Origin: Pomacea canaliculata
Lineage: Eukaryota > Mollusca > Gastropoda > Architaenioglossa > Ampullariidae
Length of the DNA: 64,000 nucleotides
Reading direction: 5' to 3'
Assembly (NCBI RefSeq): GCF_003073045.1
Contig: NC_037596.1
Span: forward strand, 15,007,012-15,071,011
This document shows positions 1-64,000 of this stretch, one piece after another (the stretch's first letter is position 1; each line of letters starts with the position of its first letter). The notes beneath the pieces were generated by a model that saw nothing but the letters and a program-made list of their open reading frames with translations, was not told where the DNA came from and made no database searches. Made by a program: the position numbers and the translations under genes.

Positions 1-699
1 CATAGCTCTAGAATAAATTTAATATACGTGCTGATGATTTCAGAATAGTATAAAATTTGACCAGCTTATTTTTACGATAATATTTCTGTGATACTGTTGT
101 AGGAAAATCACCAAATCATGAAGTCCTCTACCACCATCGGTAGGCATTAAGTGTTTCTGCTGTCTATGTGTACACCTTACATACAGGCGGTGACCATAGA
201 AATGTCAATACATTCAGTGAACCCTTTAGAGTGTGTGCTACACACCTTAAACACTCAAGTAGATCAAGGAAGTAAAAGTTCTACTCATTCGGGATTTCCC
301 GCACAGTAGTAGGTGAGATAAGCGCAGTCCTGTACACCGTGTATAATGGCCAGAAAAGCAAAATGGCGTATGAGATCGGTGAAAATATACAGAAAGAAGA
401 CAGGGGGACGGGTGAGCACATTGGTAACCAGTTAGGTTACATACTGGTGTCAATGATTCTCTAAGGACCTGCACGCACAGGTACGTTTATTTCCCTGACA
501 ATAATGTTTGAGTATAATTCCACAGATTGTAATCATCCGTGCTCGCGTGTGTCTTATTGTGTATATTTAGAAGCAGGTAGGTGTACCTACATGAACACAT
601 GTGTATCAAGCACCCAAAACAAGCATATGGACGCAGATGCAGATATATACACTGCTATTTTTATAGAAATCCGCAACCTACAAACTGATTATGTTACAT

Positions 700-1070
700 A
701 GTTTCTGTATAGTGTGCGCTAGTTGCAATTCAAGATTGTCATACTTATTTGCTATCTTGTTGTTAATGGCCTCGCACAATCTGTCAAAGCGTGTGTCGCA
801 CTACCAGCCTGGCAACTCAAATCACTCTGTACACATCAGCTTTCTCACCCTCTTATCAGACTGGAGGGGTTTGGCCATCGCTCATTCTCTTTCGCTGGCT
901 CCAGTATTTGGAATAGCCTGCCTCTGTCTCTCTGTACAGTGGGGATGCTAGGTGGTTCCTGATCTAAACTTAAACTTTTTCGGAAATATCTTATGTAATC
1001 GGTTACCTGTTACTTTTATCCCCTTGTTCCTTTAAGTTCCTGAAAATGCTCACTGTATATCATGGTCAAC
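700..1070 (+). mobile_element. LINE 3'-end fragment (reverse-transcriptase ORF tail)
   Basis: A short frame encodes RLEGFGHRSFSFAGSSIWNSLPLSL, which matches the recurrent C-terminal tail of non-LTR retrotransposon ORF2 (F.HRSFSFA.PSIWNSLP style, CR1/Jockey-type clades). It is broken by frame changes and is a short remnant. No target duplication was identified. Confidence 0.6.
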
Positions 1071-1377
1071 AACAGCAACAACAATAAGTGTATAGTGTCA
1101 GAACAACTGTTGCCTACAGTGCATAGCCTTCATCTGAACCTTTAGTTTTACTTTACTCATGTAGAGATAATAAGTTGTTTTCCCAAGTAAATAAAGGGTA
1201 AACGTCTTGTCTCTATAGTCATAAAGCGGTGTCTAGGATGTTGCCTAATCTCTAGAACAGTAGATATAAATCAGTAGCAGACATTCCCGAGGGTAAAGTA
1301 ACATAAAGCAGTATTCGTGGGCAGTCATAACTACAAACACGAGAATTTTCCCCCTTATTTCTCCTATACCTCTGGTA

Positions 1378-1975
1378 TTGGCTTTCATTTTCTTCATAAA
1401 TACCAGTCCTTCTGACTGTAAAGAGCTCAAGCGTGTCCATACATTCCTAAGGGTCTTTTTTGCAAGCAAGCGTAATCCCGTCAAATTTATTCGAAGTAAA
1501 TGTTGGTGTTGCAAATATTTTGAACTTTTTCGAGATGTTACAGTTGACAAAATAAATAGGTAAGTAAATAAAGATGTACTTTACTAAGGTTGCCTTTCAT
1601 TTCTTACGTAAAAATCTATCCCAAATTTTAATGATTTTAATTCAATGAATGGCAATGGATTGTGTATTATTGAAGAATGAACTATGCATTCAACTAAAAA
1701 AAGGAATTTTATATATTAACCTAAAAAAAAAAGACTGTTCATTTTCATTCATATGAGATTTTTGCCACTTACAGCTTATCGATGGTCAAAACGTGATACA
1801 GAATTGCAAGATATTTTGGGTAATAAATACTTTATTTTTCTGTTTTCAGTCGTTGGACGGCCATCATGAGTCGGGGCTATTCTGTTTCCCTGTCAGAGGG
1901 TCATCTAATGTTACTGCTTGATTTTACTGAACCACACCTTATTCTACTTGCCTACTCCCTGATGGAACTGTCTTG
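1378..1975 (+). other. Possible last two exons of an unidentified upstream gene
   Basis: An open frame ending CKYFELFRDVTVDKIN meets a good donor (AG/GTAAGT at about 1560). An acceptor at about 1850 (TTTTCAG) continues it in phase for some 42 codons (LSEGHLMLLLDF...) to a TGA at 1973, followed at once by AATAAA at about 1979. No homologue is recognised and no start is visible. It may be chance splicing signals in AT-rich DNA. Confidence 0.2.
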
Positions 1976-2393
1976 AGCAATAAATACACACGTATGTAAA
2001 TGGAATAAACTTTATTTTTTTTAGGAAATTAATGAAAATATGACATCTTAAACCATCTGTATATTACAAATTTAACCAAGAATAAATCAACAATACATTA
2101 CCAAAGAAAATGTATTTTCTTAAACTGATCAAAAGCCTGTCTTTCGCTGAGTTCACCTGTAACTGGATTAGCGCTAATTATTTAGAAAACCGTGTGTCTA
2201 AGCTTTTCAAGGTTTAAATTATAATCATTCAGGAAGCTATTTTAGCATTTTATTTCTGTTTACATAGAGATATGATGTTAGAAAACAGTTTATACCTAGC
2301 AATTAGAAAGTACATTTAAAAAATAAAAGTTTGATGGACATTCTTACAAAAAAATATAAAACATTTCAAAGAGTGCCACTTACACTCTACAGG

Positions 2394-3301
2394 ATGGCCA
2401 GTGAGCATCAGGAGAAGTATAAGCACGCAGTGCACGTGCTTTCTTGTTTGAATGGCGAATGCAAGCCTCACATTGAACGCCTTGTCCAGCTTCTTGAGGA
2501 GAGAGGCGTCCAATGTGTCTACCAGGCAAGGGGAGACTATGGCATTGGAGGACTCTTTGCTACTCGCTTCAAACACTTCTTTAGGATCTGCGAGAGAACC
2601 GTCATCCACATTTGTCAAGAAAGCATTGAAACGGTTTGCCTCTAACTTATATTTCAATATCTAAATGATTACCTGTTAAAAAGCCTCTTAAAGAATTACA
2701 CTTAATAAGTTTAAAGTGTTTTACTCATTTAGAAGATTTATCTACGCCCGCGAATGTTCATGGTATAATCCAAAACATTCCAAATAAACCAAAGATCAAC
2801 TTAGCGTATATACAACATAAAGAGTAATCGTACAAGCCTTTTTAGCTTGCTGTGTGGTTCCAATACAGATTAAAATATCGAATTGACGATTGACAGGAAA
2901 AAGTTGACTATTCTTCCTCTGAACAGTTTTAGTTTTTGATTTCTTTCAGGTTAAAGAATTTGAACAAATTTTGCTTGATGGCGCAGAAAAGACATCTTTC
3001 TTTCGCATCCCATGCTCTCCTTTAGATTCCTCCAAATTTATCAAGCAGTTTAACGTTTGGGATCTTAGGGATGAACCTGTATTAAAAAGGTTCATTGACG
3101 AAATTTATAAGAAAAGACGCGACAGCCTAGATCTACCCAAAGCCTTTGATGAGCCTTCCTTGCCTGTCTCATCTGACGATCGTCACAAGGTCAGCCCCAA
3201 AACATTTAAAGCTGTATCCTTCATCCACCGAGGGGCAGTGTATCCAGTCCTGCATGTAGATGAGTCTTTTCTTCTTCCATCATCAGCTGAAAAGCATATC
3301 A
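2394..3301 (+). other. Gene A exons 1-2: TIR-like N-terminal domain
   Basis: Residues about 1-160 follow the TIR alternation: a first strand (HVLSC), a helix beginning CKPHIERL, a strand and BB-loop-like stretch (GVQCVYQARGDYGIGG), a helix (FKHFFRICERT), a strand (VIHICQES), then a helix and a strand ending FRIPCSPL, and a final helix with DEPVLKRFIDEI. TIR domains act as adaptor modules or as NAD-cleaving enzymes. I cannot place a catalytic glutamate with confidence, so enzyme activity is not claimed. The exons join in phase 0 (2633 to 2950). The end of exon 2 (RGAVYPVLHVDESF) is shared with gene D. The call rests on the predicted fold pattern, not on strong sequence identity; another Rossmann-like fold is possible. 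Confidence 0.5.
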
Positions 3302-6300
3302 GTAAGTCAATTCAATCAGTTGAGACTTTTCTCGTTCCGTTTTATCGGCATTATTTCAGGTTCTTATCTTTACTCTACTTGTTTATTTTGGATAAACTTT
3401 CTGTAGCTGTATAGGATTAGTTATATCATTGCCATTATAAATAAACTGATAAATATTGGTAACATTTAATGCCTTTGCTCATGTCTGATTGTGTGACTAT
3501 GTGCTCATATTAAATATCACGGTATTCTATTAAAGAGGGTGGACCTTTTATCCCTTCTCGTCCAAGAGCATTATATAAGGTGGCCCCCTTGTAAGTAAGT
3601 GCCTTGCCGTGAATATTTAATTTTAATTTATTAATTTAATCTGTGAGCAAACAGTAATCACAGTCTTTAGTTGGTTGGCTTCTTTTCATTGTTTTTAACT
3701 CACTGGTATTTTTAAAATTTTGAATCGACATTTATAATTTCTCGTGTGTACCTCCATATTTTTCAGGAAAATCTATCCAAGGAAACATTAATCCAGAGAG
3801 ATGTCTAGACTTCAGCAAAGAAAATCCGGATGTTCTGTTCTTCATTCTGAATGAAGTTATACCGGACCTCTACAAGCAAGGGGAGATCACTCGCCTCTCA
3901 CAGTTAACAAGATCTCATCAGCCCTTACTTCGAGATCGCGCCCTTCATTACATACAGTTGCTGCTGCTTCTCAATAAGGAACCACCGTCCTGTGTCAGTG
4001 ATATGAAAGAAACAGAAACTAGCTTGTTCAGTCTGTTTTCAGATGCAGAGATTTCACAGAAGGATGAAACACTTATTAGGGTTATTGTGACTTACCTCAT
4101 GGCACTAGTCAGGTTCATCATGGCCTGCCACTCAGAAGGTAATGATGGTGAGTGCAAACGTCACCTCAATGCCATCTCTCACAGAGAAATCTTTAAGAAT
4201 CAAAAATTAGTTAAAAATGATGGAAAATCTGCCATCAAAAATACTGGCGCATTAATTAAAGTCGTGCAAAACTGCGCGCATTGCTGGCATAAGAACTCTA
4301 AGAGGCTTAACACTAAAATCATTGGCACAGAGGATTGCTCAGGAAACAAAGCAAAGCAGCTGTCATCAAAAGCACTACAACTGCTTCTCTTGGTTTCAAG
4401 TCTAATTCAGGTAAAAACATAGATATATACATTCAATTTTTGTTTTTTGAAGAAGCAAGCATTTTGTCATTTTGTGGTATAGAATGTCATACGATTCATT
4501 CACATCCATTCACATAATTGAAGATGTATACCATCTATCTAAGGAAGTTGATACAATTTCACGTTTATACCCATTCACTCAAGCAAAAAATAGTACGAAA
4601 AGTGGAGTGAAAATTTGAAAACCTTTAAACCTTGCATTTTATTATCCTATTTCTGAAACGTAGTGTTTTATATATTCCACTAGCTAAACAAAGATGGTAA
4701 CTTCGCTACGTACAGCTACCGCTTTTACCAGCTGAACCTGAAGAGGAGCACAGGGGCATCCTTATCAAAATCTTTTGAAATTATTTTAGCACATATCAAC
4801 ATTTGCGGGCTCAGAACCTTTCTTGAGCACAGAACAAGTAAGAATGAAACAGAATGCTCAAATTAGACATCTCTATTTATCTGTATATAAAATGATATAG
4901 AATGTAGATAGCGAATATGAAAGACAAAGATAAAGAAATAAGAGTGTGTAAGAGAGAGAGATTAAAGTACCATAAAGAAGCGGCATATGCATGAAATTAC
5001 ACATCTTTGTTATTATTATATTACTTCAACTTTACAATATTATGCAAAAAAAAGTAATACAAACACCGTTAACATTCAAATATAAAACATGAGCGCAAAA
5101 GTCACTTCCTATCCAGAACCTATCCATCTACACACCATCTACAGACATATATATGTATAAAAGCACATCATACCAATTAAGTCTTAATTTTTTCACCTAA
5201 CAGAGGCTCTTTTTTATATCTGTATAAATAGTTTTAATGTAAATTTTTTTTTAAATAAGTAATTCTACTCTGTAGCGACAGAAGAACTGGCATCTACATT
5301 CAGCTTTTCTGAAGGTTGCAAGGAGGCAATGAAAATTCTGTCTGAATCGCTTCTAATTCTCGACGAGCATGAAAGACCGCAGTTGCTTAGACAGCTAACG
5401 ACTCTATTTTTTCATCACAACAGTGATATACGAAACGAATCATCTAAGCTGTACAACGAGGACAAGTAAGTTTGCGATTGTATTTTGTTGTTGTTTTTTG
5501 CAGTATTGTGTACGTCTGACTCTTTGAGATGCTTTAGTATGGGTCGTTTGTATATGAGCGTATATATATGAATGCATAGAGATATTATATTAATTTGTGA
5601 GTACCAAAATCTCCAAAACCGTTTTATATATATATATATTGACCCACGTTGAGTTCTATGTGCTCATGTCCTTAACAGCATCCCGTTCGAAGTTATTGGA
5701 ATCGAGTCCAATCAAACGATTTGACTTTTACACAAGACAACCACCTCCTGCTAGCATCAGTGCATAGAAGTCAGGAGACAGAAGCAATTGATTCTCTTCA
5801 CAAGACACATTATATCTCAGTCTTTTATTAAAATAATTTGATTCATATTCTTGATATGCTTCACTCTTCAAGCACATTATATTGAGCAATCTTATGTAAA
5901 TAGTACACACAATATATGCTAATTTTTAAAATGTCATTTTGCTTTAAAATAATCATGACTTTCGTGTGTGTTACATCAAGGATTATGACCATGACACATA
6001 TTCTGTGGGAAAATCTGCTATTGACATCGAAAGATCTTGTCAGTCCGCTGATGAAAAATGACAGCCCCGAGTACTCGTTTCCAATCCACGTTGACTGGGG
6101 TTGGACAGTGGTCAAGCAAGACTTTAGTATTGAAGGAAATCACATTTTGATGCATGTGTTGTGTCCTTCAACCAAAGAGCATGAGGAAGGAGTCGAATGC
6201 AGTCCGAAAGACGAAAGATTTAATGAACTTCGACTTTTAAAGGCCCTCCAGCATCCTCACATTGTACAGCTGCAGGCCTACAGCGAAGTCTTCTGGCCAC

Positions 6301-9300
6301 AGTTCTATATCACCGAGGACTACATGATCGGAGCATTGCAAACCCTTCTCGTCAACAAAAGCCGCGAAAATAACTTTTATTCTCTAAAAGAGTAAGCATT
6401 GCTTTATGTGATTTAAAACTCTAAATATACATAATTGCAATACTGTTTTCTTTTCAAACTAAGGCCTACATTTTTTAGAGTGTCACTACTTGAATGGTTT
6501 TTATTCATGTAATCCACGTTTACTTTGATTAAATTTTTATCGTCATGAATTTAGTTAATGCCTTAGCTTTGGTCATTACTAAAGTGTATAATCCAAGGGA
6601 CAAAAATACTTCCAAAACTTTTAGAATCAAAGACATATTGCGGCAAATTGTAAATGATATTATGGTGCACGGCTTCAGGTTATTGATGTTCTTAATCGAA
6701 GCAATGGAAGGAGTGCAATACCTTCATAGCAACAACATTGTGCACAGACATCTGACGACCGCACACTTATTCATCAGCACCAGCGGGAAGGTCAAACTGA
6801 GTGGACTAATGCACGCTCGTAAACTATCACAGGACACGATTAGAGGTATGTTCGATGTTGCGTCGTAAAAACAACATTCGTGGATCGTGTGAATATTTGT
6901 ATTTGTTGTATATACCCTTTACTTCCCATTCAAATATTGAATGGCCAACCAGACCTATGCGCCTGTGGTCAACCTCTTACAATCGATAGGAGGTGTCACT
7001 GCATATTACGATCCTTGAGCAAAATAATGAGCAAGAGTTGCCTGCACATTGTCTAACACTAGTCATGTATATTATTTCTTCATATCTGCAGATTTTAATT
7101 GTTCGTTGATTCCTACGAGATGGAGTGCCCCTGAGTCCTTGAAAGAATGTCTGTTCTCCAAAACGAGTGACATGTGGATGGTCGGTCATCTTATCTATGA
7201 AGTTCTAACGCACGGCAGGCTACCATATGCCGACATAGGACTGGATGACACAGAAGTTATCCCAGTGGTGAGTTACACAAGATCATACAAAAAATAAACT
7301 TTAGTAGTAGAAACAGTTTTGTTTCCAAAGCCCGTTTCAACTACAAGGCTTTGGATGCTCTCAGCCCCTGTGAGAAGGTCAATTGGTCTCAGAAAAGCAT
7401 ATACTTATTCATCCTTGTAACGGATTATTCTTACACAATAAATACAGGGATAATTAAAAGTAATCATTATTATAAGTACAGACGATGAAAATCTGTAGTA
7501 GACATAAGCACATTGCATACAACGGAATTATAGCTGAATCGAAAATTACACGAACTTGGTTAAACAAAGTTATAATTTAAAATCTTTTTTTACTTCTTCT
7601 TTAGGTGGTAGACGGTACAAGGGTACTATGCGAAGAATCGTGCATTCCTAATCCCATCTATAAAGTTATTTCACAGCTCACGAAAACAGAACCTTCATTA
7701 CGCCTGTCAGAGGTCAAGGCTGTCATTGATGTGCTCGAAAGTGAGGAAAAGCAGATGAACAAAGGTTAGAAATGTCAATATAGCCGTAGTCCTTTGCTAC
7801 TTTTCAACTGAATTTGGGTTGATCATCTTACAAATTGATAACAAGCAAGAGACAAATAAAAGAAGTTGAAAACTCGTGAATGTAATATTAAGCTAAAGTG
7901 TTATGTGCACATTTAGGGAAAATCATCGGAAAGCTAATGCAATCACAAATTACCTCGACAGAGACTAAACTGTAATCTCCTGTAATCTCGATATCTAGAT
8001 ACACGTTAATTTTGTTTAAAAAATGAGCAATGACAATGCATTTTTCATTTTCAAATTAGTTTTTATTGTTCAACCACTTTTAATCAATCATCTTAGGAGA
8101 AATTACTTTTGCAAAAGGAAAACAAAATTAATGCCTATTTAATACACATAATATAATAATAGGAAGGATCTTGTGTGTTACCGTAAATAGAATAGCTACA
8201 GGGATGAGTATCAAACTAAAAGTATATGACACTGGCGAGATTATTTATGCCCCAATTTTTTATACCGTCCGTTTATCAATTCCTTGAATTTTTTTCTTGC
8301 AGACATGAAGAGTATGATATTTCCAGACATAAGGGGAGAAGGACAAGCAGCAACAGAGCATGGAAAGGTCATTTTGGTGTAGCAGCTGCTTCTTTGATTA
8401 GTTTAAGTCAATCAAAATACTACCTCGAATATTTTAAATACCCTTGTAAATCGTCAGAATACATTAAAATATTTTTGTTACGTGTGTCGGTTAAGTTGAC
8501 AATCGCGAGTAGTTTATATGAATGACTTTTGCTGCACATCCTGGATGAATAGCCAGACACTAGTAATTATGTTTTTTCTTGTTCTTAACAGTGAGTTTTT
8601 CAATTGACATTTATCTGATACCACTTGCATGCACACGTACACACACACTAGCACACATGTAAAAGGAATAAAGACTGTTGCCAATACGTTTCCTGTATCC
8701 CTCTCACATATAAAGCCATATTCATTTATTTAATTAGAAACAAAAGCATTCACGCACACATAGGAATCGTTAAAATATTTTTTTTTGTTATACAGGGTCC
8801 TATAGCTTCAGTGCTTAATAATATGCTGGATGCTTCAGGTAAGTAATTACCTATACTCTATATGTAATCGGTAGTTTTATATTTTAGTGATTCACACAGG
8901 TACTTTAAGCTGATAATGATAATAATATTAGTTTCATGCAATAATAATTAAATACTGTGTTTACGTTTACTTTTCTCTCGACTGCAAATGAGAACATAAG
9001 ATCTGTAAATGATTTGCCTTTCTTTTTCAATTCTATTTGTGTAAAAAGTATTAAGTCTGCGGTGGAGAGGAGAAATTTGCTATATAAATCTGCCAATTAT
9101 TATTAAGCCTAAGATATACAATTGAAGCCAAGAAAGACAGAATCATTTTTTTCATTTTTTGTCGCCCCTTTTATGCTTCCAGATGGCTTGTATAGTAAGG
9201 GAAATAATGAGGTTTTGAAGATTGAAAACTCGAAGCATCAGGTTTCTTTGGTAAGTGATGTTGCACACAAATACTTGTTCCATGAATAGCTGGTATAATT

Positions 9301-12300
9301 TAGAGACAACTATTTCAAAAACACACAAGGCGTCAGCCATTCTTACAGAGCAAATTAACTGGCTGCTTGCTCTGTACTTGGCTCAGTCTGTGGGTTCTAA
9401 TCCCTTTTGAGTAATGAAAAGGCTACGAACATTCTGAATTAAACTAGTTGTTTTGTTTGGTTCTACTTCTTTTTTCTGCTTTATCATTCTTATTCCTGTA
9501 TTCTCATTCTGGTTTTACTCAATTCCTTAGCCATGTTTGTTTTTTGTTTTATCGTAAGCTGTTCCTATCTTTCTACTTTTTTCCTTCAACTTTTTAAAAG
9601 TAAAAGATTTACTTTCCCTTTCTGTCATCAAATAAAAACGTTTTGAATGGATATATACAAATACATATTGTATATTTCTTGCCAACTTTCGATTTATGTT
9701 CTTTACACAGAGAGGTCTTATCCAAATCCAAGAAGTTTGTCCAAAAGATTTTTCCACTAGTGTCTTTTCACGCCTAACGAGTTGTCATCTCCCTGGAATC
9801 TCACCACTGATCAGTCACCCAAGAATAACTTCAGACGAAAAGCAGGAATTTGTCAGTTCATACATTTCTTTATGTGTTTTTCGTAATATTGACGAAGCCT
9901 TTTCTTTAGTATCATAAGTCAGTGAAGCAGCTAATGGAATTGTTTTTGATGATCTTCTCGTTCACATTATTTTGTTTTCATAAGCTCTATATATATTATT
10001 CAGAAAAGAGAGAGAGAAAGAAAGAGAGCACCACAAAGAGTCATTGCAGTGGCACGACTAGTAAATTAATACATGTAGAAGTAATAGAACATTCTGAAAA
10101 TTTGTATCAAATTACGGAGATTACTCTAAAAATTCTGAGAGATACTGCTAATCCTTCTCGGGTTAAAACCTTCTTTCGTCTATTAATGACTGATTAATGA
10201 CTAATATAGACAATATTAAAAATGTAAAGGGTAAAATTGAGGTAAATATAATCACTAATAAATGATAAATTCTTATATTGATTCTTCCATATATACAATG
10301 CATTTTATATATTATAGAACCCCAAACAAAAGCATGAAGTAAATAATTTTCTTTATTATGATTTTTTAAAGTCCTTTTGGCTTCCTTCAGAGCACAGTAT
10401 GTGCTCACTTGTAAATGCTGTCCATTCGTTGCTGCTGGGAAGGGACATCAAAGAGTACATCCAGTGCCTTGCAAACATTGCGTCAGTCATCGCAGACCTC
10501 CACTCACATGGACTTGTCCTTTGTGACTTCAGAGCCGACGCAATCTACGTTGAAAAGGATCCCACTGCTACAGGGCAGATGACAAAAGTGAATTGACAAA
10601 TTTCAATTAGCTATAATAAGTTATAACTGATAAACAAAACGTGAATCGTGAAGAACATGGTAAAATTAGTAAATTGTCGTCTGGCTTGTCAGTGGGTGTG
10701 AATATTTTTGTAATGGCGACTAGTTTCCAATTGCTCCTACAAGTAAAAAAACAGCTGTAATAGCATTATGGTCCTCTTGTAAAATTAAAGAACAATTATG
10801 GACACGTGTATCCGCCCTTCTACACATGTCAAAAATACATGATCATTGTTGATATTAATTTAAGGTTTTTAAATAAAAATAACAGTTTTGCAAAAGGAAT
10901 GTATTAAGCAAAATATTTTAATTCCGAAAAATACTTAAAAGAGGAAAAGTTACAATAAACTTTCAGTAAATTAGGCTCACACCATGGCCTGACTTTTTAT
11001 TAGTTAATAAGCAACACTTTTTATTCTGCCATGATTGGAAACAGGTTTTTATTTTCTTTAAACAAAAAATAAAATAAAAGAAATCATCCATCACTAACGA
11101 TGGTAAGGAAACGGGATTATTAGCGATTCTTAGAACTCAAGGAACTGCATTTGTAATATTACATAAAACTTTAGCCTATTTAATATCAATAGAGAGATGT
11201 TTGCACAAAGTCTGATTTTTTTTACTAATAAACAAAATTGTACTCAAACTTTGTCAGCATATAAAATGCATATGCATTAGTAAAAGCGTGACTTTATTAC
11301 CAACGTAAAATGTTGCAAAATATTTTCAGAAAGTGTCAGTTGTAATTAATTTGTCGTGCAGGTATGGCTTGGGTCATTGGCAAACATGCGCATCCTGCAA
11401 CCTTGTGGTGAAAAGGAAGATCAGCATATAGAAATCGCTCCTCCTCAAGACAACGAAGTTTGCGGAAGGTCTTTTTCCATCTTAAAGCGTTCTTGGTTTG
11501 AACATTTAAAAAAAATTCTTAAAATACTCCCTATGAAAAGGCTGTCATATTGTCTAGCTAAAACAACAGACAGCATGGTGTACACTTAGATATTTACTTT
11601 TTTCTCAGATTTGCAGACTTATACACACAATGAACGTAAAATCAACAAAATATATACGAAAACAAACACGTAAAAAAGCGCAAAAAATGTTAAACGACAA
11701 TAAACTAGCGGCCCTTCTAACTGAATATGTCAACAGGGCGGCACCAGAAGTTGTGAAGGATGGCCTATACTCACACGCCTCGGATGTCTTTTGTTTTGGC
11801 CAGTTGATGTGGTGGGTCATCAATGGCTTTTGTGAAGCTGAAGATCCATCCACTCAGGTAGCAAAGTGGGAACTTGTTGGTACTTTTGAGAATATAAAGA
11901 AAAGTCATTTTCTATGTTTATATTCACTAAAATCTGTAAAATACAAGGTATGAACTTGAGATAAAATGTAAATATACATTTTTAAGATAATAATATTTTA
12001 CGCAAATTTGCCAGTAAAGTAAATTCTTCTAATTCACTTTACAAGATAAGGTCTTAAAAGAGCTAGTCTGTCTTTATTTTTACCAAAATTACTTAATTCA
12101 ACGTACCTGTGGTGATTAGGAAATCAAGTTGTCTTGTTGTAACCTATTTATATCGAATTACAGGTATATAACAAAATCGAAGACATTTACGATTCGTCAC
12201 TGGGAAAGATACCACAGGCTTGTCCTCGTCACATTTACACCCTGATCAAGTGGTGTTGTCTGACAGAAAAAAATCGTCGACCCCCAATACACGTTGTGCA

Positions 12301-15300
12301 AAAGTATCTTACTGGGTAGGTGAACCACTGCGTTTGTATCTTTGCATGAATGCATTCATGTATTTACATATACACTGAACAATATGTCCGTGCCAGTGTG
12401 GTGTGTTTATGCATTGAGTGTATGAGAGAATGTATGCACGTACATGTGTGTAATAGTGAGTATATCGTAAAGATGATTGTCTCTGTATAATATACTTACC
12501 TAATACACACAAACAGGAGAAAACGTGTGTCGAGATAAAAATAGTTACAGACGTTTTACTTACTTTTGTTATTTAGTGTTTGTGCAATTAAAAATAAGAA
12601 CGCCAGTTAGCAAACATTATTTTTTATTGATATTTTGCTTTCGATTGTCTTAAAACAGTGAGGAAGAGCAGTTTCCCATCGATATTGACTATGAAAACGC
12701 TGAAGATGGTTACCCTCTTCACAATAAAGACAAAGACAGCCATAGTTCAACCTCTAGCGGCTACATCTCTGAATCAATTTCTTCAACGACTCTGAGTATT
12801 TCCTGTGAACCTCCACCTTTACCTCCTCGCCGTACTGTGACTTCATCGATTTCACCTCGTAGCCCCAAAGAGATAAATGCACCTTCGTCTCCAGAATGTA
12901 GTCCTCCACCACTTCCGCCACGCTTACATAAGTTATCAACAACCTCTTTATCTCCGCCGCATAGTCCTCCACCACTTCCGCCTCGCCAAATTAAAAAAGC
13001 ATCCAGTCTTCCACCTCATTCGTCACCCGCGTCTGGTGCACAAGCTGCACGTTCATTATACCAGACAGGTCCCACTTCACCTCCCCCTTTACCACCTAGA
13101 AAGAAAGCTGTTTTAAAATCTAGCACTTTGCCTCCTTCGTTCAGTCAGTCGCTAGATGAACCTTCTTCAGCGCCTGTTCAACAACTACCATCTAAACCTC
13201 AAGAAGAGAAATCTTCACCCAACTCCCTGAAAACATTTTCATCAGTCAATTCCCCTCCAGTAGCACCGTTATCCAGTATTGTGGAAGACCAAGATTCATC
13301 AAGCTGGCCAGGAGCGATACAATCATGCAAAAAAGACCATTGGGAAAGTAAACGGTATGAATAATTTTCACCACTTTATATTTACCAGAGATCCTGATGA
13401 AAATAGTGCTATCTGAATCAGGATGACAAATTTGAGTGTATATTATATTAAACATATTTAGTTCTAGTTTGATTCTTTTCCCAATTTTTGTTTTGCATGT
13501 TTATTTCAATCATTTCAGTGTTAAAAGCAAATAAGGGTATTTACTAGAAAGTAAAATACTGTTGACAGCGTAGTAGGCAAGATCACTAAAAAGCTTTAAA
13601 AATTTTATTTTTGTATCAACCAGGCTCAGCGTGAAAGACATTTCAGTGACGTCTCCTAGAAAACTCCGGAGGAAAACTAGAAGCAAGTCAGACTCCATTA
13701 AAGAGTTTACCTATACTGTGGCCGATTCCTCGTGTGACACCATACAGGTTAAGGGTAAGATTCTTAAGACTTTCGCTTGAAAATACTATTGTTCTCATTT
13801 GTTTAATTTGTTGTCTGAAACATTTTTCAGTGAACTTCATATTGTAATGACTCTGATTGCAGTAATACTTGTTTTGTTACGGGACACAAAACGCGATATA
13901 CTTTTACAGTATGTAACAGAGCGTTATCTTAAATGTTCTCTAAAGCAGCAAGCATTTTACAGAGGTAATAATCGACTTCTTTCATTGGTTACAAAAAGCT
14001 GAATTGGTCCATAAAAATTGTATTCTAAGTCCTCTAAGCCCATGCATTACATGTTGTTTATGGGCAGCTTAAAAATATAACAATTATTTTTTCCGTCATA
14101 CTTAGTTGTCTCAGAAAAGTCGGGTGCGACTGTGCGCATGCAAACTTCTGAACCGGGGATGAAGTGTTTGGTGATCCGTGGAACACGTGGTCAGATTCAG
14201 GAAGCTCTCCGAATAATTACCATTAATACAGGAAAAAAGGTTAGTTAAATATGTGTTAATGGCTCTCTCTCACTCTCTTGCTATTTATATATCAAGATGT
14301 GCGTGTGTGTGTTTATGTGTGTGCTATGAACGCCGATTCAATGTTTAAGCTCTCAGCACTTCAATGAAAGTCAACAAAACAAGAAGACACGGTGTAACAA
14401 ATACAAAATAATCACATAAAAAGTAACTATATGGATGGTATAATATATGGAAATTGATTTCACTTAAAGAACAAGTGAATATCTAAAATATGCTTAGCAA
14501 GAAACACATTTTATGTCTCTGTCTAGATGGTTGGATGGAGAAATAAATAAACAGAAAGATAAAATTAGAAAAAAAAGATACTTCATAAGCAGAAAGGCAC
14601 GTAGTATTTCCATGTGGGAAAAATCATTAATGGATATATATATATTTGATAAAATTGTCAAAGCTTCCTTTTCCCTAGCAAGTCCCACATGTCACCTTAA
14701 AAATACAGATCGAGATAGAACTTGGAAATAAAATCTACCCTAAGCAAACGTTGTTATTGACAAGAAGTATAATATGGAAGTAACAAATTAATTTGTAAAC
14801 ATAGTGTACAGGCAATAACAATATTCATCTTTATTATTTAAGCTAAAACATATGGTTTATGTATTTAAAATTACATTTTGATTATTTACATTATAGAATA
14901 CAGTTCCTTTGTGTGATTGCGTATTGCAACAGTTTGTCTTGTTTTTTTTCTAAATTATGATCAAAATAGAATGGTTAATCGTCGTTCTATCTTTATATTT
15001 TTATATGTTTATTTGTGTAGTCAACGTGGAATTAATATTTTTACAAAGCTTTTTCAAAACTCCTCATTAAATAATTATATAGAATGAGAAAATGTCAGTG
15101 ATAGCAAACTCGGTTACAATTAAATAACAACAAAAAACCTCTCTTTGTCGTTCTTTTGTTTCATAGTTCTTATAGTTTCATTTTAGAAACTTCTACTTTA
15201 TTCCACAGGAGGAGATCATCAACACGACTAAGGCAGTTTGGATCGAATGGGTTAAAAAAGCGTTTCCTGACTTTGAAAAACGCACCTATTTCGTCCCTCC

Positions 15301-18300
15301 AGTCTGCATCTCACGCGTGCCAATGGTCAATAAAATATCTGCAGGTCATAAGGTGTTAATGCTGATTCAAAATAATACACAAGACAACTCTGCAAAGAAC
15401 GATTTCCAACAAACGTCCGTACAGAAAAGTGATGTTCTCGATGACGAAGCCTTTCAGCGATTAGTGTTCAGTCTCAAGACATTCTCGAAATTTCATAAAG
15501 AAGTCTTTATGTGTCTTAGTCAGCTTCCTTTCGGATCGTATCTGGGTAATCCGGACTTTTTCCCAGCAACTGCTCATCTCCCGTTGCCTATCAATCTGCC
15601 GGAGACATGGCCATAAGCTGGAGACAAGGAGACTTCGACATGTTCCTCATTCACAAGCAGTATGGCTTCGTTGTATGTGAGGTGAAAGCAATGGTTTACA
15701 ACATTGACACACCAAAAGAAGAGCGAAGCAAACAAATGACAAAAAAACTGAACGATGCCAAGATGCAGTTAGACAAAGCGGAAGCCATGTTGTCTCACCT
15801 GGTGTCAGATGTCGCTCCTGACATGCGCATAACCAAGACAATCGTTTGTCCAAACCTTACGTCACTTCAGATACAAGAAATCATACATGACAACCAACAA
15901 CTGCAGCAGGTTAGTAAGAGTGTTTCTCGGAAAGACGTGTCACAAGAGTTAATAAATGGATGTGGAAGGAATGGATAGCTATCACGAGGTTATTCAAAAC
16001 AGGGTTCATTAATTTAATGGAATCTATTAGTCATTAGCAAGGACCAATGCAATTTTTATCAATCTCAATTCTTCTTGCTTTTTTCCTAAGCATTTCTTTT
16101 CTTTTCGGAACAAAAGCATTTGTGAAGCACATTAAAAATAGTCTTCGACGTCTTGGATATTTTAAGTAAATAAGCTGAAATTAGACTTAAAAAGGTTTCT
16201 TTGTTGTTTTCCATTTTTATATGTATAAACATTAATTTTTCTGTGGTTTTTTTAGGATCTGTTTCAGTGTTTTAAATTGAAGAAATTTGCTGATGTCTCC
16301 GGTATGATTATTTGTTCCGATCATCTGTGTGACCCTGAACCGTTGACAAGTATAACAGCTGAAAAAGTCAAGAAGTTGTGGGAGTGGTGGAAAGCATTTG
16401 TAGCTGAACCAGGATCTGAAACTCGCATGAACACATGTCCTGACGTGTACAAAAATCTTGTAGCCAGGTATTAATATTAAACTGAATCGTACTTGGTTTC
16501 AAATGATAAATGTTTGCTCTGAATTAAGATTAAGTGAATAGTATTAATATTTATGTCACTTTGCAGATTATTTGTCACCAAAGGTCGGTTGACACACATA
16601 TTTTAAACCTAAGTAATGATTGTTTACAAGTATGCAACAGCTTTACTTTAAAGTTAGTCACAAGAAATGATGTTTAAGTTGTTTCTATTAGGTTCTGTGG
16701 ACCAGCCTCTGCAGTAACAGTGCCGTGTGTAACCGAACCTCGTGCTCACATCAAGACAATGGGCCAGGCGGTGTCCCATGTGGGGGATTGTTACACTGCT
16801 CATACCATATTGTTTCCCGAGCAAATTGAGTTGCTAAACAGAGCTTCCCCAAGAGTTTTTATTGTTGGCCCTCCGGGGACTGGAAAAACTACTGTACTGC
16901 TCCTGATGGCCACGGAATGGCTTCGTCATGGCAACGACGTCTACGTCTTGAGTACGTGGGAATCAAGTCTAGCGGCAACACACATGCTGCACCACCTACT
17001 GCAGCAAATGCTAAAGACACACCTCGCAAAAGTACCCACACATGGACAGGTACTCGTAAAAATATTAAATGGTAAAAAGGACTTCATTCAGGACCTGGAT
17101 GATCTCACTCGAGCAGCAAGCAAGGGAGGCCTGCACATCATCGCTGACGAAGTAGGACCTGACCACGGGTAAGTTCACAGCGTTATGTGTTGACAAACAT
17201 TGTCAACAAACAACTCAAGATAATAATTAATCGACACCATAACTTAGTTTGAATTTCCATGAAAAATCCAAATGACAAAAAATTAATATATTTTATAACT
17301 GCACAATACAGTAAGATATCTCAAAATAGCTAACAACAGCTGTTTTGTTCACGGATTCTGTGTGGGTTGCAAACTGTTTTTTATTACCTGTAACACTATT
17401 CTCGTGACAGGCCTGAATCTCATGTCTTCCCAGAATTCTGCACTCAGTTGACAGATCGTTGTAAAAATCAAGACGCGGTTCTTTATCTGTGGGCTGCTAG
17501 CTGCTTCCATGCACAGGCACCTGTCAAGCAAGACCACCAGCATAAATGGGAACTGGAGTCTTTCACCAGACCACTCCGCTCTCCACCAACTGTAATCCAG
17601 GAAATCAAGAAGGCGGAAGAGATCAAGAATCAAACTGTTCAGGAATACACTGAGCGGGGTGTGCCTGATTTTACAGAAGGTCCAGCCGTACACTGGATAA
17701 TTCATCAAAGCCAAAGACATTTCTACAAAAATGTTGAAGACTGCAACATTTGTGGGAGTGTAGTGGCTAAATTTCTACTAAATGAACTACACCTGGGTGT
17801 CTCTTTGACTTGTAAGTATCATTTTTCTGTTTCATGAAATTTACAAAAAAAAAAAAGTACACGGTACCAATGTGAAATAACCAGTTTGACTAATATGTAG
17901 TCAAATAAATGAGTTAGTTAAGAAGACGACTGAAAGACTCTCGACAACAGGCAAGTTGCATTCGCAAGGATTATTTCAGCGGTGATTATTCTTTCTTTAC
18001 ACCATGTATGTCTGTCCGGGTTTATGGCCAGAGGTTTACTAAACTTTAGGAGCGCTATGAAAAAACATTTCTTGATATTGTTCTTGAATATGTGCTGATA
18101 GCTTTTGTGACTTTTTTTGGGATGCCTACGCAAATCTTGAAGTGGAACTGATTAACAAATGAATTTGTTCCTGACTTTACAGACTAATGATGAAATTCAA
18201 ATATTTACAATATGAACATCAACACTTGTTGCGGCAGGTTACTGTAAGTTTTATTTAGTCATAAAAATTTTTTGGAGTAAAAAACTTTCCTGAAAGTCTT

Positions 18301-18767
18301 ATTATCTTAGACTACTTACGTAGTAATTTATACATACTTTGATAGTAAACTGCATTTAATTTTATCATTATTATTTCAATGTGTTAACAGCACATACTGA
18401 ACTATCAGGAACTTTCACTCCCTCTAAAGACAGCAGGACACCAGAAGGCCTGAAGTACAGAGACGTCTTGATTTTGTCTTTGCTCGAACTTCGTGAAGAT
18501 GCCCCAGTACTGAAGGCGCTGTCAAACGCTAGCATTCCAGTGCGAGTACTGCGTGAACAGAACATCCAGGACGTGGCTACAGCCGGAAGTAACGTCGTTT
18601 GGGCGGCAAAACAGCAGTTGGTTCGGGGTTTGGAAAGAAAAGTTGTTGTGTGTCTAGTCAATGATACTGATGAGAAAAACCCGCACGCTTTCACAAGACT
18701 TTTTGCCATGTCCAGATGTTCATCACAGCTAGTAGTCGTGCCCCTCCTGATATACTGCAGTCCTTAG
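2394..18767 (+). CDS. Gene A: TIR-like / double pseudokinase / SH3-ligand / KH / nuclease / SF1-ATPase fusion protein
   Basis: Proposed exons: 2394-2633, 2950-3301, 3767-4410, 4684-4837, 5276-5465, 5981-6391, 6679-6845, 7092-7267, 7605-7764, 8303-8367, 8796-8838, 9183-9250, 9711-9882, 10391-10587, 11362-11457, 11609-11857, 12164-12315, 12659-13354, 13624-13754, 14106-14239, 15209-15909, 16256-16467, 16692-17168, 17411-17811, 18391-18767. All junctions are GT-AG and phase-compatible, giving about 2,220 residues. One base is missing in exon 15209-15909, so the frame changes near 15611; this is either a sequencing error or a disabling mutation. The kinase half continues in phase into the KH/nuclease half through the proline-rich exon, so I read one fused gene rather than two neighbours. 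The ATG at 2394 directly follows an AG, so an upstream 5' exon is possible. Weakest exons: 8303-9250 and 11362-11457. I know of no named protein with this domain order. Confidence 0.75.
3767..5465 (+). other. Gene A exons 3-5: conserved helical region
   Basis: About 330 residues rich in leucine and alternating charge, probably all alpha-helical. Blocks shared with gene D include LFFILNE(V/I)IP..Y, IRD/LRD..LH.IQLLLL, TYL.ALV..IM.CH, ECxRHL.AI and, in the last exon, HHN..IR..S.KLYN. The paired exons in D have the same borders and phases, which shows this is coding sequence under constraint. I do not recognise a named domain; armadillo/HEAT-like or death-fold-like helices are both conceivable. 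It links the TIR-like domain to the first kinase-like domain. Confidence 0.7.
5981..7764 (+). other. Gene A exons 6-9: first kinase-like (pseudokinase) domain
   Basis: Residues about 527-831 contain protein-kinase landmarks. The helix-C to strand-4 region reads RLLKALQHPHIVQLQ, the hinge YITEDYM. The catalytic loop is NNIVHRHLTTAHLF, with HRH in place of HRD and histidine in place of the usual asparagine. LSGL stands where DFG is expected. The APE motif (RWSAPESL) and the helix-F SDMWMVGHLIYEVLTHGRLPY are good. No VAIK-type lysine is visible in strand 3. Loss of the ion- and ATP-handling residues makes catalysis unlikely; family knowledge suggests a regulatory or scaffold pseudokinase, of tyrosine-kinase-like style judging by the APE and helix-F region. 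Confidence 0.85.
9711..12315 (+). other. Gene A exons 13-17: second kinase-like (pseudokinase) domain
   Basis: Residues about 890-1178 form a second, more decayed kinase fold. The strand-4 to hinge region runs over exon 9711-9882 (PRITSDEKQEF, SLCVF). The catalytic loop region is LHSHGLVLCDFRADAIYV, where the HRD position is LCD and the loop asparagine is gone. VWLGSLANM replaces the DFG strand. RAAPEVVKDG with SDVFCFGQLMWWVI gives APE and helix F, and PQACPRHIYTLIKWCCLTEKNRRP is the classic C-lobe ending. The exon borders at 9882 and 11457 are inferred from phase and weak donors. Tandem kinase plus pseudokinase layouts occur in JAK proteins, but here both copies look inactive. Confidence 0.7.
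12659..13354 (+). other. Gene A exon 18: proline-rich linker with four SH3-ligand motifs
   Basis: This 232-codon exon encodes a disordered, serine/proline-rich segment. It carries four near-identical PPxLPPR cores at about 12810-12830, 12903-12923, 12966-12986 and 13080-13103, three of them PPPLPPR, some followed by further basic residues. These match class II SH3 ligands (PxxPxR/K). An acidic stretch opens the exon and SSTSSGYISES follows, a possible tyrosine phosphorylation site. The exon joins both neighbours in phase 2 and so physically connects the pseudokinase and nucleic-acid halves. It has no equivalent in genes B and C. Confidence 0.85.
13624..14239 (+). other. Gene A exons 19-20: basic segment plus KH-like half-domain
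   Basis: The first exon encodes a basic patch (KLRRKTRSKS) that could be a nuclear-localisation or RNA-contact segment. The second encodes SGATVRM, then V.I.GTRGQIQEALRIIT, which matches strand 2, strand 3 and the last helix of a type I KH domain. The usual N-terminal KH portion with the GxxG loop is not visible, so this is a partial or highly diverged KH. The same exon pair, with the same phases (1 between the exons, 0 after), recurs once in gene B and twice in gene C. KH domains bind single-stranded RNA or DNA; binding here is inference. Confidence 0.7.
15209..16467 (+). other. Gene A exons 21-22: PD-(D/E)XK (NERD-like) nuclease domain, frameshifted
   Basis: The conserved block VFMCLSQ.PFGSYLG precedes WRQGDFDMFLIHKQYG and then VCEVKAM, giving the D...ExK signature of the PD-(D/E)XK/NERD fold. 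A lysine-rich helical stretch and DMRITKTIVCPNLT follow. The exon is 701 bp, whereas the equivalent exon in gene C is 702 bp. One base is missing between the WP codons (15608-15613) and the SWRQG codons, so the upstream frame stops at 15614-15616. Without that lesion the domain would keep its likely active-site residues. Exon 16256-16467 adds CSDHLC and a tryptophan-rich helix, conserved in B and C. Nuclease activity is predicted from the motif only. Confidence 0.75.
16692..18767 (+). other. Gene A exons 23-25: SF1-helicase-like P-loop ATPase
   Basis: Motifs in order: a Q-motif-like FPEQIELL; Walker A GPPGTGKTT; motif Ia-like VLSTWESSLAA; Walker B HIIADEVGPD; motif III region LYLWAAS; motif IV-like FTRPLRSPP; a conserved EDCNICG pair of cysteines; and a C-terminal GLERKVVV with AMSRCSSQLVVV resembling motifs V-VI (AMTR in SF1 helicases). 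The layout recalls SF1 ATPase domains such as those in UvrD-like or Schlafen-type proteins. The final residues differ from B and C (PLLIYCSP instead of CPP..EPD/E), which suggests a second small frame change just before the stop. Helicase unwinding is unproven. Confidence 0.8.
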
Positions 18768-21700
18768 GAGACAGAACAATGTCTCACCATTGGTGACTAT
18801 CCATCACAATAGTTTTGTATTAAGCGGTCCGGTAAAAGAACGGTTAAGTTGAGAGCACGTTGTCTTGGGTTCGCTGTTTCTTCTCTGCGAGAGGATCCTG
18901 CTCACAGTGCCACCTACTTTGATATACCTTCAGCTGCTGGCTCAGCGAAAACATAAAATCTTTGTCCATCCAACACTGTTGTAGATACTAGCATGTGATA
19001 AAAAGTTTTAAAAACGAAAACGGTTTTGAAGCAGCCTTTACTGTGCACACTCAAAAACTAGTAAAGGATGTGCACTTTCAGATCTTAACATCCATCTTGT
19101 CACCCCTATCAAAATATAATTTTACTTTTCTCATGGACCTGTTATTAAATGTGGATGCCTAAAATCAACAATGTCTGGATTCTCTTCTTAGTTTAGTTTT
19201 TCTTTAATTTCTTTGCTTTTAAGTTTTTTTACAGTGAACTGCACACGTAACTTCTATTGTAATGATCAATTATATCATTTACATTACCTTCATCACCATT
19301 GACATTTTTTTCTTTATTGTAGTCCCCCTCTCTATTATTTGCTAGTGTCATTAACAAATTATTTATTTATCATCACCTTCATGCTTAAAGTTAACATTAA
19401 TTTCAAAGACTAAAGATGGAAAAGTTTATTATATAAGAGCATGTGTATACATATATTCAACTTATTACTTCTCTTTATTAAGCAAGCTACCAATGGCGTA
19501 GTGACAGCATAAGTCTAAGCGAATGCGGTTTACTTGTCTAGGACTTCTGCTGCCTGTAATGTTTAGCCTGCAACTGGATGGGAGTAGAGCAATTGTTTTA
19601 TAGCCACAGGAACAAGCATGCCTCAAACTGGTTACCTTCTGTTTTAGGGAAAGCTTACTAAGTATCAGGTAACGAAATCTGCCCATCTAACTTTAAAAAA
19701 TGTAAAAAAGATACCTTTATACTACATTGTTTATTTTTACCCTTAATTCGAGAAAAGTAAAACAAAGCCAGTATAGCATCCCAATGCCAGTATCATTGTT
19801 ATCACTCATCTATTTGTCCACCCATTCTTTTCTATACTTACTCAGGGACCATAAATATATTTTTTATTCAGTGCTGGTCATTTCGTTAACAGCACATCTA
19901 TACGCATGTAATGACTACCCTATATCAGTGCACTAGGGCATTATAAAGACATATTTCTAAAATATGAATGCACCATATTCAGCGTGGAAGTAAAGATCAA
20001 AGAGATCTCACTTTTCAATATATCAATACTTCTGTAGCAGGGTTTGAAGGGCAGCTATTTTAATGTTCATTGTTGATGTTTGTATATAATGTGAGTTTTT
20101 TTCTTACTGATGGCATCTTGATTATTGTTGTTTGTTCAAAGAAATCTTGATTTTTATGATTAGTCCTTGGTAATTGATACTCCATCTTACAATTTTAGGG
20201 GTTTGCTGCTGGTAAAAATAATGATATTGTATTTTTTAAACTTTGTAATTAAATTAAATTTTAGTTTAAGTGTTAAAGTTCAAACAATGTTAGAACTCAT
20301 TGTGACAAGCATTTTTTAGTAATTCCCTTGCCAAACTTAAAGGAACACAGTGCAATAATAGTTTAAATATTTCTAATGATTTTTTATTACATGCCGATCT
20401 TGATTTAACCATGCTGAGATTGTTTATGCTTTCCAAGATATATTGCTACTTTCTGTTGACAATGCTTTGTTACTTGAAAGAGCAGTGCTTTGGCTAAGTT
20501 TTGTTTTTCTTGCCTTCCTTAGTATAATTAGGAATAGTAATAACTTGGTATATATGATATTTACTTTAGTAATAATACTGTCATAAACTAACATCATCCA
20601 AAGTTAAAGCAAAGACCGTCTATTTGCGAGTGTGTGGTTTTAATATTACCAGTTCATTCTTCTGCTGTTACATGCTACTTGTATGCATTATAACACAAAT
20701 AGGAAATCATGATAATAAAGAATATAAAAATATGTCTGTGAATGTACATAACAGATTAAAGAATTTATCCCCCCCCAAAAAAATAATACATGCTAGCCAA
20801 ATGTATGTTCTTTATACTCTACAGAGTTTTGAGTAGAATACTTAATTAGTACTTGAAGTAATTGACACCTGATGAATACCAGTTAGAAAGAATTTCGACA
20901 GTAGTCAGAAAAGATAAAGGTAATCCTCTTAATTTTTGAAAAAAATTTATTAATGGTTTTAAATTATAGGTTTATTGTTGCTATTTATTCTCTTCTGCTA
21001 AGACAATTATTCTGATCCTCCTTCCCTTCTTCACTTCCCCTGTTCAGTCAGATTTTGTAGGAACATCTAAGTTAAAAATGTGACACATAGACTTAAATAA
21101 AACTAATGTTAGCAAAGTTTTTGCTAAGGCTATCCACCATGTATTGATTGTGGATTCTTCTCTTGCTGATGGTGTTAAGTAACCTTGTGTATGTGTGTGT
21201 GTGCATGCAGTAGTTGACCATAACATTGTCATGTTCTTGTTCAATGCATCGAATGTATTGTTGTACTATGACTAATAGTTGAAATAAAGCAAGTTTTTGG
21301 CTAAATAAATTAAAACTTCTGGAATCTGCACAGCATGTCTAAGCCTCAAAATTAGTTTGTTAATGAAAAATGTTGATGTGTGTTTAAGAAATTGCTTCTA
21401 CACCTTTAGAAGTGCTGTACTTACATTTAAGACTGATATATTTCTATAAACATTTTAAAATAGCTTGGAAAAGTTCTTTACCTTTGAGCATCATTGGCCA
21501 CGATTGTGGCTCTGCTGGGATAGCACGGGGAAGGCAATTTTCATTACTTTTATTGCAAAGTTCAAACTTTCTCTATTCCATAATGGTAGAGGTTTCTTGG
21601 TTTAATCTTTACCCAAGAGCAGCAGCAATAATAATAATCATACAGACTTCACCCACTGTCGTCTTCACAGTCTTCAGTTATTAGCCAGTCTTTGTAATAT

Positions 21701-23700
21701 TTATACTTTTATGTTGTGCTCAAAGGGTTACCTTGCTAAAACAGTTTTGAAAATAATGTCCAGGGTTACCAGTATCACCTGAGAGAAGAAATCTAAGTGT
21801 TGACAAGCAGAAATCCTGCAATGAAATAATTATAAAGGGACGACGAATCGTTTCAGCGGTTTGGATTTGAACAAAGTGACATTACCAGAATTACTGAAGA
21901 GATCATAAAGTCTACATGTCAAGCCTGCGATTTACAAAAAATAAATTGTTCGTCGCTTTGAATGTTTGGTATTCAAGATAATTAAATTTAATTTGGGTAC
22001 ACAATTTTAACACATAATATACTCCCGTACGTTGCTATGGCATGTAGCAAACACATTTTTAACGTTTAGGCATTCGTTTTGATAAAGTTTTGACTAGTCT
22101 GACCGTGATATATCTCTTGCTGGAATGGCGTTAAACATAACTTGTCTAGACAGTTGTCATCTCATCGTCGTGGTCGCTGGGCGGAGTGGACTGGTGATCT
22201 GACTACACTCTGTGGCTTTTTTTATCCATTTTATTCACTCTTCTCGCGACATCAGCAATACATGCTATGCTACTGTTGAATCTAACCACAAAATGGAACA
22301 ATATTTTCGAAAATTCTATCTCCAGTGTTTATGAAAAAATTATCTTTCGGGTTGATTTCCACGAGAGTCGCCATTTTGCTAACGCTAGCGTTGCTGGGAA
22401 CGGAAGTTTGGCTTTAAAAAAGTTTATATTATTAAGACGATTTTAGTTGGAAATGTTATATGATTGTGTTTATAAGGCATTTAAACGTCGATCGAAGAAA
22501 ACTGTCTAACTCATTGTTTTAATTTGACTATATCGTTTTGACGTTTCGGTGTCGTCTGCTCACAGGCTGTCTTAATATGTAACATATAAATAAGAGTCTA
22601 AGACTCAAAGAGTGAACCTACTAAACGTGTTTAAACTTTGAAACGTGAGGCTACACGTCAGGCTTGTCCATTTGGTGCTGTGGTTACGTGTGCACATCAT
22701 CGTTCGCATTTTAGGATCAAGTGGCACTAATATTATACTGGCATACTATACACATGTGGATGTTTACTTGATTAGCCTGGTAATATTTTTGTTCAGTTTA
22801 TCTGCTGTTTAAAAGTATACTATTATAGTGTGCATATTATTTCTTTAAAATGCATTGGGGATTTTAATTTTCCTTTATTTCATATAGTTCTTGCTTAGGA
22901 CAAATGGGCTTCTTACTGTTGTACAGATTGCAACATACAGCCACACATCAAAATCATGGTCACAGTCTGAGGGAGCTAACTCAGGTATAATATGAATATG
23001 AGCAAGAACACGAAGTAAAGCAGTTCACACTTTTGTTCATTGTGTGCTGAAAATAATTTTTTCATCCTATTTTTTTTGCAGAAGAGTAGCACAAAGTAGC
23101 CAATATATTTCAGCCTTGAAACTACAGACGATCAAAGCAACAGAGGTTGAAAGAAACAAAAGAGCAAGAGAAACAAGTGGGCAGATTTTTCTTCTTTTGT
23201 TTAAATTAAAGTAAAACAGAAACAATAACAGGAACATCAAACAAGATCAGTCCCACCAGGCTTTTCTTCCAAGAATATTTGAGTGTTGTTGATAGAGCAT
23301 AATACAATCAATTTTAGGGACTTGCTGCTAACATGGCTGCTAAGTTTGGCTAGTTGGCAGTTAAGTGTTACCCTAACAGACGTGCACATCACAGCTTAGC
23401 TGGGGGAACTAAGAAGCTGCAATCTAGAAAAATCAGCAGCAATCTACAGAGGTCATGGTCAAAGTCCTAGTACTGAACACTATTGTCGTCAATGTTCCCC
23501 TCCTTTCTGGCTTACAGATGGCTTAGGGTGGGGGTTGGGAGAACTGGCGCAAATGAATAATACCAGGAAGGCATGTGAAGTCAACTTGTTTTGTCTTCTC
23601 ATTTTCATTTTTTATTACCTTTATTGATAGTTTGTGGCGTAATATTTTAAACCTCATATAATTATTGTCACCCACAGGTGCATCTGAAAAACTGCAATTT
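18768..23700. other. Intergenic region between genes A and B, no gene seen
   Basis: AT-rich DNA between the convergent ends of A and B. Only short random frames are present. Two things stand out. Near 22360-22420 a CCATTTTG (YY1-like) and a CGGAAGT (ETS-like) motif lie close together in a locally GC-richer stretch, which could be a promoter. At 22980-23090 there are donor- and acceptor-like sites with no coding potential. A non-coding transcript is possible but unsupported. Confidence 0.4.
23330..23475 (+). repeat. Unclassified dispersed repeat, copy 1
   Basis: Shares an ordered series of blocks with 58085-58235: a TAAG.TGGCT start, then AGCTAAGAAGCTG-like, AAAA.CAGCAGC and TCATGGTCAAA. The order and spacing are alike over about 140 bp. 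No coding potential or tRNA-like head was seen. It is probably a non-autonomous element. Confidence 0.5.
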
Positions 23701-23739
23701 AAAATGCAGGGACGATTGAATAATAATATCCAGTTGTAA

Positions 23740-24400
23740 TAAAGCTATGAAAATAAATGACATGACATGACATAACATCTTTTAATGTCAATGGCTCATA
23801 TAGTCATTTTGACATGGGGGGACATAAACATAGTGGTAACACAATGCAGCATATTTTACAACAATCACATGTACATCTCCATATAATAGGTCTTTGGCCA
23901 TCAGACATTGAGACTTTACACATGCATACCCTCACACACACTACTTATCTTACATGTTCCAACTCTATTGCAACAAACCAACTAATTAACAAATCTCTGT
24001 TCTACTTATTAATTCTTTATTAAAGAGTTCTTTTAGTCGCATCTTATTGGTTATTCACCCGAAGGATCTTATAATATGGGCAGCTAAACAGGAAATGCTC
24101 TTCATCTTCTATAGTAGTTGTTTTTCCACAAGCTGGACAACCTAAATGTAATTCCATAGAAGCTTCAAACCATCTTTTATTCGCATTAAGACCTAAGGTT
24201 CTTGTTCTAAGTCTAGCTAGGGCACTACTGTTCCACCTATTGTTTATAATTGATAAGTATTTTTCTGGCTGTAAATGATCTTTAAATGATAAGAACCATT
24301 CATATTTTGTATCTTTCTCCGTGTTTGCGTGTCTGTTTTGCTTAAAGGAACATATTATACGGTCTTTGAATTCTGAAAGGAACATGTCTTCATTCCCCAC
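23740..24400 (-). mobile_element. LINE 3' portion (minus strand)
   Basis: An open frame of 118 codons (24400-24044) ends with CPACGKTTTIEDEEHFLFSCPYYKILR, the CCHC-like cysteine/histidine tail of non-LTR retrotransposon ORF2 proteins. About 300 bp of 3' UTR follow, ending in short TGACA repeats near 23758-23775, as LINE 3' ends often do. The 5' part is missing. It stops just short of the gene B stop codon, so it may supply B's 3' flank or polyadenylation region. Confidence 0.7.
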
Positions 24401-24553
24401 CCCCTGGTTGACCGAGCTTGGCCGAATCTTGTGTATTTGCTGAGAGACAGTGAAGTGACTTTAAAGCGATGCTGTGATCGTCTTCAGAAGTCCATGTGTA
24501 TAAATGCACCGTTATGGTCGGCATAATTTAATTGATGTCCTCAGCATATCACA

Positions 24554-27500
24554 TTAGTCCGGTTCACATTCGGGTGGAGGGCACACGACCACCAACTGTG
24601 ATGAACACCTCGACATGGCGCGTAATCGGATAGAAATATATTTGCCTTTACTGTCGTCGTAGTTATTAAGAACGACGACAATTTTCCTCATTAAACCAAA
24701 AATTAGATGATGTCTGGCAGCCCAGACCACGTCACTGTGCGCTGTAGCAACGTTCTCGATGTCCGAGTCTTTCATCACACACACTGGAACATTGTATGAT
24801 GACAGCGCCCTCAGTACTGGGGCGTCCTCACGAAGCTGGGTCCACGACAAGATTAGAACATCTTTGTATCGTAGGCTTGGTGTTGACTTGCTGCTAGCGA
24901 GAGATCCGTCAGTGTCGTGTGGTTTGGAATTAGAACCCATGCCTAGAAATGTAAAACCAATTATTGGTTGGACAAAAAGCTTATTTAACAGACTTAACAG
25001 TTTGGAAGGACCATTTGTACATAAGGAGAACCTGAGTAGTGAATTCTATCAATTTCTATGCATGGAAATATTGCATTATTGAACGACACAGATGAAAAAA
25101 ACAGTATTCAAAGGGAGAAGTATTTACATCGGCAGCTAAAGAATGACCTGAAACCGAGTCCATCACCATCACCACGCAGGTTCAACGAAGGCGTTGGGGA
25201 TGGATTGGACATGTGCTCCACCAGCAGACAGCAGACCTCTCCAGAGTCGCCCTAAGATGGACTCCAGACGGCCGAAGAAAACAAGGCCGCCCAAAGGAAA
25301 CTTGGAGAAGAACAGTGGAAATGGAGATGAATGGAAAGGGCTGGACATGGGGTCACCTAGTGGCTGACTCTGGTTGAGGCCTTATGTGCAACCTGATGCA
25401 CGAAGAGGATTAGATAGAGCTAAAGAATGATAGAAAAATTTATATTTTCTAACTCAAATTTAAAGTTCTACAAGTGCATTCTTATGTTGCTTGGCTCAAT
25501 AGGAAACAATTTTTCAACTTGTGAGTGAATTGCTACCTGCTTCTAAGGTACAAGCCTTAAACACCACAGTACCCTGAGCAAAGTCTTAGCCTCGACAGCA
25601 CGACCGTAGTCTTAAAGATAAAACTATTTGAGAATTAAGCGCGTCCATTGTGATACGTAGCAAACTATGTTTAGTTAAGTTTTATCATTACTGGTCTGCG
25701 CAGCAAGTGCGATCTATCTTAGCCGTTGTTGTTATTATTATTATCAACAAAAGTAGTCTTTCACGTGTAAAAAATATGAATTACTCACAAGAAGTAGACA
25801 GGCCTATTCGAAGTTCTTTGCATAGGAATCGTGCTACCTCTCCACCACAAACAACACAGTCCTCAACTCTTGTACAGCCATGCTGCGGCACATGATGTTG
25901 AAACCAATTTACTGGTGGACCGTCTGAGTGATCAGGCAAACCTCGGTCAGTGTAATCACGGACTGTACGGTCTTTGGTAATCTCTACCGCCAATCTGATT
26001 TCTCGCAGAACAGATGGCGGGGAGCGGAGTGACCTAGTGAAGTGAACTAGTTCCCAGCCCTCTGATCCTCCATCGTAAAGATCTTCTGGAGCGACATTAT
26101 CATAGCAACTTGACGCCCAAAAATGGAGATCACAACCTCGAGACCGACAACGGTCTAGAAGATTTGCGCAGAAGTCTGGAAAGATGTAGTTCTCTGACCT
26201 ATGGACAACAGACAAGCACATCCAGAACTTTTCAGTTTTGACTGTTTATTTAAGAAAATGTACGTGTTTATTATGCTAATATTTGTGTTATTTTAATATT
26301 GTCGTTTGCGAATAGTTTCATTTAATAATTATATTCTACACATTTATTCATAAATCAACATACCTATTGTATATGTATGGACGGGTATTTGTAGTAATGG
26401 ATAAATGAATGCATGTATGTATGTAGTTTTAAACTTACTCAAAGACAGGCCCGACTTCGTCAGCAATGACAGACAAAGGTCCCTGACAAGCAAGCTCCAC
26501 TAGCTCAGTCAACGTTTCATCGACTTCCTGCTTTTTTCTAAAATTTTTCCTTATGAATATCACACATCCTTCCGTGATCAAGGATGTACAATCTTGTTTA
26601 CGTATCTCCTCCAAAAGATGGCGCAGCCTAAATGTTGCTGCAAGACTGCGATCCCAGGTGCTCAAGATGCAAACCTGTCTGCCTTCCTGCATCCAATGTG
26701 TACCCATCTGGAGCAGAGCAGTTGATTTTCCTGTTCCCGGAGGACCGGAAATAAACACCTTAGAAGGAGCTCTGGTGAGTAACTCAATTTGCTCCGGGAA
26801 TAGTGTGACATGCGCAGTATAGCACTTCCCCACGGTGGCCACTGCCTGGTCAAGAGTCTTGATACACACACGAGGTTCATTTATACATGACACTGTCACC
26901 GTAGAGGCAGGTCCACAGAACCTGAGTAGGCAAAGTATATCAGCAGTTAGTCAAGATAAATAAAACAGGTCTGGCTTAGCAAGCATACTGACACTGTAAA
27001 ACTGTTTTCAATTGCTTTCTTTAATTGTCCTAAAACGGAATCGAGACTTTCTTTTAAATTTCCTTGTCTACTGAGAAAAGGTAACAAATGTACAAAGGAA
27101 ATAACCACTAAATATGTATTAACATTATGTGTCGAAATCAGTCTTAAATCGATTAGCATATTGTCACCATCATTTACGAAGAACAGTGTGTGAAATATTG
27201 CCAAATAGAAATGATCCATCAAAATGGTGCTTGACATATTATTTGTTCTTCTGTTTTTACCTTGCTATTAGGCTCCTGTACAAATTGATGTTTAATTGTG
27301 TGTCAAGACCTGACACACTTATCGAGTCCTCCCACCACTGTTTAAATGCCTTTATCTTACTGTCTCTGACACGCTTTGGCATTTCAGGAGAACAAAGTTG
27401 ATCGGAGCAAAGAAACATAGCGGAAACATCGGCGGGATATTTGAATTTCATCAGGTCCTAACAGAGGAAAACAAAATAATCAACAGCTGCTGCTAAATAT

Positions 27501-29690
27501 TGAACTAAGTATACAGAACTATTTAGAAATGACGCACTTTATAAACAATTTATTAATGCCAATTTTCAATTTATAGTGCATGCATTTGATAATAAATAAA
27601 ATCTATCTCTCATTTAATTTTTGTCACTGAACCAAACTTTCCCAGAAATTTTCAATTTAAAAGATGAAAATAAGTCAGAGACGTAGAGAGATAATAATAT
27701 TGTTTGAAAAAAAGTATTTATGTTTACAGATGTATTCAGCTTTGCATGGTGCAACTTCCCTTCAGTTAAGACTACGAAAGTTAAATTTTTTAACAATATT
27801 CACAAAAATGTTCTAACCTGTCTAAGTTTCTGATTGGCTGAAAGGACATTTTCTATCTGCTGAGCAGTGAGGTTTGGGCAGGCTATGGTCGTAGTGATGC
27901 GTACATCAGAAGCGATGTCTGACAACAGGTGTGACAGCATAACTTCTTCTTTCTCTAACTGTGCTGTAGCTTCTTTCAAAACCTTGGCCACCCGTTCAGT
28001 TTGCTGTTCTTCGTGTGTTTCACTTACTGCTTTTATTTTTAATATAATACAACCGTAGTCCTTGTGAATAAGGAGGATGTCAAAGTCCCCTTGCCTCCAC
28101 TTCCATTGCCAGGCTGAGGACAGGTTGCTGGATACAGGAAGATGAGCGACTGCTGGAGCGAAGCGCGGTTCACCAAGATAGGAACCAAAAGGAAACTGAC
28201 TCAGACACATGAAGACTTCGTTATGTTCCTTAGACAACCTCCTTAAACTGTAAAGTACACACTGCAAGGCTTTACCGTATATCACATCACTCTTCTGTAC
28301 AGAAGGTATATTAGAACTTGGATGTAGTGGTCTAGCTGATGATGTCGCCACGGATTCCTTCATGTTATTACCCTGTTCATCTTCTGTTCTCAGTCTGACC
28401 ACACTCTGACCTGCAATAGTTTTCTTGGAGATTGACACTCGAGTGATGTAAACAGGAGGAAGGAAATAAGCGCGTTGTTCAAGATCTGGAAACGCTTGTT
28501 GAACCCAGTCAAGCCAATGTGCTTGTGCTTTTTCCAGTTCTTTTTCCTGTGGAAGGAGACCAATTCTTATTTTGTTTGCTAGGTGCTAAAGACTAACATG
28601 CAAATTTTGTCTCATAAATATTACTGGATAGACAAGTTGCTACAAACCTTCTCCCCTGTCGAAGTGGTGATTATTTGAAGAGCTGCTTGAATTTGCCCAC
28701 GAGTTCCTCGAATTCCTACAGTTGTCTTTCCCCTTACAGATGATTTAATATGCACTTTGGCACCTGATATTTCTGAGACTTCTGAATAAAACAAATCAAA
28801 GAGACACCTCATTAATATTCTTGAATTTGGAGCCAAACATAATGGTACTTTGGAGTTAAAATATATTAAAATAGTTAATAGCTGTACACAAAAGTGTTTC
28901 TGATAGTTAAGTATAAATTTAAAGAAATGTATTGTTCCCATAATTTTGAATTATTAGTGAAATAAGGTAAACACAAATGCTACTTTCTGTTATTTTACCC
29001 TTGAAAGATATGCAACTGCATAATTCGTCCTCCACATCGTAGACATATTCTCTAATGGAAATTGACTTCCGTCTTGTTTTGTTTAGTGTGGTTGGAGAAC
29101 ATCCTTTGGAGTACTTGGCATCCTGATTATCCTTTATGGAAGAGAGAATACTCATTATTTAGTATTGCATTACTCTCTAACTATTACTTCATCAATTAAT
29201 CAAATTTACTTTATACCGTAGGTGTATACCCTGACCTTTGTGATATTCCATCAAGAGATAAACTGTGGACATTCCACATGAAAAACGAAAAACATCGTTT
29301 AGGAGAAGGGAGAGAGAGAGAGTGGGAACACGTTTAGATAACAAGCGAGCAACAGCTAAGCAGAAAAAAGGAATAAACTTACAAGATAAGAAAGACAAAG
29401 ACAGCAAGAAAATTAGAAGACTAAAGAAAAAGCTATTGCTGCTTCGTGCCAAGCCAGCGACTAAAGATAAATCAGGGCCAAACTGCCAGCCCTGTAAACA
29501 GTTGCCGCTTACAGACAAAAACAACATTCCCAAATAAGGCAATGAACCATTGACAACAAGGTAACAAAGAAGGGCATCAAAAGAAAAATAAAGTAGGGAG
29601 TAAGTAAGAGGAGACGATAGGACGAATAAAAAACGGCAAAAAGACAAAGAACAACTCTTATGGTTTAGTCGTAAGACTTACATTATCCAT
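24554..29690 (-). CDS. Gene B: KH-nuclease-like-SF1 ATPase protein (short form)
   Basis: Exons in transcript order: 29690-29682 (ATG GAT AAT), 29131-28999, 28781-28648, 28546-27818, 27457-27261, 26921-26439, 26198-25789, 24942-24554. The summed coding length is 2,484 bp, exactly 827 codons plus stop, with consistent phases. Domains: basic segment KTRRKS (residues 4-47), KH-like half-domain (48-92), nuclease-like domain (93-335), CSDQLC helical segment (336-400), and SF1-like ATPase (401-827) with GPPGTGKST, IADEVGP and AMSRCSSQ. In the nuclease motif GDFD is kept but the ExK strand reads LKIKAV, so the catalytic glutamate appears replaced and the nuclease may be dead. B lies tail-to-tail with A and head-to-tail behind C. 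A young LINE sits in its last intron. Confidence 0.87.
25134..25430 (+). mobile_element. 5'-truncated LINE insertion with 13-bp target duplication
   Basis: The 271-bp body (25147-25417) is flanked by perfect AGCTAAAGAATGA copies at 25134-25146 and 25418-25430. It encodes the ORF2 tail RWGWIGHVLHQ, VALRWTPDGRRKQGRPK and TWRRTVEMEMNGKGWTW, ending NLMHEED, the stereotyped C-terminus of a widespread animal LINE. One in-frame stop interrupts the tail. The intact duplication implies a fairly recent insertion into the last intron of gene B, antisense to it. Confidence 0.9.
27818..28546 (-). other. Gene B nuclease-like exon with altered active-site motif
   Basis: The open exon of 243 codons carries EVFMCLSQFPFGSYLG, KWRQGDFDILLIHKDYG and IILKIKAV. 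The first acidic position (GDFD) is intact. The strand that reads EVK in A and C reads KIK here, removing the glutamate expected to help bind the metal. VRITTTIACPNLT near the end is conserved. The reading frame is otherwise undamaged, which argues for a retained non-catalytic role rather than pseudogene decay. Confidence 0.75.
29485..29560 (-). mobile_element. Decayed SINE remnant in gene B intron 1
   Basis: CCAGCCCTGTAAACAG followed by TTGCC is shared with the body of the complete SINE at 61592-61776, in the same orientation, and a weaker match continues through AATGAAC. Only the middle part is recognisable. Confidence 0.5.
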
Positions 29691-32600
29691 CTCTCGGAGT
29701 AGATAGGATGAGAAATCATAGCTTAACAGAATATCCGAATTGCGACAGCTGAAACAAATAGAAATCACACGTATAATAACCCGATTTTTCTTTTGATTTT
29801 GGTAAGTTAGTTTTGGAAGACACGTGGTCATTTTGTGGTAACAACTTTCTATTACCACTTTATGATTACAGACATCGATTACAGCTCAGAAGATCAAAGT
29901 CATACATTTATACTTGATATATTTTGTGTTACTTTTATTATTGTTTTTTCAATAAGATATTTTGTATCTAGACTCTTTAGTTTTCTTTCTATTTTGAATC
30001 TCGCTAAGGTGAATGTCACAATTATTCACCCTGCCACAAACCTAGCCATGAGAAAACGTGTAGGAAATCATAGAAAATTAAAGGCTGAGGTAGGAACCGC
30101 TTACAGAAAATCCTGATGCTAACAAAATATCGTCGGGCAAAAACGACAGTACAGACCAATGTGTATGTGTATTACTATCAATAATTATCATAGAACATGC
30201 ACTACGCATTCTTTAAATGTAGACTGGCTGGCACTATGCCTTATTCATTTTTGATAATGAACTTACAGCACTTACCAAACTACTGGTCCCGAAAGTGTCG
30301 ACCATATGACAGAAAAAGTAACAGTCTTTTACTCGTGTTACCTTGTGTCCTTCTCAGTTGTGTCGATCGAGTTTGTGGCAACCGATTCCTAAGCACTATG
30401 TTCCAAATAAAAAAAGACCGTTATCAGTTTGTGACTAGACTTCCGGGTGGCTTCACTCGTTGTGTGGAAAGAGCTGGGCAGAAGTAAGAGCTGCTATAGT
30501 GAAACTCAAAAAGCAGAAACAAATGTCGGGGTGACCCGTACCATAAATTTACAAACCTTTGCACTGCTTGGCATTGGAGCAATCAGCTCTGGTTCACATC
30601 GACCAGAAAGCTCTCAGTATCAATGACGATTGTCAATTTATGATCGATGTACATTCAATGCCAAACCACACAGCATTTAGTCAAAACATTTTTTTAAATA
30701 ACTGATTCTAATAATTTTAACACTGATGTTTTTGTCTTTCCACGTTTTTGTCCATTACGACAACATAGGTCAAGGAATTTAATGATTTAAATCGTATGAT
30801 GCTCTAATACACACACTATTCTGTGTTCCCTCGTTAACTAAATACATGCACTAACACATTATTTCATTCCTTGTCTGAGTTCTTGTTTCGCATTCCTTCT
30901 CTGCTTCGCAAATCCTAACTTACATAACTACAAACGGGGAACAAGTGCACTTAAACACGTCTGTAGGCTTATCTCAAATACCGCCGGTCAAGACTTAATT
31001 TATTTGTTCACATAAAAAAGTGATTAATAAAAGCAGTGTGTCCGCATAAATCTCTGACCATGAGACACGAAACATCTTTGATTCTGTATGGCAACAACGC
31101 CTAGACCTGTACCTCACGAACCTAAATTTTTTTAACCGAAGAAAACTAAACTTTTCTCACTGGGTTAAGCAATTTAAAAGCAAATAATTAAAGGCACATA
31201 AATCGATGCCTCACTTTGTTCAGTCTGTTTTTTTTTTCATTCCCTTCTTACAACTCTTTTCCTTGAAGTGACTTGTACCCGTGCCCTTGTTGAAACACAA
31301 GAGTCGCGGGAACTCTCCAGAAGCACAGCTGTGCCAAAACACCTTCAAAGACAATTTTGTAGTAGAGATGTGGCTTAGTGTACAACAAGTACAATGTGCA
31401 AGATCTCTCAGGTCTGTTGAAGATATGCGTGGAACTTTTCTGGTCAAAGAATTTTAAGCCATGGATGAAAAGGGGAACATAAGCACTTATGCTTATATAA
31501 ATAAATTTATACTTGAGTTTTTACAACCAAATCCAGCTTTCCACTGCTAAAACTAAATTACTTTTTGATTACAGCTTTAAATTCATTGATTTTATTTTGC
31601 TTATGTTATTTTTTATTATGCTAGATTGTTAAAAAAGGAAATTTAATTTGAACAACCGCTTGATATTTGTCCACCATTTGACCATCATAGTATATATAAA
31701 TGTCAGTAAATTTGAGAGAATGAAATGAGAGAAAATTACTAGGCGAGATTACTGACTGACAAATAAACGAACAGGCTATAATAGTCTTACAAGTCAGTTA
31801 AACAGGGATACCGAATGAAAAATCTATCTTCCTGTTTTGTTTTATTGGACAAGTCCGTACAGAGCTCATATTCATTTCTTGAAAAATGGGTTAGAGAAGG
31901 GTGAAAGGTCAAGTAAAGCACGTTTGTGTCTTTTACATAACCTTGCTGCAAGTCCTGCACATGCTTATCATCACATTTTACTGCGGCATTGGATAACTGT
32001 TTAGTCGTCCCCATAGGAAATGATCTGTAAATGCGGGGCTGGAGGTGAGAGGTCAAGCAGACTTATCGGGAGGGTAGTAGCAAGAGCCATAACTTTCGTC
32101 GACAATAGACGTTATCACAGCTACCCCTAGAAGCTAACTCAAAAAAAAAGGAACTTGAACGAACGGAACACTTCTATATGTTGTAAGCTTGATGATCACT
32201 AATAAACACTACCAAACTCCTGGCCTCGTTACCTTGATGCATTTTTAAGCAATAGTCATCGCTGTTCCAGACTTGGGGTATTACTATAGTGTTTGGATAA
32301 ATCTTATTCTGTAAAAACCCTGAAACGTAATGGTCTCGTCTCAAACGAGTAGCATGGAAATTCTTGCAGTTTAAGCGTTATGATGTTTTGAGGGGTATAC
32401 TGTTGCTTTCTTTTCATTGTCAGCTTTTTTTCCTTTCTTTCGTTGTTTTGTTTGTGTTTTCTTAAATTCATAGTTTCTTTTCTTTCCTTTCTCTTCGTTT
32501 CTGCTTCATTCATTCTCTCTCTTGCTTTTTGTTTTGAGTTTTTTTTCAAGTTTATTTTGCTTTTTATAGACTGACATGCCCATTTAATGAATCTTTGCTA

Positions 32601-33796
32601 CTTTCTAGCTATCAAAAATAGAAACGAATAAAAATAAACATTAGTACCAAGCATAATGAATACTTCAAAGTAATTGTCAAACTAAGGCATACATTTCAGG
32701 TATACATATACATTGAAGTTAGTTTTAAATTTACGTTTATTCAAATTCCTTCAACTCATACAAGTCTCAAAAAAAGTACAGTAACAGTAATTATAATAAC
32801 ATTATAGATGAGGAAGCACTTTAGCTCTAAACATTGCTACATCAAATACATGACATATATACATGTATATATAATATTTTTATTACGTATGTACTGTTAA
32901 TTTTTTAACATGCTTCAGATGCTATGAAAAACTAACTTTAGGTGTTGATTTATTCGTTAACGCAACACTACTGCTACAACAGCTAACATCCCGGACACAA
33001 AAATACTCTACTATAATCATTCTAATTATTATTTACACATTGAGAGTATATGTGTCAGCCACTATGTTGCTTCCCTGGAATTAAAGAATTTAAAGAATTC
33101 AAAATTAAAAGGATAATGTTTATGTATTCTTCAGTGTTATATTTAGAGCGATGTCCCCATGGCTCAGAGCATGATTGGTTATATTTTAGATTGGGTTGGT
33201 TGACATCCGGGCGGAGAATATACGACAACCAGCTATGATATGCACCTAGACCTGGACTGTAGTCCAATGGAGACGTACCCGATTTAAATGTTGTAGTACT
33301 TATTTAGTACATCGATGAATTTTCTTTTTGGGTTGCAAGCTGCTTGGTGTCAGACAGCCATGTGACATCACAATAGGCTGCAGCCATATCCTTGGTGTCC
33401 AGTTAAAAAAAACCCTCATAAACTGTTATAGGGCCTTTGTAGGCTGAAGTTAACCTTAGAAAGTTCAACCCAGAAAAAGTTGTATTGCAGGTTAGCTAGG
33501 GGTGGAGCTGCTGCTAGCAGTAAAATCCTTAGTTTTGTATTCATTTGAAACGTGTTGTGTTGAGATGTTCGTGTAACAAGATTGTTATCAAAACATCACT
33601 GCTGAAACACCTTGCAACACGGACACTGCAACCACCATACGTTTAAAGCGGTTTTATGTATAAATAAAAAATATAGCAATTGTTGTTAATCGGTATGTTT
33701 TGTAAGAGTTTATCAGTTTTAAAATGTGTCCATCGACTTTCTGATAACGTAAAGTAGCAGGAAAAATTGTTTCATATTTGTCCTATACAAGTTAAT
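29691..33796. other. Region between genes B and C, no gene seen
   Basis: It should contain the promoter of gene B (next to 29690) and the 3' flank of C. I see no exon with homology to the family, no recognisable element and only low-complexity frames (for example the lysine/arginine-rich frame at 32304-32549 on the minus strand, made of T/C-rich DNA). Confidence 0.4.
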
Positions 33797-36700
33797 TTAT
33801 TCCGGTTCGTAGTCAGAAGGAGGGCAGACGACCACGAGCTGTGAAGAACACCTGGACATGGCGCGTAGTCGTGTGAAGACATATTTGCCTTTACTGTCGT
33901 CGTAGTTGTTCAGAACAACAACGACTTTTCTCATTAAACCGCAGACTAGTTGTTGTTGTGCCGCCCACACCACGTCACTGCGGGCTGTAGCCACGTCCTC
34001 GATGTCCTCATCCCTCATCACACGTACAGGGACTTCAGCGTCTGACAACGCCTTCAACAGAGGGGTGTCCTCTCGAAGTTTAACCCAAGACAGAATCATT
34101 ACGTCTTTGTACTTCAGGCTGGGTCTGTTGGTGGCAGTAGGAACATCGGTGTTGACTGGTGCTGAATCAAGGATGGGTCTGTTGTTGGCAGTAGGAACAT
34201 CGGTGTTGACTGGTGCTGAATCAAGGATGGGTCTGTTGTTAGCAGTAGGAACATCGGTGTTGACTGATGCTGAATCAAGGAACATTACATAAAATATAAT
34301 CTATTACATATTTTAAGAAATTTCGTTGTTCACACAGAAAATGAATGAACTGCAGCTAGTATGTTTTTATATTAAACATTAGGAAAACACTAAAAAAGTT
34401 TAATGAAGCAAGTTTAAGTACATTTTATATCATTTATCATATCTCCAATTGTGCTTGCCTAATACTAAAACGTTTCCCTTTTGGCCTACAGCTGAAGAAA
34501 ACCCTCATTGACACCAACAATTTTTCAGTCGAAATGGCCACCAAGGTTTATCTCAGATTGTAGAATCAGTGGAAGGACAGGCTTCTCTTTTACATGATCT
34601 GAATTTAGACAAGATGCAATCAATTCTCACGGTCCTAACAATTAATAGACCATGGAGCTCTTACATTTTATAGATGTCCTATGAGAAAATGTACTGCATA
34701 TTGTAGTTGGTTCACTATTTTTCCGTGTAAGCTAAACATAATAGAAAGAACAGCGGATACTACAACAGGTATTACTACTGACAATAATAGTAATACTTAC
34801 CAGAAGCATACACACTCAGTCGGAGCTCTGTGCACAGGAATATAGCGACTATATTCCCGCAAACAACACAGTCTTCAACTCTTAGACACCCATGCTCCTG
34901 AGGTTGATGATAGACCCACTTAACGGGTGGACCATCCGAGTGATCAGGAACATTCCGCTCGCTGTACTCAGGAACTGTACCATTTCTGATCTCCACCGCC
35001 AGTTTGACTTCACGGGTCACCGATGGGGGTGAGCGGAGTGGTCTGGTGAAATAGTTCAGTTCCCACCCTTCTGTGTCCCAGTCGAGAAGATCGTCTGGTG
35101 CTACATTGTCTTGGCCACTTGCAGCCCAGAAATGGAGATCATCATTTCTATTTTGAATTTGTCTAAGGAGATTGCAGCAGAAATCTGGGAAAATGTAATA
35201 CTGCGACCTGTCGAGGAGGGACAGGGACATATGCATAAGTCATTGTTTTTTATGTGTATTTTTATGAAAGGGTTACCTTTCCATGAACACGCACTAGTAT
35301 GTGTAAATATTTACATTTGTCTTGAAAACCAGAAGAGAAGCAGAACATAACACGTTCTCGAAATTATAATAAAACTATTGATATGCTCTAGTGTGTGTTT
35401 GAAATAGTCTTCCTTTATCATCCCTCTCTCCTTTTTTCACCCATTGGCTGTTTTCTTATTCGTCTTCGTCTACAAATTAAGATAGCCTTAGTACGATACC
35501 CGATTCCTCTTTAAGTTTTCTGTTCTCCCTATGATCGCGAGTTATTTTTTACATCATCATCATCAATCATCATATGTCATAAGATATTAAGTATATCAAT
35601 ATTGAGAAAAATTGTTAGTGTGTGAGTGTGTGTGTGTGTGTGTGGGGGGGGGGTAATCTAATCGCTTGTGTTAAAGAGCGTGTGTGTATGCGCGCGTGCG
35701 TGTGCAACTAAAAAAATACTTACTGAAAGTCAGGCCCCACTTCGTCAGCGATAACATACAACGGTCCATGTGTCGCCACCCGTGTGAGCTCCTTTAAAAC
35801 TGCCTCCACATCATTCTTGTTTCTTAAGTTCTTATTTAGGAATATAACCCGCCCTGCCGTGTCCTCGTCTATTTGTTGTGTTTTAAGTGCCATCCGTAGC
35901 AGGTAGCAAAGTCGGAACGATGCTGCGAGACTACGGTCCCACGTACTCAAGACGTAGACGTTGCTGCCGTGTTGTAGCCATTTAATGGCCACCAGAAGCA
36001 GCACAGTTGTTTTACCTGAACCAGGAGGACCAGCAATGAAAACCCTAGGGGGCTCTCTGGTCAGCAAAGCAATGTGTTCAGGAAAAAGTGTCATGTAAGC
36101 AGTATAACAGTCTCCCACGTGAGCAACTGCCTGGCTTATTGTTTTGATGCAGACACGAGGTTCACTTGTGCAGGGCACTGTCACAGTAGAGGCTGGACCA
36201 CAGAACCTGCAAGTTAAAATATCAATAGCATGTTACAGCCTAAATTACTACAAACTCCTTTTTGACTATTCAAAACAGTGCCAGAGAGACCAAAAGTAAT
36301 AAGTAGGTAATGGAGAAGGCTATTATAGTCGACTGAATCAAACTTCTCCGACAGACGGAGCATTGAAGATAAATAAGGACATGCGATCTGTAACGTAAGC
36401 CGAAAGTCATTTACCTTTCGCAGCAAAATAGTCTCAGTTAAATAATGTTCACGACATTCTCACTGAAACGATTAAAGTAGATTGCTGATGGAGAAAGGGT
36501 TTGGAAACTTGACCAGTTGTTTTAGTAAACTATGAGACTGATAGGTTTTAGATTAATAGTGAAGAAGCTGCATTGACAAGAAACGTGAGTGATATCTGAA
36601 ATCATTAAGTCTGTCGTTCAAGAAGTGAGTCGGAAATCTTATTCTATTACATAATAAACTAAGATATTTAAATATACATTTTAAATAAATATTTAACATT

Positions 36701-39700
36701 ATGTATTTCACTGACTTTTTAATCTTAGGTGCGACATGGGATATGTGAAAATATATTTAGCTGCTGTATACATGAAGTAGACATCTATTTTCCATTGTAT
36801 CATTTTATGCAGTGTTTCAACAAACCTAATGCATTCTTTTTTGCGCTTCGTGAAGGATGACAGTTGAACGTCTTGCCACTGCATCATCTTCAGAAGGACT
36901 AGGAACTCATTTTGGTTTTTCAAATAGGCATGATGCAGGGGACGCAATAAGCAGTCAAAAGACTTTGACCTATTAGAACATTTCTATGACTAATCCTCTG
37001 GTGTGGAAAGGAGTCTTTGCAGCCTACATCATATCTTTTCAAATAAATTGTGCCTGCTGAAAGCACCTTTTGGCTACGTATCTTTCCCCTCATATTGCAT
37101 TCTGTGTTTGGTGCGTACGTCAGTGTATGTCTGTCTTTTTTCTGTAAGTGCCATGAGCCTGCCAATAGGACAAATATAAAGGACTTTATACGTTAATTGT
37201 TTTATTATTATTATTATTAGTAGTAGTAGTAGAAGTAGTAGTAGTCAATAGATACCAGTAAATGTAACTGGTAATTCTTACCTTGCTATTATGCTCCTGT
37301 ACAAGTCAAAGCTAAACTGTGAGTTTTTTCCAGGCACGCACACCTGATCTTTCCACCAAACCTTCAATGCCAGTATCTTTCTATCTCTTTCAGGTGGTAC
37401 AGTTTCAGGTAAACACAGGTGATCAGAACAGAGGATCAAGCGGACAACATCTGCGGCATTTTTTACTTTGAAACACTCGAAGAGATCCTAAGATAAAACC
37501 AATCATTTTAATATTTCATAATTACTTCGTAAAAGAAACGTTGAGTGTTATTTTCGGACGGTTGGGTAAACTACAGTTTAATATACAATATCAGGAAACA
37601 GAATCTTCAGTTTAATTTATAATTTTCATTGGAAAATATAGTCTCCTCAAAATTAATTCAATACAGAGCATTAATTATAACAGCAATAAGTTGCTGAAAA
37701 AAATTAACTGTGATAGCCATCACTTTAAATACGGACATATGGCCAAATTTAAAAACGCAATCCATTACAAAAAATTTGAAAAAAAAACCTGTCAAAAGTA
37801 AGTGGGGGGAGGGGGGGAAAGTTTGAACAACAAAAGTGTCTTTTGAAGAGATACAAAAACTAAAAACTTTTCCTAACCTGTTCCAACTGCTCATCGTTAG
37901 AAATAAAGTCGTTTAATTCCTGTGATGTGAGGTTAGGACAAGCTATTGTCTTAGTGATTCGTACGTTGGGAACGATGTCTGAAGTCAGGTGTGTCAACAT
38001 GGCTTCCGCTTTGTTCAACTGCTTCACAGCTTCCTTCAGTTTTTTTGTCGTCTGCTCAATTCTTTTTTCTACTGATGTTTCGCTGTTGCCTGTAACAGCT
38101 TTTACTTCAAATGCAACAAAGCCGTATTGTCTGTGAATGAGGAGCACATCAAAGTCACCTTGCCGCCAGTTCCAGGGCAACTCTGAGGGCAGGTTGGTTG
38201 GTGATGGAAGATGGGCAACTGCCGGAGCGTAGTTTGGTTCTCCCAGATACGAACCGAACGGAAACTGACTCAAACACATAAATACTTCGTTCTTCAACAG
38301 TTCCTTCGACAGAGTCTTAAGATTAAGTATAACTTGTTGTAAGGCGTCATCGTCAACCATGTCGCTCGTCTGTACTGAGGGAGTGCTAGAATTCTTATCG
38401 CTGGTCTGTGCGCCTTCTTTTACAAGCATGACAACACTTTGATCTGCGACAGTTGTCATTGTGATCGGCACTCGCCTTATAAAGACAGGGGGGAAGAAAT
38501 AACATCGATGTTCAAGATCAGGGAAAGCCTCTTTAACCCAGTCAAGCCAGCCATCCTGCGCTTCTTTAAGATACTTTTTCTGAAACAAATACTAATTTAC
38601 ATATATTCAAATTCTAGCGAAACCTAACGTTTATAACAAAAATAAACTTTTGTCTGTTGTAATTAGAAGAACTACTAACACAGCTGTTCTTCCTTCAGGA
38701 TCATTTATAATTAGTAGCTTTATTATCCATATTCTTCTTGTATCTTTACAAGACTTTGTTTCAAAATGTCTTTAAATGTGAAATATAAGGGATTTTTTAA
38801 AAGTACTTGTAGCCTCGTCATAAAATGAATATGATACACATATTTACAGTTGCATTTTATTATCTGTAACACTTTGATTCTCTGTCGTTTTATTTCATAT
38901 TTCATTTTTCTTTGGAATATTCAGATGCATAGGTTAATAGACAACGCGGTATAAAAACATGTATACACTGAACCTTCTCCCCAGTCAAAGTAGTGATAAT
39001 TCGAAGAGCATCATGTATTTGACCACGAGTTCCTTTGATTACGAAAGATGTCTTTCCACGAGCAGATGACTTCGTGAGCAGTTTGGCTCCTGACGATTGT
39101 ATGGATTCTGAACATAGCACCTCATAAATTTACAAGATTAAAAAGATCAAGACACCTTGCTGCTACTCGTAAATTTAGTCTTTGCAGAATTACATTTGGA
39201 AGTAAATTAATAAATAAGTTAAACTTGTTATTTTATCCGAAAGAGTATTTTTCGTGTTTCAGTAAATCGCTATATGCAAATTAATCCAGTAATCTTACCT
39301 TTGAAAGATATGCAGTTATATAATACGTCTGGTGCATTAAAGAAGTATTTTGTAATTGCATTTGACTTTCGTCTCTTTTTCTTCTCTCTTGATTGGGAAC
39401 ACTCTTCGGAATTCTTTTCATTCTAAATACAATTTATGGCATTATTTAGTAATGTAATGCTTCTTAAATATTTCTTCAATAATCAATCCTACTTTATACC
39501 ACATTCATTTATTCGTGATTTGTTATATTACTAGCGTTGAGATATTTCGTAAGTACACATATACCAGTGACAGACACATCATACAAAAATCGAAACAAGT
39601 GAGAAAAAAGTGAGCGAGAGAGGTAGTGAGAAAAAGAGAGGAGAGAGATATATTAAGATAACAAGCCGACAGGTATTGAGCAGGTAAAATAACAAATAAA

Positions 39701-40806
39701 TAAACCCTTAGAAAATTAGCAAGAAGGAAAAACTTTAAGAATTAGAAACAGAGAGAAAGTCAGGAAGAAAATAAAGGGTAGGACAAATAAAGGGTAGGAC
39801 AAATGAAGATTGAGGAGGAGGAGGAGGAGAAGTATTGTAGCCAACCTTTTCTCCAGTAGAAGTCTCGAGCAGACTGCAAGCTTGTTGAATTTGCTCACTT
39901 GTGCCTCGGATCACGAAAGTTGTCACCCCTGGCTTAGACGATGTGCTCCTGAGCAGAGTAGCACCTGACGATTTCTCGACATCTAAGAATGAAACATACA
40001 GGGTTTATTTTAAAATACGTCACGGCAATTCTTGAATACTTTTTTTTGGTTAAGTCCTTAAGACGCGAGAATTACATTTAGAAACATCAAAACATTTTTC
40101 TTGTGATTGATTAAGTAGTTACATGAGTGCTTCTTTCATAATTTGTGGTACCTCTTTTTGTCAATTCCTTTATATGTTTATTACTTCAATTTTATTTCTT
40201 TCCTAGTATTAATACAATTAACAAACAGCATTATCACCTTACTATGCAATTCAACATATTTCATGTTATTCCAAATTTTGTTTTGCGGGGAGAGTTAAAA
40301 GAAATGAAATGAAATCTTTAACATACAAAATAATCTTATATGATAATACCTGTGATATCTATAATATCTGCTCCTTCGATGGGAACTTCATAGAAGTATA
40401 TGGGCCTGGAATTTTTTCTACGTTTGTCAGCTCTGCCGTAAAAACAACCTTGGACGCACCGGTCCTCCTACACAATGATACAAAAAAGTAAATCTCAGCA
40501 TGTTTTAGAATGTACTTCATAGTTAATAAAAATCAATCAATCGATCAATAATTAATCAAACAGACATAAGTCGAATTTACACCATATTAGTCAATTTGAT
40601 GATAACAAATGTTTAGGACTGAAGCAACGACGGTAGCACACCAGCACGAAGAAACACACACATAAATACATACAGAGAGATAGAAAGAAAGAACACGCAG
40701 ATATGAGGGTTAATTTCCTTGCGTAGACCTTATTGAAAAGACACTAAGAAAATGAGATAAAAATGGAAAGACAGAGAGATTTTGTAATAACACTTACATA
40801 ATCCAT
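33797..40806 (-). CDS. Gene C: double-KH / nuclease / SF1 ATPase protein
   Basis: Exons in transcript order: 40806-40798 (ATG GAT TAT), 40467-40350, 39982-39846, 39422-39299, 39107-38974, 38579-37878, 37487-37282, 36206-35724, 35207-34801, 34269-33797. The coding length is 2,793 bp, exactly 930 codons plus stop. Domains: two basic-plus-KH modules (residues 4-88 and 89-174), nuclease (175-408) with WRQGDFDVLLIHRQYG and AFEVKAV both intact, a CSDHLC segment, and an SF1-like ATPase with GPPGSGKTT, VIADEVGPD, FTRPLRSPP and AMSRCSSQ. The last exon opens with an 18-residue repeat. This is the copy with the best-preserved nuclease and ATPase motifs, so it is the most likely active effector. The first coding exon is inferred from its match to gene B. 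Confidence 0.88.
34116..34269 (-). repeat. 54-bp tandem repeat inside gene C last exon
   Basis: Nearly three copies of a 54-bp unit encode an 18-residue repeat containing LDSA.VNTDVPTA and NRPI. Two copies are almost identical, and the first differs at one or two residues. It sits between the acceptor and the conserved SLKYKDVMILSW segment, so it lengthens a linker ahead of the C-terminal ATPase motifs. B and A have short unique linkers at this place. Confidence 0.9.
35617..35653. repeat. (GT)n / G-run microsatellite
   Basis: GT dinucleotides running into about ten G, in the intron of gene C between exons 35207-34801 and 36206-35724. Confidence 0.9.
37202..37246. repeat. (TTA)n / (GTA)n microsatellite
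   Basis: Trinucleotide runs in the gene C intron just downstream (in transcript order) of exon 37487-37282. Confidence 0.9.
38974..40467 (-). other. Gene C duplicated basic/KH exon pairs
   Basis: Pair 1 (40467-40350 plus 39982-39846) encodes a basic exon (DKRRKNS) and a KH-like exon (SGATLL, FVIRGTSEQIQQA). Pair 2 (39422-39299 plus 39107-38974) encodes EKKKRRKSNAI and SGAKLL, FVIKGTRGQIHDA. Both pairs have phase 0 before, phase 1 between and phase 0 after, so a pair can be added or lost without changing frame. Pair 2 is the closer match to the single pair in B. Confidence 0.78.
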
Positions 40807-42700
40807 GACTGATCAGTATAGACAAATAAAATCATACAGCCAAGAGTAGCAATCCAGCAGTGATGGTGAGTTTATGCTGACAATTAAACTGCTAATACAT
40901 ATAGTAGAATACCGACATTGCAAAAGAGGACAATAATATATAAGGTAACGAACAGGCATTATCCTATTTTACGCCGCTTTAAAGAGACTTGAAATAGTAA
41001 TGGCTTAGGCAGACTATCAACATCTGTACCGACCTCATTGCTGGTTTCCATATGTCGACTGTAGTGTTTCCAATGTTGTAGGTCTTACTTCTGTATTTGT
41101 ACAAAAGAGTAGTAACATGGCCTGTCGGCTTCGTCTTGTCAAGTAATCTGCCACTGTACAACCCGAGCTGATTGCCTGAAGTGCGTTGCTTAGCGACAAC
41201 TAAAGGGTTTTCCCAAAGACGTAGACTCACAAACTGTGTGGTGTAACGTGACCTGGCTGTGAAGGTTGTTTATGTGGAGGGCAGAGACAGAAATAGAAGT
41301 ATTAGCAAGCCATGCAGTATTTAGAAATACATGGTGAACAATACTAACCAAAAAATAACTTAAAAATTACACAGATCAGAATATATGACAAAAAATGTAA
41401 AGAAAATTAGAAATGATTTAGTTAATTCACTTTTATTTGAAGGGCTTGATTATCCTAAACTTCAAAACTATTTCTATTTATAAAAAATTGTTAACACACA
41501 TCAAGAGGTGTTTTTATGTGTGGGAATATGCAATAATATAAGAAACAAGGAAAGCAGTATTGAGGGGGTTGTCTATTGTGTCGACCCTTAAGAGTAAGGT
41601 GCTTGACAAGTACAGTCTTGCACTCACACGCACGCAGTGTGTTAACCCTCAGAGAATACGAGCAATAACACTAACTGCTTTTCTAGCAGACAAATTTAGA
41701 ATCAGGTGGTGAGTCTCTTCCTCCAAGTGACGAGTAAGAATTTGTAAGGTGAATGTTACCTAAGGTCGTTTCTAGTCAGCAGACGTGAAAAATACAGTGT
41801 CGCTAAGCCTTGGTACACAGGTACTCCATTGGGAAGAAAGGACTGACATAATTAAAAACTCCAGCAAGTGGTGTAATGCAAGTCAGGACACTGAACAGAC
41901 CTGTTTTGACATGTCAGCTAACTTGTGTTGACTTTTGTTCGTCTTTTGTGCCACACGGTAGCATGCGACTGAAACGCGCATTCGTAAGTGTGAGAGAAGT
42001 GAAAGAGAGAGGGAGAAAAAAGAGACAGTAGCAGGTCTTTGATGTTCCCAGCGAGGGTGTCTGCATCACAGTTCACCAGGCTTAGCAAGGAGAATTTTCC
42101 TTCAATTTTAACCTTGAAAACGTCTGAAATGTTTGGTTCTTGTAGCTTCTTTAAATCAAAGCAAATGCAAAGAAAAGTTTGTTGTTTTTAGGGGAAAGTT
42201 CTATGACTACGGGAATTTCCGAAAGCGTCGGCCAGTGTGTAGGGTACACCGTCCTGAGATCGACACGTCTGCTGTCGACACATTTTATCTGCACGAATCT
42301 GTCAGCAAGCCAACTTAATAACAAAGCCTTTGTCCTTCACCTTGTTGTAGAGGGTTGACAGTTTCTCGAAAACGGGATTGTGATAAGCCCAGAATTAGGG
42401 AGTGCGATTGTCTTAACAGCTAACATGGAGCGGTTGATCACAGATCACCTCTAGTCAGAATGTCTAGACAGCTGGCATTAAGTAAAACCCTATCGAAACA
42501 AGACAGGTTGTCACATAAGGAGCCAAGATATGTGACTCTCCAAATATTCTATTTTTAATTGTTTCTTTCTTCTTTGCTGCAGAACAATTGAATAAGCTGT
42601 TGTGAACGGGTACTGTGCACGTTCACAGATTTCACTGCCTAAATATGAGAGATGAACGACCAAAACGATCTAGTATGTTTAAATTTCTTTTGACCCATTA
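40807..42700. other. 5' flank of gene C, no gene seen
   Basis: Upstream of the gene C mini-exon. No family exons, RNA genes or recognised repeats. The promoter of C should lie here, but no convincing TATA or initiator element could be singled out. Confidence 0.35.
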
Positions 42701-42735
42701 GATCTCTTTATTTGTCTATGTCGATATGGTGACTT

Positions 42736-43110
42736 TTGGAGTATACTGACCAGGACAAAAATAGGTACAAAAACCACCACCAGCCGGTAAAAAAAGGCGA
42801 CAGGAGATACCCTAGATACCCAGCTGCTCGACTCACTAAACCTTTTGTAATGAAGACCGGTGTACGACAGGGTTGCATATTATTACCAATAATTTTCCTG
42901 ATGTTCATAGACTGGATGATGCGCAAGACAACCAAAGACAACAACACCGGTCCCCAGTGGACTTTCACCAAACAGCTACAGAACCCGGACTTTGAAGATG
43001 ACCTTAGTCTTCTATCTCATTGGCAACAACACGCACAAACCAAACTGAGTAAGCTAGCAGAGGAAGAAGAGAAGACTGGCTTAAAGGTCAACAAAAAAAG
43101 GATCTGCTAG
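42736..43110 (+). mobile_element. LINE reverse-transcriptase fragment
   Basis: The frame encodes TGVRQGCILLPIIFLMFIDW, then TGPQWTFTKQLQNPDFEDDLSLLSH and GLKVNKK. These match RT motifs in non-LTR elements, with the catalytic FADD box changed to FEDD. Only the palm part is kept; neither end of the element was found. Confidence 0.85.
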
Positions 43111-43369
43111 GATCTGTCTTATGCACCAAGCATAATCCTAAGTACATTTCTCTCCCTACCAAAGCTCTTCCCTCGTCTAATTCCGAATCCCTATAATATA
43201 TACTCACGGTCTAACGTACGAAAAAAAGGAAATACAAAACTTCCACCGTTTCCACACTTCTAGATTCTGCATCCTTATTTCTCGGCAAGACAAGCAATTG
43301 TTGATCCTGTCAGGTGTACACCCACCCAATCTGCCAGCTCCCCTAATTATGCCGCACCATAAAGCCGGT

Positions 43370-43560
43370 CTGTTACCCACTAAAAGGTCTCTGCTGAAGG
43401 ATGAGCAACGCGCCGGCCCTCCCCCCCCCCCCCACGGAAAAAAATAACTGCTGACGCTAACCACCGGGCACCACTACGTCCCCCTCGCACCCCGGCCACA
43501 CCTGCAGCAAGCGACACGTGGCAAGTGGCACGTAGTCATATATTTTTGAATAAAGAAGTG
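43370..43560. other. GC-rich stretch with a C homopolymer
   Basis: Markedly GC-richer than its surroundings, with a run of about 16 C at about 43418-43434. It lies about 450 bp upstream of the gene E start and could be a repeat remnant or a promoter-proximal segment. No definite element was recognised. Confidence 0.3.
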
Positions 43561-44010
43561 GCTCAGGCCCAAATGTGTAGTCTTTTGACACGAACGCAGC
43601 CTAGGCGGGGGAAAGTATTAGTTGTAGTGCCGCAAACCTCAGAGAAGCATTGCGCCAGGGGACTAACAAGGTTGCGTCGGACTTAGTTTTAAGAAGTGAA
43701 ACAGCCTTTTCTAGTTGCCATCGTGATTTTCTGTGTTGCTCTGGATGCCTTATACTAAAAAAACATAAGATTTGATCATTAGCATGCATTACTGTGCCTT
43801 TACTTGGAGTTACAGCTTGATCTTCTACTGTTATCTAATTTAACCAACGTTTTCACTTAGTTAGACGTAGTTGTACAGATAGGCGACATATACACTTGAA
43901 TAGAACAACTGTCATTACTAGCTGTTTATTAAATAATTTAATTTCATGCTACTTTGGATTTCAGAATTTTCTTACCGCGGGAGGTAACCTGAGTCACGGC
44001 CGAACTGTTC

Positions 44011-46721
44011 ATGATGTTTGAAGTCCTCTGCTTGATGTTACTGCTTCCTTTACTGGCTCAAGGTTGGTGAGCAATGTGCATTTATCTTTAGTATAAGTTG
44101 TGATAATCTTAGACACGATGATCATATAGATGACACCCTCATCAACAATTGTTATTTTTCAATGTTTTATTATACTTCTCACAGGGGACAAAGACACTGA
44201 GTGCACGGCAACAGATGGGAACCACTTAAAATGCAAATTCCCAGAAAATATCAACTCCACTAGAAAAGACTTTTCTGTATATTTTTATCCCGACACTGGA
44301 GGAGAAGGTAGCTAACTGAATTTTTAATAGCTTGGTCGATGATCCCTTCTCCCCGTTTACTTTCGCATCTGAGTAGATTTTACTTCCTCGGTTTTCCCCG
44401 CTAACTGTTTGGGAATTGTTACGAAGTAAAAGTTAAAAGAGGTATTTTTAAATATAAACACAAAAAACCAAAGGCTGTTTTTATTTAACTTAAAGTTCAT
44501 AAATGACTGCTTGTTTATTATGAAATTTTAGTCATATTACTGATGATATGGTCTTTAATACTCAAAACAAAACAAATCTTTTTGTTTGTTTCATATTTCT
44601 ACTTAAAGTTTCGCAAAAGTTATTATTTTCCTTTTTATAATGCTAACATTACGAAGGTTAAAAACGTATCATGCATCTTTATAAAAATTAATACCTTACT
44701 AATGAATTGTTGTAAAATACACAGAGAAGGTGGTGGACTGTGTATGGATCAGCGAGCAGCTCCACTGTATCAGACAGGAGGGCTTTGAGTGTCAGCAGCC
44801 TGTGTCAGACAAAGCTGTCATTGATGTCCCCACAAGATTTGTCAACAAAACTGGAAGCTACAGGTGTAACACTAACGGCTACAGGCCTGCAGTTATTTCA
44901 TCCTGTCGTTTTTCTAAAATTCAAGGTATAAATAGAGGCATTAAATGCTGCTTAATAAAAATAAAACTGATGCATTAAGAGAGGGAATTTAGAAATGCAA
45001 TACAGTCGGCATGTAAATCAGACAAACTGACAAGCTGGCACCGATGAAATATATTTAAGTTTTCACATATGTGTCTATCAATATCTCTGCCTTCATGCAT
45101 GTGCATATGTGTTTGTGCATTATATAAATTTCCTCCACTGTGCATTATGGGGTCTCAGAGTAATTAGACTTGTTTCAGGTCAAGAGCAAACAGCAGCTTG
45201 TGAGGCGGACACAACTATGGGTGGTCCTCTAGTGAATTTGAACTGCAGATTTTCTTTCAACGTGGACAGCTTTAGTATCACACAGAACACAAGTAAGATT
45301 CTAAAGCTTTAGTAGCAGATTATGCAACAGTTGGATTCATTTGTCGACCATCTTCAGCTTGCATATTTTCAGTTGCTAAATTTTCTTCTGCACTAATAAT
45401 AAATATAAATGTACTCAAATAATTTTGATTTTGTGTGATTTATTTGCTTTCAGCTGTTGTAGCCCATTTCACTAAGTCAGAGTGTGAAAGCTCATCCGCG
45501 GCGTGTCGTCACGTGCCTGGTGACAGCCAAGACATATTCCATGTGAAGCTGGATGTTACCGGCTATCCAGCTGGTGAATATATCTGTCACCCGGACTCGT
45601 CTTTGCCACAGTTGCAAGTCAAAGGGTGCATGGTATCTGAAGAATCAGAAACAGAAGGTAAGAAAACTGTACAGACGTGCGAGAGATTGTGTTTAAATGT
45701 TTAGTCATGCGAAGCTAATGTAATTGAGGTATTGTTTCGTCTGTGACTAATTTTAATATGTTTTTGAGATTCTGAAATTTTTTTTTTGCTTTTGTATATG
45801 TCACTCACTATATTCTGCACATTTTCTTTTTACTATGAACACAAAGGTTGATGAGTAACAAAACCCTTTAATACCATATGATTTATTTTATCAGAAAAAA
45901 TTATTTGACATCATTTTAAGTTGCTTTAGAATGTTTTTTTAATAAAACATTAAATAACAAAAAAGAATGTGTATGGCACCATTACTATCAGCATGCTGCT
46001 AGGCAGAGTGAGTTATTTAAGACCTGCTTTAATTTCTGTATCCTAGGCCCGTCAGTGCCTGTGGTTGCAGTGGTCTTGCCAGTCATTTGTGTCCTGTCTG
46101 TCGTATCAGTAGTGGGCATCCTTTTCATCATCAGGAAACGAAGGTGTGTTTCCTTTCAGAAAAATTCAGGGCCCAAAAGCTTTTCTCAAGACAGCCTTCG
46201 AAATCTTTGTTCTACCTCTTGTATCTCTTTGCTTCCCGGCTTGTCATTCTCGCTTCATAATTATGACTTGACACTAAAATAGTAATGATTATATGAGTAA
46301 ACCTGCTGTTCGGTTATCTTCATTTACTTTGGGGCATTCAAAAAAATCTTTTGATATCCTATGAGTCACTTGTAAGCTGTATTTTATGTTTAGAAGAGCA
46401 TCTCAAAACCCCTCAGAAAAGACTTTCAACAGAATGGTGACAGACTGAGACAATTGTTCTATTTTGTAAAGACACAAATACATCTATTTTGTATTTGTTT
46501 TGATCAATTTCCCGTAAGAAAAATACATAACAGGTTTTTCTATGAGAGCTAACCTGATCTATATTTTTCGCATTATCAAATTAAAATCGTTTTAACTTAG
46601 TAGTTTTGTGTGTAACAGTATAGTCATGATCGATTCTGATTTTTCTTTCGGCAGGGAAAAAACTTGTAAAACGAATGAGGATGCAGAAAAAGAAGCTGAG
46701 CATTTTGAAGTTGTCACGTGA
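44011..46721 (+). CDS. Gene E: Ig-like type I membrane protein
   Basis: Exons 44011-44062, 44185-44307, 44725-44925, 45179-45292, 45454-45657, 46047-46143 and 46655-46721 give 285 codons and a TGA stop. The N-terminus MMFEVLCLMLLLPLLAQG is a signal peptide. Exons 2-3 and 4-5 each encode one cysteine-rich unit with a (L/H)xCxF strand and a G.Y.C strand (SYRCNT, EYICHP), the mark of Ig-like folds. Possible N-glycosylation sites are NST, NKT and NTS. Exon 6 encodes the membrane span (about residues 235-260), followed by RKRR. The last exon encodes a short acidic tail (NEDAEKEAEHFEVVT) with no ITAM or ITIM motif. The first five introns are all phase 1, typical of Ig genes. Reading through the intron after exon 6 would give a different tail of about 45 residues. 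Its ligand is unknown. Confidence 0.78.
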
Positions 46722-49700
46722 CATGGACCGCTGTCTTCGTCGAATCAGCAGTGATGCTTTGATATCAATGAAGTACAATCGGACTACATCATCGTTTGAT
46801 TTCGTCAAGATGTCTGTCTTTATATCTTGGACACAGAACTCTTTTGGAGACATTTGGATTAAACACACTGTAGCAAAGGGTTAAAAGACCTATTTGTGAC
46901 ATTTTTCATCTTTGTCCATTTACTATAACAGTTTTGATACATTGCATTTATCTTGATGACCTTAACGTACAGGTTTAAAAATAGTGGCATCTTCTAATGA
47001 TAAAGTATCTTTGACTATTTATGGATTTCAATGTTTCTAGTAGTGAGTGGAAACAGACCGCTATTCTAGGCTTCGTGCTGGTCGTTTTTGTTTTGCGGCA
47101 GCAATGTCTTGATAATTTAACGACCACACGGACAACACACACCTGTTACTTTATTGTGGTAAATTTAACACTGTTTTCTCAAGTAAGAGTTTTTTCGATG
47201 AGCACAAGAAACTCAACATGGCTACTAGTTTTATGACTAAAGAGGTTTTATTTTTGTTCCATTCAAGATGACGTCTTATGTACATCAGCAGTTTCTTTAA
47301 TTTCTTTTCCTTTGAGATCGTCTATTGAGCAAAAATTAAAAAAACCCCAATGATTTCTACAACAAAAGAAAAGGTTTAAACCGAACTCCAAGGAAGAGAA
47401 AACTTCATCACTGCTAACAAAGTTTTCTTATTTCGATTTCAAGAAAGAAAGCTTACAAGTAGCATGAAAAAGCCTCGTTCTTGTTATTTATGAAGTAATT
47501 AAAAGTGATTTTAAAGAAATGTGTAGTGACAAAGTAAAGGTCTTGTTGGTTGGAATATTTGAAACATTGTAATTTAGGTAACATCTAAGTTTGAAGGTTT
47601 TCTCTGATATTAATAACAGCCATATTTACATCGATCAAAGACACGATTGAGCTAATCGAAACACTGTTGTGTTTTTGTTACCCAGATCGTGGCTTATGAT
47701 GAAATCTTTTTTAAATTGTGACAATAAAGACAAAAGGACCTGTCTCCAGAGAGATTCATGATACTCTGACTTAATTAAAACATAGTATCAAACACTTTCT
47801 GTCTTATCGGTTTCATATTTACTGAAATTATTGTTGAGTTGTTACCCTTTCTGCAGATGATGTGGTCGAGGTCGTGACAAAATGTTGCAGGTTTAAAGCA
47901 ATGGCAGAAGTCTTCATGTTATACATTAAGCTGATAATGACATTTGCTGATGAGTCATGCAGAAATGCATAAACAATGTACACTAATCTGTTTTACTTAA
48001 TTACGATACATTACTTTATTAATGATTTGTAAAACGAAAACCCTTAACACATCCTTCACCTGGTAACCTGTATATTTTTGACATTTTGAACTACTAAGAA
48101 GCAGTTAAAATCACAAAGAGAGGAAATTGTTTAAAATAATCAGTATATGCATTTCAGACTTTTTATTAACTCTATAAAAAATTAATATTTTATTATATTA
48201 ATTGTTTAAATACCACTAAATAAATCCTGTCAAAAATGCAAACTATACATAAACTTTTAAAATGTTTTTCAAGTTGACTTACTACCAACAATAAAAGAAG
48301 AGCAATACGCTCTTTATATTTAAAATTATATTTTAGTGAAATGGATAATAATGAGAATTATATGGCTGCTTCATGTAAATGGTTTTGGTCATCTGGTAAG
48401 AAATTGTGTAGAACGCACTCAAATTAACTCCCTTTACTTGTAAGTTTACTTGTAAGCAATTAACCTAATAACATATTTTTCACACTATTCTGCTTATAAC
48501 ACATGCCATTTCTATGTTTTTAAAATCTCATATATAGAAACAATCTCACTATATACAATATCCAAAACTAGTTTAGTTGCTTTTGTCAGCTTCTGTTGGT
48601 CAAGAGTGTGTGAGGAGGCAAGAATCAGCAGCACAAGTGTGTGGAGTAAATTTGCTTACGTAACCAACTCGACTTCACCCTTCTGTCTAGACACTTTAAA
48701 TCCAGCATCAGCAAGGCCAGGAGGACATAGATAGCACCCATGGCTTTGTCGTAATGAGCAAGAGGATGAAGACAAACCATTATTTCTATTTGATTTAGAG
48801 AAGCTCTAAACCTAAATCGCCAATGTCGGAGGTAAATATTGCTGCGCAAAACTTGGAGGACTGCAATGTAGAGATAAGCAGCAAACATAAAAGATAATAA
48901 ATACTAAAGACCCTAACCAACTCTATTCAACACAAAATCGAAGAGCAATATTCAAAGATAAAGATAAAAGTTAACATCTTTCAAAAGAACCAGATCGGAA
49001 ACGCAAAAAATTGTCATTCAAATGTAACTACCCATATGACTTCAAAAACAAAAACAGCAAACATTCAATAAAATCTTGATGAAAGTAATACAGAATGGCA
49101 TCAGCTTCACCATTGAAAAACTTCTAACAGAAGAACAGGCTGGTTTCAGACCAGGTAGAATCACAGTTTTGCAGATCTTCAATTGTCACATCCTGATAGA
49201 GAAGCATCTTCAGCAGGAGTGGTAACTGCATCATACCTTTCTAGACTTTTAAGTATAGTCTGGAACGAAGGACTATGACATGTGATTTAATATCAGAGAT
49301 GGTCTCGTATAAGTATCTTAAGTGTGTTGTATAAGAGCTCAAATACCGCAGTACTGCTAAATAACTGAAAAGGAGCTGTCTTTCAGGTGACAATAGACGT
49401 CGTTCTAGGCCACGGCTGGCGAACATATGGCTCTCGAGAAGTCACTTTTTCCAGCTCGCCACGGCAATCGTAGATTTCCATAAATTTAAAGAACCTTTTA
49501 TATAGCAATATAAACATATTTTAAGTAAATAATAATAACGTAATTTTAGAAGAAAAAAACACAACAAAACTAGGAGCCTCAATTACCGATTAGACAGGAC
49601 ACAAGTAGATGAGGGGATAGCTTTACATGATTTTCCTTATGCCGAGCGTAGATTACTTACGGATTGTTGTTGGTTGTTTATCAAGTGAGCAGGCATGCAC

Positions 49701-51762
49701 GCACATTATACATCGATACAGAACAACAAACGCACAATAAACTTAAAAAAGTGTGTGAAGATGGGTTAAAATTGGCTGATGAGAAGAAAATAAAGAAAGT
49801 ATTTCCTAGTCACATGTATGTATACAAATACTCTTTATGCATAAAGTACAAGACTTACTAAAAGCCAGCTATTTCCCTTGGCGGATGTGTAGTGAATTAT
49901 AAAGTAAAAAAAAAAATAGTAAGCCAGTAAACAATTATCGATAACCAAAGTTTGTTCGCTTTTCCCTCAGTTGTTTTTCGCGATGACCTTAACTGCCCCT
50001 TCTGAAAATTCCTACTCCGTTCCAAGCTGCCTTTTTAAGAGGTATTAGGCCGAATTTCTATTGTCACGGCATTATTTGTGGCACGTGACACGCATAGAAA
50101 ACACAATTTTTAAGAGTATGGGCCTTAGGAAGGAGACTGTGTAGAAAATGAGTCATTGAGAGTTATTTCCCGGCGTGTATACATTTCGGCTTAAGCCTGT
50201 CCTGCTTTGCCTTGAACTGCTGATAAGAATTCTAGTCATGAGGTAAGGGTGAACAGCGAGGTATACTTAATACTGCACATAAGAAGAAAAGAAGAAAAAC
50301 TTTTAACGCAGCAGCATTGCTTAAACAGATACGCTTTTACACGCCATATTGCCACAGGTAGGATAAGGACAATAATATTACTGTATAGCCTGTGCTTGGT
50401 GAAAAACCTGATGGTTGAGCTTTGCTAATTCCTTTCAGGACTCGTCATTGCAGCTTCTAATAATGAGATTGTGGTGTAGACTTCAACCATACAGCTGCCA
50501 TTCAGGAAAAGAGAAGCCTCCAAACACTGTGTAAATTTTTGAGATATTGCCGTTAATATTTGACCCTGTGTTGCTCTCAGCATTGACGTAAGCCATGATT
50601 TTTCTCTTTTCAGTGGTTACTTATAAAATGCGTATGCCCTCTTGTTGTCCGTCAGTCTTCTTTTAGTCTTGCGGTTGCATTTGATATCTGGTGAATTTTG
50701 TCTACGGGTCACTTACCTTTGAAAAGTGTTGTATGTACATAAGCCTTTTATTGATATAAATGAAAGAATAATGGTTGTAATATTTTTCGCATTACGTCCT
50801 CTAAACATGTTGAGAAGTAGTTAACAGGAAATAAAAGGCTTATCTGAAAAGGTTATGGGAGAATCCAGTGTTGGTTTTCCGCAGCAGTTTTCAAATGTAT
50901 TTTACTAGAGCACCAGCATCTGCTTGATTTCAAATCTTTCACTTGTCAAATTTCAAGAACTGTCAATAATTACAGTTACAAAATACGTAATGCGAAAAAA
51001 ATGAAAACGACTTTAACGTGCGTGAATGAGAGAGTTTTAATCGCTATGTACATAAATAAGCATGCAAAAGGCAAAACCTTATCAATATAGTAATAATAGA
51101 TAGTAACAACGAACAATAACTGCTGCATTAACGTCATTGATTTCAGCAGCAGTTTCTCGAAAATGTAGCTTCTGTGACCCATAATATCAGGTATCTCGGC
51201 AGCCAAAATAAAAATCTACTCATCAGGCTAGATGTTCCTTCGTGCGACACGCAATGACGCTGATACACAGCTACAGGCACAGATATAGCAATTGTGGATC
51301 AGGACAACAAGCAGAGATATCGTATAGCTTCGCTGCAGTTTTATTCAGTTGGTGAAATCAACTTGATTTATATCTGACATGGCGGACACCTCTATCACAT
51401 GAAAGCAGCAAAGATGTGAGTAAACCTAGCAGCAAAACATAAACTCTTAAGTAATAGCACCAAATATTTTCTTCATTTCCTAGCGGCATAGAAAGATTCG
51501 TTTCTGCTAGTTCACATGTGAAGGTTAGTCTTATTTTGACCACGCCCCAAAAAGATTTTCTCCATGGAGTATCTATCTGTGGCGGATAAGATCTTTATAT
51601 CCTTGTAATGAGTAATTCCTTACGTTTTCTATCGTGACATGTAAGGGTATGAGTAGCAGCGCACTTAGTTGTATCAATACGACTCTGGCTTTTTTCCTAT
51701 GTATCCTTTGTGTGTGTTTGTATATGTTTGTATAAATAGTAAAAACTTCTATCTACTTAAGG
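46722..51762. other. Region between genes E and D
   Basis: Holds the 3' flank of E (an AATAAA at about 47722) and the missing 5' part of D. One LINE piece lies at 49060-49215. Apart from a weak macro-domain-like frame at 49736-49806, no coding signal was recognised, including any match to the TIR-like exon of A. Confidence 0.4.
49060..49215 (+). mobile_element. LINE reverse-transcriptase fragment
   Basis: Translated DNA reads LLTEEQAGFRPGR, then QIFNCHILIEKHLQQ. This is the conserved RT segment just before the catalytic palm (EEQAGFRPGRST..QIF in intact elements). Very short and of unknown age. Confidence 0.8.
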
Positions 51763-54700
51763 TCAGCCCTGCAGAGCAGTAGGCTCCTGCCTGTAGATGT
51801 GGCCAGAGCAGTATTTAAACCTGTACCCGATCTATATCGGGGTGCAGAGTGTCCAGTGCTATATGTGCGCGAGTCTTTTTTCACGCCAACTTCAGAAGAG
51901 ATTATCAGTAAGTTGTTAAGGACTCCTACTTTTACACCCTCTTTTTAACTACTTATTTTTTCTGACTCTTTTGTCTTATATCATTTCTTTCCCTTTATCT
52001 CTCCCCCCCCCAAACATCTTTATGACTGTCTAAATTGTTTGTTTTTGTTCTCAAACTCCAAAAGTAGTTATCTTGTAAATACCGACAAAGAAAATTTATT
52101 TGTTGTCAGTTGATTACTGAGCAAGCGGGTAAACTTTTATTGCTTCTTACTATTGATATACTTTTGATCTCTCATCATTAGATAACCATATTGTTTCTTG
52201 CTTTCTCTGTTATTGCATAATTTCAGGAGGAATTTCCAACGAAACTGATAGCCTGGAGCAGTGGATATTATCATCAGACATTACAGATTCACGTGTCTTG
52301 TTTTTCATTCTTCACGAAGCAATCCCCAAGATTTACAGTCGACAGCAGATTGTTCAACTCGCACGCCTGGCAAGGATTCAGCATCCCATAATTCGAGATT
52401 TCACCTTGCATTCCATACAACTACTGCTTTTAAGTCAGAGCCCCATAATATTCTCTACGGACGAATTGAGAAACACCGAGATCTGCTTGTTTCACCTTTT
52501 GTCAGAGGTACTTACATCACATGATGATGCCACAGTCTACACCCTTGTCACATACCTTCTGGCGCTAGTCACTTATATCATGACATGTCATGAAGAAGAA
52601 AATGATGAAGAATGCGATCGTCACTTGACTGCCATCACGGATCGAGACCTTTTTAAGGAACTGAAGGAAGCATCGGAGGAAAGTAAAAGGAAGTTGGGAG
52701 GTCAATACACAGATGAGTGGATCACAGTCCTGCACATGCACCTGTCACAGTGGGAGCAAGAAAAGTGTACAAAACTTAATGATAGAATAAGCGCCAGTAA
52801 CGGTTTAAAAGGTAATGGTTGGAACCAGCCAAACAAGGAGGCCAGGGAAGAATTTGAACTACTGCTTCTTATTTCAACTCTAATTAAGGTAATTATCCAG
52901 TTCAATTTGCACATGCACTTTACCTATATACTTATTTACTAAAGAAGTAAAATTTATTGGCAAATAAATTTAAGGTACTTAATTCTAAGGCTTGTAATCT
53001 ACGCTTATATTAACAAGGTACATAAAGAAAGAATAAGAAGAATTACTATTTTAAACTACATATTATGTTTTTTTTTCTCTTAGCTTAACAGAGAATGGAG
53101 CAGCACCTTGCACCCTCAGCGCATGCTTTGCATGATCCAGAAATTCAAAGAAAAAGACTTCACAAGGAAATCACTTAAAGTTTTGTCAGCAAATATCAGT
53201 ATTTATGGACTGTGTCGGTTTTTGGAGCAAGAAATAAGTAAGTTCAGAAAAATATACCTTTCTATATTCTACAGATTTAAAAACACGTCGATAGATAACA
53301 CACCAAATAGTTAATTGCCAGAAATTTTGCCCGTGATCGGTCCTTACATTGTTAAAGGAAAAAGTTTATTATACATTTTAGTATAAAGGGTTTTTTAAAT
53401 TTTATTTAGGACGCTTTCTCTATATATGTCTATATGCGTGTATTTGCATAAATAGTCCAAAAGCAGTAGTTCCATTATACCTGTTTTTGCTTTCAGTGTT
53501 CCCTAGATCTACATGGTAGGTGCATCAAAATAGTAAAAGAAAATTAATCCCTGTACATAGTAGTATTTACATTACTGACTGGAAAACTGAAGGCATGTGA
53601 AAGAATTCAAAGATTTTAGAGTGAAGTCTGATGACTATTTTTACATAAGTCCATTCAGGCTAAATGGATTTCTAGAAATTAACTGTCGCTGCTATTGAAT
53701 GCAGTTCCCTATTTTTCAAAATATAATAAGTTATTAAATGCTAGTTCCAGGCTTCATTTAAAGACCAACCTGAATGGTTTGAATGTTTTTGCAGATGTCA
53801 GTAGATCAAGCTTACCCTGTACATTTCAGCCTCATAAGCCGATCCTTTAATTAATTATACGCTAGAAAAGTACGCGATTCCCACCTGCGACCAACAAGCG
53901 CCGCCAACAGTGTACTACGTCACGTTGGTGCACCATTCACAACATTCCAGTCGTCAACACCAATCAGAGCGACAGGTCGGGTTATTCGGACGTTGAAAAT
54001 CTGCATTTCTCTGCTAAAGTAGCAGGTTTTCGTAACCGCGAGAAATGCAGACTGTCAGAGTCCGAATAATTCGAACTGTGGTTATTCTCTGTCTCTCTGA
54101 TTGGTGTTGATGGCTGGAAACCTTGTGAATGGTGCACTAAAGTGACATAACACACTGTTACTGGCAGTCGTTGAACGCAGGTGCGAACCGTAAAGGATAA
54201 TTAACGGATGGGTTTTGGAGCCTGAAATATCGCCTATATCTACTGATATCTGAAAAAAACGCAAACCGTTTATTTTCGTCTTTAAGGAGACATACCAAAA
54301 ACCATTTTAAAAGAACTGGGTTTGTTTCCTATTTCCAGTCATCAACAGTTATAGGATGCTTAGGAAAGTGTGTATTGCCTTATTTTTGTGAATTTAGCCA
54401 GTATCTGGTAACTCCTAAAAATAGTTTAACGAAAAGTTTATTCAACTATTATCCTATTTCAACATGTTAATGATAAAAAAGATAAAACTCTTTAAAACTG
54501 AATAATCACATCCATCCAGCTTATTGTTTGTTGCATCCAATGGAAGAGGATTTTCCACCTGTCTAAGTATATGAAGTTAAACATGGATAGCAATTAGATA
54601 TAAATATATATATCTCTTACACATCAAATAAAATAAGCATCTTTGAGAAGCGTACATGTGCTAAAAAAACTATTAGCAGATCTTGCCAAAGCTTTCCTTT

Positions 54701-57700
54701 TAAATAAGACAGACTATTTTGTAGAGTTGTTTTTCTTTCTTAGAAATAAACCTTTTGGTAACCTCCATGATTCATGAATTGATTCATTCATTATGTTACT
54801 TTTTTGGATTGCTAGTTGTCATTATAATTGTGTAGATTATGATTTTATGCAGCAAGTTTTAAAAAGATACATCATGATTCCCCATAGTACGGTTAGTATT
54901 GTCAATAAGGCATTCATAATTAAATTCATAAGCACAAATTTTACATATCTTTTAAACTTTGTCAAACATTAAGCCAGAGGGCATTTCTGCTTAAAGTTTT
55001 TTTTTCAGAGTATAAATGTACATAAAGTTTATTTGATAGTAACTACTTTCACAACATTCTTCTTTGCAAACAAAAATTATATAAATTCACCATTTCTAGA
55101 TCACCCTTTTTGTAGAATTGCCACACACACTTCTTATCTATATTGCTTTGCTTTCAACTTCATACAATGTGTAGGAAAAGATTATATATTTATTTTAAAG
55201 ATTTACCATCCGAGCTAAGAATGCTTAGAACAATATGCCTGCTTTGAAATAGAACACATTTTTAAAAGCTATTTTACAAAAATGTGTAAAAATCTGATCA
55301 CTATGACAATGAATGATGTACCTTACTTCCAATAATTTATTATCATAATTTAAATTTACAAATCTTTTAAGAAAGTAATAACTAATATATGTAAGAATGA
55401 AAGGGTCTCATCTGTTGTATCCAAATATGTCTTGTTTACGTGATGTTCTTGCCAGCCAGCTACTATTCTTAGACCTAATACTTGTGAATCCTGAAAAATG
55501 TTTAACACCTTACATAAATAATTTTTTGCTTCCATCAAGATCAACATCATCTGAAAGTTTGAATTGATTGTTTTGCACCTTTTCACATTCTCATGCAATA
55601 CATTAGCTACAGTTTCTGAAGATAAAATAAAAGGTAAGGTTTTAAGGAATTACCTGGTTGTCACTTTAATTCTCTAAAAGTATGAAGCAATAGTCTAGAC
55701 CATTCACAATGGTGCATGCATATGTAGCTGAATAAAAGTCCATATTCACTTCTTTATATCATGAAAAAAGTTGCAATAAGTTAGTACACTACTTGTAATG
55801 CACATGAAATACTGTTCTTTAGCAGTCAGCATTTACTAATAACCCAGATATTGTTTCCTGATTAGTGTATAAAAGTCAAGCATAAGTGTATATTATACCC
55901 CGTACCATTAAATGTTTATAATCCTATTAGTATTACATATTACAAATTTTACGTCACATTAAGTAATAAAATACATTTTAAAGTTTTTTGTAAGTAGTTT
56001 TGTCTTACTTTAGGACACCAATATAATTATGCCATGTCCTAACACAATCTTTCACCAAACTATTTTGTGAGCAGTCCTCCTAATCACTGACATTATCAGT
56101 TGTAGTGCATAATAACAGTCTGTTAATGTAAAAGGCCTGACTACACGATTGGATTTCATGATATAGGAGCATCATTATTATTAGAATTGTTGTTAACATT
56201 AACAACAACCTTATCCCTTACTAACCACAGCCTGTCACAAATATTAATCGTTTTGGAAAAAGATTTAGAGATTTCTTTTTGTCAAAACTAAATCGAGACT
56301 CATCAAATGGATAAAAAAAAATTACTTGAAAGTAATCCCATCCTGGAACACAAAAATGAAACATCGTATCCACACATTAAGACCAAACGGATCTCAGAAT
56401 AAAATATTTTATGAACGATTTAGATATGCAAAATAAAATTGTCACGATCAATAGAGATTTCTAGACTGACAAAAATCCGTTCACATTGCATCATACACTC
56501 TTGCAAAAGTAATGCTAAAAATCACTTTGATCCATGTTGTCTTTCCTGCTGTTCACTTAAGTAGGTTTCACAAGTTTGCGAAGGGTAAAGTTCAGTGTCA
56601 CTTGTGTTTTTCTAGGCTAATGATTCACCTTATTTTATATGTGCTGGTTTTCTACATTGTTATACAGAAAAAGGAAATCAGTTTTGTGTTCATGTACATT
56701 TATATTTTTACATACCAGTTCAGTGATATTATTACAGGACCAGCAAAAATGATGTCTAGTAGAACATTTACTGATGTCATAAATGAGGCAATGGCCCTAC
56801 TGTCTCACTTGATTTTGTGGCTTGACAATGAGGATCAAACTTGGGTACTTGGCAAACTGACTATGCTACTCCTCCATCACAACGAGCACATACGGAAGCA
56901 GTCTACAAAGCTGTACAACCTTGACGGCATGTAAGAAAACAGTTTGTATTTGGCACATGAATATATACTATTTAAGACCAATTTGTAGGATTGTAGTGAC
57001 ATTTGGTTTCATGATAACACTTTAAGTGGATGAATGGACAACAGATGTATGTAATCAAGAGAACAGTAAATGCAATATCCAAAGAACTTAAGCAACATTT
57101 TCTGCACAAGATCTAAAACTGAAAATTAATCTTAAAATTGTAAATAAAGTAAAGCATAGTCCTTTTAAGTTCTGCATAGCAACACTCTGAAATACTGCTT
57201 TTGTTAATCTGCTGAAATAAGTGAAACATTAACGAACAATTTTGACAATAATACATAGCACATTTTGATTCTATAACAATGGTATACTAACTTTTAAATG
57301 GCTTAAATGTTTTGTTTAATATTGCATGTGTCGTCATACAGATATAATTATGCTTGCATAATCTGAATATTTTGCTTATTTTACTGATCAAAATTTACAA
57401 AACTAATGTTGACTTTAATTTACAGACATGCATGCACGACCTCCAGTTTGTGGAAAAGATTGCTAGAGACTACGCAACATCTTTTGTGTCCTATGCTGCA
57501 TGATGTAAATGCAGATAAACTACAAAATGGGCGCTTTGGCTGGACAGTGATAAAGCACAACTTTGGTGGTGATGAAAACCATGTTTTGACTCATGTCTTA
57601 TGTCCTTCGATCGAAGAGCACCAGAATGAAATCTGCTGTAGTTTGAAAGATGAGAGATTGAATGAACTTCTACTTCTCGAGAAGCTTAATCATCCTCATA

Positions 57701-60700
57701 TTGTACAGCTTCAAGCCTTCAATGATAGCTGCTGGCCGCAGTTCTACATCACTGAAGACTACCTGACTTGTGCACTGCAGACAACCCTTGTCAACAAAAG
57801 TAGAAATGGCCACTTTTTCTCCTTAACAGAGTAAGCACTATTAGAAAGAATGTAAATCTTTCAAATGCATACTTTAAGTAAAGGTATTTCTTATGCTTAG
57901 TTTACATCCAGAGTGTCAATCTTTGCATAAAACCTCCAGTTTATTTTTTTAAGTAAACTCAAACAAGGAAAGATTTTCTATTTACTGAGCACAGTTTATA
58001 AAATAACAGGTTTATTTTATTTTTAATTTTACAAACTCTTAGTGAGCTGTCATACTACATCTGCAAAATTACTGGGATTGTGTACAGAGAAGCCCACTAA
58101 GCTGGCTGGTAAATATTCCTGGCTTGCTGACAGCTAATTGCTATATCCTTGATGTGAACATCGCAACTTAGTTTGGAGCTAAGAAGCTGACAGCTAGGAA
58201 AATTAGCAGCCATTAACAAAAGTCATGGTCAAAATATAAAAATAAAATTTGGAGGAGACTCCTAAAAGATGGTCATTTGCACATCTATACATGTACTGCA
58301 TGGAGTTGTCACTTAGAGGTTACTTTGTTCATTAATTCATTTACTAATTAATTAATTTCAATTCCTTAGAGTATAATCTAAAAAAGGGTCTAGGGACTTA
58401 TTATAATACTTTACTCCATTTTCTGGTCGTTGGGTTATGCATACTGTTATAAGAAGAAAGATATGTTTGGTTTCATATGCATTTATATCTTAGGAAAGTT
58501 GAAACTTCCTGTTTGTATATGTGTATAGATATCAAAAACTATATTTATCTGATGATTCATAGCAACATATGAAGCAACAGCAAAATAATAAAAGGCATCA
58601 TTACAACTAGCAGATTCAGCTACAGCGCAATCTCTTTTGTCTTTGTGTGCATTCCACTTCTTAAGTTGAACATTTTGTAAATATAACAAACCTAAAACTA
58701 ACTTGCAAGAGCATTTCTAGATACTACATATCAAGTATTGTGGAGTATTGGTGACTTCTAACTATAAAGTGCATATACATTAGAAACAATTAAAAGTCTT
58801 TTAAATTCATTTTACAACATTTTTCCTTTCAGATTCTACATGATTTTTAATCTTAATAAGCATGCGTTTTAGAAAGTACTATTGCTGATGTTTGTGGGAG
58901 TTGATGGGGCACTTGTCTTCCTTTTTTTGTAAAGATCATTTTGCATACAAAGTAACATATGCGCACATTTCATACCACTGGCGTAAAAACTAACTTACAC
59001 ATGAAATAAATTATAATTAAATCGTTATAATCATTCATTAGAATCACTCCCATCAAAATCGAAATGGACGAAATCGGCGTTATTGAACATGTCGAACGAT
59101 AGTGTTTTAAATTTATATCTATTAACTTACAACAAAAAAATAACCATCGGTGACACGTCGTTTTAACCATTTACGTGGTGTGACTTTTATGAAATGTAAA
59201 TTTTGTTTTCTTCTACTAAATTTAAATAAAAGATAGTAACTGTTTGGAAGGGAGAGCTCAAAGGCATGAAAGTAGATCAGAAAAATTGCTTACATGATTC
59301 ACGTATCTACAAAAACTAAAGTGCTCTACAACGATTAAATGTTAGAACTTCAACTATTATTTACTATTATATTGTCATTTTCAGTTGTTTATGTCAAAGT
59401 CAGAAACTGGCGACCATCGAGAACACAGCTGTTGAATAACCGACACATCGATCGTCTGCATTCAAATAAAACAAAAATACCGGATTGGTTGACCGGATTA
59501 GCTCTGTAAGGGAAATAATCCACAACAACAACAAAAAAGAAAAAAAAAAGTTTGAAAGGTTTTTAACAGTTTCTTCCCTTATTGTTTATGCACTGCGTTA
59601 TTTTTATTTATTTAGTTTTTTTAACAGAATTCTTGCTGAGAAAAACTCACTTCCGAGTTGTATTGGTTGTTCTTCCTAATAGTAATCAGAGAATTAACAT
59701 GAAAATTGAAGTATTGAAGCTTGAGGGATCCGCTATTTTTTACTACAGGCCTGCTTACAGGCACACACTGCTGCCAGAACGGATAGTCGCGGCTGTTTAA
59801 AATGGCTCTAGTGTCAATCATTCCATTCATCATTTCTTGTACCTGGGAAGATTGCGGAAGTTTCCGAAGATAATTTTCAACTTCCATTCTAGCTTTTGTT
59901 TATTGCGTATGCTATCTAGTATAATATTATTCGAGTTGTGTTCTTATTTTTTTCTACACAATTGACTCCCCTTGGAGTCCACGAGAATCTCTGCCCCCAC
60001 CAACGCAAAAAAAATGTTTTTTTTCAGTGCGTCATTCAGCTCGTTATCGTATGGCTTCTCACTCTCGCCATGTGTGATCTGTGTTTTACAAAAGTTCGTG
60101 TGCTATTCCTACCGTGCACGTGAGGGGGACAAAGGATTTTGAGTAACTTGAGCTACTTGATCGCAGACGAAAACGAGTGGTACTCTTCTCCTGCCCGTAA
60201 TAATTAACAAAGGAAGGAATGACCCTATCGCGCTTCAGCAGACACTTGCTGATTCTGAAGTTTTTCTACCGAGACGTGTCTTCTCAATGGGTACAGGCAC
60301 TGCATTTTGCCCGCTATTCATACAGAAAAACTTGGGTGCTACGTTGCCCGCTTAAGTCTGGCGCGGCTGGCTCGATCTAGGAAAGGAAAGGGGAGCAGGG
60401 TGGAAGCAACAAAACATTGTCAGTGGTTTCCCAAAGTTGCACTTGGGCTACAGTATTACATTTGAAGTCAGTCGGAACGAAAGGGCTCAACTAACAGATA
60501 TTTACTTACGAATCTGTTGATTGAAGGATACTTTTGAATACGCTGTGAACATTTTTTTTTCAATCGAGAAATCGGTCAAAATGACCGCCGAGATTGCTAG
60601 ATACTTTCTAACGGACAAGCAGCACATCTAGATTTTCGAGGTTAAGAAGCTATTTACTTCCGAAATTTGATTTAGTGCACCTCGGCGAAAATACTGCACA

Positions 60701-63600
60701 ACTTTTCGGTTTAACTGCCTGATATGGCCTTATCTGTTAGCTAGCGCGTTAGCAGCGTTCCGTTCATCCTGCCCCTGGTTAGGATTTCCATTCTCCCCAA
60801 AGCCCACCTTTCCACAAAAAATATTTTATAACAAAAAAAAAAGGAGCAATCAAGAGTAATTTTTTCTTTGCTGTTACAGGTTAATAATCTTTTTGATGGA
60901 AACCATGGAAGGAGTGCAGTATATCCACAACAACAATATTGTGCACAGGGACTTGACAGCCGCAAACGTCTTCATCAGCGCAAGCAGACAGGTCAAGCTG
61001 AGTGGACTTATCCATGCTCGTGAAGTAACAGGAGACACGATCACAGGTCAGTTTACTGTTGCGGCTTGCAAATCTTGGCATGACGTATCCCCTTATAACA
61101 CTTAACTGCACAATGTATAGACAAACATGAGAAAAAAACTTATGATATATGAAATCATGTTTGTTATCGTAACTTTTCAGAGTTTATATATATATAGCCC
61201 TGCCAAAAGCGATATACATGTAGTGGAAATTTTTGCAGTCACCTTAAGAAGCTATCTGGCTTAAGACCTAACATGTTTAGATTCTGATTTTTGTATGAGA
61301 CAAAGAAAAATTTTTAAAAATCATTTCACCTTGATTAACATATTTTCTGGTAAATTTACCCGTCTTTGTAATCTTGCTTTAAAAGTAGCAAATTAGAGAA
61401 AATGAAATGAACGTTAGAGACACGGAGATTATGAGTAAATCGTTTATGTGATGACACATATGCTATGTTTAGACAGATTTGAAGGGTCTCTTTAAATTGA
61501 AGGGTCTCCTTTTTTAAATTACTAAAAAAGCTCTTTCCTTAAATAATTATTTAAGAAGAGTTTGTTTAGCTCACAATCTCATAAATGACGGGGGGGGGGG
61601 GATTTGGTGTTTTACGCCGTGTCAGCAACTGAGGCTATATTACGGCAGGCAGCCAGCCCTGTAAACAGATGCCAAGTGCAGAGAAAGAACAGCGTGCCCG
61701 AGACGAGAAATGAACTCTAGGCAGCCAACCTTCACTGTATTGATGACAGGCGCTAACCGTTGCGCCACCGGACCGCTCTCATAAATGACGGCAACCCAAT
61801 CACAATTTCTACCTGTATAGGGAGGTTATAAGACTGTAGAGGACTAGCTTCAATTGAGATAACACACAAACTGACATAATTTACTCTGCTGTCGCCACTG
61901 GCACTTCTGAAATAATTGAAAGGGCAGCTTACGTATGTCAAGAAGATGAGTTAAAGGAGTATATATATGTATAGTTTTTATTTTCCTCCTGTATACAGTT
62001 TCTGAAAAAGTTTTCATTAACATGTCTTAATTTTTTTCAGATTACAAATGCTCATTCATACCAACAAGATGGAGTGCCCCTGAGTCCCTGAAAAGAGGCG
62101 TGTTCTCTAAAATGTCTGACATGTGGATGATCGGCCATCTACTCTATGAAGTGCTGACGCACGGCCGACTGCCTTATTCTGAGATGAAGCAAAGTGACAC
62201 AGAACTGATGCCAATGGTGAGCTACACTTCAAACTTTGTGAAACAGCAAAGTAAAGTAAAAATTGACTTTTTAGGCACACTATCATGTGTTTAAAGTAGC
62301 TGAACATTTCTAGTAAGAAAAAAAAAAAGGAAATAGAAGTCGATAAGTTGGCTACACCGGAAATAAACTGTGAAATCCTTGATCTTCATCAACACCAAAC
62401 AAATTCAACAAAGGTATGTTTGTCTATGAAGTACTAACAGACATATTGCTACCTAAACTTTCTGTATTATTTTCAACCATTACTATAAGAAAATCCCATA
62501 AACTTAAAACTTCCATTCCGCTAATTGAGCTATTCAAGTCGAGTTTAAAGTACTCAAGTACTGTTATATGGAACAGCATTCCATCAGAACTTCATCAAGT
62601 TAAATTCAGTCTCTGTCAATTCCAAACAAGTCTCCTAAATATTTATACCACAATTGTTGATTGCTTTTGGGGCCTCCCATACAAAGTAGTCCTCCTTTAC
62701 TCAGAAGAAATATTTGTATTTGTATATTTTTGTAATTCCCCAATTTCGTACATATTCTCTGATTTTCTTCTAGTTTTATTATGCCTTTTTTCTCGTAATG
62801 TTGAGAATTTAGCTTTGTTTTTATTTGGCGTTAGAGGGCTAGACGTAAAAAGCATAGGTTTAGGTTTTTCTATGACCCTCGTTAATAAAGCTTTGTTAGT
62901 TGTCATTTGTTACAAAAAAAAAAAAAGAAAAAACAAAGTAAACGTTCGTATTGATCACCACACTCCGGTGCCGTTGTTTTAAAGGTCATGCCTTACTACT
63001 ACTAATGCCTTATCAACCGAGTCCGTTTCTTTAGTTTATTTTTTCCCCTCCTGTGTTACTTTTAGTCCCACTGTTTGGAATTATCTTTTCATCCCTCTTA
63101 AACAAATCCGTCTCTTTATAAAAGTATCTTGCATAATCAAGAACACTGTTACAATTACTGTAAAGATAATTACTATAAATGCATTTAGTTCATGTTTTCA
63201 ACTGGGGTCTCTTGTTTCTTGAGACTTATGTTTCTTTTACGGACTACTGATTTCGTTTTTCCTATGCAGCATATAAAGTTTGCATCTTTGAAGTGAGTTT
63301 TGCAATCAGCATCAAGTGCATAGACTGTCTGTTAAAGACAAAAAAAAAAAAACACAAAAAAAAACCCCAACCAAACCAAAACAAAAAAAAAATACAAAAA
63401 AACAAAACAAGATAATAACTGAAATATTCATTTTCGGAATGCTCAGGTGGTAGACGGCAGGAGAAGACTTTGTGAAGAAGCGTGTATTCCCGGTCCTGTC
63501 CGCGATCTCATTGTCCAACTGACGACCATACAGACCTCGTCACGTCTAGCAGAAGTCAAGGTTGTCAGCGATGTACTGCACACTCTTCCTATGCAGGATG
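51763..63600 (+). CDS. Gene D: pseudokinase gene paralogous to the first half of gene A (partial)
   Basis: Exons: about 51763-51907, 52227-52888, 53084-53237, 56738-56930, 57426-57830, 60880-61046, 62041-62216, 63447-63600. The coding exons match gene A exons 2-9 one for one, with identical phases (1, 0, 1, 2, 2, 1, 0, 1). The last donor (GTGAGT at 63601) shows the gene continues beyond the window, where a second pseudokinase and perhaps the effector half would be expected. The 5' end is uncertain: I found no counterpart of A's TIR-like exon in the 5 kb upstream, and the first recognised exon may begin at any of several AG sites between 51762 and 51776. Introns are longer than in A because of inserted repeats. 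Confidence 0.8.
52227..56930 (+). other. Gene D helical-region exons
   Basis: Exons 52227-52888, 53084-53237 and 56738-56930 encode the same leucine-rich helical region as gene A exons 3-5 (VLFFILHEAIP, LHSIQLLLLS, TYLLALVTYIMTCH, HHNEHIRKQSTKLYN). The intron from 53238 to 56737 is about 3.5 kb and contains the palindromic MITE-like element. Confidence 0.82.
53792..54252. mobile_element. Palindromic MITE-like (foldback) element
   Basis: A 461-bp imperfect inverted repeat occupies almost the whole interval. The left end CAGATGTCAGTAGAT pairs with the right end ATCTACTGATATCTG. Inner arms pair GTGCACCATTCACAA with TTGTGAATGGTGCAC, CAACACCAATCAGAG with CTCTGATTGGTGTTG, and GCATTTCTC with GAGAAATGC. 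No transposase frame is present. It is probably a non-autonomous DNA transposon in the gene D intron. No clear target duplication was identified, so the family is not assigned. Confidence 0.85.
57831..60879 (+). other. Large intron of gene D
   Basis: About 3 kb between two kinase-domain exons; the same intron in gene A is 287 bp. It contains the dispersed repeat at 58085-58235. The stretch at about 59900-60800 is less AT-rich than its surroundings, but no element or gene was recognised. Confidence 0.5.
58085..58235 (+). repeat. Unclassified dispersed repeat, copy 2
   Basis: Second copy of the repeat seen at 23330-23475, lying in the large gene D intron between exons 57426-57830 and 60880-61046. 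It includes GAGCTAAGAAGCTGACAGCT and GTCATGGTCAAAAT. Confidence 0.5.
61577..61791 (-). mobile_element. tRNA-derived SINE with 15-bp target duplication
   Basis: A 185-bp body (61592-61776) is bounded by identical TCTCATAAATGACGG copies at 61577-61591 and 61777-61791. On the minus strand the head reads GGTGGCGCAACGGTTAGCGC, a good RNA polymerase III A box (TGGCGCAACGG), followed by a near B box (GTTCATTTC). The 3' end, ACACCAAATC plus a C run, resembles molluscan SINE tails. The perfect duplication indicates a young insertion in the gene D intron. Confidence 0.93.
62430..62935 (+). mobile_element. LINE 3' end with AATAAA and A-tail
   Basis: The frame encodes PLIELFKSSLKYSSTVIWNSIPSELHQ, again the WNSIP tail of non-LTR ORF2, but of a different lineage from the fragment at 700-1070. 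A 3' UTR follows, with AATAAA at about 62884 and an A-rich tail at about 62912-62937. It is 5'-truncated and lies in the gene D intron before exon 63447-63600. Confidence 0.72.
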
Positions 63601-64000
63601 GTGAGTGTTTCAAACGCTCTTACAACTGTTATAGGTTATCAGAGGGCATCTTATTCTTATAGAGATTAAATGATCTTTTGCTTATTATACGGTTGGTTGG
63701 TGCTACATTTCCAGTTATCTCAGCACAGCCACAGCAGGGAAGGAGAGAAAGGGAGTTGGAGAAGAAATTGATGTTTTGCTATCAAAGGTACATCACGCAA
63801 AGCAGCCAGCGCTGGAAGCAATGAGATAGGAGAGATAGAAAGAGAAGGGGTAGAAGTGTGATTTTATAAGTGTTTATATATTGTTGATGCAGGCAGTTTT
63901 GCTCCATTCTGAGGACATACATTTTCTGTTAATCAGCAGTCTTTTATCTGAAATTTAAGTCGTGCATCTCAATTAAACTGAGCTAAAATGCCTAGTATAT

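What the first reader, a model, noticed from the sequence alone, without database searches (positions are those of the whole stretch)
2394..18767. A single gene appears to join TIR-like, double pseudokinase, SH3-ligand, KH, nuclease and SF1-ATPase modules
Motifs for every module are seen in order on one strand, and all 25 proposed exons join in phase apart from one missing base. Each module is known from immune or nucleic-acid-defence proteins, but I know of no described family with this order. It would link a signalling half to an RNA/DNA-destroying half in one chain, a plausible undescribed innate-defence system (inference).
Basis: partly seen in the sequence, partly recalled or inferred. 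Interest (0 to 1): 0.9.

Follow-up and report, generated by a model that had tools for sequence, protein, structure and literature searches.

The report
Kinase-nuclease immune gene cluster, unconfirmed fusion
An animal-like DNA stretch carries a small cluster of related genes built from a signalling half (two dead tyrosine-kinase domains and perhaps a TIR domain) and a half that looks made to handle and cut nucleic acids; in one copy the halves lie end to end and may be one protein, but next door the second half stands alone.

Summary
The 25 exons are real: all were found where stated, with 24 of 24 GT-AG introns and one frame change inside exon 21. Exons 2-9 recur in paralogue D and exons 19-25 in paralogues B and C in the same window, with the same intron phases (12 of 12 checked) and dN/dS of 0.14-0.36.

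Domain calls are mixed. Both kinases and the P-loop pass Pfam cut-offs; TIR, KH and NERD-like nuclease fall below theirs. Both kinases lack key catalytic residues.

"A single gene" is not proven. B is an intact 832-residue KH-nuclease-ATPase gene with no kinase half found upstream. For fusion: strong, in-phase splice sites at the exon 18/19 junction and no in-frame ATG between kinase 2 and mid-KH. I put one transcript at about 0.65. As assembled, the frame change cuts off the nuclease motif and ATPase.

Most likely role (inferred): an immune protein in which TIR-like and pseudokinase parts gate a nucleic-acid-binding and -cutting module; like RNase L in logic, like bacterial MkoA and PglW in parts. 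No such architecture appeared in the rows listed by ten literature searches.

The parts
2394..3301 (+). Locus A exons 1-2 (2394-2633, 2950-3301): possible TIR-like domain and linker; ATG at 2394
   Evidence: TIR_2 E 0.057, below cut-off; no PDB sequence match at E 10; last part of exon 2 conserved in D
3767..5465 (+). Locus A exons 3-5 (3767-4410, 4684-4837, 5276-5465): helical region
   Evidence: counterparts in D; AlphaFold of exon 3 all-helical but mean pLDDT 44
5981..7764 (+). Locus A exons 6-9 (5981-6391, 6679-6845, 7092-7267, 7605-7764): pseudokinase 1, tyrosine-kinase-like (no VAIK Lys, HRD->HRH, DFG->LSG)
   Evidence: PF07714 E 1.1e-35; tyrosine kinases in PDB, best E 2.5e-29; conserved in D; residue losses read by eye
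8303..9250 (+). Locus A exons 10-12 (8303-8367, 8796-8838, 9183-9250): linker
   Evidence: open frame and splice sites only
9711..12315 (+). Locus A exons 13-17 (9711-9851, 10372-10587, 11362-11468, 11737-11857, 12164-12315): pseudokinase 2 (HRD->LCD, DFG->LGS)
   Evidence: PF07714 E 1.7e-12 over exons 14-17; PDB tyrosine kinases, best E 7.8e-6
12659..13354 (+). Locus A exon 18: Pro/Ser-rich, four PPPLPPR SH3-ligand-type repeats; reading on past the donor meets TAA at 13362-13364; no Met
13624..14239 (+). Locus A exons 19-20 (13624-13754, 14106-14239): KH-like unit
   Evidence: KH_1 E 0.013; conserved in B and duplicated in C
15209..15909 (+). Locus A exon 21: PD-(D/E)XK / NERD-like nuclease (GDFD ... 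CEVKA) with a frame change near 15610
   Evidence: NERD E 0.13 in A and 9.5e-4 in copy C
16256..18767 (+). Locus A exons 22-25 (16256-16467, 16692-17168, 17411-17811, 18391-18767): P-loop ATPase with SF1-like motif order; TAG at 18765-18767
   Evidence: AAA_16 E 1.4e-8; conserved in B and C; SF1 motifs by eye
24554..29155 (-). Paralogue B: 7 exons, intact 832-residue KH-nuclease-ATPase; ATG at 29155; nuclease motif degraded (LKIKA for EVKA)
   Evidence: no first-half exon found upstream to 33800 at E below 0.001
33797..40467 (-). Paralogue C: 9 exons, 927 residues open, two KH units, nuclease motif intact (FEVKA); 5' start exon not identified
   Evidence: no first-half exon found upstream to 51700 at E below 0.001
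51760..64000 (+). Paralogue D: counterparts of exons 2-9 (linker, helical region, pseudokinase 1 with HRD kept but LSG for DFG); the window ends at 64000 before any counterpart of later exons

Best explanation
This is an animal multigene cluster made of two conserved modules. Module 1 is a signalling half: TIR-like domain, helical region, two tyrosine-kinase-like pseudokinases and an SH3-ligand tail. Module 2 is an effector half: KH-like RNA/DNA-binding unit, NERD-like PD-(D/E)XK nuclease and SF1-like P-loop ATPase. At locus A the two modules are adjacent, co-oriented and most likely spliced into one chain (about 0.65). Elsewhere in the cluster module 2 occurs without module 1 (B, C). Proposed mechanism, inferred: infection-induced TIR or adaptor contacts (SH3 proteins on the PPPLPPR repeats) bring copies together; the catalytically dead kinase pair acts as a conformational or dimerisation switch; this releases the KH-nuclease-ATPase module to bind, translocate along and cut foreign or stressed-cell nucleic acid. 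Stand-alone module 2 proteins would be partners, or regulators where the nuclease motif is lost (B). Shown: exon structure, paralogy, purifying selection, kinase and P-loop homology, loss of kinase catalytic residues. Inferred: single transcript, TIR, KH and nuclease identity (below cut-off), nuclease activity, switch function, immune role.
For: Exons shared with B, C and D with conserved intron phases, 12 of 12 checked. dN/dS by NG86 0.137-0.288 in 7 of 7 comparisons, by YN00 0.239-0.360 in the 4 of 7 that could be computed. Kinase and P-loop profiles above cut-off, NERD and KH just below. Fusion: exon 18 donor at the 98.0 and exon 19 acceptor at the 97.7 percentile of + strand GT/AG sites, each left out of its own training set, and in phase; no in-frame Met from residue 1069 (kinase 2) to 1423 (mid-KH), so exons 17-19 offer module 2 no start of its own; one start-exon candidate of the right phase in intron 18, donor score 0.8 bits. 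Bacterial parallels: one PADLOC profile, MkoA, matches kinase 1 of A (profile 57-280, E 2.6e-16) and the ATPase of A (profile 628-704, E 3.7e-6) in the same order. NERD is listed for Mokosh type I and Nhi-like (PMC10952713 passages), and PglW joins NERD, an atypical tyrosine kinase and a Ser/Thr kinase in one chain (PMC4365076 passages).
Against: B is an intact module 2 gene without module 1, and no module 1 exon was found upstream of C, so fusion is not the rule in this cluster. As modelled, the exon 19 acceptor phase is 2 in A and 0 in C. Reading past the exon 18 donor meets a stop at 13362, and an ATTAAA lies at 13447, though ATTAAA occurs 23 times over the gene. Splice scores come from a matrix trained on these same gene models. 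Lack of a good start exon is what 83% of 2000 random 269-base intervals show. A's frame change ends the assembled protein before the nuclease motif. B's nuclease motif is degraded. Phmmer of the TIR region found nothing in PDB at E 10, and no TIR exon was found for D. The MkoA match is generic: mad6 fits kinase 1 better (7.6e-38), B's ATPase does not match MkoA at 0.05, C only at 0.052, and the nuclease piece of A matched no PADLOC model at 0.05. No expression data.
Confidence: 0.5

Rival explanations
1. Two neighbouring genes on one strand. Gene 1 (TIR-like, helical, pseudokinases, SH3 tail) ends after exon 18 at the TAA 13362-13364; gene 2 (KH, nuclease, ATPase, like B) has its own unseen first exon. 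The reader joined them.
For: B and C show module 2 without module 1. TAA just past the exon 18 donor and ATTAAA at 13447. C's first modelled exon has no in-frame start, so C seems to use an unseen 5' exon; A could too.
Against: Strong, in-phase donor and acceptor at the junction; no in-frame Met in exons 17-19; only 269 bases between the halves, with one weak start-exon candidate; no AATAAA at 13355-14105.
Confidence: 0.3
2. Locus A is a fused gene that is decaying. The frame change in exon 21 is real, and only the signalling half plus KH is now made as a 1591-residue protein. (Not exclusive of the other readings.)
For: Frame change in exon 21; N-terminal piece of 1591 residues. The last residues after SSQLVVV also depart from B and C, and another frame there looks more like theirs.
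Against: One clear break in about 2200 codons, and constraint is similar on both sides of it (A-B dN/dS 0.27 and 0.25). An assembly indel is equally possible.
Confidence: 0.3
3. Module 2 is mainly a nucleic-acid-binding or remodelling ATPase (RNA quality control or transposon silencing) rather than a cutting effector.
For: Nuclease Glu lost in B; KH duplicated in C; the P-loop is the best-supported part of module 2.
Against: D...ExK motif kept in A and C; NERD profile near cut-off in C.
Confidence: 0.25

Closest known systems
RNase L / IRE1 (recalled, no call)
   Same: kinase or pseudokinase domain gating a nuclease in one chain, used in antiviral or stress response
   Different: the nuclease there is a KEN domain, not among the Pfam families listed for the seven pieces of A; no KH or ATPase; the sensor is ankyrin or lumenal (recalled)
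Bacterial Mokosh MkoA
   Same: one PADLOC profile matches kinase 1 and the ATPase of A in the same order; NERD listed for Mokosh type I (PMC10952713 passages)
   Different: our kinases are degenerate and tyrosine-kinase-like; TIR-like, SH3-ligand and KH parts added; similarity of each part is generic; a PLD partner was not looked for
PglW (phage growth limitation)
   Same: NERD plus an atypical tyrosine-kinase plus a Ser/Thr-kinase domain in one protein (PMC4365076 passages)
   Different: order reversed (NERD first), second kinase active, the legend seen lists three motifs for PglW and no ATPase motif (Walker motifs are in PglY)
NERD-UvrD helicases (PADLOC C3a187, RTasNERD-Hel)
   Same: weak matches of module 2 to models named NERD+UvrD and RTasNERD-Hel (best E 0.0024 and 9.4e-4)
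   Different: prokaryotic models; the stretches shown lie around the P-loop; no KH
Schlafen proteins
   Same: nucleic-acid-cutting part followed by SF1-type helicase in animals (recalled); SLFN-g3 helicase E 0.0067; Schlafens at ranks 2 and 4 of non-significant Foldseek rows
   Different: no significant Schlafen match; the nuclease motif is of D...ExK type

Membership tests
Tyrosine-kinase-like domain | PF07714 profile above cut-off | tested here: met
   1.1e-35 and 1.7e-12
Active protein kinase | VAIK Lys, HRD Asp, DFG Asp | tested here: not met
   read by eye from translations: kinase 1 lacks Lys, HRH, LSG; kinase 2 LCD, LGS. D kinase 1 keeps HRD but has LSG
TIR domain | Pfam TIR profile above cut-off | tested here: inconclusive
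   TIR_2 14.3 bits against 28; no PDB match at E 10
KH domain | KH_1 above cut-off and GXXG loop | tested here: inconclusive
   18.0 bits against 21.5 in C; no GXXG seen by eye
NERD / PD-(D/E)XK nuclease | NERD profile above cut-off; D...ExK motif | tested here: inconclusive
   20.1 bits against 22.1 in C; motif kept in A and C, lost in B; AlphaFold blocks over the core 66-82 pLDDT, no significant Foldseek match
SF1 helicase | Walker A/B plus motifs III-VI and an SF1 profile | tested here: inconclusive
   P-loop met (AAA_16 1.4e-8); motifs seen by eye in A1; no SF1 profile above cut-off among the rows shown
Mokosh MkoA | kinase, NERD and helicase in one chain | tested here: inconclusive
   kinase and ATPase of A colinear on PDLC03920; nuclease piece of A 0 PADLOC hits at 0.05; B no MkoA hit
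Mokosh system | PLD-family partner gene | not tested
   no search made for one
RNase L / IRE1 | KEN ribonuclease domain | tested here: not met
   no such Pfam family among those listed at E 1 for the seven pieces (25 of 37 shown for the ATPase piece)
Single fused gene | one transcript across exons 18-20 | not testable with these tools
   no RNA data

The most novel reading that the evidence does not exclude
An animal single-chain defence protein that joins TIR, tandem pseudokinases, an SH3-ligand tail and a bacterial-type KH-NERD-SF1 effector, in a cluster where signalling and effector modules are fused in one copy and separate in others. It would be an animal counterpart in design of bacterial MkoA and PglW.
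Probability: 0.35. Interest if true: 0.85.

Novelty: new variant of a known kind. Interest (0 to 1): 0.55.

Why it matters
If the fusion is expressed, it would be a pseudokinase-gated nucleic-acid effector outside the RNase L/IRE1 design, and would show animals arriving at a kinase-nuclease-ATPase layout also seen in bacterial anti-phage proteins. Even if the halves are separate genes, the KH-NERD-ATPase family with conserved exons did not appear in the literature rows I saw, and the cluster offers a natural comparison of copies with and without the signalling half.

Tried and rejected
Prokaryotic or viral source of module 2: one scan of genome contigs and one of viral contigs with B+C (A2) confirmed no relative (44 and 23 pattern matches, 0 confirmed), and tblastn of part of C on plasmids gave no match at E 0.1. 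The two contig scans rest on two short peptide patterns each, so they do not exclude distant kin. No eukaryotic collection was available, so the spread of the family is unknown. Own-genome search: none held. Structure of the nuclease exon: mean pLDDT 55, best Foldseek rows non-significant (E 0.09 upward, 0 of 213 at 0.001). Helical exon 3: pLDDT 44, not searched. Whole spliced proteins were not folded because the fold tool asks for proteins the DNA gives letter for letter. First-half exons near B and C: looked for with 26 queries (25 exons plus the second piece of exon 21); at E below 0.001 only exons 19-20 hit upstream of B and only exon 20 (two places) upstream of C; the gap 18768-24500 and the stretch 1-2390 gave none at that level (lowest 0.006 and 0.003). 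A start exon for C: several candidates by score, none chosen. tRNA and Rfam at gathering threshold: none. NCBIfam: only weak rows, far below cut-offs where shown. Profile search of module 2 in PDB: 19 rows, best E 0.055, nearly all P-loop. Ten literature searches: I saw the listed rows only (1 to 15 each, of up to 1,140 papers holding the terms), and none of those rows showed this architecture by title or start of abstract. I read passages only of PMC8195603, PMC9334734, PMC10952713, PMC4365076 and PMC12926258. I tried the Millman 2022 Mokosh paper by its DOI (recalled); it is not held.

Organism: not identified. I suspect a mollusc from memory of similar sequences; no call supports that.
Full report
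What was checked. The window looks eukaryotic (GC about 36%, introns); no whole genome is held for it. All 25 exons are present between 2394 and 18767 on the + strand, 24 of 24 introns are GT-AG, and the chain reads through except for one frame change inside exon 21, near 15610. Splice sites were chosen partly to keep the frame, so that alone proves little. Scored with a matrix trained on the model's own sites, against + strand GT and AG sites at 20000-60000, the model donors lie at the 85th to 100th percentile and the acceptors at the 60th to 100th; the weakest are the exon 20 acceptor (60th) and the exon 14 and 13 donors (85th, 87th).

Paralogues in the same window. tblastn of the predicted protein against the window found three more copies. 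B (minus strand, 29155-24554) is an intact seven-exon, 832-residue KH-nuclease-ATPase gene with a plausible ATG. C (minus, 40467-33797) has nine exons and 927 open residues; exon 19 and the KH exon are duplicated, so it has two KH units; its start exon is unseen. D (plus, from about 51760) matches exons 2-9 and the window ends before later exons. Intron phases agree for exons 20-25 in A, B and C and for exons 4-9 in A and D, 12 of 12. dN/dS by NG86 is 0.137 to 0.288 over seven pairwise comparisons; YN00 gave 0.239 to 0.360 in four and failed in three. dS is 1.07 to 3.04, so the values are rough; the A-D comparison used five of the eight D exons, 480 codons. These are real, constrained coding exons.

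Domains. Above Pfam cut-off: two tyrosine-kinase-like domains (E 1.1e-35, 1.7e-12) and a P-loop ATPase (AAA_16 E 1.4e-8). Below cut-off: TIR_2 (0.057), KH_1 (0.013 in A, 0.0024 in C), NERD (0.13 in A, 9.5e-4 in C). By eye, kinase 1 lacks the ATP-binding Lys and reads HRH and LSG; kinase 2 reads LCD and LGS: both are pseudokinases. In D, kinase 1 keeps HRD but has LSG. The nuclease motif is GDFD...CEVKA in A, GDFD...FEVKA in C, and degraded (LKIKA) in B. Exon 18 carries PPPLPPR four times; 0 of 5000 shuffles gave any. SF1 motifs after the P-loop are my reading of alignment A1, and no SF1 profile passes its cut-off in the rows shown. AlphaFold on the nuclease exon of C (four-row alignment) gave mean pLDDT 55, with 66-82 per ten-residue block from residue 141 on, where strand, strand, long helix and strand follow each other; Foldseek found nothing significant, with EndoMS, a terminase nuclease and Schlafens among the weak rows and many unrelated folds too.

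One gene or two. For one: the exon 18 donor (98.0 percentile) and exon 19 acceptor (97.7), each left out of training, are both strong and in phase (phase alone is a one-in-three chance). There is no in-frame Met between residue 1069 in kinase 2 and 1423 in mid-KH, so exons 17-19 offer no start for module 2. The 269-base intron holds one right-phase start-exon candidate, with a poor donor; that point is weak, since 83% of 2000 random intervals also lack a good one. For two: B is complete without a kinase half, none was found within 11 kb upstream of C, reading past the exon 18 donor meets TAA at 13362, an ATTAAA lies at 13447 (a motif found 23 times over the gene), and the modelled acceptor phase of exon 19 is 2 in A but 0 in C. 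Both transcripts could exist, the short one ending in intron 18. I put a fused transcript at about 0.65. As assembled, translation of A would stop at 15616, before the nuclease motif.

Mechanism. The domain company suggests a gated nucleic-acid effector: TIR-like and SH3-ligand parts for assembly, dead kinases as a switch, KH-nuclease-ATPase as the acting part. This is inference; only the parts and their constraint are shown. The nearest working analogue known to me is RNase L, a pseudokinase that gates a ribonuclease (recalled). The nearest in parts are bacterial: PADLOC's MkoA profile matches kinase 1 and the ATPase of A in order, Mokosh type I is listed with NERD (PMC10952713 passages), and PglW combines NERD with two kinase domains, one atypical (PMC4365076 passages). 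Each single match is generic: mad6 fits kinase 1 better than MkoA, B's ATPase does not match MkoA at 0.05, and the nuclease piece of A matches nothing in PADLOC at 0.05. So this is a likeness of design, not membership.

Novelty. Ten literature searches showed no such architecture in the rows they listed; the library is open-access only and I saw at most 15 rows per search. Scans of prokaryotic and viral contigs and plasmids found no relatives of module 2. No animal sequence collection could be searched, so the family may be annotated elsewhere. I class it as a new variant of a known kind (kinase-gated nuclease / NERD-helicase defence proteins), with a bolder reading left open.

Noticed in passing
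window 44130-46279 (+): Exon-like ORFs upstream of D: cysteine-bearing pieces and one with a hydrophobic stretch followed by RKRR, as in a single-pass membrane protein. No Pfam match above cut-off. Could be a separate gene or the front of D, whose TIR part was not found.
   Followed up: partly
window 34116-34281 (-): 54-base tandem repeat, 3.1 copies, lies in the last exon of copy C and encodes an 18-residue repeat.
   Followed up: partly
window 42733-43107 (+) and 49040-49222 (+): Reverse-transcriptase remnants (RVT_1 E 6.6e-7 and 0.044) between C and D.
   Followed up: partly
window 24047-24460 (-): ORF resembling the zinc-binding tail of a retroelement (zf-RVT E 0.066, below cut-off), just past the end of copy B.
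   Followed up: no
window 18730-18780 (+): The C-terminal tail of A after SSQLVVV departs from B and C, and another reading frame there looks closer to theirs; possibly a second small frame disturbance.
   Followed up: partly
window 27818-28546 (-): Copy B has lost the Glu of the nuclease ExK motif (LKIKA) while the rest stays open and constrained: a possible pseudonuclease.
   Followed up: partly
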